Source: Ochromonas danica (lineage: Eukaryota > Sar > Chrysophyceae > Chromulinales > Chromulinaceae). From it: a stretch of DNA of 64,000 bases. Each line of letters begins with the position of its first letter. Within the stretch, counting starts at the first letter, position 1. The stretch covers positions 248,001-312,000 of the forward strand of contig VKHL01000002.1 of NCBI GenBank assembly GCA_015146655.1, written 5' to 3'. This document shows, piece by piece, positions 1 to 64,000 of the stretch. The position numbers were made by a program, and so were the translations under genes. The notes beneath the pieces were generated by a model that ran no database searches, was not told the origin of the DNA, and worked only from the letters and a program-made list of their open reading frames with translations.

Positions 1-93
1 GGATGCCACTTTATGAGAGACTTTGAATTCATCTCCATCACTAGAGATTAAAGTAATTTCTGGTTCTGAGGTTGCATTAGAAAACTCCGCCAT
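1..93 (-). CDS. SKP1/elongin-C family protein, N-terminal part (cut by window edge)
   Basis: Thirty-one codons are visible, from the ATG at 93 down to the window edge. The peptide has a short variable leader (MAEFSNATSEPE) and then ITLISSDGDEFKVSHKVAS. This matches the first beta strand and start of helix 1 of the SKP1 / elongin C BTB/POZ fold, where the family shows an 'L-x-S-S-D-G-x-x-F-x-V' pattern. SKP1 is the adaptor joining F-box proteins to cullin-1 ubiquitin ligases; elongin C does the same job for cullin-2/5 ligases. The visible residues do not separate the two. 'V-x-x-K-V-A' slightly favours SKP1, while 'LISSDG' also fits elongin C. The gene continues to the left. Confidence 0.72.
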   Translation of the reverse strand, partial: MAEFSNATSEPEITLISSDGDEFKVSHKVAS

Positions 94-731
94 ATTTGAC
101 TAGGATTGATTGCTGTTGTTGTTTGTTGTTGATTTGTTGTTGATTTGTTTGTCTTTGCTGCTGGACACCCTCGACCGGGACACGCAGGCACCCACATTTT
201 TCACCCACCCGCCCACACTCACCCACCAACACCAACACCAACACCAGCAACAACAACAGTCCCTCTCTTCTCCACCACTGACTGCTCTTGTTCTGTTCTG
301 TTCTGTTCTTCTGTGCTCTACTTTGTTGTTATTGTTGTTGTTGGACTAGTTGTTGTGAGAAAGTCTGAAGCCTTCTTCAATAAATAATTAATTAAGATGT
401 ATTTGAGGGAGAGGTATTAAATGTGAAGTTGAAACGAGGTTGAAAAGATATGATATTCATCCGATTAAGGGGAGAGAGAAAGCAAATACAACCAATGTGA
501 AGTGTGAGGATGGGAAAGGTCCATGAAGAAAGCGAATAAAGCAACGGAGAAGTTTATAGTTACCGAAAGGCACAAACTATGATGATCATGACATTATCTA
601 TGCCAAGCACTCCATTACTCATACGTGCAAACAAATGCCAAGCACTCCACTGATCCATACATGCAAATACCTTGTCATGAAAGATTCATGCTCTCTTCCT
701 CTCTGGATCAAAACGAAAGACAACACACCAA
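94..731. other. Intergenic region with low-complexity tracts
   Basis: This is the promoter side of the SKP1-like gene and the 3' flank of the silicon-transporter-like gene. Bases 110-150 are TTG/TTTG-rich, 216-258 is a run of CACCAA/CAACAA-type trinucleotides on the plus strand, and 290-345 holds TTCTG and TTGTTG repeats. Short open frames across these tracts are Leu- or Gln/His-rich and look fortuitous. Apart from the tandem duplication at 600-668 I see nothing else. Confidence 0.6.
600..668. repeat. Two-copy imperfect 35-bp tandem duplication
   Basis: ATGCCAAGCACTCCA begins at 600 and again at 635. Both copies continue with a similar tail ending in ATAC-R-TGCAAA, giving a period of 35 bp with a few mismatches. 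The repeat lies just beyond the stop codon of the silicon-transporter-like gene, so it probably falls in its 3' UTR or terminator region. Confidence 0.7.
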
Positions 732-2446
732 TTATACTGAAGTGGCCAAAGACGGTTGCGTTCTGACCAAGACCTCAGCGCTTTCGATCTTGAGCAAGGT
801 TGGCTTGCTATCAGAGCTGGCACGACCATTGTCTCCATCCATATGACCAGCACAGAAGAGCTTGCGAGTAGTGAAGTAGATTGTCCAGGCACAATGTCCA
901 ACACCAAATGAATCCAGCAACAAGCTTAGAAAAGTCACCGTGTAGGCACCAGGCAAGTTCATGAAGCGTAAAGGAAACTCTGCAGCGAGTAATTCAGAGA
1001 GAAGCTGAGCGAAAGCAAGGATGACAAAGACACCAACCAGGCCAGATCTCACTCCAATAAAGAAGATGACTGGATTAATGCCTGTGTTCTTCCAATTCTT
1101 GAAAGTGGTAATTTGAGCTAAGAGAAAGTTAGTCAAGACTGTGAAGAACTGCCTTCCAATGATAAATCGCTTCACATTATCCGGTTTGTTAACAAGTTTG
1201 TGAATCTTATAAGCACGAGGATAGACATCACGAAAGGTTTCAGGGTCCCAATATTGAGTGGCAACAATAGCAATCATCAATCCTTCAAGATAAAAGAGAA
1301 TCCCAAGCAATACAATCAAAAGGATGTAAGCTGCCGGCATGGGGGTTGGAAGAACATAAGCTTCAATAGAGATGCCATACAGAATAATCACCACAGATCC
1401 CATTGTCACCCCTGTGGACCAAAAGTACTTGACATAATCGAAGATCGTGAGATTAGTGTACGTGGGTAGGCCTGATTCATAGTCAGGTCCTCTGTTGAGC
1501 TCTGTGGGGCTCATGGGACCGTTTAATGGTGTCGTGCCCGGAGTGCTCAACTCAACGAACTTATGCTTGCCACTGTCCATAGCTTGGCGAACTTTGCGCA
1601 CTTTATAACACAGGAAATGGGAGACGACTCCATAGAGCAACCACGAGAAGTTGCAAACACCAATGTATTCAGCTCCTAGACAGAGATGAATGATGAACTC
1701 ACAGCCATAGAGATTGAGGAACTGCAGGGTGAACTCTTCCACATAGATCTGACTAATCAGCTGCCCCACAGTTAACGTTAAGAATACTCCTGGTAGTCCT
1801 GTCTCAATAAGAATCAATACCAACAGGGATGGAAGGCCAGCAAAATTATCCGGAATGCCTATTATTCACAAGAGCAACAAGAGGATAACACAAAACAAAC
1901 TAACAAGAAAGAGAGAGAAAGAGGACTTGCTTGGAAAGGTGGTAATCTCAGAGATTAAGAAGACGACAAAGATGACGAAGAACTGTCTGCCCACAAGGAA
2001 CTTCTTGACTTTCTCAGGGCTATCGACCAGTTTCTGACATTTCATCGCACGAGGAAAGCGTTCAGCATAGATGGACATGTCCCACTTCTCCACAGCAACA
2101 CATGCATAATGTAGAGCCTCCACTAAGAGAAAATCATGATATGTCAGCTAAACTCTATCCATAATCAATATCCACAACATCAACATCGCCAATGCTTACC
2201 ATAGGCCAACAGCAACAAACCAAAGAAGAGTAGAACGAAGTTAGCCGGTGGAGGTGCTTCAAGGACACTGTATCCCAAAGCCACTCCAACGAAAAGGACG
2301 ATGATCAATAAGGTGACAGCACAAGTGCCAATGAAGAGCTTGATTCGCTCACACCATTCAGATCGACAGAAGGCATCGTAGATGTTGTCAGGTCCTTCAG
2401 AAGGCTCATTCGAAGACTCAGTAGTCTGCTGCTGATCGTGGGCCAT
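732..2446 (-). CDS. Silicon-transporter (SIT) superfamily-like multi-pass membrane protein
   Basis: Exons 2446-2200, 2122-1931 and 1858-732 join in frame to 521 codons plus stop. The protein is a duplicated membrane unit with about ten hydrophobic helices and a hydrophilic central loop near residues 235-275. Each half has an acidic helix motif (EALH at 84-87; EGLM at 338-341) followed about 40 residues later by GRQ (127-129; 381-383). Diatom silicon transporters carry the same paired EGxQ...GRQ arrangement, with GQL-T-S-Q after the first GRQ; here VGQLISQ follows the first and FAQLLSE the second. The similarity runs along the whole length, so common ancestry is likely. The glutamine of EGxQ is missing in both halves, so silicic acid may not be the substrate. 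The first intron is GT-AG (77 nt). The second is best read as GC-AG (donor GCAAGT, 72 nt). The start is the only ATG that leaves an acidic cytosolic N-terminus before helix 1. Confidence 0.72.
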
Positions 2447-2965
2447 GTTAGGCTGGTGATCAGAGAAATGATTGTGAATGGAAGGGGAAGAGGTCTATTG
2501 ACCCTCTGCCTCTGACCCATTGCGAAGTCAGATAGCAGCGATCATGACGATGAACCAGAGAACATGACTCACTCTAATAAAGTGACCTTAGTCAAAAATG
2601 TCAGAACTTCTTGGCTCTCATGGGGTACTTAACACTCCCCTGTGCTGCTTTTTGATAACAGAATTGTGAGCATACCAAATAACATGATGAAATGGCAAAT
2701 AAATGATACAAAGAATCACAATCTCTCACTTCGAAAACTCGTTTTCTCTACTTTGAAACTCGCATCTCTGCCTCACGCAAAAGTAACCAGCCATGCCTCC
2801 AACTGTCCAACTGTCCAACTGTACAGTGTGTCTTGTAAAATACAAGTCCCTTACTATATTACATCAATCAAGAAAATACAGCAAAGGCTACAAGAGGTGC
2901 AGACAACCTCTTTCTCTTGATTAAACAGATCATACCACTTAGTCACGCAAGAGATGTCAATTAAT
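2447..2965. other. Intergenic region, promoter of the SIT-like gene
   Basis: 519 bp separate two tandem minus-strand genes. The only local structure seen is a threefold CAACTGTC-type 8-bp repeat at about 2800-2823. An open frame at 2642-2920 on the plus strand has no recognisable features and is taken as chance. No RNA gene or clear promoter box was found. Confidence 0.5.
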
Positions 2966-3694
2966 CTACTCACATACTAAGCACTTCCCGCCACAAGTCG
3001 GACATCGAATCACTTTCTTCCCACCACAACTGGGGCAATATAGAGAAAGTTCTCCTCGCTTAACTATTCCAGTCCCTTGGCAATCAGGACAAGGTATTTT
3101 CCCACTACCTTGACACTGGGGGCAGCTGCCTTCAGAAACCATCCCATGAGAAGGTTGTCTCCCTTCAAGACGTTCTACAAGTTCTTGTGTGTATGCTGGT
3201 AAGTCAGATAAGCGACCCTGCAGAAAGCAAGCCCAATTTCCATGTTTCGCAGCCAATCGCACGAACAATTCTTCGAAAGTTATACAGCGTCTACAATTGT
3301 CATTATACAGCTTGAAAACAATGGGTATATGAGAGTTAGTCTGCAAATAATCCTGCAACATCTCATCGGAGTAAACAGTTTCCACACAGCCAGCACAACT
3401 TCTGGGGTGTTGAGAGGAAGAGAGGTGAAGGCTGTCCAATGCTGCTGATAACTTCTTTACTTCCATGTCAATATCTCGACCAATAATAAACTCCTTGGTC
3501 ATGTCATTTCCTTGTAGGATCTGTACAATAGGTAGTTTTGGCTGCTGGGAGTTATCATCAACAGAATGATGCATCTTCATTCTGATGTGTGAGGCGTCAG
3601 CATGCCTATCTCTGAGGGAAAAGCTATAAGATTGAACTACATTACACCAAGCCACTGAGATAATCAAATAGAGCCAACTCCAACTCACCATCAT
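2966..3694 (-). CDS. Thioredoxin-like / DnaJ-type zinc-finger fusion, secretory or plastid leader
   Basis: A single exon of 242 residues. Residues 1-22 form a signal peptide (MMVSWSWLYLIISVAWCNVV) followed by Q-S-Y-S-F-S and a basic, Ser/His-rich stretch. An aromatic residue just after the likely cleavage site, followed by a positively charged segment, is the pattern of bipartite plastid leaders in secondary-plastid algae. Plastid targeting is therefore plausible but unproven. Residues about 100-175 resemble a thioredoxin fold with an N-C-R-R-C redox motif ('PIVFKLYNDNCRRC'). Residues about 190-242 hold four CxxC motifs (CPQCQGSG, CPDCQGTG, CPSCGGKK, CPTCGGKC), the DnaJ-type zinc-binding pattern, without a J domain. 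Plant proteins such as BSD2 and LQY1 use similar zinc fingers as plastid chaperones or disulfide isomerases. A redox-chaperone role is inferred from this. Confidence 0.72.
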   Translation of the reverse strand: MMVSWSWLYLIISVAWCNVVQSYSFSLRDRHADASHIRMKMHHSVDDNSQQPKLPIVQILQGNDMTKEFIIGRDIDMEVKKLSAALDSLHLSSSQHPRSCAGCVETVYSDEMLQDYLQTNSHIPIVFKLYNDNCRRCITFEELFVRLAAKHGNWACFLQGRLSDLPAYTQELVERLEGRQPSHGMVSEGSCPQCQGSGKIPCPDCQGTGIVKRGELSLYCPSCGGKKVIRCPTCGGKCLVCE

Positions 3695-3725
3695 CTTTCA
3701 CTCATCCCATATCATTCACACTTCG

Positions 3726-3786
3726 TTAACTTATGAGGATGACATTAACTTATGAAGAAACACATCCAAGACATTAACTTAACAAG
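3726..3786 (+). promoter_or_regulatory. Three TTAACTTA-type promoter elements
   Basis: TTAACTTATGAG (3726), TTAACTTATGAAG (3745) and TTAACTTAACAAG (3774) are repeated in the 127-bp gap between two divergent genes. They lie 36-96 nt before the Sel1 gene start codon. The same core occurs before other genes of this window (13721-13733 on the minus strand; 29320-29333; 34317-34354). A promoter or leader role is inferred from position and recurrence only. Confidence 0.5.
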
Positions 3787-3821
3787 AACAACTTCCCATT
3801 TTGTCAGTCAAAATAGAAAAT

Positions 3822-5008
3822 ATGAGATTCTCCCATGTTACTCTAGTATCAACTCTTATTTTCTTTCTCTTATTTTCTTTCTCTTATATTCCTATATCTT
3901 GTTCTCCCTTTACAACTTCCACTACTCCAGTAGATATTCGAATAGGAGAAGAACAAGGTCTGACTGCACAAAGTTCCATCTCAGCTGACACTTTACAGAA
4001 AATCCTTGCAGGTGTACAGAATGGTAATCGAGAGAATATCTACTTCTATGGTCTCTTGAAGCTCTATGGTATTAGTGTAGTGAAGGACACAGCTGGAGCA
4101 GCGGAACAGTTTCTGCGTGCCAGCCAATTAGGGCACAAGGAAGCCACCACAGCCTATGGGGTCATTCGCTTCTTAGGTGGAGATGGGAAGAAGGAAGACT
4201 ATACTACAGCTATTCGATTCTTTCGAGAAGGAGTCTCTCTAGGTGATATGGTGAGTTGTTACCTCTTCTTAGTGTTTCCTACTGCTCACCCCGATACTCA
4301 CTGATACTAACTGTCTCTCATGCTTTGCTTTCCTTTGCTTTGGCCAAAATCAACGTTGGCATTGATGTCTGATCAGAATGCTCATTGGCTTCTTGGCAAG
4401 TAAGCAAAGCATATTTTGTCTTTTAGGTCTTTATATTGTGTGGATCATAATGGTGCTAATTATTGAGCAGAATGCTTCTGGAGGGTAAGGGCGTTAGCTC
4501 TCCTGCTCACACTGAGGCTGCTTTACTCTTACGCAAAGCTTCTGAAGAAGGAAATGTACCTCAAGCTCATCATTTACTTGGTGTAATGTATGAATATGGT
4601 CTTGGTGTGATGCAGAACTTTCAGACCGCTGGGAAATATTATCATCGAGGTGCAGAACAACATTATGTAGAGTCCATGTACCACTTAGCTTTGATGTACG
4701 CCTATGGTAGAGGCTATCAGCAAGATTTGGTCAAGGCCAGATCATTGCTTGATGCAGCGGCTAGAAGCAACCATGCACCTTCGATGTACTACATTGGTAT
4801 CTTCAAAACCTACGGCTATGGGGGCTTGATGGTGAATTATGAACAAGCTATCAATTGGTTTGAACGAGCTGCTTCGATGGGTGATCCTCGCATTAGCGAC
4901 AAAGCGGCAAGGAATGCTCAAGAATTGAAAGAAAGTCTGACCAATGCACTCGAACGGAATGAAGACATGTTGAATGCTTTCCAAGCTCGTGGCGGACAAT
5001 CGGATTGA
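3822..5008 (+). CDS. Secreted/ER Sel1-repeat protein
   Basis: Exons 3822-4250, 4377-4399 and 4471-5008 join in frame to 329 residues. The ATG at 3822 opens a clear signal peptide (MRFSHVTLVSTLIFFLLFSF, then SYIPISCS). The rest is a run of Sel1-like TPR repeats: 'A-x-x-x-Y-G-x-x-R-F-L-G-G-D-G', 'HHLLGVMYEYGLGV', 'YHLALMYAYGRGY' and 'YYIGIFKTYGYGG', ending in a short charged helix. Sel1 repeats form alpha solenoids for protein binding; the ER-luminal members SEL1L/Hrd3 serve ER-associated degradation. There is no C-terminal membrane anchor, so it is either luminal or exported. The middle exon is only 23 nt and codes for N-A-H-W-L-L-G plus two bases of a Lys codon. Without it the repeat would be broken, which supports the microexon. 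Confidence 0.8.
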
Positions 5009-5199
5009 ATCACAGAGTATCTCTTATTTAAATGGCATTATGAAAAGGTCTCATAAAATAGTGTTTCGCTCTTAGCTTACAACGATGAATACCATTCGAA
5101 GGACTACTCAATTCAGAATTCTAAAATGAGTTAACTACATCTCTCTGTGGCCTGCATCGTAAAAACCCTGCAATTGCACTGTGGGACTCATGATAGTTC

Positions 5200-6280
5200 T
5201 TAGAGAGTTGGGTAAGAAGGAGGGCCAGAGAGGATACCACACTGGCCTTCTGCCTGGCTCACACCGCGAGCCAAGCGGATGTAGCCATCCTCACCCCAGG
5301 AAGTGCCCCAAGAATTCTTTACCTTGTAGTAATCAGTGCCGTCATCGGTACCATAACCAACTGCAAGCACTCCATGATCCAAGTCAGTACCGCAGTCAGC
5401 AGTGAACACACCAGACTTGTAGAGCTGGAACTTAACTTGATCAGCCTCGATGGCCACAGAGACTGGCTGCTGAGCCAGAGCAGACATAAGAGCTGAGTCG
5501 GAGTTAGTTTCCACATCAGTGTAGCTGCTGGGAGCAACCTTGGAGTCCAAAGTGCAAGAGCTCTGAGAGCAAGTGCCTGCCTTTTCGGTGGTGCCAGATG
5601 TGTAAGGGTAGTCAGCTTCGTAGCACAGACCGCCATTCTTCTTCACCCACTTGAAGGCATGATCCATAAGACCCCCATTGCAGCCAAGATCGGTCCCACC
5701 GTTCTTGTAGTTGTCACAGTCCACCAGGTTTTGCTCTGAGAAGGAGTTCAAAGTGCCATACTTAATATAGTAGGCGCCTTCTAGAGCTCCAGTGGTGGAG
5801 AAAGACCAGCAAGATCCACAAGATCCTTGATCTTTAACACCAGTGACGGCTCCAGAGGAAACCCAATCAACTGAAGAGGGAAGAGTGGAAAGGACTTGGG
5901 GAGCCTTGTGAATACGCTCACTGCGAGGCACAACACGCTTGGCGAGACCGAGCTTGACATACTCTCTCCATTCATCGAGAGAGAAGTGGGAGAATTGGTT
6001 ATGACCCAGCTTGAAGGTGTAGTTGCCGGCATTGTGGGTTTCGATGATGTCATCATTGTTGGCAAAGTTGACCAACATGTGGACAAAGTGAGAACCAGAT
6101 TTAGCAACTACAGAGTGCTGCTTCATCCAGTTAAAGAACTTCTCCTCGTAGTATTCACGAGGATGAAGATTAGCAGCCACGATGGCCAGCTGTTCATTTC
6201 ATAATTGCATTAAAATGAATTTGTCACAACACATGAGAGATTGAACTTACCACGACGAGAACGATGGTGAAGCGAAGCAT
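5200..6280 (-). CDS. Cathepsin L-like cysteine protease (papain family C1A), preproenzyme
   Basis: Exons 6280-6251 and 6189-5200 (61-nt intron) give 339 residues. The 10-codon first exon completes a signal peptide, MLRFTIVLVVLAIVAANL. Residues about 20-105 are an I29-type inhibitory propeptide, with 'FKLGHNQFSHFSLDEW' as the GNFD-like region. The mature enzyme starts near residue 113 (LPSSVDW). The catalytic set is complete: oxyanion Gln and Cys137 in DQGSCGSCWSF, His in LDHGVLAVGYG, and Asn in KNSWGTSWGEDGY. GCNGGLMDHAF is typical of the cathepsin L group. A lysosomal or phagosomal digestive protease is the likely role. The 3' end converges with the Sel1 gene, with 191 bp between stop codons. 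Confidence 0.93.
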
Positions 6281-6755
6281 GCTATCTGTAGACAGCGAAG
6301 AAGATCTTGCGGTCTTATTGGTTGTGATGGGAGGAGGCCATGGTCAACGCGTCAACGCCATGCAGATGCTTCGGACAGAGAGGATTGTGGAGCAAAGGAG
6401 GGTTGATTGACAAGAAGAGCTGCAATGGGGTGGTGGCTCTCACTGGGTGAGAGAAGTCAAACTATGCTCCACACAAACTCTTACTTTTTGCATTAATACT
6501 CGCACATTTTCACTTTCAATTTCTACACGTTTTCGAATCCTGTGTCCAAGCACAGTAGAGTACTGTGGTGACTAATCTCTCGTTGCCTTTGTACAACAAC
6601 AGGTAGTGGTAGTATGAAGGAGGATTTTGACTGTGTTAAAGGAACGTTAAGATGAGTAGCCACTAACCCACTAGCTTAAATACTCTATAATGATGGTTCT
6701 GTGATCATGGGAGGCAATTTCCATCTATAATATCGTCTATTGCATTACCTGCCAT
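6281..6755. other. Intergenic region
   Basis: 475 bp lie between the protease start and the 3' end of the carboxylase gene, both on the minus strand. The part next to the protease (6330-6450) is purine-rich with a GTCAACGCGTCAACG doublet near 6343. Nothing with a clear function was identified. Confidence 0.4.
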
Positions 6756-9218
6756 TTATTCAAATTCAATGATAACCTCATCCACCTTCAATGCGGCACC
6801 CGCAGCCTTGTTAATCTTCTTTACCTTCTGTTTTTTCTCTGCACGCAGAATGTTCTGCATCTTCATGGCCTCAACCACGCATAGCTGCTGGCCGACTTCC
6901 ACAGTCTGTCCTTCATGGACACTGCAAGAGATAAGAGTGCCAGGCATAGGGCTGATTAGAGATTTGGAAAAATCCTTCACTTCAGGCTTCAACATATGCT
7001 GGTGCATTGCGTGTTCCTTGGGAGAGCGCACAATAATCTCTTGCTCACAACCACGGAAGCGCAACAAAAGACCTTCAGCAGTGCGCTGGAGATATTGCAC
7101 AGTGGTTTTCTGTTCTTGGTGTTCTTCATTGAAGAAATGCATTTGAGCCAGGATTTGTCCAGGCTCCCAATCTAACTGACCCACATGTATTTCAACGCGT
7201 TTTTCTTCAATGGGCTTGAGATTAGCGTCAAGAGGAGCGATGGAGGCAATGAGCTGATCAGCGATACGAGTGAAGACCTCATAGGCTTGACCTTTAGGAC
7301 CATCAATAACGGCAATACTGACATTTTGCTGTTCCTCGGCAAACTCCAAATGAGCGTTATGCTGGATATGAGTGTTAATCGTGTTATGAGTAAGAGGATT
7401 GGAAGAAACTGTTTTCAACAGATGCTCATTCTGGGCGAGATGCAGTGCCACAGCTGATGCCAACATTTGATGATGCTCCAAAGGAGAGAGTTCCACACGC
7501 TTGAATCCATTTGGATACTCTTCGGCAATGAACTTTGTGCAGTAGTTACCCACACGGAAGCTGAAATCAATTTCATTCATTAGCACAACGATGTGAGAAG
7601 AGATAGACAAGCAACTTACTTCTTGTTGCGCATGATAGAGCGCAAGAAAGTGAGATTGTTACCCAATCCTTGCACCAAATAGTTATCGAGAGCATCCTCC
7701 ATGATAGCAATGGCACGCTTGCGAGTAGGTCCCCAGGTAACAAGCTTCGAAATCATAGGGTCGTAGTGCATGGAGATGGCACCACCTTCGAAAACACCGG
7801 TATCAATACGCACACTACCTTCATCGTTAGCATAGATAGTTGGCTCTTTATACTGAATAAGAGGACCGATAGAAGGCAAGAAGTTACGAGTGGGGTCTTC
7901 AGCATAGACACGAGACTCGATAGCAGATCCCTTGAAAGGCAGGCATTGCTGCTTTACAAGGCGTTCAGGCAAAGGCTTGCCTGCCGCGATCCAAAGCATA
8001 TGCTCCACCAAATCTTCACCAGTAACCAACTCGGTGATGGGGTGCTCCACTTGCAAACGGGTGTTCATCTCCAAGAAATAAAAGTTCTGCTTGTCATCTG
8101 CAAGCATTTCTACAGTACCCGCAGAGCGATAGTTGACAGCCTTGCAAAGGGCAATGGCTTGCTCTTGCATTTTGCGACGAGTCTCAGGGGTAAGGAGACA
8201 AGAAGGAGATTCCTCAACCACCTTCTGGTTGCGGCGCTGCACAGAGCACTCTCTCTCAGGGAAAGCCACCACATTACCGAAGGTATCGGCCACAACTTGG
8301 ATCTCAATATGGTGAGGGTTTTCAATGAAGCGCTCAATAAGCATGCGGTCATCACCGAAAGAACTCAAGGCTTCAGCCTTGCTCAGACGGAAACCTTCAC
8401 GGACCTCATCATCGCTATAAGCCACACGCATACCCTTTCCTCCACCACCAGCAGATGCTTTGATCATCACAGGATATCCAACCTCGCGAGCAAGCTCGAC
8501 GGCCCTCTCTTCGTTCTCAACCTCACCTTCGAAACCGGGAATAACGAAGCAACCTGCCTGTTTAGCGATCTTCTTGCTATTGATCTAACAAGAAAAAGGA
8601 TTTATTTCAGAAAAGACAGAACGCGAAAGAGCTAAATGAGTCGTACCTTATCACCAAGATCATTCATAGGGCCACTGGTGGGGCCAATGAAGGCAATTCC
8701 AGCAGCTTCCACCAGATCCACAAACTTGGCATTCTCTAACGAAGCAAGATCGAACAGGTTTAAAATAAAGTCAAAACGACATCAATTACAGCACTACCAT
8801 ACCAGAGAGAAAGCCATATCCGGGATGGATACCCTGGGCTCCAGATTTCTTAGCAACTTCAATGATACGATCCATGCGCAGATAGGAGTCCTTGGAAAGG
8901 GCTGTACCCACACAATAAGCCTGAAATTCAAAGAAAACCCAGTCAATTTATTCCACGGCAGGAACGCACTAAACATCATCTTACCTCATCAGCCAAGCGA
9001 ACATGCATGGAAGCAGCATCGGCATCACTGTAGATGGCCACAGTTTTCACACCAAGCTTCTTCGCAGTGCGAATAACACGACAAGCAATCTCTCCACGAT
9101 TGGCAATAAGGATCTTATCAAAAGGCTTCTCAGGCTGAGTATGCTTAGCACGTCTCAGAACAGATGTAGTGCTAGTGATGTTCAGTTTGCAGAAATTAGT
9201 CTGAAGAGAACGAATCAT
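6756..9218 (-). CDS. PCCA: Propionyl-CoA carboxylase alpha subunit, mitochondrial
   Basis: Five exons, 9218-8985, 8920-8803, 8735-8647, 8584-7620 and 7560-6756, join in frame to 736 residues, close to the family's usual length. The N-terminus ([20 protein letters not shown] plus LRRAKH) is basic and hydroxylated, like a mitochondrial presequence. The biotin carboxylase domain follows: [31 protein letters not shown], the ATP-grasp loop [12 protein letters not shown], and [15 protein letters not shown] linker with [10 protein letters not shown] resembles the PCC BT domain. The C-terminal biotinyl domain has VVEAMKMQN with the target lysine at residue 702, 35 residues from the end. EAMKMQN and the BT-like linker favour PCCA over methylcrotonyl-CoA carboxylase. 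The enzyme carboxylates propionyl-CoA to methylmalonyl-CoA together with a beta subunit not encoded here. All four introns are 59-67 nt. Confidence 0.9.
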
Positions 9219-9696
9219 CTTGATGCTTCTTCTATCAACTCAGTAAGAAAAAATAAAATAGGATCAAGCTTGGCTTTAATTAAAAATATAGAGCTCTTGT
9301 GAAAGATAGAACGCAAAGAAGTTCCAAGTCTAAGAGCACAATCTTTTCTGATGAAAGAGCAAGCTGCTGACCGTGGACGGCAGGGTGAGTGATGAGATGG
9401 CTTGATGGAACAAAGGATTGCAAAGCAGAGTGCAGAGGAAACACACCGGCAGCTTGAACTTCCTGCCCAGGCTCCCCACTCCCCGCCGCTTCATTCCACG
9501 ACAGCCCACAGCAGTGCAGAAAAAACACCTCAAAGTGTTTCTTCTTGTGGAAATTGGAAGTTGGCGGGTTGACGTTTCCTCGAAATGTGAAAATACGTTG
9601 CTAGGAAGGTTAATGAATTGTGCAATATAAGCTGAGCGGAGAGGAAGGGCACGATGATGATATATTTGTATTCTGCATGAAGTTTGTTTGTCAATT
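9219..9696. other. Divergent promoter region, PCCA / coiled-coil gene
   Basis: 478 bp shared by two divergent genes. The PCCA side is A/T-rich with TTAATTAAAAATATA at about 9276-9290. The centre (9360-9520) is more GC-rich. No TTAACTTA-type element was seen. Confidence 0.4.
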
Positions 9697-10212
9697 ATGT
9701 CCAAGGAATGGCTTCTAACACTTCATGAAAAGTTAAGTCATCGTAATGAGACTCAATGGATGAAGTATAAACATATCTATGAGGAATATCATCGAGTCTT
9801 CCAAGAACACATTCTCCAAGAAGCCCAACACACCTCTCTCAAGCACAAGTTTGTCCTCCTAGAGCATGCTGTTGCCGAATTAACACAAAAGGAAGATTAT
9901 TTACAAGCGATATCAACTGTTAAAAGCTTCTTAACTTCGATGCAAATGGATCTTTTTAATGGAAGTGGTAGGGGTGACAGTCTACACGCGGTGCTGGATC
10001 TTCATCGTGTAGTCTATGATCAGAGAAAGAGAATAAAAGATCTTCAAGATGAAAATATACTAGCTAAAGAGGAATATAAGCATGCTTTAGATCAGATTGC
10101 GGATCTCAGGGCGGAGGTGGAAACGCTGAATCAGAAAGGTGACCAATCAACGTCCCAACAACGCAATCAGCAGCAAGCATTGGAAACAAGTGAGTCCGAG
10201 GTGAAGAGCTGA
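9697..10212 (+). CDS. Coiled-coil protein, possibly ATG16-like
   Basis: A single exon of 171 residues from the ATG at 9697. Nearly the whole protein is predicted helix: a charged N-terminal helix, a linker with N-G-S-G-R-G-D at about 88-94, a coiled coil at about 100-145 (QRKRIKDLQDENILAKEEY), and a Gln/Ser-rich tail. The start, 'W-L-L-T-L-H-E-K-L-S-H-R-N', then 'Y-K-H-I-Y-E-E-Y', resembles the ATG5-binding helix of ATG16 proteins (Trp, then L-x-x-R-N/D, then I-x-x-x-Y). Yeast Atg16 is also a short coiled-coil protein without WD repeats. I rate ATG16 identity as a hypothesis only, since the usual end of the ATG16 coiled coil (RWM) is absent. Confidence 0.6.
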   Translation: MSKEWLLTLHEKLSHRNETQWMKYKHIYEEYHRVFQEHILQEAQHTSLKHKFVLLEHAVAELTQKEDYLQAISTVKSFLTSMQMDLFNGSGRGDSLHAVLDLHRVVYDQRKRIKDLQDENILAKEEYKHALDQIADLRAEVETLNQKGDQSTSQQRNQQQALETSESEVKS

Positions 10213-10328
10213 TGATGATGCACCGTGCTTATTACCACTATGACCACAGTAAAATAATGGGGAAGTTTTTTTGGCTTGTCATATACGTGAATTGTGTCTT
10301 TGTACATTGTAAACATTGAAGTTCATAA

Positions 10329-13300
10329 CTAAAATACCACTATACTGCCTATCTTCTGCTTGTCTCCACTCATCACTTCTTCATCATTGACAGTGCTGCT
10401 ATCATCTTTTCTACCTTCGGTATGCTCTGAAGAAAGCATACTAACCTGACTTCCAACTCGGGTGAAGCTGCGCATCCACTGACTGCTCTTCCCAAGCTTA
10501 TCAAGACCAGAAATTTGTGGAATGGAACTATCATCACCACTACCGCCATCTCTATTGTCTGTTAGAGAGATTATACGAGCATATAGAGCGGCTTCCTCTT
10601 CTCGCAAATTGTGTACCATCACAATACAATTCTTTCCAAGTTGCTGGTAGACCTCCCAACTGCTTCTTTCAGCTTGTGGAGCATTTAACATAGTAGAAGG
10701 ATAAAATGAATGCTCTTCAAGATATTTTGCAACCGCTTCGAGATCTCGTCGCTTCATCCCTCGATTCCTATAGATGCTAACAAGATATAGTTCGCTCAGT
10801 ATAAGCCAGCAATGAAAAACAATGAAAAGAAGCTGACCTCAACCAATATAGTTTATGTCGGCGAAAAATATTTTTGATAGATCTATCAATGGGCATCGTG
10901 ACACATTCAAGAAGGTTTAAGAGGGCTGGCAAACTTGCACGATTGCCAGCAACACTCAATGTCGTAACTGTTGCCAATGTAGCATTGATGTAGCTGTGCG
11001 GATGTGACGATGACAAAACACTATTATTCGCCGTATGATAAGACCTTTTTAAAGCATCAGCTAGAGCATATAAGCCTTCATCTTCAATCGCATTGCCGGA
11101 AAGGTCAAGATAAATCAGCTGTTTCATCGTGGGAAGTACTTCAGCCAATGCTATGCACCCACTATCCGTGATATGAGCATTGCTCAAAGTCAGCTTCATG
11201 ATGCACGGATCATCATAGAGTGCCTGAGATAGCATAGCTGCACCATAATCTCCTATAGGGAAGTACTTCAAGTTCGTGTGAGTTGATAACTCAGTGACTT
11301 CCCGATACAGTTTATTCCAAATATCATCCTCATCTTCAGACTCGTGTTGATCTCTATGAGAAAAAGGTTGAGACTTGCGACTTGATTGCTTTGTACCAGA
11401 AGCAACAGATGACTTTATACTGTTGCTCACTGGAGAAAATACCGGGGACTTGGCAGAAAGTTTGGGATTGGCCATTACATTCTGCTTACTCTGCGTTCTG
11501 ACGATCATTCCAGCAGGATTGTCTCTTGGTAGCATTCCATCACCACTGTTTTGCAAATTCGCCCTCAAGTCAATACGATTAGACCTTTTTGAAGAAGATA
11601 GATTAGAGTCAGATTTCTGAGATAGATATGCACTGGATTTCGAGGAAGGCAACAAACGCCGACTTTGTATACTGTACAAGGCTTCAATATAAGGTGCTAC
11701 ATAGCCATCTTCATGAAAGACGGGAATAGAAGAAGTAGTGGTTTTCCTGCTTGAAGCGGGAGGAAAAGAAGTTCGACCACTTTCACTGGGTCCTTGATCA
11801 GTTCGCTTGGTATTATATCTACGCGAAGGTGTATTTTCTCCAAATAATAAGCGATCAGATATAGTATGAGGTGATGTTACCAAATGCTTTCGACTGATGG
11901 AATTTCGACTGTTCTCAAAGTCACTTCGTGAACCTTGGTGGGCAGGGATAGTGTCCAACTCATCTATCTCTTGCATTGTTTTCTCCAAAGATTCAAGGGA
12001 TATAAACTTTAATTTTTCAAGGCCCTTTGCCTTTGATTGGAGCAATGACTTTGGCTCAAGAGCATTTTTTCCTTCCTCTTTTCCAACTTTGTTTTTCGCA
12101 GTATATTCTCTGTACAAGGCAACCAGAGCATTTCTATTTCCGGTAGCTAAGAGGGTTTCATGGCCACTGACTTGTTCCAACTGGTTTCCTAATTTCACGG
12201 ATCCTAGGAGTGATAGCCCATGCAGTTCAGATGGTTTCCGACCATTTTCAAGACCGTGTTCTCGGATGATTCGATTATACTTTTGTTTCTCTACCATATG
12301 GATAATATCTTGTAGGCTATTTTTCGTCCAAACATCTTCTAGGTGCAAAGGTGGTCGTGGCTTTAGTCGCTTTCCTTCTATAGAGCTTTGTAAAGACCCA
12401 TCGTCAACCTCAGCTGTTCCCTCAGGCTCAATTGAGTTCGCTGGTAAAACAGATTCAATAAGCTTGTCCCAATCAATAGAGGGTGCCACATACCCTTGCG
12501 GTACCTCCCAAGTAGTTTCTCCTGTAGCAGAGTTGAAATAATAGTCTTCACCTTGGTCCGTTGTATATTTCGTCCAGACATGAGTTGCATCACCATCAGC
12601 ATTCACCGGATGGTGATCAGAGAGTACAATGCTATCATGCTCAGACAACTTCTCATCACTATCCAAGCTGAATTGCCGAGGTAAATGCGGTTTACCGGGA
12701 GGAAGGACAGAAGACGAGCTCTCGTCCTCTAAAAGGCTGCTCCCTTCTCCTTCTTGAGAAGATTCTCCCAGGTGCTTTTGCCCCAAGGAGTTTTGAGAAG
12801 ACTGACTCGGATCTAAATGTTGATCTTCATCTTGCTCTTTTGGTAGTTCGAATTCCATCCAAGGTGCCTCAGCTTGAATCTTGGCAGCGACCTCACTCAT
12901 GGAGGGTTTCATCTTGATTGACTTCGACTTTGGGCTGTATGGAACCGAAGACTGCACTGAGTTGAAAGACAGTCGCCGACGAGTCTTCATAGAAACAATA
13001 TGCGGACTGACTTCCACCTGTTGCAAGGCTTGAGGTAACTCGTGATAAAGCAATCGTCCGTGGTGGATCAACCTCCACGCCTCTTCCTCCAAACGAGAAC
13101 AACGAAAAGTTCTCGGCAATCTCTTCAAACTCAAGGGGTCAATATTATTAACGATATATCTTTTGGCATCGTAAGTCATGTTAGCTGAATCGGTTTTATA
13201 TGTTTCCAGAAGCAATTGCTGAGGGGTGACACCTTGCTGATTTGCCATAGTGACATCCGCCTTCATGAAGAGGAGCATGTAAATTGAGAGAAGCTTGCGG

Positions 13301-13641
13301 TTGCGAATAGCATAATGTAATGCAGTGTCTCCAAGAAAGCAATGAATTCGAATCGTCCAAAGATAACCCTCATAGCCCAACACGGTGGTTTGAGCATTGA
13401 TGTTAACTTTGGGTTTGTAATCTGAATCAACTAGCTCACCGAGGTTAACACAATCATCTACATCAATGGCTTGAATGACCTTCCTTCCCCAAGAAAGATC
13501 ATGGGCTTCATATCCTTTGCCATGCTTCAACTCTGTGGCGATGAATTGCTTGATGCTGCTTCCTGGTGGCAAGACAAGATCACTATCATCTTCATCACTC
13601 TTTTCATCTGCTTTATCAGGTAATACAACACCATTTCTCAT
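10329..13641 (-). CDS. Ankyrin-WW-leucine-rich-repeat protein
   Basis: Exons 13641-10838 and 10776-10329 (61-nt intron, donor GTCAGC) give 1,083 residues. Ankyrin-like repeats lie at about 104-145 (GDTALHYAIRNRKLL). A WW domain lies at about 354-385 (VWTKYTTDQGEDYYFNSATG, then ETTWEVP, with both tryptophans and the tyrosine block). A long Ser-rich disordered stretch follows, then two to three leucine-rich repeats at about 815-870 (LIYLDLSGNAIEDEGLYALA). The C-terminal exon adds a helical segment and another disordered tail. All parts are protein-interaction modules, so this is probably a cytosolic scaffold; WW domains bind proline motifs. The ATG at 13641 is chosen because the frame is closed by a stop eight codons after a more upstream ATG. 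Confidence 0.82.
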
Positions 13642-13720
13642 TATTAAGCTCTTTATTCGCTTTTTGTCCAGCAACTAACGTTCAATCCTTCTTCCCATAC
13701 GGAAGGGAAAGGTTGACAAT

Positions 13721-13733
13721 CTTCTTAAGTTAA
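13721..13733 (-). promoter_or_regulatory. TTAACTTAAGAAG promoter element
   Basis: On the minus strand this reads TTAACTTAAGAAG and lies 80 nt upstream of the ankyrin-WW start codon. It is identical to 13 bases of the right arm of the palindrome before WDR59 apart from the first base pair context. The role is inferred from recurrence. Confidence 0.45.
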
Positions 13734-13842
13734 TTGCGTGAAACTGCTAAACTGCTGCTCTGCTCTGTGAAGGGTGTGAGAGAAATCAGAAAATTTGGGT
13801 TGTGGGACAAGAAGAGCGAGACCGCCGGAACGTCCACTCCTC

Positions 13843-14034
13843 TGCACACGGCAGTTTGGCCCGGCAAGTCACCCCTGTAACGTTTTTTTCGTTTTCGTTG
13901 GGAAAAAGTCTGTTTTTTGGCAGCATAAACGGTCTTTTCGGGATGGTCATCAGCAGACTCCGAAAACCGAAAACGAAATTTTTTGTACCAGGGGTGACTT
14001 TCCAGCTCTGAGTGGGGCGAGTTTGCCGTGTGCA
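13843..14034. repeat. Imperfect long inverted repeat (foldback)
   Basis: The left arm 13843-13899 and the right arm 13968-14034 share three blocks in inverted order: TGCACACGGCA, AAGTCACCCCTG and TTTCGTTTTCG. Between them are mismatches and a 5-10 nt length difference. The spacer is about 68 bp. No clear target-site duplication was seen. It could be a small foldback or MITE-like element, or a mirrored set of promoter sites serving both divergent genes. Confidence 0.65.
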
Positions 14035-14226
14035 CCCGATACTATACTCCAACTCTAACAGCTGAAAGAGAGAGCCGAGACGGTCCATCGTTGACACAGT
14101 TAAACAACAATCACACCATTTCATCCTGTATTGACAACATTATAAAACAGTTTATTAGCTTTTTCTTTTCTATTTTGCAAGTCTGTTCTCTATCACAGTG
14201 GTTTTAACATCTCGTTTCAAGCTGTG

Positions 14227-16792
14227 ATGAAGGAGGTTTTTGCTTTGTATTATGTCATTTGGCTGCTATGTACAGCCTTTGCGTTTGGAAGTCTTGTAGA
14301 AAAATATCGAAAAAGAAGTCCCGAAAGCAAATCTATGACAGATGAAGAGTTTGACTTTGACTGGATCAGCTATCTGGATATGAACCGTGACGTAGAAGGA
14401 TCTAAAGGCGATCACGAGCTTGCTTGGCAGCATTATCATATTTTTGGCAAAAAGGAAAAACGAATCTTTCCCAGACGTTTTCCTAGTGATCAAAGCCTTT
14501 CAGAGATGGAAGTCAAGTTGAACTCTTTCTTGGCACAGTCCTCCTCCTTCACATCCGCCAATAATCGTACATTAGTGATTTACCACATTCCTCCTGTGCC
14601 AGACACCACTTCGCACGATGCTTTAATAAACACGCTTAAGTTTTTCGTCGCTGCTGTGAAGAAAGATCCATTTGAAAATAGCTCTAATTTCTACATTTTC
14701 AATGTCATGCTGGATGAGAGCAGCCCCTACGTGCGATACCTCCCTCTTGATCAGAAGAATGTTGCTTTGTTATCTTGGAATGGACCATATGAGCAAAATC
14801 TTATTCAGATTCGTACCATGGATCTCTTCCACGTAACAGGATTGACTGAACATTTCGGCTTCTACTTGTTTAATGATATATATACACGGGGACCTTTCAC
14901 TGGAAATGAAAGTGGAAAATGGCTACAAAGCTATCGTGATCTTTTCAACGGACCTCATAACATTGGCCTTGTCGGTTCTTCGTTTTCTTGTGAGCTGGTA
15001 CCTCACGTGCAGAATTTTTCTTGGTCGATAAAACGAGAGGTAATCCCTCTCCTGATGTCAGCGTTCAATCTGCGTCGCAATCATAAACAATGGAAGAGTG
15101 TTGTTCGATATAATCTTCAGTACCTTTCTGTCTTGGTTAAGAAGAGATACAATGTAACTTCTTTTCTTTATCATAATCGTCTGCAAGAACCTTATTTCAC
15201 TGGATCTTGTTTGTCCACAAACGGACCACCAAACGTTCGCTGGGATAGTGAGAGGAGTATGGACAACCCTGTCAACTGGTGTGATCTCACATTGACAGAT
15301 GTTCCATTTATCCCCTGGAATTACCTAAGATCGCATCACATTTGTGACACAGTTCGAGAAGCGTTGATTTCCCACCTATTCGATGCTGATCGTCGCTTTC
15401 CCGATGAACAGTTTTTTGTGCCCGAAACTGTAATTGGAGGATATCTTCACGACGTGTCCCTCCAATATCATGAAGAAATGTATATTGGTAGTGTTGCCAA
15501 ACAACTATCAACCAGTCGTTCTGACGCTGAGCGTCGCGATAGCAACTTACTGGCTGATCAGGTTAGTCTCACGCCTATCCGTGCCGACTTCACATTTTCA
15601 TTGAATGCTAACAATTATTGGCTTGTTTGCTCCATAGGTTTGCTTATTGGTGTGCTCGTCTTATGTCCACAGCCAAGATCGGAATGTCTCGCTTCTCGAC
15701 CAGGACTATTTCTCTGGATTCGACAATCTTGTTTATTGTGAGTTTAGTTTATTCCTGTTAGTCGGTTTCGTTTAGAACTTCAACTCACCATTAGATTGTT
15801 TAAACAGCATTGCAGCGGCAAACAGACAGCAATTGGATGGCATTTTTCTTCATCACGGATGAACACCCTTTTTCAAGTAAATTGAAGAAGATTTTGCAAC
15901 AATTCAATGACCCACGTCTGCAGTTTTTGCATATTCCTCGTGAGGACCGCCCTCCTTACACTGGTCTTGATGCTGGGTATACAGCCAGTGACAGTGCTCT
16001 TAGGAAGTTATTGGGTGTGAAGCAATGTGGGTATATTAGCTTGACGAATGCTGATAATATCTATGGAAGCGATCTTGTGCGGCGAGTACGCGGCATGCAA
16101 TCTAAAAGGTCTATAAGTCCAAAGATGGTTCTCGTTCCAGTTGATAGCCGCAATTTCCTTTATCAAGACCTCATGGGAAGAGCTACCCATGGAATCGACT
16201 CACAGGCTGTCTGTCGAGCTTTAATCACCGTGTTGCGAGTCAATACATTGGGACTCACTGTGCAACCCCGCCCCATTCTCGGGAAAATCGACTTGGCTGG
16301 TGTATTCTTTGATCGTAAGCAATTACAGAAAGAAAATATCTTCTTCAGTAAGTTGTTTGAATGATTCTCAAATGTAGATGGTGGTTGTTGACTGGAATGC
16401 GCTCTTTGTTTCAAAATTTAGGCAATTTTACTGATCCTGTTCGGTTTCCTTGCACTGGTTGTCAAGATGGCTATTTTACTGAATATCTAGTACAAGATCG
16501 TCATTGGCGTTATGCTCAACTACCAATCGATGGTCTACAAAGTGTTGTTTTTCACGGCCCTTCGCCAGTTTGGTGTGCTGCTGCTGGTTTGGTTTGGTTT
16601 GGGCATCCAAAAGTGAACAAAGCTCGCTGTTTCACTCATAATGTCATTATGAAGCTTCGCAAGGATGATATCGTCTTGCATAAAAGCACTGGCAAGCATC
16701 ATTTTGACTGGGCATACTATGAAGGGATGCAAAGAGTTTGCTTGAGATATACTGGCGAGGGTTATGATGCTTTCCTGCGCAAGCACAAATAA
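14227..16792 (+). CDS. Type II membrane protein, putative glycosyltransferase
   Basis: Exons 14227-15561, 15638-15737, 15808-16347 and 16422-16792 give 781 residues. The N-terminus (MKEVFALYYVIWLLCTAFAF) is a signal anchor or signal peptide. Next comes a small domain, D-W-I-S-Y-L-D-M-N-R-D-V, later A-W-Q-H-Y-H-I-F-G-K-K-E-K-R, which I know as a module attached to glycosyltransferases in protists and large DNA viruses. A central region (about 115-290) has features such as GFYLFNDIYTRGPF and GLVGSSFSCE. The C-terminal half (about 490-781) has W-M-A-F-F-F-I-T-D-E, then YISLTNADNIYGSDLVRR, which resembles the acceptor/metal-site region of GT-A folds, and ends with HWRYAQLPIDG and YEGMQRVCLRYTGEGYDAFL. 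There are several N-glycosylation sites. Golgi glycan synthesis is the best guess; donor and acceptor cannot be named. Confidence 0.65.
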
Positions 16793-17041
16793 CATCTTGA
16801 GTTAGGCATAGGGTTAGAATTCCTTAGACTATGGGAATCTCATTTTTGTTGTTGAGATTTCTCTTCGACTGTATATAATATAGTTTTCTGATATGTGTGC
16901 ATGTCTATGTGGATTATAGTGAAGATTCTGCAAATAAGATATAGATAGTGCCATATATTAGTTTTAAAAATAAGCGTTCCACTTGTAAAAGTTAAGCAAC
17001 GAGGTCTGCATTTCTCAGCCGATAAGAGATGTTGAAAACAG

Positions 17042-17048
17042 GCTTAAC
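17042..17048 (+). promoter_or_regulatory. Weak TTAACTT element before the LRR giant gene
   Basis: CTTAACTTCACC lies about 45 nt upstream of the ATG at 17090. It matches the core TTAACTT but lacks the A-AAG tail of the stronger sites, so it is a marginal case. Confidence 0.25.
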
Positions 17049-17089
17049 TTCACCGTCGTAACCGACCGACCGCACGCACCACAACAATA

Positions 17090-20000
17090 ATGGAAACGAA
17101 CACCTTTAACAATGAGATAATAGTAAAAATGGGAAATGCATATAGTTATTCCCAAATTTCTCAAGATCTTCCTGATGCTCACAATTATAAATTCTTTACA
17201 AACTTAAATATTCGTTGGTTAGAGAAGGCTGTGGTCGATCTGCGAAGTAAAGGTCGAATCACATTGAAAGAAGTCTCTGTACTGTGCTGGAAGGACTATT
17301 TTACTACCTTCAAGAAGATTAAAGACTATGTGGTTAATATCAATGTTGAGTTAGAGCGCAAGTATTGGCATCCTGCTTGTCGAGGCTATTCCATGACCCA
17401 TGCCATCCTTGACGAAGGGAGTGCAGGAGATACAGAGACAGATAACGGAGAGAATGAAGATGAGATAGATGCAGACTTTACCAATGATGAAGCATCTGAA
17501 AGCAGTGAGCTGAGTAGCCAACTCTCCCATGCAGAGGAAAAAGGGAAAAAGAAGTCACCCAAGAGGAAATCTGCAGCAACACCCTCCTCCAATAATTCAA
17601 ACTTCAATGCACAAATCAACAATCCCATATTCTTTGGGTACTCCAATCAACTTGAAGCAGACATGTTGGTGAAATCGAAAGCTATGACTAAAGCTGTACG
17701 TGATCGTGAACAGCGAGCCTTGAACAATGCGATGAAAGCACGAGCAACCATCGTGGATGCTTTTGAAAAGAAAGCTTTACAACAACATGCTTATCGAATG
17801 AAAAAGATGAATGAGTTGAGAAATTCATATGAGAATGCCAAGAAAAAGAGAGAAGAGGAATACAAGGAGGGACTTGGACAGCTACAAGGGGAACTATTGC
17901 GATTAATCAAAAATCAGAAAGCAAAAGAAGATTCTGAAGCAGAAAGAGCATTTCAGATAGAGATGGGAGATCTTATGGCTAAGCATGAAGAGAAGTCTTT
18001 CGCAGATAAAGCCAATATTAAAGACAAACGAGATGAATTGGAAGCCTTCAAGGATATGGAGGCGCAAGAGTCACCTGCCGCAGAGAGATTGGAACAATTT
18101 TCACGTCTTGAGATTCATCGTTGCGGAGAAGAGCTTCGCAAATCAATGAGTGAACTTTCTAAAATTCAAAGTGAATTTGAAGCTATTCGAGTAGAATATG
18201 AACAACGTTTAGAAGCTTACAATGCGGATGAAACGCCGAATAAGAAGATTGATAAGAGATTGATTGAGTTGAGATCGATGGCTAACATTGCCGAGACTCG
18301 ATTGAGAGAAGCGCAAGGAGTAACTGCAGCTCGTTTGGAAGATCTTGCTGATGCCAATGCACTCCTTTCGCGAGCTGTGATCGAAAAAGAGCAACAGAAT
18401 GAGTTTTTGCCTCTTTTCAACGTCACCAAGTTACCCGAGCGATACCCGCCGGCCTGTGAGGCTGTTCATCTTTTGATTTGTTGTGTCGTATTGTCCAAAG
18501 GCAGCTTTGATGAGAAACTGAACTTCCTCATTCAAAGTTTTGGAGAGGACTTTAGTTATTTGTTTAAAGTTGATTTTGTGCTTGCCTTGGGTGGAGCGAT
18601 TGCTACCTCTTTGAGAGCTCTGGGTCTCATTCAAATGATGCTGTCTACTGCGGAGCTGGAGAATCTACTCCTTAGAATCTTTTCTAGCTTTGGTCTCGAT
18701 CCTAAAAGAGATGTTTTAACCGACTATGAGACGAAGGCTTTGTTTCGATTGGTACTTTGCAAGAATGAGTTGCTGATGAAGTTGTTCCATATTTCTGCAC
18801 CTGGGGTTTATTCGGGATCTGCAGATCTTTCTTATGGAACCTATCAGTTGAACAAGATGCACCCACTCATATCTTTTGCAAGTAATTTGCTCGATTTCTC
18901 TTCTTGTCTGGATCGTGTTCATCATTCTGTGCTACGTGAGAAAGATCTGTTAGCGCCGCCTATGAAGAGAAAGATCCACGAGTTGGCAATGAGTATGGGG
19001 TTAAATGACCCGCTTGCTCCTGATTACTCTCACTTCTTTATAAAAGCCGAAAGGAAATCTTCCTACCGTGTGGAGCCTCTTGATAATGGCCTGTTTACTC
19101 ATGTTGATTTCTATTCGATGCAAAAGAAATCTCTCGCTGCAACGAAGATTCAAAGCATTGCACGGCAGTATTTGGACCGCAAGTTCTCTGAGAGGGCAAC
19201 GAAGCAGATGGCTATTCAAGAGGCAAAGTTAACAGCTATTAAAGAACTTAAGACCAGAATCTTACGAGAATATCAAAAACGGGAAAATGCTAGGGGTGTA
19301 GGTAAGATGAAATGGGATGCTGAGGTGCGGATGAAACAAGCTAAACTGCGCGCTGCAGGCCAAGCAGTGTCTCGATCTGATGTTGTAATGCTGATGGTGG
19401 AAGAAGCATTAGGAGAGGCAAACAAAGCTATCGATCAGAAGTTTCAAGAATTGCAACTTTTCTCTGAGCCAATGGTGGAGCGCAAATCGGTTCCCACCAT
19501 CGACTCTGTTCTCACCATTCCATTTCAATTTTCGACTATATACACGTTATTCGACATGAGAGATGAATCAGCAGTTTCGATAAAGATACTCGAGAGTGAT
19601 GGCCAAGGTCGAGAAATGACCGACTCGGCAGGTAAGACTGGCGATCTCATCTCGACAAAAGCTTCTACGAAAGCTTCGACCAAAGGTGAGAGCGACGATG
19701 CTTCGCTCCGACAAAGCTTGAGAGACACTGCCAGTGTAGATACAAAGGACCAGCATAGTTTATCTCAAAGCGGCGGGTCATCAACTGACATAATAGAGAA
19801 TCAGACTCCTGCTCAAGAGCGAATGATGGATATTGTTCGTGGTGTTGCCGCTGTAGCATTACTATGCTACGAAGCGTCATCTAATACGACACAGGTTACG
19901 TCAGCAAAGCAGGGAATGCCAGTGCCAGCTGTAAAGTTTGATAAGGCTTATAGGCACGGAGAGTTAGCCATGGAAGCACAATTAAGAAGAATTCTCTCTC

Positions 20001-23000
20001 GAGCAGAACCACAGAGAGTGATACATCTCTATTTCAGATTGCGTCTACTCGACAAAGTTATGACCGACTTTAAGGTTGGAGAAGTTATGGCTGAAATGCC
20101 TTCAAAGAGACTTCTTTTAAAATACTTGGCGGGTAATGACGATATTTTCTTGCGCAGTGATTTAAAGTCACATTTCAAATTCAAGAAAAATGTTTGGTTG
20201 ATCTCTCAATATTTCCGCAATCTTGAGATCACAGATACTGAATATGGAATCTTACGCCGCCAGCTGTCTGTCATTCAAAATCGACTTGAGCGTGGTATTC
20301 TGACTACTTATCGAGAACATCTCTTCAACAAAGTTGCTGCTTTTCGGGATAGCTTAGAGTTAAGGAAAGAGGCTAATTCGGAAGGCAAGGGGTTGCCTGA
20401 TTTCGCTGAGGAAGAATTAAAAAGAGTCTTAATTTTGATTGCGAATCATGATCAACAATATAAGAAAGTAGTTCTTTCTTACTCCAATGAGCGCAATAAT
20501 CTTCAGCGAATTGCGAAATCATTGGAGTTTTGTGAAGATCAACTGAAGACGGTAACCGAGTTTTCGAATTCTGGCAAAGCTCTCTCTGCTTCGGTTCCTA
20601 TTAAAGTTCGTTGTGATTGGACAGGACGATATTATAATGCCATGCGTAAAAGTGCGAGCAAGGAATCCCAACAATTAGTTTTTAAAGAGTTATCGTCAAT
20701 TGTTACCGAGTTCTTAGATGTGGTGAAAAGTGATGCAAAAATGTTAATCCATGATTTATTCCAGCCTGAGCATGCTCGAAATATTGCTGTTTTTAGCGTA
20801 AAGGAGGTAAAGGGACGTGCAGAGCATAGTGGAAGGGGCATTCGAAGCAAGAAATCATGGTATTTTGCTCATAATATCTTCTATCGAGTAGCTTTGGATT
20901 ACGATGGCATCTATAATGGATCGGATGAATTTGCAGCAAAAGCAGCAAACTTTGAGAGAATAGCTGCGTTAGAATATATGAACGTTTCTATTGAGCGCTT
21001 GCGGTCGCCATTAGTGGCAACTATTGATTACCATGGTTATCGAGTTTTAGCTGTAGCCTTGATGCCGATTCAACATGTGGCATTTGATGAGAATGGCGAA
21101 GTTCAGCGCATGTCGGAGGATTTGGTACATGGGATGACCAATGAAGGAAATTACTTTGTCAATCGTAGTCAGTTGCTTAACAAGCTACTGAAACTCGCAG
21201 GTGTTAAGTTGAACCTAGCAGAGCATAAAGTTAAAGGCCTGCGTGACCTTTCCGCGGCAACAACATGTGCATCTGGGCTGCTAAAAGTGTATCGAGGATC
21301 GGATGAGCAATTCTATCTTCGTAATTGTGCAAATATTTTGCCTTGCGAACCTCCTTCCTCTACTCCGCATTTGACAGATGTTCCCCGTTTGCAAAGCATA
21401 TTCTGGAGAAGGATTCGACCAGAATTTTTGCGCACGCGGTCTGTCCCACTGTCTAGCGATGCTTGCACATTGCTAACCAACAATACAAGTGATGCAGAAA
21501 GCTGTTATCAAAGTTCAAAAGAGGCGATGAATATCTATTTACAGGAGTTAATACCTGATTTTGTGCAGAATCTTCTCATGCGCCAATATAATCTACCCTT
21601 AGCTGAAGGACTTGGCATTCAATTATCTGAAGAAATGCATAAACGTGGGATTAATATAAGACATCTCGGACTGATGAGGAATCTAATCAGACGGGCTCTT
21701 CCCGGGAATGTCAGTGTTTATACTGGAGAGAAGTTCATTCGAACCAGTCATAATTTGAGCGTAGAAGTGGAAAACGGAGAGAGTATTTATATTAGTGGGC
21801 TTGTCTTTAAATTAGAAGAAACAAGAAGAAACAAAATTACGACGACAACCTTGCCCATCTCTCACAAGCACAAGCAAGATCCTATTAATCGAGCAGTAGC
21901 CTATTACGGTCGTATTCAGTACGCACAAAACTGTGATGAAGTTCGTTTGATTTTATTAGGAGAAATGATTGCTAGATGTGTTAAAAACTGTGTGCGATTT
22001 CAATTGCGATCATACGTGGAGATGAATAAAGGTTGTTCTCTTTTGTTTTGGCGAGAACTTATCGCCCAACACCTGAACTTTGTCACTGGATCATCCGATA
22101 ATGCAAGTACATTTTTTGAGGATATTATATATGAATCTATCTTAGAAAGATTTGGCAAATATGCAGTGAGGATATCTGAGAGAAAGGGTCTTTTGAATGC
22201 AACAAGGCCGATCATTCTCTATATTGTTCGTCGGATTGTAGAGATGTGTGGTGCTACTTTGGTTGCTTCTACTTGGTCCTCTCTGGCTGGCTGCCCTGTT
22301 GGTTTCTCTTTCCATGGTCATGATATTGTCGATGTTCATGCGATTGTGAAACATAATATTGCCGTCTTTCCTTTCGCTGAAGCGGTTATGGTCGCCCAGG
22401 AAGCAGAAGAAGCGATGGCAAAGTTATACATGTCTGAAGTTCGGAATGACTCACCGAGCCTTTTCTTTAATCTGTCAGAACGAAAAGGTGGACGAGCTGC
22501 TATTAATTATGGCCTCCTTGGAGACAAGTATAATGGTCTTCTTACTCCTGGTTGCGATTTGGAGCAAACAGGACCTATTAAAACAGATAAATTCCTTCGT
22601 GCTATTGGCTTTCATCCTGATACTAAATCATGTATTGACTGCAATCATCACGAAGCAATTGTTCCTGTCTCTATTGAGTCACATTTTAGTGTTGAAGTGT
22701 TTTTTCGATGCCTTGGTGGAAAAGACATTAACCGAACTCTCATCGATTCTGGTCGATATCGGCTCAGCGTTGGGAGAGACAACTATCTTTCTTTCACTCT
22801 GTATGAGAGTGTCCATTCAATGAGCTTACGATGCTGCCTTATCGACAATAGCGATTGGTATCATATGATTGCAACATTTGATGGAACTTTTCTTCGATGC
22901 TATATTAATACCGATCTTAAGTATGAAGTTGAGGTCTGTACTGTATTGGCGCAGAAAGAAAGAGCTTATTTAGTGAAACATCAGAACAAGCTGGTTAGTA

Positions 23001-25578
23001 TTGGGCAGGATGAGGTCGACGAAAAGGCCAAACTGCGTGAAAAGACAATGGATGATGCTCGGGTCTATTTCCAAACGAAAGAAGGCATGGAAGCCTTAAA
23101 GAGAATATCTCAGCGTCTTGTTGAGGAGGATGGGTTCAATCCTGAGGAACAGAACGAGTCCGAAGAGCCATTAAATGGACGTCAAAAACGTGCTATTGTG
23201 TTGCGCAAAGCCAAGGAAGAGCTAATTGAGGAGATCTTTGAAAAGAATAAAATCGAACTTGCTGCTAGATTTCAACAGCTTCGGATCGACGAAGAAGAAC
23301 AATACCATAAAATTCTTCAAGGTGGAAAGGTAAATGTTTTGAAACCATTCCGTGTTGGGGCATCCTTGCCCGATGCTAGCAATCGCGAAGGAAGCGATTA
23401 TTTCTTTGGGCATATTTCTTGTATATCAGTATATGACCGATGCTTATCATCTGATCGCGTCCGCGCTCATTATCTATCCACAACGCGAAATCCTTATGAA
23501 GATGCACAACGACTGTATGCCAAAGCCGCGGCTAAATTCATTCGCGCATATTCTGAAGGATCTTCCTTCAGTTTGTTTGATGCTGATGTTGAGCAAAAGT
23601 TATTGGATCTTTATGCTAAATCACTTTGCAGTTTCTTGTATTTGGATCCTGAAGTCAGAAATAAAAGTGATGTCGATGCGGCCAAGGTAAAGCTGCAAGA
23701 TCTCCTCTCTCTACTTAAGGCGAGAAGATTTCCAGAAATAATTGTCGCTATTATCAAGAGCATTCCCAGAGATCCTGATTTTGCTGACATAATTGTGAGT
23801 AGCTTGCTGTCATTGAAAGCGATTCATCGCCATTATTTGTCCACGACATTGCTCGTCTCGCGCGATGCATTAGCATTTCTACCTTTTGAATTGGCTCTTG
23901 TTTCTCCTTTTCAACCTTATAGCTACTATGAAGCTGCTGCTTTTGTTTTCCAACAAGTAGTTCGTGATCATAACTTTCAATTCATCTATGGCGAGTTGGA
24001 CTTAAATTGGTTAGTGGAATTAGAAAGTCCATTGTTGATTGTCTCTATTGTAAAATGTGCCTACGAGGATCGTCAATTGAAAGTTGTCAAGATTTTGGAA
24101 CTGATTGATGCAAAGCACATGCCTGGACATGCTGGATTGCCCACAGATAGTGATGTTCAGGTTGATATCCCTCCTCTCTCTTGCCAATTTAAAGTGTATG
24201 TAACTAACAGTGTGTGCTGTTATTTCAGGCATTGGTACAAAACGCTCCTTTGTTGGAAGGCTTCGATTTTTCAAATTGTTCCTCGCTGACTAACTCTTCT
24301 TTGGAGTATTTGAATCGAATTGCACGTATTCGTTCGTTAAACCTGTCTGGCTGCACCTTGTTGAATGATCAGGGACTTCATCTAATACCAAATATCTTAA
24401 ACAATTTGGAGCGTCTCGCGCTTCAGAATGTTGTACTGCTTACTGATGAAGGAGTAGAGCAAATAGCAGATCATTGCAAGAAGTTGGTTTATTTAAACTT
24501 GAATGGATGCTATCAAGTCAGCGTTGCGCCACTTCTATTAGTCGCGAAGAGAAATAAGTTCCTCTCCAATTTGCAGCTTTCTCGATTGTTAATTATCGAT
24601 GATGGGTTAGTGGAACTGTGTGGGATTTTGCAAGATATGAAAATCTTGGAGCTTGATATCAGCCATTGCTCAGCCATCACTGATGTCGGAGTGGGTAGCA
24701 TTGCTGATAGCTGCCAAGCACTTCGTAGATTAAATCTTCAAGGTCTAAATCGAGTATCTCATCGATCCGTTCAGATGATCACCACTCGTTGTTGGGATTT
24801 ACAAGTTCTTAATCTTGAAGATGTTTTCTTGACCAACGACAAGATCTTCATTTATGAGGCAGCATGCGATGGAAGAGCAGCTGCGAATGACAGTATGCTA
24901 GTTAACATGAAAGAATTGACGGTAACAGATTGTCTAGCTGTTAGTGATCGGGGAATGCATGGCTTGGCAGATCGTTGCCGTTTATTAGAACGATTGAACT
25001 TGCGGGGATGCGATAAGCTGACTGACACTACATTGTCCCTATTTGCTGATGAAACAGTATGCCCCCGCTCAAACTTTGCATTAGCAGCAACTCTAATTTC
25101 TCTCGATCTCTCCTATTGTACCCATTTTACGAGAAATGGTTTGGAAGCTGTTCTGTCCAAATGCCAAGCCTTATATGAACTGAACTTATCGGGTTGGGTG
25201 AGCACTGTCGATGACGATTGTATTCGCATGATTGGGGCTATTTGTCCCACCATACAAGCTTTGAGAGTCAAGCAATGCTGGTTGATCACTGACATGGCTC
25301 TTTGTTATGCAGCTGAATCCCTTTGGTTAGAAGTGTTGGATGTCTCTGGTTGCCATCGCATCACCGATCAGGGAATCGAGGTGTTGGCGGAAGCTTATTC
25401 TGCTTTACAAAGTCTTTCAATGGACAGATTGAAGCTTGTGAGTACACGCTCTCTGCTCTATCTTTTGCAAAATTGCCACAATTTGCGCACAGTTCATTGT
25501 GTGGACTGTCCTCTGATTGATTTATCAGGGGTTGATGTTAACAGTCTGAATGTAGATATTGTAACAAAAGTAACTTGA
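17090..25578 (+). CDS. 2,806-residue coiled-coil / IQ / LamG-like / LRR protein
   Basis: Exons 17090-24160 and 24229-25578 (68-nt intron) join in frame. Order of parts: an N-terminal globular region; an acidic then basic stretch (about 110-170); a long charged coiled coil (about 205-420); an IQ calmodulin-binding motif at about 682-700 (ATKIQSIARQYLDRKF); a Ser/Thr-rich linker (about 840-910); a large helical middle; and a concanavalin/LamG-like sandwich in two pieces (about 1860-1955, FSVEVFFRC, SDWYHMIATFDGTFLRCYI; and about 2090-2130, GHISCISVYDRCLSSDRV) with a charged helical insert between them. It ends in about 16 cysteine-type LRRs of the AMN1/F-box class (about 2358-2800, e.g. LRRLNLQGLNRVSHRSVQMI). 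Residue 14 begins MGNAYSYS, a good N-myristoylation sequence, so the native start may be there. I do not recognise an orthologue; a membrane- or cytoskeleton-linked scaffold is inferred. Confidence 0.85.
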
Positions 25579-25672
25579 AATATGCTCTTCACAGTAATTT
25601 CAGACCTAGTTGAATTCCAAGTTGTGCATGCAGTAACTATATTACAAGTACGTAATATCCATTCTATATCAT

Positions 25673-26643
25673 CTACGCAGCACGAGCTCTGGCAGAGAGG
25701 CGTCCTTTGCTGCTGGGCTGTTCCTCCTCACCCGTCAAAGCTCCCATCCCTTCAGAGACTAAGGCAGCCCACTGTTCAGGATCATTCAAGATTTCTTCCG
25801 ATAAGCCAAACGCTTGTGCCATCGCAGGATTTTCAAGCATTTGCTGCCTGGCAAGCTCGATCTGTTGAGGATCAGAAAACACACTCTGGATTTGAGATTG
25901 AACTTCATGCATATAAGAATCAACCCCCTCAGAATTTCCCGCCAGCAAGTCCGACATAACATTCTTCTGCTTTTCAGGGACACCTAATCAACATAGCATA
26001 ATCATTTTTCCTTCTTAAGAAAACATAGGATCACATCACTATTACCTGGAATCAAATCAATCAGGCCCTTAATCGCTTCCGTATCACCTGAAGTAAGAGC
26101 ATTCATAAGCTGAGTAACCTCTGGAGGAAAGCTGTCCAAAAGCTGCGAGAGTTGTTCAGGATCTTTCGCAACATCAATCAGCTGTTGCATGGACTGTTTG
26201 GCAAGGCCAAAACCTTGCTTGGCAATGAGGCGTAGACTTTCTGGATTCTCCAAGTCAATCTCATTCTTCATTTCAGGAGTAAGATATTGATCCATGGCAG
26301 ACAACATGGTACGAAATGTATCAACATCATAGTTTTTGATAAATTCATCTGAGTCCAAGGCCGATTCCACCAAGTCGAAGTATCCAGAGAGCGTGTTCAA
26401 GGCAGTTTCCACAGCAGCACTGGACAATCCAGCATCATTCTTGGCTCTATTGTTGAACGAAGAAGCGGACCCGCCAGATGCTCTTTTCACATGAGAAGGC
26501 TGTGGAGGTAGAAAGTCAATCTCTTCTTCTTCCGCTTCTCTCTTCTTGCGTGCGCCCCACATTTTACGGCTGGTGACGCCATTTAAAGTTAAAAAGATGA
26601 CGAGAAAGACCAACGTGCAAGCAAAGATACTCAAGAACTTCAT
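25673..26643 (-). CDS. Signal-anchored helical protein of unknown function
   Basis: Exons 26643-26046 and 25983-25673 (62-nt intron) give 302 residues. The N-terminus (MKFLSIFACTLVFLVIFLTL) is a signal peptide or anchor, followed by a basic/acidic patch (R-K-M-W-G-A-R-K-K-R-E-A-E-E-E-E). The remainder is helical, with repeated D-P-E/Q-Q units: DPEQLSQLLDSFPPEVTQLM, DPQQIELARQQMLENPAMAQ and NDPEQWAALV. These recall the DP/STI1-type helical hairpins of co-chaperones, where short D-P-containing helices form a groove, but the match is weak. There are few cysteines and no second membrane helix. The stop codon faces the stop of the LRR giant gene only 94 bp away. The upstream 275 bp are shared with ABCE1. 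Confidence 0.75.
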
Positions 26644-26918
26644 CCTTATTTGCAAAAATATCAATTGATAGGACTTGTCTCTCTCACTGCCAAATGCATG
26701 CCGCCACTTGTCCACACCACGCCTCTCACCAAGCTAAACCTGCAACAAACGCCTTAAAATAGTATAAATTCTGGTTTATATCTCACAAGCTGGAAAAACG
26801 GGGTATTGCCACTCTTCCCGCCACAGGTTTGTCTTTGCGTCTTTGGCCTTATCGGTGGCGTCGCCATTATCTCCAATCGAATCAATCCTTCGAGAGGAGT
26901 TAATAGCTTGAAAGAGTC

Positions 26919-29158
26919 ATGTCCGAAAAGCTTACTCGTGTTGCTATTATTAAAGAAGATAAATGCAAACCTAAAAAGTGTCGACAAGAATGTAAAAGAT
27001 CTTGCCCTGTGGTCAAGTTAGGCAAACAATGCATTGAAGTGTCCCCAAACTCTAAACTTGCCTTTATTTCTGAAGAACTATGCATTGGTTGTGGTATCTG
27101 TGTGAAGAAATGTCCTTTTGAGGCTATTGCTATTATTAATCTGCCCAAATCTTTGGAATCAAGTCAAACCCATCGATACGGTCCCAACTCTTTCAAACTG
27201 CATCGTCTTCCCATGCCTCGTCCTGGCCAAGTGCTTGGTTTGGTAGGTACCAACGGTATTGGAAAGTCTACGGCGTTGAAGATCTTGGCTGGCAAGCAAA
27301 AGCCCAACTTGGGAAAGTTTGACAAGCCACCTGATTGGTCGGAGATCCTCACCTACTTTCGTGGCTCTGAGTTGCAGAACTATTTCACCCGTATCTTAGA
27401 GGATAACTTGAAAGCCATTATTAAGCCTCAGTATGTGGATCATATTCCAAAAGCAGTGAAGGGCAAGTTGGGTGATATCATGGCCTCCAAGAATCAACGT
27501 AACAATTTGGCATGGACATTGACTGAGTTGGATCTTAATCATGTTACTGAGCGTGAAATTGAAGTGCTAAGTGGTGGTGAACTGCAGCGTTTTGCTATCG
27601 CTGTTGTAGTTGTTCAAGATGCTGACGTCTACATGTTCGACGAGCCTTCGTCTTATCTTGATGTTAAGCAGAGATTGAAGGCTGCTACTACAATTCGTTC
27701 TATTGTGAGTGGAGAGGATGGTTTACATAGATACGTAATTGTCGTTGAGCACGATCTTGCTGTTTTGGATTATCTCTCAGGTGAACCTTGCTGCTGCTTG
27801 TCTTGTCTTCCGTTTGCGATCAATCTCATCATCTCGCCACTTGTTGACGATGTTAATAGATTTCGTGTGCTGTCTCTACGGTACCCCTTCTGCTTATGGT
27901 GTTGTGACCATGCCTTTCTCTGTTCGTGAGGGTATCAATATTTTCTTGGCTGGTTTCATCCCCACAGAGAACTTGCGTTTCCGTGACGAAGAGCTCAACT
28001 TCAAGATGGCTACGAGCACAGGTCTCACAACTTAATGAACTTCACATGTATATTATTGTCTGATCTTTATTGCTTTTGATTCAGAGTTGTACGAGAATCC
28101 TGGTCGCAATCACATGTATCGCTATCCTGCCATGACTAAGACAATGAAGGCAGCTGGAGGTGATACCGGTGCTGCTCGCACGTTCGTTCTCCACGTGGAA
28201 CCTGGATCCTTCACGGATTCTGAGATTATTGTCATGTTGGGAGAGAATGGAACTGGCAAGACGACCTTCATTCGCATGATGGCTGGCTTGCTGAAGAGTG
28301 ATGAGGCTGTTCAAGCCGAAGAAGAAGGAGATATGGAGAAGGCTGCCGCTTTGGGAGTTCCCCAACTCAACGTCAGGTGAGTCACTTTGATAATTTATCT
28401 GTAGGGAAGAGTTTTATTAGCTTGGATATCTTGTTCTGATAGCTACAAGCCTCAGAAGATCTCTCCCAAATTCCAAGGCACTGTCCGCCAGCTGCTTCAT
28501 AAGAAGATTCGCGATGCCTATATCCACCCGCAGTTTATTAGTGATGTGATGAGACCAATGAGCATGGATCCTATTATGGATAACGGTGTGCAGGATCTCT
28601 CTGGTGGAGAGTTGCAGCGCGTTGCCATTGTGTTATGTCTCGGAACTCCTGCAGACATTTACCTGGTGAGATTTATTCTGTCTATTCCCTCTCCACTTAT
28701 CTTGTCTAATGACCCATTTAACCATATGAACTCTAGATCGACGAGCCTTCTGCCTACTTAGACTCTGAGCAACGTATCGCTGCCTCCAAGGTCATCAAGC
28801 GCTATATTATGCATTCTAAGAAGACCGCTTTTATCGTGGAGCACGATTTTATCATGGCCACTTATCTGGCTGATAGGTAAGTTGGATTCTCTCTTCGTTT
28901 CTGTTTTCACCGTCTCATGGGAGAGAACGATTGGTTGCCAATAGAGTGGTTGTCTATGATGGTACCCCTGGTGTGGAAACTTGCGCGCATTCCCCTCAAG
29001 CGCTCATTCCTGGAATGAACACCTTCCTCAAACAGTTGAATATTACCTTCAGAAGAGATCCTTCCAACTTCCGTCCTCGCATTAACAAGTTGGATTCCAT
29101 CAAGGACAAGGAGCAGAAGTCAGCTGGCAACTACTTCTACTTGGAAGACAAGGATTAA
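26919..29158 (+). CDS. ABCE1: ABCE1/RLI1 ribosome-recycling ATPase
   Basis: Six exons, 26919-27780, 27860-28021, 28085-28376, 28443-28665, 28737-28876 and 28945-29158, join in frame to 630 residues. The N-terminus carries two [4Fe-4S] cluster motifs ([15 protein letters not shown] and [12 protein letters not shown]). Two ABC ATPase domains follow: Walker [10 protein letters not shown] (about 110-118) and GENGTGKTT (about 394-402); signatures [11 protein letters not shown] and [11 protein letters not shown]; Walker [14 protein letters not shown] and the split [13 protein letters not shown]; switch His in VVEHD and IVEHD. The protein splits post-termination 80S ribosomes with Pelota or eRF1 and is essential in eukaryotes. 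The second intron uses a weak donor (ACAG then GTCTCA). It falls in the hinge loop between the ATPase domains, where the family is variable, so that junction is the least certain. Confidence 0.96.
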
Positions 29159-29294
29159 ACTCCTTTTTAGTAAATATCAACACATGCAAGTCATGTGATA
29201 AGGAATGAAAATGGTATGATATTCCTGCTTGGAGGACTTCCCTCTCCTGGTCGATTGTAATAGTTAAAAGTTCCTGAAACTGCCATCATGCTGC

Positions 29295-29333
29295 CTCTTC
29301 TTAAGTTAAGGGTGAAGTGTAACTTAAGAAGAG
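29295..29333. promoter_or_regulatory. Perfect 14-nt inverted repeat containing the TTAACTTA-type core
   Basis: CTCTTCTTAAGTTA (29295-29308) and TAACTTAAGAAGAG (29320-29333) are exact inverse complements with an 11-nt spacer. The site lies 51-89 nt before the ATG at 29384, the usual place of the TTAACTTA elements in this window. It supports that ATG rather than the in-frame one at 29288, which would put the palindrome inside the coding region. Confidence 0.6.
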
Positions 29334-29383
29334 ATAGGCGATTGAATTGGCAACTTTCTTCGCAGAAGAGTCAGTCCTCAAGA

Positions 29384-32300
29384 ATGGATATAACTCTATC
29401 TTTGAAAGAAAAGCCTTGGGGTGCTGACTATAATCTTGCCACTGATTGTCTCATAGTTGGCACATCCGGAGGACTAACATTTTATCCTTTTCAAGAAGGC
29501 GGCGCACCACGACAGCAAATCTGGTTCGACTTCAAGCACCCCGCGGCTCTTTTGAAAGTTCAGCAAACCAAAAAGTCCTTAATTGCCACAACAGCTGGAT
29601 CTTCTATTCTTCTCTGGGATCCCTATCAGTTAGTGTCTCCTCTGAGAAAAGTTGTCGAGCATCACACTCTAATCGAAGAACTCCTTTGGCAACCTGAGGA
29701 TGACAACCTGTTGATCACTTTATCCCATGATAATGTAGTCTCACTTTGGGATATTCGTACTCCTCATCATGCTGTGAGTGAGCTACTCATTGAACGACCA
29801 TGCAGACGTCTGCAAAGCTGTCCTGGTGGTAATTCGCATCTTTTGTCTGTCGCAGTGGATGATCGATTTCTTGTCTTATGGGATACCCGCAAACTATCTC
29901 CCTCACCTTCGCATGAAAATACTGGGCTGCAGGATGGATCCTATTCGGTGTACGAGACGGAGAATGAGATTTTGGATTATTGTTGGCATCAGCATCGGAG
30001 CAATCGGGGGAACACGACAAGTTGTATGGGCGGTTGCTTTGATGGAGGTGCCATTTCTTTGCATATAATTAATAGCAATTATACTATCGAGAGCTGGAGC
30101 CTTGATTCCTCTCTGTTAAAGAAGGATGACGTGGAGATGACCATCAAGGGAATGAGTCCAACTTTGAGTGAATTTCATCTCACGCCTCCACCTATCAACC
30201 ATCTCAATCAGAACCTTCTCCTATTCGGAATCGATTCAACTGACAAGCAACACAAGCTTTTCAACTTACAAGTTCAAAGAGCAGGAAAAACAGTACAGGC
30301 CGAGAAAGTCACCGCTTGGAGTGACAACATTGTGACAACGTTTTATCGTCAAACGAATGGTATGGGTGGAAGTGACGAGATCTTTGTCTTTGCAGAAGAC
30401 GGTAAGGTGCATACGGTGCAACGGACAACTTTCTTTGTGGGAGATCTTGAAGACAATTTGAAAACGTTTTCTACTGATAGCTTGGCGAAGAAAATGATTA
30501 CACGAGATAGTTTGAAGCCTTTCTACGAGATTCCAGAACAAAGAAAGTATTTCAATCCGCGATCACATAATCTCTCCACATCTACACATGAACTCGTAGG
30601 GCCTCGTGTGTTTTTGCAATTGATGAATGAGGAGACTACCCTTTTGGATCGTGGGATTAAAGAGGGACAATCTGCCACGAACAAGTGCTTGGAAGGCCTT
30701 AGAATTGAAAAGAAGGATGAGTTTTGCCGGGAAATTGTCTTATCTCTCTTACTACCTGGTCGAGATCGCACATGCCATGCGAGGAAAAGCTTCACTTCCA
30801 CTTTTGTTAACTATTATGACGGCCGAGAGTTGGAAGCATTTTATACTAGCAATCCTATTCTCACGATGAATCAGACCGTAGCTTTGACGATCTCTTTCCC
30901 AGCTACTTTAACGGGCTCCTGGAATCCAATTTTCTCGATTGATAATCGCTCCTGTACTATGGTAAGTCATTGCTATCTCTTTTCTCTTGATGAATCCCGT
31001 GTTCTGAGGACCTGAATATGGTGTTAGCTGGACGAGACAGCTGTCAGCCGCATCATAGAGGAGTTAAACAGTCTAGTGCAGACTCGTCCTTTTCCTAAAA
31101 TTGCCCGAAATAGTTACAGTACGCTCACCACGTCAGATTCCATCCTTTGCCAGTTGGCACTATGTTTCCGCAGACGAATTTTGCGGTTGTGGGAGAAGGC
31201 AATGGAACCGGATAGCAGGTCTTTAGGCCGATCCTATAACAATAGTTTGGAAATCGCCAAGAGCTTCTTAACCGAATCTGATTGCGGCAAAGAGAATGCT
31301 GAGCTCAAGTATCTGCAGTATATTGATGGGCAATCGTACAATGTGCCCTTCCCCATTCTCTCAGGTGCACGTTTCAATTCCAAGGGAGAACTTGTTTTGT
31401 TTGGCTGTGCCCAATTAGTGTTGTCGGAAGGCACATTTGAAACTAAGAATAGCTTTGTGGAGCGAATGCCCCCTCGCTTGTTGAGTTATCACGAGGGAAA
31501 ACAAGAAGAAGGACAACTGCGTCGACCAAGCTTGGTTCTTCCTGGTCATCACATGAGCTATGCCTATCTCATGTGCTTCAATATGGCCAAGAGAGTTTCC
31601 TCGGATAACATGCTTTCCTCTTCGAATGGCCAAGAAGTATCTTCCCTGTATAGCAAGAGGATGCAGTTATTGCAGGAACAGGTGAAGGGGGATGTAGGTT
31701 TTGGCAGCTCGCAGCTAAGTCTCCCTCCTCATCGCGAAAGTTTCAACGAAGAAGATTCAGATGAGGAACAAGGGGATAAGGAAGGTAAGATGAGGAACTG
31801 TGTCGCCGAAGGCTTAAATGAGGAACAAAAGACTGGTTCCGCGCTTGCCCACTCTGACGAGGACGAGGACGACGACGAGGAAGAAGAGGACGAAGATGAT
31901 CATCACCCGCACTTTGCTATGGATATGGACTCAGAGAGTGGTCCGACAGAAGAACAAGAATCAGAAACAGAACAATCTGAACACGAACCAGACAATGAGA
32001 AAGATGACGACGACGACGACGAAGAAGAAGAAGAGTGCTCTGAGGAAGACAAGGAGAGCCATGAAGACGAAGATGACGACGACGAAGATGATGAGGACGA
32101 AGAAGAAGAAAGTGAGTCATCAAAGGAGAAACCTTTGTCTTCTTCTTCGGTCGTGATGATCTCTGAAGACATTAATGATGACCATCTTCCAGTTCTCGAA
32201 GTGGTTCATTCATATAAGCCTCCTCTTGTTCCTGTTTGTGTGCCGGTGATTGCGATGAATTCTGAGATGAAAACATCGCAAAGCGCCCTCAGCATGGACT

Positions 32301-33633
32301 CCTATTACATCGGACAAGATGCCGGCAGTATTCAGAACCCAACAGAGTCTCTCAGTGCGCAATCTTGTCTCCCATCGCTGGAAGCGAAAGAAGAAGAGGC
32401 AAAAGATATTGAAGAGAAGGTGACCGCGCAGTTAACTTTACTGCCCAGCTTTTTCAGAAAATTGAACCTGCTCTCTGAATTGTATTCCATGGGACCATCC
32501 ACGACTTTGACGAATGCCGCGGAGGATCATAAGGCTCGCGTGCAAGCAGCACAACATAATGCAGAGATGGTTGCTCGCCATCTTCCGGACGAGCAGCTGC
32601 TGATAAGAGTTTGGACTCTATTGGCCGTCGCGTTGGAAGTCCGGAGTTTAACGGAAGATGGAGATCTCATTAACTGGACGAACTCGGTCTTGGGATACAC
32701 CATGTTTAACCGTCTTATCGGACATCTATGTGATCGCGGAGATTTGCAAACGTGGGCAGTTGTTATTTGTGTGGTTGGAGGAAGTCGATCATTTTTGTCA
32801 CTATTGCAGCCTGAAACAAAGGTGGCGATTTTGGGAAGAGGAGAACAACTCCATTCGAGCGAGACTGTCTACTTGGATGAGGCCGTCCTCTTATTTTTGG
32901 ATCAAAAGCTCTATAGCTATGCACAGCTCTTGGTTCAAAATAGTGATTTTGCTCGTGGCGCTGAGGTAAGATCTTATATACATATTTAAATAATCTGAAT
33001 AACATATTAACACTTTGTTTAATCATTATGGTCACCTTGTAGGTCTTCAAACATCTTGAACTATCCTATGCAACACAGTCCCGCCCTTGCTTTGATTGTG
33101 CCCAAATGAGCCAAGGACAGTTAGGCGTGGAGTTTTATCGCCTGGATGGCCAGTATGATGCAGAGGAGGAAGGCAGCAGCGATGGGGAGATCTTGGAATT
33201 TGTCTTTTGCAGCTTGTGTTTGCAGAAGGTTTCCGGTCTCTGCGTCTGTTGCAAAGCTTGTGGCCATGGTGGCCATATCGACCATCTGCTCGAGTGGTTT
33301 GATAGAGATGAACGATGCCCAACCGGATGTGGTTGTCGATGCTCCACAACGTTACAATATGAGGAAGTCAACTTCGAAGAGGCCGAGCCCCTGGTCAGTC
33401 AAGAACATTCCTATTATAATCTCTCCAGTCACGGCATCGACCCTATGACCAACCAAGAAGATTCCTACGTGAACCTCTCGAGCCATGGTGGAGGGTTCAT
33501 TAATGTGAAGAAGCCCAACAACTATAACTCGAGCATATTCTTTGGTCCTTATTCAAATGGTTCTACGGATGGAGATGATTCGAACTCTGATCGCGATACT
33601 TTAGAGTATCGTAGATCTATCCCATTTAAATAG
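29384..33633 (+). CDS. WDR59: WDR59, GATOR2 complex subunit (SEACAT Sea3-type)
   Basis: Exons 29384-30961, 31028-32965 and 33043-33633 join in frame to 1,368 residues. N-terminal WD40 repeats show ILLWDPYQLV, VVSLWDIRTP and FLVLWDTRKL. An RWD-like domain lies at about 405-526 (LQLMNEETTLLDRG ... LTISFPATLTGSWNPIFSI). SGARFNSKGELVLFGC matches the conserved WDR59 segment after the RWD domain. A very acidic Asp/Glu-rich insert lies at about 800-895. The C-terminal zinc-binding CTD/RING-like module has CFDCAQ, CSLCLQKVSGLCVCCKACGH, then GGHIDHLLEWF and CPTGCGCRC, closest to WDR59 rather than WDR24. GATOR2 activates TORC1 in response to amino acids by opposing GATOR1. The tail after the RING holds two copies of an 'S-Y-x-N-L-S-S-H-G' unit. 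An in-frame ATG at 29288 would add 32 basic residues but is less likely. Confidence 0.88.
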
Positions 33634-33890
33634 AGGAATTGAACCCATTTTAAATCCATTGAACCATAATTACTACTAGTACAGTATATTATTATCAATT
33701 GAATATTGACAGAGATAAAACAAAAATAATGAGAAGTGACATTTACTATTCCACTTCAAATACTGTAGACTACATAGGAAGAAATATTGTACATAGACTA
33801 CTTGTAGGTGGTACAACACGTTAGGACACCACAAACCCTTTTCGATCTGATTGCATGATTGATGTATTGGATGGTACTAAAGTGTGAGCA

Positions 33891-34255
33891 CTAACTGCAG
33901 GAATGCCTTAGCATAACCCAAATCACCTTAGCAGACATGTTTCCATATTTCATGCAAGCGATGACAAAGACGGTCACGATGGCCAGCACTCCAGACACTC
34001 CCCAAAGTTGAATAAACCAGGCTAAGAGAGCGCGAATGATCGTCATGATCATCCACCACATCAAGACAGCAACGATGGCTACTAACACACCCACACCACG
34101 AGCCAGTAAGAGAATGACTTCACCTGCAAATATCATAATATTAATAATAATAGGGGTATCGAGTGAAAAGAAAGACAATCAATCTCACCATTCTCTACAA
34201 TCGGCACTTCGTCAAAATCATCATCAAACAGTGCATTGGGAGATACCTCGGACAT
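33891..34255 (-). CDS. Small two-helix membrane protein
   Basis: Exons 34255-34189 and 34123-33891 (65-nt intron) give 99 residues. The N-terminus is short and acidic (MSEVSPNALFDDDFDEVPIV). It is followed by two long hydrophobic helices (GEVILLLARGVGVLVAIVAV onward, and WGVSGVLAIVTVFVIACMKY) and a short basic end. The second exon opens directly with the first helix. No family is recognised; an acidic cytosolic head and a helical hairpin would fit a small ER, Golgi or vacuolar membrane protein. The convergent gap to WDR59 is 257 bp with nothing notable in it. Confidence 0.68.
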
Positions 34256-34316
34256 TTTGCTCTTCTCTTCTAATAACCTTCTAGTCTGTTGAATGGAAAC
34301 AAAATGAAAATGGACG

Positions 34317-34354
34317 TTAACTTAAAAAAGAGAAGGCATTAACTTAATAAGAAG
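34317..34354 (+). promoter_or_regulatory. Two TTAACTTA-type promoter elements
   Basis: TTAACTTAAAAAAG (34317-34330) and TTAACTTAATAAGAAG (34339-34354) lie 41-78 nt before the ATG at 34395, inside the 139-bp gap between two divergent genes. Spacing and orientation match the set at 3726-3786. Confidence 0.5.
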
Positions 34355-34394
34355 AGACCCAAACAAAGCAAAATCCGAACGAAACTAACTAACA

Positions 34395-35004
34395 ATGAGC
34401 GAGAACTCTGTTTTACGATTTGCTCGTTGTACTTTGTCACATGATAATATTTTGCGTGACTTCGTTGTGGATGATCGACTCTTGCTAGCTGCGAAACAAC
34501 CTGTTCCTGTTCATTCCTTTCAAAAAGAATTCGAGGTGAGCACCTGACTAAGCTCACTCCCCTCTGACACTGAGTCCATGCGATAATGATCATGATAATG
34601 AATGTGGTCAGTGCATAGCTAACTATCATGATTTAAAGCAAGCTCGTGAGAAGGCCAATCAACAACAGCAACAGTCGGAGAAATCACTACAGCCGTCATC
34701 ATCCCAACAGCAAGCTGAGGCTGCCCAGCCAACCTCACAGACCACACACCAACTTTCCTCACCAGTTAATGCGAACGACAGTGATCTATCTCGAGTTGAA
34801 GATAAGGGCTTTGGAGGCAAGGAGGCCAACCCCGCGGCTCCTTCCCTCCTGCGTCAAAGCTCACTGGACGACAAGGAATACGCTGTGCTCAGCATGATGG
34901 AAAAGACCGGCGAAGAGCGGGATGTTTGCTTCTTCTACTTGGAGTCGATGGGATGGGATCTTGATGAAGCTATTAAGCTTCTCAAGAGCATGGTTGTGAA
35001 GTGA
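34395..35004 (+). CDS. Protein with C-terminal UBA-like helix bundle
   Basis: Exons 34395-34535 and 34612-35004 join in frame to 177 residues. The acceptor at 34611 (GGTCAG) is used because the nearer one at 34618 leads straight to a stop. The N-terminal 60 residues are charged and helical (FARCTLSHDNILRDFVVDDR; FQKEFECIANYHDLKQARE). The middle is low-complexity Gln/Ser/Pro. The C-terminus, DVCFFYLESMGWDLDEAIKL, has the spacing of a UBA/TAP-C-like bundle, where a helix is followed by 'W-D-L-x-x-A-I'. Such domains bind ubiquitin or nucleoporin FG repeats. No orthologue is recognised. The gene ends 306 bp from the facing stop of the giant FN3 gene. Confidence 0.68.
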
Positions 35005-35310
35005 TAGAAGGAAGTGTGTGGACGGACATCACAAGGTGGATTGTTCTTAGAATTACATTTCCATCAAACTCTCATAGTCTTCAATTTCACTACGAACTAA
35101 GTCAAACACAAGCTCCAAGTTATTCTGCTAAGGTTGCAGGCGGAGCACAGAGAAAGGAATATAAATATGTAACATTTCTTTTATATTGTATTTTATTATA
35201 TAATATAGTAGTGTATTATCATTCTTATAGCACAAAGGTTAAGAGCAAAGACAAGCAAAAGCTTGCCATACAATAGCATATAGACCATAGATTTTGTTTT
35301 TCATTCATGA
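35005..35310. other. Convergent intergenic region
   Basis: 306 bp between two facing stop codons. The centre (35165-35230) is strongly A/T-rich (TATATTGTATTTTATTATAT), as expected of 3' ends. An open frame across it has no protein-like features. Nothing else was seen. Confidence 0.5.
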
Positions 35311-38300
35311 TTAAAACTTTGCCACTGCCGTGACTCTTGAGACAACGACAAGGCAGTTCGGCTCTTGGTAGAGACAATAACTTCCCGACCCCTGTGCATT
35401 GCGAGCCAATACTCGAATGTAGTACAAACGATCAGGAGTGAGATTGCCAATAGTATAGGTCAAAATAGAAGCTGGCACTGTGAATCTTCCGGAATCCAAA
35501 CCAGAGAAATCGATCAAGTTACTATAACTGATCTCATATTCAATTATAGCTGAACCACCATTCGACGCTGGAGGACCAGAAGAGACGGTGCTTGGGCAAA
35601 CGCCTGGATTGGTCGTTAAACCATAACAAGGTACGTTGTGCCATGGAATGGTTGGGGCCAACCAATTGACCACAAGTTCTCCACTAGACGATCCAGGAGA
35701 CGCCGAGATAGTTTGCGGGCGACCAGGGACTTGCAGTGCAGGCGAGGCGCTAATTGGTGTTGACAGAGCCGGAGTACCCAAACCTGCAGAGTTGATAGCA
35801 AAAACGCGCACATAATATACTTGTCCCTTAGTCAAATAAGTAATAGTGTAGGATCTGAACTTAGAAGCATCCCGATCAACATAGCCTTTATGTGGTTCAC
35901 TGGCCAGGGAAGTAAATTGAGGAGAAATGTCCCACTCAATACGGTATTTCGTTATAACATCCCCACCATTGTCCACAGGATCCGAGAATGCAACAGTGAG
36001 CATTGAATCAGAAGTTACCAGAAGCCTCACTCCAGTGGGAGCAGAGCTCGCGCCGTATGGATTGAGAGCAGGAGGGACGCTTAAAGCTGGATTTCCACAC
36101 CCAACACTATTACAGGCGCTGACACGGACGTAATAGAATACACCAGTCGTCAGGCCAGAAATCACTCGAGAGAAAGGTGCCCCTCCTGCAAGGTAACTCA
36201 CGTTCAGAGAGAGAGCATTGTAGAAGTTGCTGTAAGTAGAATATTCCACCATATATGAAGTGACTGTATCTCCACCATCATCGACAGGGTTATTGAAGCG
36301 CACACGAAGCTCAGTTTCTGAGACAACAGAGAGTACAACTGAAGTAGGAGGACCAGGAACAACGTGAGGCTTTTGACCAGAGGGAGCGACTTGTGGAAGT
36401 GAGTATCCCACTTCATTAAAAGCAAATACTCGAGCATAGTATATTTGTCCAATGGCCAAGGCTTGATTGGAGGGAACTTCAAAAGTACCTGCACAACTGG
36501 TGTAGGTACTTCCTGATACCAATTGCTTGACTGTCACATTCGCATCAGCACCAGATAAGGTCTGGAGAGTGCTGCTTCCAGCAGTCACTGACATACCAAA
36601 GTTTAATGTGCCCTGTTGAGAGTTATCTAGGAAGGTAACTCTCCAAATCACCCCATTGGTCTCATCTGGACCATCACGATCAACTTTAACACCCATTGGT
36701 AATGCATTCGCGATTGTTTGAAATTTGCTCTGCATCGAGCCGGCAATCTCTCTGCGAGTCAACGGACATAAACTAACATCTGCTACACAAGCCACCCGCG
36801 AGCTGGAGGGATCACCTCTTCCTCCAATCGTACGATATAGATTAGATGATTGACTCGAAGACCTTTTACCAACTTCCAAAGAAAGCACTGTGTTCAAAGT
36901 TATATTTGTCCCATTGACCGAAAGAACTCTAAATGGCTGCATTGGAAGGAGCTGATAATCGAAATTGACGCGGTCACCAGGGAATACAAGTTCCTCCGCA
37001 TTGACAGAGGCAATGACATAGTTGAGATTATGATGGACAGTCACAGAAAGACCTGACACGGTGGATGTTATTCCGACTTCATCGCTCAACATCGCGGTTG
37101 CGTCATAAGGAATATAGTCCGTGACATAAGTAGAGTACCCATTCTTGAAAGTCAAAGTGAAGTAGCCAGATACAATAGGATCGTTAATGAATCCAGTGGT
37201 TTGGACTTCAAAAACAGAATGGATGTTGGAAGACGGGCATGGAATAGAGGTTACGATAGGTTGTTGGAATGCCATGGTTACATCCAGCTCAACACGATAG
37301 CTCAAAATAGAGGCTCCACCATCGGATGAAGGTGCACTATAGGTGATATCAAGAGTGCTTGCAGATCCTGGATGAACGCTGAGCTGCACATTTTGAGGAG
37401 GTTGAGGGACTTGCTTCGCAGGAGAAGCAGTGAGAGAGCTGGGCTTTTGAAGAGGACCAACACCATAGCTATTAATAGCAGAGACAGCTACATAGTAAGT
37501 ATTGCCAGGAACCAAATTGGGTATAGTATACGATCGAATATCTGGACCAACTGTTTGTGATTGGTAGTTCAAGGGCTGCTCTCCAGGATAGGCATAACTA
37601 GCCTTTGATCCAGCTGAGAGAGAATTATTGCCATCATAGACACTGACAAGCACACTAGATTTGTTTGTATAGATCAGGCTTGTGTCGATCTGCAGTGCGG
37701 GCTGATTACCAATAGACTCAGAGAATGTAATTGTCCATTCAAACCCTGCATAATTGATGCCAGATGCTGTGGTTAGTACAGTAGCACGAGACACTGTCAT
37801 CAATCTAATTGTGGGAAGCTGAAGTAGCGCTTGCTCCATTTCTGAACCAGAACAAGAGACCTCAAGATAAGTGGTCAAAGTTTCGGATCCATTAAAAGAC
37901 AAACGGAACCATCCACCAAGATCTTGAGGAGAAGTTGCACCAGCTGCAAGGATGGAGATAATCTGAATCTCAGGGCTTCCTCCCGGCCGCACACCGCTGA
38001 CTAGTTCATAAACAGCAACAGTTTCTCCGTCCGTACTAGTGGCCATAGAGTTGGCGACTAACGGAACTTGATCACCATAATTAGTTGACGACAAGAAAGT
38101 AATTGTCCACTGGTAACCCTTGCGAGGAATAATTGATTTAGTGACATTAACATCTCCAATGACGAAGTCGGAGGTATAGTTGCTCAATACACCTGCGTAG
38201 CCAAGGTCCATCAACTCCGATCTGACATTGAAAGCATTCGTGCTATAATAAAGCAATGATGTAGTTTCTTTCACATTCGGCTGAGGACCAAATGATAAAG

Positions 38301-41300
38301 TAAATTTGCCATTGCTAATATAGGGGAAACTTGTGGAGATAAACTGAACAACTTGAACTTCTGGTATTGCTCCCCCTTCCCACCATTCAACCAAATAACC
38401 TGTGATAGCAGAGCCGCCATTAGATGAAGGCATAGACCAAGACACAGTTGAAGTGGTGATGGGAGTGTCTTGTGACGTGGAAGTTGAAAGGCTGACAGAT
38501 GTTGGCTGTGAAGGCTTTCCAGCAGGAACAATTCCGCTGGTGATGTTTGAATAAGGTCCGACACCCTTGTTATTCTTAGCTGCAACAGCTACCCAATAAG
38601 TGACTCCACTGGTAAGCCCTGTGATTTCGTAGACAAGAACACCAGTACTCTGTTGCAGGACCGGTAGGGCAGAAACAGATACGTTGATGCTGTTGATCAC
38701 TGATGACCCACTAACTACTTCGGATGAAGCCCATTCTATCAAATATTGAGTTATATTCAAACCACCAGTGCTTGTTGGTGGAGATATGAGAATTTGCAAG
38801 GAGGATGGGCCAGATACAAGCGCAGTGACTAAAACAGGAGCAGAAGGCACCTGATATGAAGTCACCGCGGAAACCACTGCCGACCAATTGGTGCCCTCAT
38901 CGTCTGAGGACGAAGAGCTGATAACCAAAAAGGAAATAGAATTACGAGCTGCAACTCGAATATAATATCGAGTATTGATTGTTAGTCGACTAATTATGTA
39001 TTTATAGGGAGGCCTGACATCCAATATACTCCCCTGCAATTCGCATTGACCATAACCAGAAGTTGCACACGTTGCAGTTCCATTAAGAACATTCTCGAAG
39101 TCGGGATCACTGTCCCATTGCAGAGTATATTGAGTGATATCCGCCGTAATTCCGGAAGGAATTGAGAAGAAAACCTCCAGCTGTGTATCCGATAAAGTTA
39201 TCACACTGACATCATTGGGAGCATTGGGAATTTGCCTAGGTGTGCCAGTGGTAACACTGGACGATCCAGCCCCGTTGCTGTTGTGAGCATAAACTCTCAA
39301 AGTGTACGTCGTGGACACAGATAGACCATCAACATAAGCACAACGATCACAATCAGCCATGCGAACTGACACAGCCGAATCAGGAGGGTTAAGATTATGT
39401 TCAGGCCCGCCAAGTGGCAAGACCTTGCCTCCATCAACATCCAAGAAAGTCACTGTCCACTCGTAGCCTCTAGCCCAACGGGAGTAAGAAGCACTCATAT
39501 CCTCCACACCAGTATAATATGAAATAATCGACGAATCATTAACCAAGGCAAGAGGCACGACACTATTTGAACCATTATAGGATTGTCGCACCCGATACCA
39601 CAAACCTCCCACCAGAATCAGGTCACCAGGGGGCAACTCAGAGAAATTGCACGTGTCACTACAAACTAGATATTCACTTCCAGGAATAGCTCTAACATGC
39701 CCCTGCATTTTGACAGCGCTGAACGAACGAGAGACTGAAACAGTGTGGATTGGCAATAATGCTTCCAACGCATCCCTCATGTCTACAGCAGAACTGTGAG
39801 CTGAGATGGGACCCGAAGTAACATTGCCATAGGTCAGTTGAAAGAAGCCCGAGGCATCTTCGCCAATATAGAAATATTCATCCAATAAAGAAAGAGCTGC
39901 AACACGCACGATCTGAACAGTGTAATCGGCCGTAATATTCAAGACTTGACTAACAGATCCATATGTCTTTCCAATCTCAACAAAGAAATAGTCCACAGGT
40001 GCGCCACAAACACCAGTAGCGACTTGAGAGTAACTGCAGTGTAGGGGAGCGCTGAATGACAAAGATAGGGATGTCCCAGAAGCCCGAGCTCCCTTTACGA
40101 CTTCATCTACAAACACCACGGCATTGACTCCACCCAAAGTACCTGCATATTCTGGAACAATGAGTGGTACAGCACCATAAGTTCCAGTAAAGCTTATCAT
40201 ATATACGGCACCACCTTCCGTCGTAGGATCTGACTTAGTAACAGAAATCAGCCCTGCAATTGCCTGCAAGGCCGCCGCAAAAGCTGAAGCTGAAGCATTG
40301 TAAGCAATAGGCACAGTTGTTTTACCATTGTATTGCAGAATATATGAACCACTCAGATAGTTGCCATTCTGCAAAGTGCTGCCATAAAGCTGGGCACCAG
40401 CTCCACTCAGAAGTGAAACCAATTGAAGAGGAGGGACATCGCCCTGAACAGTTAGCCAGGTAATAGTCCACACGAAGCCGCCCTGACTGCTTGGTCCAGT
40501 TCTTGAAACAGAGATGTTCCCAAACCCATCAAGAAATTGCAATTCGGCGGCCATAGCATCAGCAGAGACGTCATAAGGTAACAAATTGCTATTTTCTACA
40601 TAGAAATACCCGCCTAAATGATTGCCATCAATGACCGTGCCAGAAGAGCATATTCCGTGATTAATGGTAAACACAGGATCTTTTCCGCAAACCAATTGCA
40701 CTACATTACCCATACTGACATCATAAACAATGGTCCACATGAATCCATTGCGGTCGTCTGAGATTGATTTTCTAACATCATACAATTCAACGTATGAAGG
40801 AAGCAAAGAAAAGGCGTGTACAAAAGTGGACACGCTTGTGTTGGCCGCCTGCAGGTTGAAGCCACGACGCCTAATGATAGATACATTCATGTAAGCTTCA
40901 GCAGGAGTGAAGTATTGTTTCGTTCCATCTTGAAAGTAAGCAAACTGTTGGCAGGTGTTAACATCATACTCCGCAATTAAAGTGGCTAGCTGGACAGAAG
41001 AACTCGAATCTCTTTGATGCAAACCATTTCCTGTGAAGAAAATAGTGTACGTGAAGCCAAAGTTACTAGAAGCATCTCCTGCCCCAGCCCTTTCAACATA
41101 GACTGCGTCTATTTTGTCTAAAGCTTCCATAGCATTTTGCACATCAGTAGCCGTTGCATTCCAAGGAATACAATCAGTCACTGCACCGTCAAAGCTCAAT
41201 GTGTACGAGCCTTCAATAAACTGCTGGCTTGCTCGAATCGAAAATGACTGTATCTCCGTATCGATTCCTACAGCAGGGTAAGGGTTTACTGTGCTGACCA

Positions 41301-44300
41301 AGAACTCCACTCCAGACGGTAAGGAAGAAGCACAACTTGTAGACGACAAACCATAAGAAACGGTCAGAGGCCGGACAACTCCAGCAACCATGTTACCAAC
41401 AAAAGTAATGCTCCATTTGTAACCATAATAATCGGTGAAGCCGCCATATCCGGATCGGATTACATCTACTGAGTCAACGTATGGAAGACTTTCCAGCGCA
41501 TTCTTCACATCATCGGCCGATGCCGTAAAGCTCAAACAAGCAGTTGTAGCAGAGAGCAAGAACGAACCCCCTGTAAAGTTATAATGGGAATAAGTTAGAC
41601 TGAAATACCCATTTAATTCATTGGAGCCTGATGTTCTGAGCTCAACCGTTTGGACTTCAGGGAATCGCAAAGCAAAGTTGCCCATAACGGTGGACCCTTC
41701 TGGAGCAGTGAGAACTACGTTTTGAACTTCAGCATACTCTGCTGCCGATGTCGAAATGGTCTGAATCTCACTCAAATGTGAAGCTCCAACCGACACTGAT
41801 TGAACGGCTGTTGTGTTTAAAACAGCCTCAGCACTGAAATAATCTAGCTCAGGAGGAACAGTAGAAGGAACATTGGAGTTAATCATAGCTGCAGTACTGA
41901 AAGTGTAATTGCTGTAGCCATGAAGTGGACCACGAGTGTATGCTGCTATTCGACCAAAGTACTCGATTCCAGTATGCAAATCATTCAGTACGTAACTAAG
42001 AGGATGAATCCCCGTAACCACATCATCATAGACGGTGAGATCAGTATTAGGAGTCAAATCCGAGCCAGCAGATGCAATCATCGCAGGAGCATTACCAAGA
42101 TAACTAGAGAAAGTTACAGCCCACAAATTCCCATTTATCTTGAAAATCGGCACTCTCTCAACCTTGCTTGCAGCTAACAGAGCAGCGAAAGTAGGAGACG
42201 ATGCCAAGCCAAGAGGAATTTGAATACTAGTTAGAGGCGTGTGAATGGAAGACGACGCCACTCGAGTGATTGACACGTTTCCGTTGAAATGGGAACATAC
42301 CCTATTACTTGTATTCAAACTGAGAGAAAAAGTGTATAATCCGTCAAAAAAGTGCTCATTCTCCATGTAGATATGGTAAACATAACTACCAGGATAGAGG
42401 ACACCGTCAACACTTCTGACAACACTGACACAGACATCTGAAGTTGAACAAAAGCCCGAAAAGGCCTCATTCAGACCACTTTCGACAGAAAAATCTTCCG
42501 CTATCGACGACAGGCAAACAGAGGAGACTGAATGACTTGTTCCGTTGAAAGACCAGCTAGCTTCAAGGCTATAATTATATAAACCAGAAATGTTTCCAAC
42601 AATCAAACGGAAAACATCAATGGACTGGTCTTGAACGGAAAACACTGGAGGAACTTTATAAATAGCAACAGATTCGGTAGTAGTTCCCATATATCCACTT
42701 TGCAAGTTGACTTGGTTGATTTCGGGTGTACCGCTTCTCCTGGTAAAGGCAGTTATATTGGTTCCTTGTGGCAATGAATCGGCTGTTCTAATTCCGACGA
42801 AAGACCACGAATCATCAAAAATATGACCTACAGATTCCCCAAACTTCACAAATACCCCTTCGCCAAGATAATAAATACTTCCAGCAACAATTGTGAAGGG
42901 TCCATGCACCTCACTGCTACCATTGCTCCAGATGAATTTGTCACCAAGTGAAGAAGTTTCATTTATAGTAATTGTGAACACAGTATCAACCGATCCATTA
43001 AACTTTCCAAACACATTCAAGTCGTCTTGAGAATGATTGGTAGAAGGAGATTGATAAACGGGATCCATTATGCTTCCATCCACAGCCACTTGCATAGCTG
43101 GCACATCATCATCAGAATCAGCAAATGAAATCAGGTATGTATATCCGAAATGATCTTCCTCACTACCCGAACCAAAACGTTCAACATTTGCAAGAGCATT
43201 CAGTCCATAGAAAATTGCTCCTTGAAGCACGGAAGGATCAACGCCCCATTCAAAACCGTCTGAACTAGTCGAAATAACAGTGGTACCCGCAGTCAGTTTC
43301 CAGTATGATTTACCACCTGCTTCAAACAGAGGATATTTCGAAGACAATTTTATTTCCTGAACTTCACTACTACCACCCCGTTGCAATCTCCTGGTACTTA
43401 AAGCATAGCGCATACCATCAAACTGACGGAACGAATTGCACGCGACAACTTCAATCATGTTCAATGCGCTTAACTGAACACCTGAAAAGAAGAGCTTATA
43501 CATGTAAGAATCCTCCCCAACAATGGATGTTTTGACTGAAAACTGTGGGATGGCAGCGTCAATGACGTAAACTTGTAGACGACTTGGAACTGGAGTAGTA
43601 CGAGGAAGAGGAAGGTCAACCGTGATGGTTGTTGCCGTGGTATCCATAACCAGGTATGTTCGGAATGGTTGATCGCTCGAAGGAAGCCGAACTCTATCAC
43701 CAGGACGAACATATCCATACGTAGTTTGTTGAACTCCATTCACGACACCAAGGGTCCAAACAGTTTGATTGACGGAAGAGTTATACTGAATGGCCACGGA
43801 AGACGTTATTGTTCCGTTTATGGCCCGACAACCACCGAGTGTGCTTTCTTCCACGATTTCAACGAAAGGAAGAGAATTTCCAAGAACTTGAGACCTGGTG
43901 TATCGAAGAGGAGGGCCCATAAAAACTAACGTGTAAGTATAACCATAGCCAGACGTGACACTTCCATCACCAATACGACTAACCACGACATGGCCATCAT
44001 CCAAAGATGAATAGATTCCATCACCGTTGAAATCGAACTGCAAGGAGTCGATAGCCGCTTCAAGATCATCCGCTGTCGCATGAAAAGGAATACAATTAGC
44101 CGTAATCCTTGAGTCTTGCTCGAACACCATTCTAAGCCGATAATATCCTCCAGAGTAAACAGGAACTGGCTGATCAGCAGTAACGGTCAAAGTCATCACT
44201 GTAGAGGTTGAATTTCCAGTGCCAAATCTAGCCACCTGAACAGAGTCACCATGGACCAAATTAACATCATAATATTCAGAATGCTGCACAGCAAACCCCA

Positions 44301-47300
44301 ATGCATCTCCTTCAACCACAATAGCCTTATTGGCGACAAGTTTCACGACTGTTAGCGGGGTATTTGGAGATAAAGAGAAGGTAATAGTGCTTCCCAACGC
44401 CAAAACCCCAAAGTACGAAGACTCTAGAGTCAACAGATAAGGAGAAGTGCTTGAATTGATCATTGCACGGAAAGGTAGGGGTTGACTTGAAAGAGCTGGC
44501 AACGCAGATAAAGCATTTGCAAGACTTTCGGCGTCAATTCCAAATGGGAAGCATGTGGTGTTACTAAATAATGTACTATTGAACGGAGACTGAACTTTTA
44601 GCTGGAACATTCCTCCATTGTCAACAAAACCATCATTAACATTCAATCTAACTTCCTGGATTTCAGTATAACCACCTTCCACCGCCGTAACGGAGGAAAC
44701 ATTACTTCCTGGAGCCAAACCAGGCACAGAAGAATTAGCTGGATTCGAATCAATACAGCCATTAGCCACTTCCAGATCATTGAGGTCACCCAACACCGAC
44801 GTGCCATAGAAGTAGAAAGAGTAGACGTATGAAAAGAGCGTCGGGTCTGAGCGTCGAGTAACGATAAGTTGATCACGGCCAATCAATGAATAACTTTCAA
44901 AGCTTGCTTGCAACTCCATTGCGGGTGTAATATCACCTCCAGCTGAGCGCCAGATACAAGAACTAACGATATCTTCGCGATTAAATCTGAGAATTAAGTA
45001 AAATCCACCGCAAGTTCCATAGTTGTCAGCACAAGATACCGAAATTGTTTTCACCTCTGCACCTGTCTTCATCACACCGTACGTGTCCGCACCCAATCTC
45101 AAGCTTTCGCCAGGCAACAACAGTTCACTTTCACTTGATTGACCAAGGAGGTACAAAAGCGGACTTCCAGACTCAACACTAGCCGCATTAAAGAAACTTG
45201 CACCATCCATGGAGGTTTGGGTATTGGGATCGCTTTCGTTACCACCACCAATTCGAATAAGATCACCTGAAGTCAATAATTCGCGAATATCTGGGGGATT
45301 AATCCCATTTGTACTAGCGGAATATTGAACTGTCAATGTTTGTGAATCTCTTGACGATGAAACATAAACTCCAGGGATTTGCTGCATCAATCGATAGCTG
45401 CCTTGAGTATCAACAGTACCAACTGACGGCAATGATTGTAACAAATATTTGACACCTAAAGCCTGTTGATCATATTTGATATTACAGGTATCAGTAGAAT
45501 TGAATGTAAGTCGGAAAGAACCATCAATTGGATTGCTGCCATCTTGATATGTGAGTGCTACCGCTTGAGCGTTGGTTCCAAACAAGCTAACCCCGGCTTC
45601 ATATCGAACACTCAGAGGATCAATATTACCCGAGCCAGGAGGAAATGAAAATCCATCGTAAGCTCCTGTATTTTTAAGGAAATAGACTCGCCATTCATAT
45701 CCACCAACGGTGCCGGGATCAACTTTGACACTGCCCCATCCGCCGGATTGCGGTGAAGGATACTCAAAACGATAAACATGGACTTTTCCAACGGTAGTAA
45801 ACTCTTCCAGCTTATGCTGCAATCTAATGTCTGATTCATCGCAAGACACATTTCGTGGTCCATATGGATTATTCAGGTCAACAGTAAACTGACCAGACAA
45901 ACCTTCAGATCCTTTGATCAATTCATACACCTCAGGTCGATAAACAACACCATCTGTTGCGGCGCCCTGGGTAACCATCAATAGTGGAATATCGCCTGCA
46001 CCAGGAGGAATTTCTCCCGGGTTGTATACAAATTGAATGCGATATTCAACAACACCGTATTTTCCAATCACCAATCGAGTAACGTTGACTTTTCTTGAGC
46101 TGATTGATTCCAAATAACTCTTAAGAGAATGACTTCCCTCAGCCGCCACATTCCACTTAAGGCTTGCAACACTTGGCGTGTCACCACTAACATAGAATGC
46201 AGTAAAGTTCCCTCTTTGCACAACCCCATTTTGGACACCAGCTTGGAGAGCTGTCATGCCATATATTGCTCCGCGCCTTACCACCTCCGTACTCACTGTC
46301 CATTGAGATAAGGTCACATTTGAGCATTTATGAACAGAAAGTTGGTGATGATATCCTTCATCGAAGAAATAAATTGTATAAACTTTCCCATTTCTTGCAT
46401 TCACAGTGTCAGTGCCTTCAGCAACAAGAACACCACGAGAACCATCGCGAGGGCTCAAGGCGCTGATGTTGGATTGCAATGCGATTTGTACGTAAGATGC
46501 AGAAGAATGAACGGGGATACAGTTGGTATGATTCTTCATCGTCGTGTTGTCATAATATTGAATCATGAAAGACTCCAAACCGAAATTACCATCATAATTG
46601 GGATTATCAATGTAAATTCTTTGAACTGATTTGGAACCAGGAGGTTCAGCGGTAGCAGGACTATCACCTGTAAGAATTGTGATCATGGAACAGTTATATA
46701 AACTTCTATTCATCGGTGATATACACTCGCCGGAAAGACTGCCCTTAACAAATCCAAGGGAAGGTACATTTCCAGGAGAATTACATAGGTTGTAGTAACT
46801 GTCACGTTGTTCACAATCATTTCCAAATTGACCAATGGAGGAACTTTTGTCCCGTAAGAAGGTAATGAACCACGTGTAACCTCCATTGTTAGGATCAACG
46901 GCCGAACGTTCCACATGAATATCACCCACATTGGCTAAAGCTTGCAATTTTTCTTGTAAAGAAGTTCCGTCACCGCCAGATTCGCTTGCATTCGCAAATG
47001 CATTGTGTATGATAATACCAGTTCTGAGAGAGGATCTCACATTGATTACCGCACTGTTGGTTGTGTCCAAAGTCAAATAGAAACCACCAGACAGGGGAGG
47101 TGTACCAGAGACAACTTCTTCAACAAGACATCCATCAGCAGGTAAAACACCGTTTGTGACTCCTAGAGAACCAGAAGAGCAAACAATCAATGGTTGATTA
47201 CCAACATTCTTACCCCAAGCCTTAGAATAGCCACTTGGCCACACATCAGCCCAACTTGTTGCAGAACCAATCCAGTTTCCATCGATATATGTATCATTCC

Positions 47301-50300
47301 TCGTGGTGGGATCCACCCACTTGTTTGAAGCAAAAGTAATAACCCAAACGTAACCAGCCACTTGGGTAGAAGGTGTTCGCATTGGTCCACTACGAGTAAC
47401 TTTCACCCTTGAAGGAGAAATGGACGGTAAGTCATTCAAGTATTGCTCAACGACCACTTCACTAGCATCGTAAGGAATAGCACCGGTCGCATAACCATTG
47501 AAAATAAGCTGGAATGTTCCTTGCAATTGCGCACCTTTAACGGCTTCTTCAATATCAATTCCAACATTAACAACGTACGTTCCAAGAACACACACAGATG
47601 AATCAACACATAATACACCAATGGCCCTGGAAGTGCTGGCAGTTGCAGTTGCGTAAAGAGCAGTTGTATCAGCAACCATCATTGGCATATCACCACCTAC
47701 TGACTCTCCAGTAAACTGAATGCTGTAGGTATAGCCCATAACATCGTTGGGCTCTGCAGATCTTGTCACATTCACTAAGCTTTGACCATCAAATAGCTCA
47801 ACAAATTTATTTTGCAGATCAGCAGCGCTATAGGCTTGTCCATTCACATTTGTAACGGGGATGAAGGCTGATGTTGAATTGAAGATGTTGCCAGTGGTAT
47901 CAACAACTGTTAAACCATAGGTTCCAGAAACCTGGTTGCCATCAACAGCCGTGCCCGGATCATCCATAGACAAAAGATGATGCTGTCCGCCTATTTCTAA
48001 AGTCACATTGGTAGTTGAAGTTCCATTCAATGAGATATTATAGTTCATAAGTGGCAGATCACCATTCCTCTCAACGAAAGTAATGGTCCATAGATATCCT
48101 CCACTCCAGCGAATTTGATTGCTGGGAGTATAAGCTACTCTGGAAACATCCACAGACCCGAAGAAAATCTGTGCGGATAGGAAAGTTGCCAAGCTATCTG
48201 CATCTATATTCCAGGGCACAGCCGACGCAGTGTAATTGTGAGGAACACCAACGTAAACATGAGGATATGACATTCCAAGACTTAAGGAGCCAGAAATTAG
48301 AGATCCAGCCCGTACTTCATGGACATTACATACAGCACCAGAAACAGAATTAGTGCCAGCCAGACTTGAAGTATCGCAAATCATCATGGGGACATCGCCG
48401 TTTTGCATGTGAAATGTAATGGACCAACGATAACCTACGTATGCTGTACTGGGAATGTAGAAACTTCGTGACACTTCAATAGAAAGAGGGTTTGTATTAA
48501 TAACATCAGATAAGGCCCGAAGCTTCGTTTTAATATCAAGAGAAACCATTTCAGGTGTGATGGCACTTGTTGTGTACTGTCTTGCATATCTACATGCTTC
48601 ACTGACACCCTGAGCATCTGTTGGATCCGAGTAGAATACACCAACTTCGGCATTAGCAACAAAAAGTGTATCCGAAACAGATCTTAAAGAAGAGCTGACA
48701 AAGACAGGAGATATCAAAAATGTAGACGCGCCAGTTTGCGAAACAATTTGATGATAGCTGTTTTTCAACCTGATAAACTGATAAAGAGAACCCGAGGGCA
48801 GTGTACCTGTGATTGTGTTTCCTATAGTACTTGAACTAGAAGAGCCCACAGAAACATTGACTGAGGTAGTCTTGCTTTCGCAAGTATATGTTAACGACAC
48901 ATATCCATCAGGTTGATTACCTTGAGTTGTAACAGTAGCAACACCTGTCTGAGTGACTAAACCCACATTATATGTTGTACCCGACGTAGTATAAGTTGAC
49001 TGCATTTGGGCACCACTGATGGAATAGGTCACATTGGTAAAGAGGATCTTGAGAGCGGGAATCTTCCCTCTAAGAGTATTTCCGACAAAGGTTATGTCGT
49101 AAGACATCATGTATGCACCTGTAGAGCCAGCCGACAAAGTCTCTGATGTTTTTGATACAGTAACACAATTACCTTGAGGATCCATCATGAATGATTGCGT
49201 GCCATCTCCAGTAATGTTGCACAGCTGATACTGTAAGGCTAACGCCGAGCTGCCGAATGGGATATAGTCAGTCAAGCACGTGGAAGACGAGCAAGCATAT
49301 CCAGTCATATTATAGTATTCTAAAGCTGCAACGCACCAGTTACTATCCGGAACAGAAGAATCTCTTCCACACTGATTAGGATCGAACTGCAGTCTATAAT
49401 AACCTTGGAAATGAGCTTCAATAGACGAGCAAGATGATCCAACAGTGCACCCAGTAGTATCAATATTGCTGACAATAACTCCAATATTTTGGACGGCATT
49501 TACTCGAGGAGAAATAACCTCAACAAGCTGAATTTCTGGCAAGTCTAGAGTGTGCGTCTGTACCAACTGTACCTCATTCACATCTGTACCAACGAGCTCA
49601 ATGGTTTGTATTTCATCTATATCTTGGGCATTCGTTGTTATACGCTGAACTTCATTAGTCACATCATCGCAAGTGGTGGTGACTGTTTGTATTTCATCCA
49701 AACCATTTACCTCCGTGCGCACAATCTGAACTTCATTGGATACCTCAGTTAGTACCCGCAAAGCCTGCACCTCCATAACAACTTGTTGCTCCACAGCCAC
49801 TGTTTGCACTTCTTTCACCATTGGTAAATCAATCACATCATACCCTGAGAAGTCTTCAGTCGTAGTATAATGAAGTCTATATTTTTCCAATGTGACACCC
49901 CCATCTCGCGATGGATAGTTCCAAGTGGCAAGCAACTGCGTTGCATTGATGGAGAGGAGTTGCAAGTTTGTCGGCGAAAGAGGCGGCTCATCTGAAGTGT
50001 AGATAGGATTTTGAGCATAACCAGGTGACCCCCCACCTTGGCCGTTAAAAGCAGTCACTCTGATATAATAAGGAACATTCGGACTGAGAACTAGCTGGCT
50101 CTTGCCAGTTATAATATTCCTGCCACCAATCTGATAACTTATAGCTGCAGGATCATACAAAGTAATCTGCTCCGCAGGTGTGCCGAAATCCGAGCGGCTA
50201 TCCCATTCGACGATGTAATGAGTTACAGGGGTTCCGCCATTGCCTCCATAAGCACAATCAACTGTATCTGGCGCAATCCAAGAAACAAGTATTCCTCTCT

Positions 50301-53300
50301 CATCTGTTGGTATCGCTTTAACAGACAATGGAGGGCCCGGTGGAAGAACTGAACCAGTAGTAGAAGAAGGGGTGGGATAAGCCGCCACAGACCAGTCAAA
50401 CCCATTATAGGCAGAAACACGAGCAAATCTGGGAATAGTCGACGAGGATGGGACGATATCAATTGTATAACAAAATACAGATTGTCCACTGGTCACAACG
50501 AGCTCACGTTTAGTACCAGAAACATTGACATTCTTGAAATCTGAGGAAATATCCCATTCAACCCTGTATTTTACGACTGGAGCCCCACCAGTAAAAGAAG
50601 GCTGATACCATACTAATTTCAATTGCGACATTGACAACGCAAAGAATGAAACATTTTTCGGTGAAGAAGGGGCAGTTTGGGGAGCAAGTTGAGCAGGGGA
50701 AGAGATTGAAGGATACGAAGACCCTGCGGAGTTCACAGCTCTCACTCTCACTTGATACGAACGCCCAGTTTGCAATCCAGAAATATTGTATGAAAGAGAA
50801 GAAGACGAAAGAGTAGCAATTGAATAATCATCAGGAAGTGCACCATGTGTAAGGACAGAAACTTGGGCTCGGGCAAATGGTCCACTGAGAGCGGCGTCAT
50901 TCACGGTCATGTCCTGAACATTCCCCATTTCAGATAAGAATGTTACCTGCCAATCAAAGCCGTAACCATTCCGGTATCTAACTACATCGACCTCCCCAAT
51001 AGTGTACAATCGCTCCAACATGGCCTTCATACCAAATGCAGATATGTCATGTTCAATTGGCGGCGTCGTTGCTCCATTGAAACTGACTCTAAACGTGCCA
51101 GATAAAGGTGCCACACCATTTCGAATCGTTGTGACCTTAACAATGGGATTCGTTCCGGCCCAATTATCAGACGAGCGAGCTGAGAGCTGAGGAACATCAC
51201 CAATCAAACCTGTAAATGTCACATCCCAAGAATAGCCATAAGACCACACATAGACATTGACATTTTTTGTAGTTACAATTCCGAATGCTTTGTCCAGCAC
51301 AATAGTGCTGGAATTAACGCTCTGAATTGTAAATTGCTGATTAGAGATCCAGATTATACTTCCAACCATGAGGCTATTAGCCGAGCCGCTGGCAATGGTC
51401 ACAAAATTATATGCAGCTGAACCATTAACAGTAAGTCCAGGAACAACAATACGCGATAATTGCCGCGAAACATCAACAAACCCAACATTGGGCAAACGAG
51501 CAAGATGTTGTGCCACCGAGTCCTCTCCATCAGCATTTGCATTCCACCGGATATTTTCAGTTGATAGATTCTGAAATTGTAGTTTGAAATAGCCAGCAAG
51601 GTTATTCTCGTCTGACTCAACTGTAACCCGTTGAATTTCAGATAAAGATGAAGTAGAAGAAGTGGTAATAGTTTGCACTTCAGGAATGGGCGGGCTGCTA
51701 TAAGATTCTATCGAAAATGCTGTAATGGTCGGATCAATATCAATCTCCCAGGTTACCAAAAGAGATGTCGCAGAAGATACTGATAACACAACGTTTCTAG
51801 CAGGCAAAGGCTGCCCCACAGGAATAGCAGAGACCAAAGATGACTGCGGCGAGTATCCACGATTATTGTAAGCGGTCAATCGAACGTATTGTGGAATGTT
51901 CCTTGATAAACCGGAGAGTTCAAAATAAAGAGGATGTGTTCCTTTAACTAACTCGAACACGTCCACAGTAGCAGATGTTACCGGAGATAAATCGTTGCTT
52001 TCGACGATCAATGGTGGTAAATTACCTGCTCCCTGAACCACTTCTTTTCTCATGTTCGTGAAAGTGATAGTCCAGGCATACAGACGTTTCGAGCTTGACA
52101 GTATCTCTCTCTTGACCTTTACAGTGAAGATAGTGGGTAATTGCTCTAACTTCTGTTTGAAAGAAATGGCTGATTCATTGAAGAAGATAGCAGGAGTTTT
52201 ATATCCCATCATACTCAGCACGAACGATCCACTGACAGATGAAAGCGCTTGCGTTCGAACAGTTTGAACTTCATTGGTATATTGGCCAGGAACAATATCA
52301 GCAAAACCTTTCACAAATTCGTGAACTTCAATCTGAGCGTCATCACCCAGCAACATAGAACCATCAGGAATCATCAAGCCAATATCGCCTTTGTAGCCTG
52401 AGAAGGTAACTTGCCACTTGAATCCGCGCATCCAAGCCTGACGAGACACAACCACAGGATGAATTGCCACAGTTTGAATCCCCAGTAACTCGTTGATTAC
52501 AGCTTGTAAATCAAAAGCAGCAATATCATGCGCTAGAGGAGCCGAAGTACGTCCGCCCAGAGTTAATGAAAATGTGCCCCCTCTCAACTTTACGTTATCA
52601 CCCGAACGATAGCTTGTGGTGAGTACCTGAATTTCAGGTATATTTGCAATCTCAATACCGCGATAACTAGGTGAAGAAGGATCGAGCTCAGGAGATTGCG
52701 CCGTTTCAAGAAGATAGGTTACTATAGGCAACCCCCCATCGTTGATAGGAGGAAGATACGATAGAGACAATGAACTTTCTGAGTGATACTGGCCAAGAAC
52801 AACACTCTGAGGCAGACCGGCAATTGCACCATATTCCGGCGTAGTTACAACAATCGCATTCGATGTTTCCGAGATACCAACGTTATTGAAGCTAATCATG
52901 CTCAGAGCATAGCTTTGGTTATTGTTCAAAGCAGTAATCCTACTAGAGAAGTCTGAGGTCAACTGTGCTTCGCGGACGGTATCTTGCACAACTGAGAGAT
53001 CAACTTCATCATAGAACAAGACAGTCAGATCAGGGATAGCTTCGTATCCATAAGTCCCCCAGAATGTCACCGTGTACAAATAGCCAAATGACCAAAATTC
53101 CGAAGACCCATCACCATTGCGTTCAACTGTAACCCTGTCAAGACTGAGCAGATTCTCAAGAGCAGTTTTCCAATCCTCTGCCATCGCACCATAAGTAAAA
53201 TTACCCACGAACTCATTCCCCAAAAATAAGCTGTACTTTGGAGTTGACGCTTCAACAGTTTGTGCAATATCTAATGACTCCGCACGGAATGCCACTGTTT

Positions 53301-56300
53301 GAACCTCAGCCAGCCCACCCAATCGGAATGTACCGGGCTTAACACCATCTTCACGATGAGTGAACAAAACAACATCAGTGCCCTTCCAATCATCTTCCAC
53401 AGTGACCCTTAACGTCCCAAAAGATCCGAGGTACTCTTTAAAAATAATAGCTCTCTCACGACCAAAACCATTCTTGAAGGCTGTGGCGGCCTCAAATCCA
53501 TTCATCAACAACCTTGCATCTACCGAATAACGAGAAGAACCAACAATTCCAGAATCGGCCACTATAGCTAGCTGATAGTCTCCAATCCAAACATAATCCC
53601 CGACAGAGATATCGAAGGCAACTGTCGTATATAAAACTGCAGATGCTTCAAAGATGGCCATGGACGGATAACCATTTTCAACAGACGTTCCTATATATGA
53701 AGAGGCGAGAACATTGCAGTACACAGTAGGATAACCATCGCAAGGAGCGGAAGATACAACAGTATACGAAACACCGCTGATGTAAATCGAACCGGAAGTT
53801 GAAAGAATAGATGTGGTTACCGTTCGATTGGCACCATAAGTAGCGTTGATAATCGTGCTGTACGGAATAATCGACACTACTCCAGGCAGCGGGACTTTGG
53901 AGGGACGGTAAGCACCAACTGAAATATTCAGACTTGCAGTGGTAGAAGCAAACGATGAGTTCATATAAATAAATGTTGCACTGTCAGTGGTATTCATATC
54001 GATGATAAATCCGTTGTATTGCAGACCAGATATACCAATAAAATCACCAACTGCGATGGCGGAAGTGAGATTGCCATCTATCCTCAAACTGCTTGTAGAA
54101 GACCCCACAACAGGGACAGTTGCATTGAACTCTAACGAAGAGTATACCTCATGATCCCGCAATCCAAGAGCAACAACTTTTCCAATCCGTGTCAAGTTAT
54201 GCAATGCATTAATGACTTTGCCATCAGTTGCATCATGCGATAAAGGGATTGTAGATTCATCTTCAAATCTAATAACGAAATGTCCCGAAATGTCATTAAG
54301 GGCAGCAGTTGTTGTAAGATTAAAAACTGGGTACACGCCGACTCCTGCATCACTTCCTATGACAAACTGATCGTCCACTTGCAGAGTTTCCACGTCTCCC
54401 AAATCAACAGGGAAAGTGATTACCCACGCATAACCTTCAAAATAACCATCACGATGAATAAATCGAGTCACAGACACCGGCGCATTTATCAAATTGCTTA
54501 TAGCTTGCTCCACAAGAAACGCAGAAGCATTCACACTGATGGCAGTGGAGCGAACACCCTCATAGTAGACATAAAAGTATCCATCCAAACTGCTCCTGCT
54601 CTCGGCAACGACGGCTTGAACTTCTGTGATGCCATCAATACATGCAGCCTGATCATTAATAGAGACGATGGAGATGACTGCATTTGCATCGGAAGTTGGA
54701 GTACACTGTCTAGGATACAAGGATACGTCCCAAGATTGATGACCATTATCAATATCGCTTAAGCGAAGAATAGGCCATTGCAAGGTCTGGTACACTCCCT
54801 CAAAGAACACGTGGTAATCGCGGAAGACAACATTATCAACTGACCTAGTATGGATTTGAACGAAAACTGTATTTGTATTATTCAGTGACTCCAATGTCCA
54901 ACGCAATTCGTCTGCGGTGGCTAAAAATGAGATGCAAGACGTGGATTCCCCATCCAAAAACAACCGATAATATGCAGTGCTATAGTCTACACCAACGGTC
55001 ATTGGTATAGAGACGACTTGATGACTTCCATACTGACCGATTCTGATCTTGCTGCAACTTGAGTACATCCATTCTCCATTGTAATTCGCAGGAGAAGGAT
55101 TAACAATCGGATTATCGATATTAACAGCAATCCTTTCAGTTAACGATTCAGATGACAGTTGGCTGACATCTATGTGAACCGCACCAAGAGATAAAGGGTC
55201 TACACCAGCATATCCCTGAACAATATATTCATACCCATATGAAGTTGACAACACATTTCTTATAACGTGAACCTTTTGAACTGAATATAACGACTCGAAT
55301 GCAGTTTCAACCGTTTCAGCATCAGCAGCCCAAGGAAGAAGAGTAGTGCGACTCGTATGGTAAATAATTCGCCAATATCCGCAAGTATCGTTACCTGCCA
55401 AGTTCTCAATTCTAAATCGCAGCATGACATTTGCTTCATCAAAGCTAATCGAAAAGTTGGTGGTATATTGCACCATGATACGTTCAACATTCCCACCAGA
55501 AGTATCAGCTGGCAAGAAGAAACTCAACTCGGCTTGATTTTGAGACGTGGGAACAGCACTTGCCACAACTGGAGCTGCGGGCTTTCCTACAAGTTGGAAA
55601 TTCATAGGAACAACTCCTTCACCCATATTCTGCACATTCAGAGTGGAAACACCATCGCCCATTTCATTTGAAGCAAAGAGCTTGACACTGTAATTATGAC
55701 CGGCTTGAAGCTCTCCAATTGGCTGAACATGCGACAACGGCACACCTTTGACTTCTTCCACGACTGAATAGGACCAAACAGTGTAAAAACTTGATTGCAA
55801 GTTCGAATGAGGATAAGGATAAATGACCATATCTGGAATATCCCCATCTGCACTTAAGAAGGTAATCAACCATTTGTATCCGATAAAGTTGGCAGCAGAG
55901 TCGGTCAAAATTTGACGCTGCACAGCAACATTTCCAATCGTTGACAATGATTCCAATTTGTTCTTCAAATCAACTGCTGTTTCATCGACGCGTACAAACA
56001 CCGCACTGCCAGAGTTATTAAACTCAACAGAGAATCCTCCAAACAATAAGCCGGAGCTGTGATTGACTGATATCGACTGAACTTCTCTAATCAAAGTTGA
56101 AACGCTGGCGGAAGCAACAATATTATCAAAAGACGGTTGCACACCAGCTTGAACGATTGAGGAGGAAATATGATGGTCATTACCAACAGAAAATAAAATC
56201 TGCTTATCATTTGCAAGAACAAACGAACCAGTCGAGAAAGTGGGAACGACAGATAATGATACAACACTATCCTGCTTCAAAATTGAGATTTGAGAGGTGA

Positions 56301-59300
56301 AAGCCCATCGAGAGCTATTGGTGAGATATCTAAACATATAGGGACTGCCCAGTTTGCGATACAGACGTCTTCCAGCCACATAACTATCCGACACGTAGCG
56401 ACCATTCAAGTCTGATTCTGCAAGTCCAGAAACATCAATAGCTGTACTCACTACTGAACGAACGCTTAAGCAAGGCTCTGTCGACAAGCAAGCTGTCGAA
56501 GGACCATTCAGGGACGTAAACCTGACTTTCCAAACATACTCATCATACAATGTGGGCCCAAAACGTTCAATTTCAACCGACCCAATTTCTGGATGAGCTT
56601 GAAGAGCCGATTTCAATTCATAGGTCTGAACATCATATGGAACAATTAGATCCTTTTGGCGATATATTTGAATCGTATAATTGCTATCAATGGCAACCGT
56701 TTCATTGAAGGTCAGGATAGTGCCAGTAACGGTCGCAACATGAAGAACCTGTTTCTCTGCAACATTGCATGATCCCTTAGACCCGCGCGCAATCATCAAG
56801 AGATCCCCAACAGCGACTTCCAATGTCAAATCTACATTTACAGTGATACTACCATTGATATGAAGATAACCGGCACATAGAAGAGTTTCCTGCACAAAGA
56901 TCGTTTCGCTTGAAATTGGATGAACATTGTATGGGAAAAAAGTTGCCGAAGCGCCATCTACTTCCTCAATGCATAAAATCTCGTCACCAATCATAATTTC
57001 AGATCCTGGAGCTAGCATATGAGAAATGGATTCTGAGGCGGCCAACACGCGCTGACCAGCCACAACTGATCCATAGAGAGGGTTCATGCTATTTTCACCA
57101 AATACCATCTTAACAAAATTCCCTTTAAAGCCATATCTTATATCAAAGGCACCAGATATTGCCGATTTTGACGATGTCGAAACTGAATAAATCTCATCGA
57201 CATCAGATTGAAGCCCATCAACAGCGGTAGAAAATTGGATGGTGGCATTATTGTGGTTCTCACACCACGAATCCAAACGCAACCCAACTGTATTCCCATA
57301 CGAACTATCAAAAATAGCATCAAATACCTGCGTACTAGGCGACGAGGACATTGTCGATAACTGGACCTGAACCAAATCAAAGGAGGGCAACTCCTGCAGT
57401 AAATATGAAAATGTAAGTGCATTCACAGAGAGTGGAATACAACGAGTGACACCGAGTCCATCAGAAACCTTAAACGATCCTGTAAACTGTGCAGAGACAT
57501 CAGAGATGGTGATTCTAATAATTTTGTTCTGACCCTCGGCTAAACTCAACGAGTAGGAAAGAAGCGGTAAACCATTTGAACCTTCTGGTCGTACCATAGG
57601 ACCAATCCAATCAAGAGAAACGGTACTGCTATTCAATACCGTAAGAAGGGAAGTTCCCGGCTGTACTGGTGTGGAGGCCGAAAACGAAGAACTAGGATGC
57701 GAGGGATAATCCAAATAGCGATATTCTGAGCAAACGGTATCGTTTACGAACACATAGCACCTTCTCGATCGAATGAAGTAAGACTGTCCAGGAACTAAAT
57801 GATCAATAACCAAAGGCGAGGAGCAGTTGCCACTGAAAGTAATGCTTCGTAGTACTTCAGTTTGATTTGGAGAACATGGAGAAGATCCACAACTCGAAAA
57901 GAAAGACGCCGTCGTGTCAATATCTAACACGATGAACGTATTACTTGCAACCGATGAAGAACAGCTTGCATCCAACAAAACTTGGAGGTCTGTGGCTGTA
58001 GAACGAGTGGTGTTTACCACATCAGCAGGATTAGGCCATAAATCGAGCCCATATGGCCAATAAGGATATGCATTGGGAAATGCAAAAGATGAACTTCCCA
58101 CACTATTCACTGCTCCTACTCGCACATAAAACCCACTATTCACAGAATTTGGAATATCGCCACCGGCAAAACTAACAGAATATTGTGCCACACCGCGAAC
58201 AAACTGTTCGCGTCCTTTTCTCACCTCGGTCATCCTGCCTGGGCTAACAGATAAATTTGGAATATCTCCAAGAGAACTGTAGAACTGCAATTCGAACACA
58301 GAAGCTACACAACCACAGTGACCTGACCCAATACTCGTCACACCAACATAACCCAGCTCTAAAGAAAGCAATGCAGTTGCCAATTCAGCAACAGATGGAT
58401 TGGGAGAAATCGACACATTTACTGAGCCGAGACCAAGCGTGGTGGTCGCACCATCACATATACAAAGATGTTGAATCTCAACAACAGAATGAGCAAACAC
58501 GGTAGTCAGACCATCCGAATTGCAGCCGATGGTGGCTGAGTGATTGACAGGGCCACATGATTGCAAATAATCTCCATACGCATTAAGACGATGTCCAAAT
58601 CGAGAAGAATATGCACTGAGATACTCATCAGTCTGCTCTCCCGGCCATACAACGTCAACAAAGGTGATCATCCACGTGTATCCTCTATCATCACCACAAT
58701 TGTTCATTCCTTTCTCTTTGGAGCAAATAAGATCACGTTTCACATCTACAGTTTTGATTGTTGATAATTGTTCCAAAGCCAGTTTCATGCCATGAGCACT
58801 AATATTATAGTCAAGCTCTTCAGTACGTTGGTTCATGAAAGAAAGAACAAATGTTCCGCCAGGAGTATAATTAGCCGGAGACATAACGGAGACGACTTGC
58901 ACATCTGCGCGTAAGGACGAATCTGTGGACAGAATAGTCTTTCCTATTAATGGGGTCGAACCAGAACCCGAATCAAATTCGATTGTTTTATCTATTTGGA
59001 CCATGAATTCTGATACTGGCTGCCCTCCATCAAAATTGGGTGCGTTGAATTCAACTGTGAATCCACCATCGAACAAGGGATAAATTCGAACCGAGCGCGG
59101 TGAATTAGGTGTTTGGTCGGAAGGCTGTTTACTGACAGGAGACGACAGCAGAGCTGGGCCAATACCATACTTGTTAATAGCCGAGATGGAGAAGAAGTAA
59201 TTCACGCCAGATAGAAGATTATCAATCACATATTCACCTACAGGATAGCTGGAAGCCGCTCCGCCAACACGCGCAATCATGTTAACATCATTGACGTACA

Positions 59301-62300
59301 AGAGTGGCATGGACGATGTTGAAGCGGCATTAAATCCCAAAAACGAAACTAACCAAGAAAACCCATTCAATTCAACTCTTCGCTCCACTTCAACACCACC
59401 AGCCAAAGGTAACGACTCCAAAGCATCCTTCAGCTCGTTGGCAGAACAGTCGAACGGAAGAGCTGCAGTTGTTTCAAGACGATAAATAGGCAACACCGCT
59501 TGTTGGATCGTAGATACCGATGCCGAAACTGCACTTGCATCACAGCCATTAGAACCCACATCAATAACTTCAATCTGAGGAACATCGCCACGGACAAGAT
59601 CACCGACGAAAGTAACAGAGTACACAACTGCAGACGAGGATGAATTGTCGCGTGAAACAACGACATCATCAATAGAATATAAGTTAATAAGCTCTTCTCT
59701 AACTTCATACTCACTGGATAAAACATTTAAGCAACCGTAATAGCCACCAGCTTCAGTGATAAACGTGGTTGCTCCACGAAATCTTAAACGATATCCTGAT
59801 TGCAAATCACTTAAAGTTAAAGAGCCACTTATTGGACTGAAAGTGATAGTCTGAACCTCGTAAGTTGCGTGCTTTAGTCCTGTGATAGATAGTGACGCAC
59901 TCACCGATGGATCTACCCATGTACCGAGCAATATCTCAGGAGCTCGATTGCTCAAAACACGAAACACTTCCCCATTTACAGGATGTCCTACTGATATCCA
60001 ATCGCCGTAATTCAATTTCGAGACCTCAGGATTCCAATGTCCTGAAATTGTGGTGATGTAAAGCGACGAAGCACCCATAACAGGGCTGTTTGCACCACCA
60101 ACAACTGTATCGAGCTTATAAATCGGAACAGAGTGCAACACGTTGCCTGCAAAGCCCGCATCAAATTGTTTCTCAACAAAGGGATGTTCAGCGTCACAAA
60201 GAGGGATTACAGCATCAGAATATAACCCATACTCGGAGGTGAACGACTGGTCCTGATTCAAGCAAACTCTAAACTCCTGATCTCTAACCTTTATAAATTC
60301 ACCTGGAGTTAGTACCTCTTTAAGAGATGCGATATTGTTGAAATCACTCGACAAGGTAACAAACGTTGCCAAATGGGTCACGTCAACTCTTGCCATCACA
60401 GAGCCACTCAACCCGGCATAGGCATTATAGACTCCATAGAAAGATCCCAATGACACAGTAAAGGTCGCACCAGCATTGAACGGAAGTGTATGCGCTGATG
60501 TGTAAAGTTTTTGTATCTGATAAGATGGAGGCACAACCAAGGTGAACGAAGAGTTACTCGAAGCAACCTCTATATTATCACCAGGCTGAATTTCTTGAGT
60601 GGCCACAGTAATGACATAATTGGCCACTTCGTCACCATTAGATTGTGCATCTTGCGTAAATATTCCTTTTACGGAAGAGGAACTTCGTGGCTGGATGAAA
60701 AACAGACTCGGACTTGTAGGTACTGTGCCCGGTGTTGCTACAACAACCTCGGATAGCATTCCATCACCAATAGAGTTGGTTGCCAACACACGGAAATACC
60801 ATGCTTCGCCTTGCAATAGATCAGTGAGCTCAATTTGCATGCTATCATTCGACCCTTGAATCATCACGAAACGATAATTATCTGGATTGGATCCATCACG
60901 AGCTGTCAATACAGTAACCTGCGGAACTGAGCCAAGAAGTTGCAATCCATTTGCGACCATTTGAGGTTGATCACCAACATTAGTCATAAATGTCACCGTC
61001 CAAGTATATCCTGCATTTACTAGCATTCTCTCGACATGCACTTGCCCAAAGCCGGGCTGATTTTCCAACAGATACTCCAGTGTTTGTGCCGTGACATTAA
61101 AGGGAATAGGTTGGGTCTTTGGACGCGCATAGACCACAATATCAGTTACCTTCGCCGTTGGTGAGGAAAGCACAATCTTCTCATTTACTATTATTTGCCA
61201 TGAGTATTTGAATTGATATGAAGCAACAGTATAAACATTCCCCAACAACAAAATTTGATCATTGGGCTCCAACAGCGACGACCAGTCTTCGGTTGTATTG
61301 ATGGCGTAAGAATTTGAAACGACGTTCACCGAACCAGGCAGAGCTAAAGAAAAATTCCCGAAAGCAATTGTGAAAGTTCCGGATGTAACATTAGCCTCTC
61401 CAGTTGATATCACTTGAATCTCATGGTCACCAAAGAAAGAATAAGACGATGTGGTTGATTTGCTCCTGGTAAATGCATCCACCCTGTAGCTTATGATAGG
61501 ACTACTGCTTGATGGCTCAATCCAAGAAACAACCACACTATTCTTTCCAGAAACTTGTGCAGAAATATTCACCGGTACCGCTGGAGGAGCTAAAGGAATA
61601 ATACTTGATGGAGATGTAGATACAAAAGAACCGCACTGATCATTGAATGATAAAGACGTATCGCAGCTTCCCTTGCTATTGATAGCAGCGACACGGAAAT
61701 AATATCTGCTTCCAGTTTGCAACCCATCAACTTCAACTTGCGCACCCATCAGTATTAAATCAGCCGGTGTATAAGTACCATTGAAAATGGTCTCGCGCAA
61801 CCCACGGTCCTTTACAGTAAATGACGATCGAGTGGGCACTGCTGTACCCACGACAAAGGTATAAGGGATCCCATCATCAGTAGTAGGGACCACAACTCTT
61901 GATCCAGCTTGAAGCATTCTTATACTATTTTGGCTTCCACGGTAACTAACGGTCACCGCACTCGAATCATCGTTATAATCGAAATCAATGGAGTAAACGC
62001 ATTGCTTGCAAATGTAAGTATATGCAGAAACTATAACATTGCCAAGAGGTGCTTTGGATAATCCGCTGTCAAATGATGAGACTACATCCCACTGGAGATT
62101 AAATGTGGAAATCAAATCACCACCATTAAAAACAGAAGGACCAATCTTAACCAAAACTGAACTTCCGGTAGTTAAGAAAACCCTCGGACTCGCCCAATCA
62201 ACTTCAAACTGTGTTGGTGGACTCGGTTGGGTTATGGGAACTATTGCATAAGGAGGAGCTGACAAACGGCGAATACCATAACCCAAGTCATTCGAAGCGC

Positions 62301-64000
62301 AAACACGCACATAATACCTTTGTCCAGGAATAAGATCGCCAATAATGTACTTGGTCGAAACACTGCTGATATTGGCTTGTGTCTGCTGCCATCCATAGCT
62401 AGCATTACCAACAAATTGTGCATGCTGCATATAAGAAATCCACGGCGGTGACCACATTCCAGAGCAGAATATATTGTGATCGTAAATCTCCAAGAGAGGG
62501 ACATCAAAAGCCTCCGCAAACGTGACCATCCAAGTGATGGAGTTAAGTTCAACAATCTTGGCGACCTGCACCTCCGCAATATTGGGCATATTCTCCAGAA
62601 TTTGTTTCACATCTGAGGCGTTCGCGGTGACAGGGATATCCGCAGAATAGTACGTACCCGCAATTAAAGCCTGGCCATAATGATAGATGTCAGAAGCAGA
62701 CGATCGAGAACGATCATTAACGGTGGTCAATCTCAGAGAGAATCGCTGAAATCCTGTACTATTGGCACAGAAAATGCTAATATTCTGCACTGTAGGAACA
62801 ATCTGGTCGAAAGGGGACTTGCTCCATTCAACCACATAGCTAGAAATAGAATCTCCACCATCCCCAACCACATATGGATAGGCAATAGCAGGATATCCCC
62901 AGTTCACCTTCAAAGAGCGTGCATAAGAAACCATATCGGACACATCACCATCAAAGGACAACGTAGGGTTGAAAGGAGGATCAGGTTGCTGATGTGGCTT
63001 GAAAGAGAAAGTAGCGGATGGTTGACCATACCCCAGTGAATTATGAGCAACAACTCTCACGTAAACTACCTCACCCATAGTTAAGTTTGAAATATTGAAA
63101 ATAGTCATGTTTAACCCGGTGTTGAGAACAACAGCAGTTTGGAGGTATTGTGTAGTGAATGAGCTATCAACATCCCACTCGACTCTCCACTTATCAATCC
63201 CAACACCATTGCGTACTGGTGGATAGAAATAGATCATACCGGAACTGCGGGTGAAAGATCGAGGTTCATCAACATTTGGATAAAGAGGCACTGTCAGTTG
63301 CGATGCACCCGGCAATCCACGCGATAAAATAGTGAAAACGACAGCACTGTTCTCACTGCACTCCTCAAGACCCACAGGACACGTTGGAATGGCTCTTTGC
63401 GAACCACTGCGATAATCTACGACTGTAGAAATGGCAGTTGTATCATGGGAACCAACAAATGCATACCACTTAGGACCATGACTACCTTGGTCATTGACCG
63501 CGCGCACACGAACAATATACTCATCATACGGCGTTGAAGAGATGTACAATTCGTAATTTTCCACTCCTTGAGTAGCCAACACTGTGGTATTGAAAGGATA
63601 TGAAGAACCACCATCATCGCTCCATTCCACTATAAAGTATGACAGAACGCCACCATAGAGCTTACCCGATGACCAGGTCACAAGAAGTTGATCACCTACA
63701 GAAGATGGAGCAGAGAATACCAACACATTAATTGGCAATCCAGGTGGCGATCTAGGGGTGATAGCACCCAAATTATCACCATCACTTGATACAGCACAGA
63801 TTTGTCCAGGCCCTATTCCAATCTCATTTATGGCTGCAACACTAACAAAGACCGCTTCACCTTCTTTAAGATCGTCTACATCAAAAAGTGTTGTGGTGAA
63901 GTAGTTTGCCATATAGGTTCGTTCTTGATTTGAAGTAAATGGCTGTGTATATGAACAACTCAAGCCATCTTTAACGTCAGATGAGACAAGTACAAGCTCG
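35311..64000 (-). CDS. Giant extracellular FN3 / EVQ-module protein (5' end beyond window)
   Basis: One uninterrupted frame codes for at least 9,562 residues and is still open at the window edge, so start and signal peptide are not seen. About 24 fibronectin type III signatures recur, with strand C as 'Y-x-V-E-W-D' and strands E-F as L-x-x-G-x-x-Y-Y-V-R-V-x-A-x-N-x-x-G (e.g. YYVRVSACNSVGCG, YYVRVFAINSAGLG). About 40 copies of a second 90-110 residue module occur: E-V/I-Q start, 'G-x-F-x-L-x-F', 'I-x-Y-D-A-x-A', 'A-L-x-x-L', 'V-x-V-x-R', then G-Y-x-W-x-V/I-T-F and G-D-x-P. EVQ modules sit inside FN3 domains, and a third 'GD' segment sits inside some EVQ modules. Many N-glycosylation sites and few cysteines suit a cell-surface or secreted adhesive or coat protein. 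The C-terminus ends shortly after the last FN3 (VSRVTAVAKF) with no membrane anchor. The function is inferred. Confidence 0.93.
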   Translation of the reverse strand, partial: ELVLVSSDVKDGLSCSYTQPFTSNQERTYMANYFTTTLFDVDDLKEGEAVFVSVAAINEIGIGPGQICAVSSDGDNLGAITPRSPPGLPINVLVFSAPSSVGDQLLVTWSSGKLYGGVLSYFIVEWSDDGGSSYPFNTTVLATQGVENYELYISSTPYDEYIVRVRAVNDQGSHGPKWYAFVGSHDTTAISTVVDYRSGSQRAIPTCPVGLEECSENSAVVFTILSRGLPGASQLTVPLYPNVDEPRSFTRSSGMIYFYPPVRNGVGIDKWRVEWDVDSSFTTQYLQTAVVLNTGLNMTIFNISNLTMGEVVYVRVVAHNSLGYGQPSATFSFKPHQQPDPPFNPTLSFDGDVSDMVSYARSLKVNWGYPAIAYPYVVGDGGDSISSYVVEWSKSPFDQIVPTVQNISIFCANSTGFQRFSLRLTTVNDRSRSSASDIYHYGQALIAGTYYSADIPVTANASDVKQILENMPNIAEVQVAKIVELNSITWMVTFAEAFDVPLLEIYDHNIFCSGMWSPPWISYMQHAQFVGNASYGWQQTQANISSVSTKYIIGDLIPGQRYYVRVCASNDLGYGIRRLSAPPYAIVPITQPSPPTQFEVDWASPRVFLTTGSSVLVKIGPSVFNGGDLISTFNLQWDVVSSFDSGLSKAPLGNVIVSAYTYICKQCVYSIDFDYNDDSSAVTVSYRGSQNSIRMLQAGSRVVVPTTDDGIPYTFVVGTAVPTRSSFTVKDRGLRETIFNGTYTPADLILMGAQVEVDGLQTGSRYYFRVAAINSKGSCDTSLSFNDQCGSFVSTSPSSIIPLAPPAVPVNISAQVSGKNSVVVSWIEPSSSSPIISYRVDAFTRSKSTTSSYSFFGDHEIQVISTGEANVTSGTFTIAFGNFSLALPGSVNVVSNSYAINTTEDWSSLLEPNDQILLLGNVYTVASYQFKYSWQIIVNEKIVLSSPTAKVTDIVVYARPKTQPIPFNVTAQTLEYLLENQPGFGQVHVERMLVNAGYTWTVTFMTNVGDQPQMVANGLQLLGSVPQVTVLTARDGSNPDNYRFVMIQGSNDSMQIELTDLLQGEAWYFRVLATNSIGDGMLSEVVVATPGTVPTSPSLFFIQPRSSSSVKGIFTQDAQSNGDEVANYVITVATQEIQPGDNIEVASSNSSFTLVVPPSYQIQKLYTSAHTLPFNAGATFTVSLGSFYGVYNAYAGLSGSVMARVDVTHLATFVTLSSDFNNIASLKEVLTPGEFIKVRDQEFRVCLNQDQSFTSEYGLYSDAVIPLCDAEHPFVEKQFDAGFAGNVLHSVPIYKLDTVVGGANSPVMGASSLYITTISGHWNPEVSKLNYGDWISVGHPVNGEVFRVLSNRAPEILLGTWVDPSVSASLSITGLKHATYEVQTITFSPISGSLTLSDLQSGYRLRFRGATTFITEAGGYYGCLNVLSSEYEVREELINLYSIDDVVVSRDNSSSSAVVYSVTFVGDLVRGDVPQIEVIDVGSNGCDASAVSASVSTIQQAVLPIYRLETTAALPFDCSANELKDALESLPLAGGVEVERRVELNGFSWLVSFLGFNAASTSSMPLLYVNDVNMIARVGGAASSYPVGEYVIDNLLSGVNYFFSISAINKYGIGPALLSSPVSKQPSDQTPNSPRSVRIYPLFDGGFTVEFNAPNFDGGQPVSEFMVQIDKTIEFDSGSGSTPLIGKTILSTDSSLRADVQVVSVMSPANYTPGGTFVLSFMNQRTEELDYNISAHGMKLALEQLSTIKTVDVKRDLICSKEKGMNNCGDDRGYTWMITFVDVVWPGEQTDEYLSAYSSRFGHRLNAYGDYLQSCGPVNHSATIGCNSDGLTTVFAHSVVEIQHLCICDGATTTLGLGSVNVSISPNPSVAELATALLSLELGYVGVTSIGSGHCGCVASVFELQFYSSLGDIPNLSVSPGRMTEVRKGREQFVRGVAQYSVSFAGGDIPNSVNSGFYVRVGAVNSVGSSSFAFPNAYPYWPYGLDLWPNPADVVNTTRSTATDLQVLLDASCSSSVASNTFIVLDIDTTASFFSSCGSSPCSPNQTEVLRSITFSGNCSSPLVIDHLVPGQSYFIRSRRCYVFVNDTVCSEYRYLDYPSHPSSSFSASTPVQPGTSLLTVLNSSTVSLDWIGPMVRPEGSNGLPLLSYSLSLAEGQNKIIRITISDVSAQFTGSFKVSDGLGVTRCIPLSVNALTFSYLLQELPSFDLVQVQLSTMSSSPSTQVFDAIFDSSYGNTVGLRLDSWCENHNNATIQFSTAVDGLQSDVDEIYSVSTSSKSAISGAFDIRYGFKGNFVKMVFGENSMNPLYGSVVAGQRVLAASESISHMLAPGSEIMIGDEILCIEEVDGASATFFPYNVHPISSETIFVQETLLCAGYLHINGSITVNVDLTLEVAVGDLLMIARGSKGSCNVAEKQVLHVATVTGTILTFNETVAIDSNYTIQIYRQKDLIVPYDVQTYELKSALQAHPEIGSVEIERFGPTLYDEYVWKVRFTSLNGPSTACLSTEPCLSVRSVVSTAIDVSGLAESDLNGRYVSDSYVAGRRLYRKLGSPYMFRYLTNSSRWAFTSQISILKQDSVVSLSVVPTFSTGSFVLANDKQILFSVGNDHHISSSIVQAGVQPSFDNIVASASVSTLIREVQSISVNHSSGLLFGGFSVEFNNSGSAVFVRVDETAVDLKNKLESLSTIGNVAVQRQILTDSAANFIGYKWLITFLSADGDIPDMVIYPYPHSNLQSSFYTVWSYSVVEEVKGVPLSHVQPIGELQAGHNYSVKLFASNEMGDGVSTLNVQNMGEGVVPMNFQLVGKPAAPVVASAVPTSQNQAELSFFLPADTSGGNVERIMVQYTTNFSISFDEANVMLRFRIENLAGNDTCGYWRIIYHTSRTTLLPWAADAETVETAFESLYSVQKVHVIRNVLSTSYGYEYIVQGYAGVDPLSLGAVHIDVSQLSSESLTERIAVNIDNPIVNPSPANYNGEWMYSSCSKIRIGQYGSHQVVSIPMTVGVDYSTAYYRLFLDGESTSCISFLATADELRWTLESLNNTNTVFVQIHTRSVDNVVFRDYHVFFEGVYQTLQWPILRLSDIDNGHQSWDVSLYPRQCTPTSDANAVISIVSINDQAACIDGITEVQAVVAESRSSLDGYFYVYYEGVRSTAISVNASAFLVEQAISNLINAPVSVTRFIHRDGYFEGYAWVITFPVDLGDVETLQVDDQFVIGSDAGVGVYPVFNLTTTAALNDISGHFVIRFEDESTIPLSHDATDGKVINALHNLTRIGKVVALGLRDHEVYSSLEFNATVPVVGSSTSSLRIDGNLTSAIAVGDFIGISGLQYNGFIIDMNTTDSATFIYMNSSFASTTASLNISVGAYRPSKVPLPGVVSIIPYSTIINATYGANRTVTTSILSTSGSIYISGVSYTVVSSAPCDGYPTVYCNVLASSYIGTSVENGYPSMAIFEASAVLYTTVAFDISVGDYVWIGDYQLAIVADSGIVGSSRYSVDARLLMNGFEAATAFKNGFGRERAIIFKEYLGSFGTLRVTVEDDWKGTDVVLFTHREDGVKPGTFRLGGLAEVQTVAFRAESLDIAQTVEASTPKYSLFLGNEFVGNFTYGAMAEDWKTALENLLSLDRVTVERNGDGSSEFWSFGYLYTVTFWGTYGYEAIPDLTVLFYDEVDLSVVQDTVREAQLTSDFSSRITALNNNQSYALSMISFNNVGISETSNAIVVTTPEYGAIAGLPQSVVLGQYHSESSLSLSYLPPINDGGLPIVTYLLETAQSPELDPSSPSYRGIEIANIPEIQVLTTSYRSGDNVKLRGGTFSLTLGGRTSAPLAHDIAAFDLQAVINELLGIQTVAIHPVVVSRQAWMRGFKWQVTFSGYKGDIGLMIPDGSMLLGDDAQIEVHEFVKGFADIVPGQYTNEVQTVRTQALSSVSGSFVLSMMGYKTPAIFFNESAISFKQKLEQLPTIFTVKVKREILSSSKRLYAWTITFTNMRKEVVQGAGNLPPLIVESNDLSPVTSATVDVFELVKGTHPLYFELSGLSRNIPQYVRLTAYNNRGYSPQSSLVSAIPVGQPLPARNVVLSVSSATSLLVTWEIDIDPTITAFSIESYSSPPIPEVQTITTSSTSSLSEIQRVTVESDENNLAGYFKLQFQNLSTENIRWNANADGEDSVAQHLARLPNVGFVDVSRQLSRIVVPGLTVNGSAAYNFVTIASGSANSLMVGSIIWISNQQFTIQSVNSSTIVLDKAFGIVTTKNVNVYVWSYGYSWDVTFTGLIGDVPQLSARSSDNWAGTNPIVKVTTIRNGVAPLSGTFRVSFNGATTPPIEHDISAFGMKAMLERLYTIGEVDVVRYRNGYGFDWQVTFLSEMGNVQDMTVNDAALSGPFARAQVSVLTHGALPDDYSIATLSSSSLSYNISGLQTGRSYQVRVRAVNSAGSSYPSISSPAQLAPQTAPSSPKNVSFFALSMSQLKLVWYQPSFTGGAPVVKYRVEWDISSDFKNVNVSGTKRELVVTSGQSVFCYTIDIVPSSSTIPRFARVSAYNGFDWSVAAYPTPSSTTGSVLPPGPPLSVKAIPTDERGILVSWIAPDTVDCAYGGNGGTPVTHYIVEWDSRSDFGTPAEQITLYDPAAISYQIGGRNIITGKSQLVLSPNVPYYIRVTAFNGQGGGSPGYAQNPIYTSDEPPLSPTNLQLLSINATQLLATWNYPSRDGGVTLEKYRLHYTTTEDFSGYDVIDLPMVKEVQTVAVEQQVVMEVQALRVLTEVSNEVQIVRTEVNGLDEIQTVTTTCDDVTNEVQRITTNAQDIDEIQTIELVGTDVNEVQLVQTHTLDLPEIQLVEVISPRVNAVQNIGVIVSNIDTTGCTVGSSCSSIEAHFQGYYRLQFDPNQCGRDSSVPDSNWCVAALEYYNMTGYACSSSTCLTDYIPFGSSALALQYQLCNITGDGTQSFMMDPQGNCVTVSKTSETLSAGSTGAYMMSYDITFVGNTLRGKIPALKILFTNVTYSISGAQMQSTYTTSGTTYNVGLVTQTGVATVTTQGNQPDGYVSLTYTCESKTTSVNVSVGSSSSSTIGNTITGTLPSGSLYQFIRLKNSYHQIVSQTGASTFLISPVFVSSSLRSVSDTLFVANAEVGVFYSDPTDAQGVSEACRYARQYTTSAITPEMVSLDIKTKLRALSDVINTNPLSIEVSRSFYIPSTAYVGYRWSITFHMQNGDVPMMICDTSSLAGTNSVSGAVCNVHEVRAGSLISGSLSLGMSYPHVYVGVPHNYTASAVPWNIDADSLATFLSAQIFFGSVDVSRVAYTPSNQIRWSGGYLWTITFVERNGDLPLMNYNISLNGTSTTNVTLEIGGQHHLLSMDDPGTAVDGNQVSGTYGLTVVDTTGNIFNSTSAFIPVTNVNGQAYSAADLQNKFVELFDGQSLVNVTRSAEPNDVMGYTYSIQFTGESVGGDMPMMVADTTALYATATASTSRAIGVLCVDSSVCVLGTYVVNVGIDIEEAVKGAQLQGTFQLIFNGYATGAIPYDASEVVVEQYLNDLPSISPSRVKVTRSGPMRTPSTQVAGYVWVITFASNKWVDPTTRNDTYIDGNWIGSATSWADVWPSGYSKAWGKNVGNQPLIVCSSGSLGVTNGVLPADGCLVEEVVSGTPPLSGGFYLTLDTTNSAVINVRSSLRTGIIIHNAFANASESGGDGTSLQEKLQALANVGDIHVERSAVDPNNGGYTWFITFLRDKSSSIGQFGNDCEQRDSYYNLCNSPGNVPSLGFVKGSLSGECISPMNRSLYNCSMITILTGDSPATAEPPGSKSVQRIYIDNPNYDGNFGLESFMIQYYDNTTMKNHTNCIPVHSSASYVQIALQSNISALSPRDGSRGVLVAEGTDTVNARNGKVYTIYFFDEGYHHQLSVHKCSNVTLSQWTVSTEVVRRGAIYGMTALQAGVQNGVVQRGNFTAFYVSGDTPSVASLKWNVAAEGSHSLKSYLESISSRKVNVTRLVIGKYGVVEYRIQFVYNPGEIPPGAGDIPLLMVTQGAATDGVVYRPEVYELIKGSEGLSGQFTVDLNNPYGPRNVSCDESDIRLQHKLEEFTTVGKVHVYRFEYPSPQSGGWGSVKVDPGTVGGYEWRVYFLKNTGAYDGFSFPPGSGNIDPLSVRYEAGVSLFGTNAQAVALTYQDGSNPIDGSFRLTFNSTDTCNIKYDQQALGVKYLLQSLPSVGTVDTQGSYRLMQQIPGVYVSSSRDSQTLTVQYSASTNGINPPDIRELLTSGDLIRIGGGNESDPNTQTSMDGASFFNAASVESGSPLLYLLGQSSESELLLPGESLRLGADTYGVMKTGAEVKTISVSCADNYGTCGGFYLILRFNREDIVSSCIWRSAGGDITPAMELQASFESYSLIGRDQLIVTRRSDPTLFSYVYSFYFYGTSVLGDLNDLEVANGCIDSNPANSSVPGLAPGSNVSSVTAVEGGYTEIQEVRLNVNDGFVDNGGMFQLKVQSPFNSTLFSNTTCFPFGIDAESLANALSALPALSSQPLPFRAMINSSTSPYLLTLESSYFGVLALGSTITFSLSPNTPLTVVKLVANKAIVVEGDALGFAVQHSEYYDVNLVHGDSVQVARFGTGNSTSTVMTLTVTADQPVPVYSGGYYRLRMVFEQDSRITANCIPFHATADDLEAAIDSLQFDFNGDGIYSSLDDGHVVVSRIGDGSVTSGYGYTYTLVFMGPPLRYTRSQVLGNSLPFVEIVEESTLGGCRAINGTITSSVAIQYNSSVNQTVWTLGVVNGVQQTTYGYVRPGDRVRLPSSDQPFRTYLVMDTTATTITVDLPLPRTTPVPSRLQVYVIDAAIPQFSVKTSIVGEDSYMYKLFFSGVQLSALNMIEVVACNSFRQFDGMRYALSTRRLQRGGSSEVQEIKLSSKYPLFEAGGKSYWKLTAGTTVISTSSDGFEWGVDPSVLQGAIFYGLNALANVERFGSGSEEDHFGYTYLISFADSDDDVPAMQVAVDGSIMDPVYQSPSTNHSQDDLNVFGKFNGSVDTVFTITINETSSLGDKFIWSNGSSEVHGPFTIVAGSIYYLGEGVFVKFGESVGHIFDDSWSFVGIRTADSLPQGTNITAFTRRSGTPEINQVNLQSGYMGTTTESVAIYKVPPVFSVQDQSIDVFRLIVGNISGLYNYSLEASWSFNGTSHSVSSVCLSSIAEDFSVESGLNEAFSGFCSTSDVCVSVVRSVDGVLYPGSYVYHIYMENEHFFDGLYTFSLSLNTSNRVCSHFNGNVSITRVASSSIHTPLTSIQIPLGLASSPTFAALLAASKVERVPIFKINGNLWAVTFSSYLGNAPAMIASAGSDLTPNTDLTVYDDVVTGIHPLSYVLNDLHTGIEYFGRIAAYTRGPLHGYSNYTFSTAAMINSNVPSTVPPELDYFSAEAVLNTTAVQSVSVGASHLSEIQTISTSAAEYAEVQNVVLTAPEGSTVMGNFALRFPEVQTVELRTSGSNELNGYFSLTYSHYNFTGGSFLLSATTACLSFTASADDVKNALESLPYVDSVDVIRSGYGGFTDYYGYKWSITFVGNMVAGVVRPLTVSYGLSSTSCASSLPSGVEFLVSTVNPYPAVGIDTEIQSFSIRASQQFIEGSYTLSFDGAVTDCIPWNATATDVQNAMEALDKIDAVYVERAGAGDASSNFGFTYTIFFTGNGLHQRDSSSSVQLATLIAEYDVNTCQQFAYFQDGTKQYFTPAEAYMNVSIIRRRGFNLQAANTSVSTFVHAFSLLPSYVELYDVRKSISDDRNGFMWTIVYDVSMGNVVQLVCGKDPVFTINHGICSSGTVIDGNHLGGYFYVENSNLLPYDVSADAMAAELQFLDGFGNISVSRTGPSSQGGFVWTITWLTVQGDVPPLQLVSLLSGAGAQLYGSTLQNGNYLSGSYILQYNGKTTVPIAYNASASAFAAALQAIAGLISVTKSDPTTEGGAVYMISFTGTYGAVPLIVPEYAGTLGGVNAVVFVDEVVKGARASGTSLSLSFSAPLHCSYSQVATGVCGAPVDYFFVEIGKTYGSVSQVLNITADYTVQIVRVAALSLLDEYFYIGEDASGFFQLTYGNVTSGPISAHSSAVDMRDALEALLPIHTVSVSRSFSAVKMQGHVRAIPGSEYLVCSDTCNFSELPPGDLILVGGLWYRVRQSYNGSNSVVPLALVNDSSIISYYTGVEDMSASYSRWARGYEWTVTFLDVDGGKVLPLGGPEHNLNPPDSAVSVRMADCDRCAYVDGLSVSTTYTLRVYAHNSNGAGSSSVTTGTPRQIPNAPNDVSVITLSDTQLEVFFSIPSGITADITQYTLQWDSDPDFENVLNGTATCATSGYGQCELQGSILDVRPPYKYIISRLTINTRYYIRVAARNSISFLVISSSSSDDEGTNWSAVVSAVTSYQVPSAPVLVTALVSGPSSLQILISPPTSTGGLNITQYLIEWASSEVVSGSSVINSINVSVSALPVLQQSTGVLVYEITGLTSGVTYWVAVAAKNNKGVGPYSNITSGIVPAGKPSQPTSVSLSTSTSQDTPITTSTVSWSMPSSNGGSAITGYLVEWWEGGAIPEVQVVQFISTSFPYISNGKFTLSFGPQPNVKETTSLLYYSTNAFNVRSELMDLGYAGVLSNYTSDFVIGDVNVTKSIIPRKGYQWTITFLSSTNYGDQVPLVANSMATSTDGETVAVYELVSGVRPGGSPEIQIISILAAGATSPQDLGGWFRLSFNGSETLTTYLEVSCSGSEMEQALLQLPTIRLMTVSRATVLTTASGINYAGFEWTITFSESIGNQPALQIDTSLIYTNKSSVLVSVYDGNNSLSAGSKASYAYPGEQPLNYQSQTVGPDIRSYTIPNLVPGNTYYVAVSAINSYGVGPLQKPSSLTASPAKQVPQPPQNVQLSVHPGSASTLDITYSAPSSDGGASILSYRVELDVTMAFQQPIVTSIPCPSSNIHSVFEVQTTGFINDPIVSGYFTLTFKNGYSTYVTDYIPYDATAMLSDEVGITSTVSGLSVTVHHNLNYVIASVNAEELVFPGDRVNFDYQLLPMQPFRVLSVNGTNITLNTVLSLEVGKRSSSQSSNLYRTIGGRGDPSSSRVACVADVSLCPLTRREIAGSMQSKFQTIANALPMGVKVDRDGPDETNGVIWRVTFLDNSQQGTLNFGMSVTAGSSTLQTLSGADANVTVKQLVSGSTYTSCAGTFEVPSNQALAIGQIYYARVFAFNEVGYSLPQVAPSGQKPHVVPGPPTSVVLSVVSETELRVRFNNPVDDGGDTVTSYMVEYSTYSNFYNALSLNVSYLAGGAPFSRVISGLTTGVFYYVRVSACNSVGCGNPALSVPPALNPYGASSAPTGVRLLVTSDSMLTVAFSDPVDNGGDVITKYRIEWDISPQFTSLASEPHKGYVDRDASKFRSYTITYLTKGQVYYVRVFAINSAGLGTPALSTPISASPALQVPGRPQTISASPGSSSGELVVNWLAPTIPWHNVPCYGLTTNPGVCPSTVSSGPPASNGGSAIIEYEISYSNLIDFSGLDSGRFTVPASILTYTIGNLTPDRLYYIRVLARNAQGSGSYCLYQEPNCLVVVSRVTAVAKF
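37455..38525 (-). repeat. FN3 domain split by two EVQ modules
   Basis: FN3 strands A-C (PSQPTSVSLSTSTSQ to TGYLVEWWEGG) are read from 38525 to about 38375. Two EVQ modules follow, opening with PEVQVVQF and PEIQIISI and closing with GYQWTITFLSS and GFEWTITFSES. The FN3 then resumes with YTIPNLVPGNTYYVAVSAIN at about 37530. This is the clearest example of the nested layout in the giant protein. Confidence 0.7.
41640..41810 (-). repeat. Short EVQ-strand tandem array
   Basis: Four EVQ-type strands occur in a row: AVQSVSVGASHLS, EIQTISTSAAEYA, EVQNVVLTAPEG and, after a short insert, EVQTVELRTSG. The first two are spaced exactly 13 residues apart. The array leads into a complete EVQ module (NGYFSLTY ... 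YGYKWSITFVG). Confidence 0.65.
42017..49990 (-). repeat. FN3 domain apparently split by about 15 EVQ modules
   Basis: Strands A-C (PPLSPTNLQLLSINATQL ... LEKYRLHYTTTEDF) are at about 49990-49815. No FN3 E-F signature then follows until PLSYVLNDLHTGIEYFGRIA, encoded just below 42017. The roughly 7.8 kb between (about 2,600 residues) is filled by the 13-residue EVQ array and about 15 EVQ modules, counted by their W/Y-x-I-T-F strands. Either one FN3 is interrupted by the whole run, or two half-domains have lost their partners. Confidence 0.5.
49460..49812 (-). repeat. Nine-unit 13-residue EVQ tandem repeat
   Basis: Read on the minus strand, successive units are EVQTVAVEQQVVM, EVQALRVLTEVSN, EVQIVRTEVNGLD, EIQTVTTTCDDVTN, EVQRITTNAQDID, EIQTIELVGTDVN, EVQLVQTHTLDLP, EIQLVEVISPRVN and AVQNIGVIVSNID. 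The spacing is 13 residues (39 nt), with one unit of 14. The DNA of the units is well diverged. Alternating hydrophobic residues after E-V/I-Q suggest beta strands. The array opens a normal EVQ module. Confidence 0.88.
51245..51450 (-). repeat. 'GD' beta segment inserted in an EVQ module
   Basis: Between the V-x-V-S-R strand and the YGYSWDVTFTG strand of one EVQ module lies an extra segment of about 60 residues: TVNGSAAYNFVTIASGSAN, then LMVGSIIWISNQQFTIQSVN and STIVLDKAFG. Comparable segments (L-x-x-G-D/S-x-I-x-I, then Y/F-x-V, then I-x-L) occur at about 36850-37055, 39480-39715, 43590-43800, 53915-54120 and 61170-61340. Confidence 0.6.

What the first reader, a model, noticed from the sequence alone, without database searches (positions are those of the whole stretch)
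37455..38525. EVQ modules are nested inside FN3 domains, not placed between them
Repeatedly, FN3 strands A-C end at Y-x-V-E-W-D, then one or more EVQ modules follow, and only afterwards do the missing strands E-G (L-x-x-G-x-x-Y-Y-V-R-V-x-A-x-N) appear. I saw this at several places (e.g. 37455-38525; the FN3 ending YYARVFAFNEVGYS; the FN3 ending FYVRVGAVNSVGSS; the one ending YQVRVRAVNSAGSS), while other FN3 domains have no insert. A fixed insertion point in one loop, used again and again, would be an unusual way to build a giant protein: side branches on a string of FN3 beads.
Basis: partly seen in the sequence, partly recalled or inferred. Interest (0 to 1): 0.87.

Follow-up and report, generated by a model that had tools for sequence, protein, structure and literature searches.

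The report
Modules looped inside split FN3 domains
In a giant protein, probably from a silica-using alga, many fibronectin-type beads are cut open at one place and hold strings of a second, phage-like module as loops; the parts are known, but using this trick again and again in one protein is unusual.

Summary
One minus-strand frame (35311-63999, at least 9,562 aa) holds 9 intact FN3 domains and at least 11, perhaps 13, split between strands C and E, which then lie 117-2,623 aa apart. Half-domains alternate N, C, N, C (22 of 24 steps, permutation p 6e-5). With the insert left out, 9 of 10 tested splits give one continuous Pfam fn3 match, 7 at about the curated cut-off or above. AlphaFold2 gives strand C as a strand in the given unit; without the C-half that strand is lost, and FN3 proteins leave the Foldseek top hits. 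The two halves most likely form one domain; no contact map could be inspected.

Corrections: the inserts seem to use two neighbouring loops (C-C' and C'-E); one firm insert has no EVQ module; 6 of 47 EVQ stretches lie between a C-half and the next N-half. Some EVQ modules are themselves interrupted, so nesting can be three deep.

The EVQ module is not new: it matches phage tail proteins (Bxb1 gp23) and giant bacterial ORFs. Mechanical or adhesive function is inference.

The parts
35311..63999 (-). giant FN3/EVQ open reading frame, 9562 aa, 5' end beyond the window, about 1.03 MDa in the window
38380..38514 (-). given unit: FN3 N-half (strands A-C), aa 8496-8540
   Evidence: HMM 2-41, E 1.7e-8
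37993..38361 (-). given unit: EVQ module 1, aa 8547-8669
   Evidence: EVQ HMM 1-104 of 105 (this module was one of the 9 seeds)
37636..37971 (-). given unit: EVQ module 2, aa 8677-8788
   Evidence: EVQ HMM 1-101 of 105 (seed)
37435..37563 (-). given unit: FN3 C-half (C', E-G), aa 8813-8855
   Evidence: HMM 56-96, E 2.5e-8; AF2 strands 324-328, 334-337, 346-354
62254..62946 (-). split FN3, aa 352-582, insert with one EVQ module
61648..62184 (-). split FN3, aa 606-784, insert without recognised EVQ module
60751..61587 (-). split FN3, aa 805-1083; its EVQ module 860-1037 has a long internal insert holding a 60-aa element (897-956)
59134..60720 (-). split FN3, aa 1094-1622 (N-half weak, E 0.079); 240 aa precede the first EVQ stretch
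58075..59109 (-). split FN3, aa 1631-1975; the spliced test gave no Pfam fn3 match
55630..57636 (-). possible split FN3, aa 2122-2790, read by eye
   Evidence: C-half only at E 0.18; N-half not found by HMM
52852..55581 (-). split FN3, aa 2807-3716, C-to-E distance 838 aa with 5 EVQ stretches
   Evidence: C-half weak, E 0.083; not in the Pfam test
51829..52818 (-). split FN3, aa 3728-4057, two EVQ modules
   Evidence: 21.0 bits, below cut-off
50692..51798 (-). split FN3, aa 4068-4436; first EVQ module (4121-4295) interrupted by a 60-aa element (4198-4251): three nested levels
41899..49986 (-). split FN3, aa 4672-7367, C-to-E distance 2623 aa with 15 EVQ stretches and nine 13-aa EVQ micro-repeats
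39256..40080 (-). possible split FN3, aa 7974-8248
   Evidence: N-half E 0.067, C-half E 4e-4
36385..37410 (-). split FN3, aa 8864-9205; EVQ module parts 8931-8970 and 9079-9164 flank a 60-aa element (8993-9056)
36832..37023 (-). 60-aa L..GD.I element inside an EVQ module inside an FN3
   Evidence: picked by eye as a seed; the HMM recovers it by construction
36064..36360 (-). example of an intact FN3 without insert, aa 9214-9312 (8 others: aa 85, 255, 4443, 4553, 8257, 8384, 9318, 9425)

Best explanation
The protein is a chain of about 20 FN3 domains. In at least 11 of them the stretch between strand C and strand E carries an insert, which in 10 of 11 contains EVQ modules (about 105 aa each, related to phage tail modules), some themselves interrupted by a further short element. 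The two FN3 halves pair across the insert into one domain, so every insert is a closed loop hung on its FN3 (order and complementarity shown by sequence; pairing supported by prediction). Inferred from here on: the chain is secreted, the FN3 string is the load-bearing spine because strands A and G are its ends, and the looped modules are display or binding modules that stay out of the load path until their host FN3 opens, when the whole insert becomes hidden length. The confidence below is for the nested fold; I give the mechanical part about 0.2.
For: Complementary N- and C-halves in order: 11 firm pairs, 22 of 24 alternations, p 6e-5, no intact FN3 within an insert at E<0.1. Strand C to E distance is 20-36 aa in the 9 intact copies and 117-2623 aa in the 11 split ones. 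With the insert left out, 9 of 10 give one continuous fn3 match across the joint and 7 of 10 are at about the 25-bit cut-off or above.

AF2 of the given unit: N-half blocks at pLDDT 80-95; four of six C-half blocks 87-94; strand C = residues 45-52. Without the C-half, residues 34-60 hold no strand. Foldseek: 12 of 14 PDB hits at E<=1e-3 are FN3-bearing structures for the full unit, 0 of 2 for the deletion, and no FN3 adhesion protein or titin among the 50 listed.

EVQ identity: Bxb1 gp23 E 8e-25, phrog_10909 E 1.6e-13, bacterial and viral loci. Secretion hint: 129 N-glycosylation sequons against 94 (sd 8.6) shuffled.
Against: pTM is only 0.45 and mean pLDDT 74, for the best of five models. No coordinates or PAE were given, so contacts between the halves are inferred from DSSP and the control. 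The control alignment had fewer rows (20 against 30), its five models scattered more (74.5 to 49.0), and strand-C pLDDT fell only from 94 to 86. Foldseek's sequential alignment cannot show the assembly itself. In the splice test one of ten (aa 1631) has no Pfam match, two stay below the cut-off and one is borderline at 25.0; no mismatched-half control was run, and a profile score cannot tell which halves belong together. Seven of the 9 intact FN3s are the HMM's seeds. Six EVQ stretches sit outside the C-E site. The N-terminus, any signal peptide and any anchor are outside the window or not seen. Function has no direct evidence.
Confidence: 0.9

Rival explanations
1. The halves are separate mini-domains or FN3 relics, and the EVQ modules simply stand between them.
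For: Several halves score weakly (E 0.01-0.08 at aa 1053, 1094, 3678, 4068). Six EVQ stretches (aa 7424-7971) do lie between a C-half and the next N-half.
Against: N-then-C order and complementary ends; strand C is lost when the C-half is removed; FN3 matches return when the insert is left out.
Confidence: 0.05
2. The C-half of one FN3 pairs with the N-half that follows it, or with another chain (domain swap), so that the modules lie between permuted domains.
For: C-half and next N-half are only about 6-10 aa apart, and the same strands are present.
Against: Within a unit the model gives both halves high pLDDT. A short G-to-A link could hardly bridge the two poles of one FN3 (recalled geometry, not tested). 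Intact FN3s in the same chain use the normal order. A competition model was designed but not run, because MAFFT placed nearly all C-rows on one copy.
Confidence: 0.04
3. The inserts are removed from the product (introns or self-splicing elements), so the mature FN3s are ordinary.
For: With the insert left out most of the ten tested FN3s look normal.
Against: Inserts are open and in frame over up to 2623 aa and contain conserved protein modules homologous to phage and bacterial domains.
Confidence: 0.01

Closest known systems
Insulin receptor FnIII-2 with its insert domain
   Same: An FN3 carrying a large insert in a multi-FN3 ectodomain (PMC2577065, passages seen); that the insert lies in the C-C' loop is recalled
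   Different: One FN3, one insert, reported there as not crystallised and presumably disordered; here at least 11 FN3s, 10 of them with folded modules as insert
Mycobacteriophage Bxb1 gp23 tail tip cage (9d93) and phrog_10909 major tail protein
   Same: The EVQ module itself, including the EVQ motif: profile E 8e-25, three adjoining stretches in gp23; Foldseek E 7e-6
   Different: In gp23 the modules follow one another in sequence; no split FN3 was seen in that match
Giant EVQ-bearing ORFs of Planctomycetota, e.g. a Gemmataceae contig, 6151 aa
   Same: Many EVQ modules in a very large protein (17 in one ORF)
   Different: No whole or half FN3 found with window-derived HMMs in 159 EVQ ORFs, nor by Pfam in the 5 ORFs scanned, one of them also at full length
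Titin, contactin, fibronectin FN3 strings
   Same: Tandem FN3 spine
   Different: No such repeated inserts (recalled)
Domain insertions in ECOD (PMC13114784, start of abstract and passages)
   Same: A1-B-A2 and recursive A1-B1-C-B2-A2 nesting are established patterns
   Different: There the inserted domain is smaller than its host in 77% of events and sites are evenly spread over hosts; here the insert as a whole exceeds the roughly 90-aa host in 10 of 11 (aa 606 is about equal) and all 11 fall between strands C and E
Diatom adhesive-trail giants CaTrailin4 and Ca5609
   Same: Size class about 0.9 to over 1 MDa, called modular (PMC11420354, passages)

Membership tests
FN3 domain (PF00041) | one continuous profile match | tested here: met
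   9 of 10 spliced splits match, 7 of 10 at about 25 bits or more (one exactly 25.0); aa 1631 none, aa 1094 and 3728 below cut-off; aa 2807 not tested
FN3 domain (PF00041) | strands A-G pair into one sandwich across the insert | tested here: inconclusive
   AF2 strands and deletion control support it; no coordinates or PAE to inspect
Phage tail EVQ module (Bxb1 gp23 type) | significant sequence profile match | tested here: met
   E 8e-25 to 9d93_Ma; E 1.6e-13 to phrog_10909
Phage tail EVQ module (Bxb1 gp23 type) | same fold | tested here: met
   Foldseek best hits 9d93_Md/Mc, E 7e-6 and 1.5e-5, also for the deletion model; TM-scores are low (0.25-0.29 of the query) as the models are multi-domain
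FN3 with C-C' loop insert (insulin receptor kind) | insert between strand C and C' | tested here: inconclusive
   Fits aa 352, 4068, 8496; aa 2807, 3728, 4672, 7974, 8864 fit C'-E better; 805 and 1631 are in between
Diatom adhesive modular proteins | secreted into adhesive mucilage, sawtooth force curve | not testable with these tools
   only size class and a neighbouring silicon-transporter match

The most novel reading that the evidence does not exclude
The split FN3s are molecular clasps: a eukaryotic FN3 spine whose beads each lock a loop of phage- or bacteria-derived modules out of the load path, nested up to three levels, giving a giant adhesive or matrix polymer with programmed hidden length that is released when single FN3s open.
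Probability: 0.2. Interest if true: 0.82.

Novelty: new variant of a known kind. Interest (0 to 1): 0.62.

Why it matters
It shows that one small domain can host, at one region of its fold, inserts mostly larger than itself, many times in the same chain, against the usual size rule for domain insertion. It also joins a eukaryotic FN3 string to a module family otherwise seen here in phage tails and planctomycete giants. Standard annotation hides this: Pfam reports FN3 matches and nothing for the module. If the clasp idea holds, it offers a concrete, testable protein design for the modular, sawtooth-producing adhesive proteins reported in diatoms.

Tried and rejected
Foldseek cannot bridge the insert, so it could not show the reassembled FN3 directly; the VIA-align library was not on the machine. 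A competition model (orphan C-half next to an N-half) was designed and dropped because MAFFT put nearly all C-rows on one copy; the second job went to the deletion control.

No relatives of the whole unit were found in phages, plasmids or viral contigs, nor of one module in genome contigs by single-protein query. One module gave only weak hits in Mycobacterium phage tail genes (E 0.02-0.5). A DNA pattern for the GYxWxITF core gave three viral loci which I judged chance matches (no EVQ hit in L001-L003).

A tree of 11 split (7974 in, 1631 and 2122 left out) and 9 intact FN3s does not cluster split from intact (6 changes, 6.9 in shuffles, 162 of 500 as low); branches are unresolved, so single versus repeated insertion stays open. 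DNA-level tandem repeats: none. The 60-aa element: best PDB match E 0.055, no further copy beyond my 11 hand-picked seeds at E<0.01, none in the held loci. Glycan binding by analogy with Douge Ig-like domains (PMC13033339, passages) was considered, but those domains were not shown to be the EVQ module, so I do not claim it. Paper searches returned listings that I did not read further. The paper on diatom trail proteins was not held; only its title, in a reference list, was seen.
Full report
WHERE IT IS. A single minus-strand frame runs from 63999 down to 35311 (9,562 aa, 5' end open at the window edge), about 1.03 MDa. No whole genome is held for the window. Neighbouring frames match a silicon transporter (PF03842, E 1e-20), CLU/eIF3, papain, and an ABC ATPase with an RLI-type Fer4 domain, so this looks like the nuclear genome of a silica-using eukaryote such as a diatom or chrysophyte. 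The organism is not established.

THE OBSERVATION. I built an FN3 HMM from 7 intact FN3 domains of the window. At E<0.1 it gives 34 hits: 9 intact (the 7 seeds and two more), 12 N-type (ending at profile position 41-72 of 100) and 13 C-type (starting at 28-66). The halves alternate in 22 of 24 steps; 6 of 100,000 shuffles do as well. An N is never followed by an intact domain before its C. One of the 12 N-type hits (aa 5791) is part of an EVQ module and I count it as false. Separately built N and C HMMs, iterated on this protein, agree. In the 9 intact copies 20-36 aa lie between the two half-matches; in the 11 split copies strand C and strand E are 117-2,623 aa apart. I count 11 firm split FN3s (aa 352, 606, 805, 1094, 1631, 2807, 3728, 4068, 4672, 8496, 8864) and two weaker ones (2122, read by eye; 7974, N-half E 0.067). 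One half in the pairs 805, 1094, 2807 and 4068 is weak (E 0.01-0.08).

WHAT FILLS THE SPLITS. An EVQ HMM started from 9 modules and iterated finds 47 stretches at E<=1, 45 of them at E<0.05. 35 lie in the 11 firm inserts, 6 in the two weak ones, and 6 (aa 7424-7971) between a C-half and the next N-half. The last may be a second insertion site in the A-B loop, since the following N-half starts at profile position 14 of its HMM, or may simply stand between domains. The insert at aa 606 has no EVQ stretch. The insert at 4672 has 15.

ONE LOOP OR TWO. For 10 inserts (9 firm and 7974; 606 and 1094 left out) I measured the residues left on the N-side after strand C and on the C-side before strand E. 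They are anticorrelated (Spearman -0.63, p 0.049). Short N-tails with longer C-leads (352, 4068, 8496) fit the C-C' loop; long N-tails with short C-leads (2807, 3728, 4672, 7974, 8864) fit the C'-E loop; 805 and 1631 are in between. In the model of 8496 an extra strand (324-328) precedes strand E, as expected if C' lies on the C-side. So the site is a narrow region, probably two loops. Boundaries were set partly by eye and the p-value is marginal.

DO THE HALVES FORM ONE FOLD. (a) Thirteen candidates were spliced and ten of the 11 firm ones scanned with Pfam. Nine give one continuous fn3 match across the joint; seven are at about the 25-bit cut-off or above (33.2, 25.0, 45, 47.4, 38.8, 52.3, 25.1), two are below (23.7, 21.0) and one (aa 1631) has none. 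No mismatched control was run; this shows complementarity, not partnership. (b) AlphaFold2 on aa 8490-8862 used 30 rows, of which only the target and one other unit hold both halves. Best of five models: mean pLDDT 74, pTM 0.45; N-half 10-residue blocks 80-95; C-half blocks 89, 94, 87, 88, 73, 56. Strand C spans residues 45-52. (c) The same target without the C-half (aa 8490-8795, 20 rows; five models 74.5 to 49.0): in the best model strand C disappears, residues 34-60 carry no strand, and A and B form two adjoining strands; block 41-50 falls from 94 to 86. (d) Foldseek against PDB: full unit, 14 hits at E<=1e-3, two Bxb1 tail tip and 12 FN3-bearing structures (contactin, titin, fibronectin, thick-filament chains); deletion, 2 hits, both Bxb1, and no FN3 adhesion protein or titin by title among the 50 listed of 1,239. 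Together these make pairing across the insert by far the best reading, though no contact map could be inspected.

A THIRD LEVEL. Some EVQ modules are themselves interrupted: the module HMM matches in two parts at aa 4121-4182/4245-4295, 8028-8100/8171-8214 and 8931-8970/9079-9164, and with a long internal insert at 860-1037. In these gaps lie copies of a 60-aa element with the motif L..GD.I (4198-4251, 8108-8166, 8993-9056, 897-956). I picked 11 such elements by eye; their HMM recovers those 11 by construction and finds no further one at E<0.01, so their kinship is suggested, not shown. PDB gives no significant match. So nesting is three deep at aa 805, 4068 and 8864, and probably at 7974.

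WHAT THE EVQ MODULE IS. Pfam and NCBIfam scans of the giant protein report no model for it. A profile of 24 window modules matches the Bxb1 tail tip cage protein gp23 (9d93) at E 8e-25 with three stretches that include the EVQ motif, and a major capsid protein (9d9w) at 3e-4. PHROGs gives a major tail protein family at 1.6e-13. A pattern for FTLTFNGQTT..I found 9 loci in bacterial genomes (7 Planctomycetota, 2 Solirubrobacter) and a similar one 117 stretches in viral contigs. 129 of the 133 loci held bear EVQ hits; the pattern selects for this. One Gemmataceae ORF of 6,151 aa has 17 EVQ hits. Structure search of the deletion model in viral predictions gives 7 hits at E<=1e-3, two of them named phage tail proteins. 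No FN3, half-FN3 or 60-aa element was found in 159 EVQ ORFs with window-derived HMMs, nor FN3 by Pfam in five ORFs, one of them also at full length; sensitivity is limited. A phage or bacterial origin of the module by transfer is plausible but not shown.

HOW IT MOST LIKELY WORKS. Shown: order, complementarity, module identity. Supported by prediction: pairing of the halves. Inferred: the protein is secreted (129 N-glycosylation sequons against 94, sd 8.6, in shuffles); force would run through strands A and G of the FN3 spine; looped inserts stay unloaded until their FN3 opens. Diatom mucilage gives sawtooth force curves attributed to modular proteins (PMC3821603 and PMC11966768, passages), and proteins of about 0.9 to over 1 MDa are reported in diatom adhesive trails (PMC11420354, passages). 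The size class fits; homology could not be tested, and the source is not proven to be a diatom.

NOVELTY. FN3 with an insert is known (insulin receptor FnIII-2, PMC2577065, passages), and nested insertion is known (PMC13114784, start of abstract and passages). That survey compares single inserted domains with hosts: inserts are smaller in 77% of events and positions are spread evenly. Here the insert as a whole is larger than the roughly 90-aa host in 10 of 11 (aa 606, net of a normal loop, is about equal), a single EVQ module (about 105 aa) is slightly larger than its host, and all 11 fall between strands C and E. The words fibronectin and FN3 do not occur in that paper's main text. Searches of the held papers with 'fibronectin type III' plus 'domain insertion' and 'nested', plus 'inserted' and 'discontinuous domain', or plus 'diatom' and 'giant protein' returned none; this covers open-licence papers only. 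I call it a new variant of a known kind.

Noticed in passing
window 49456-49812 (aa 4730-4848) and 41650-41808 (aa 7398-7450): Runs of about 13-aa repeats starting with an EVQ-like triplet (nine and four copies by the pattern), like the first strand of the EVQ module repeated alone; no tandem repeat at DNA level.
   Followed up: partly
window 39976-41847 (aa 7385-8008): A possible FN3 with two inserts: strand A at aa 7385-7397, six EVQ stretches, then strands B-C at 7974; read by eye.
   Followed up: partly
window 51247-51408, 36832-37023 and 9 others: A 60-aa element (L..GD.I) picked 11 times by eye, several in gaps of EVQ modules, without significant PDB match.
   Followed up: partly
window 735-1823 (-): Silicon transporter family match (PF03842), a hint that the host uses silica.
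   Followed up: no
L133:1266-19718: Gemmataceae ORF of 6151 aa with 17 EVQ hits plus PATR, MBG, Big_3 and FG-GAP matches.
   Followed up: partly
window 59238-60580 (aa 1141-1587): About 240 aa between strand C and the first EVQ stretch of this insert; it holds one 60-aa element (aa 1311-1373) and is otherwise without recognised domain.
   Followed up: no
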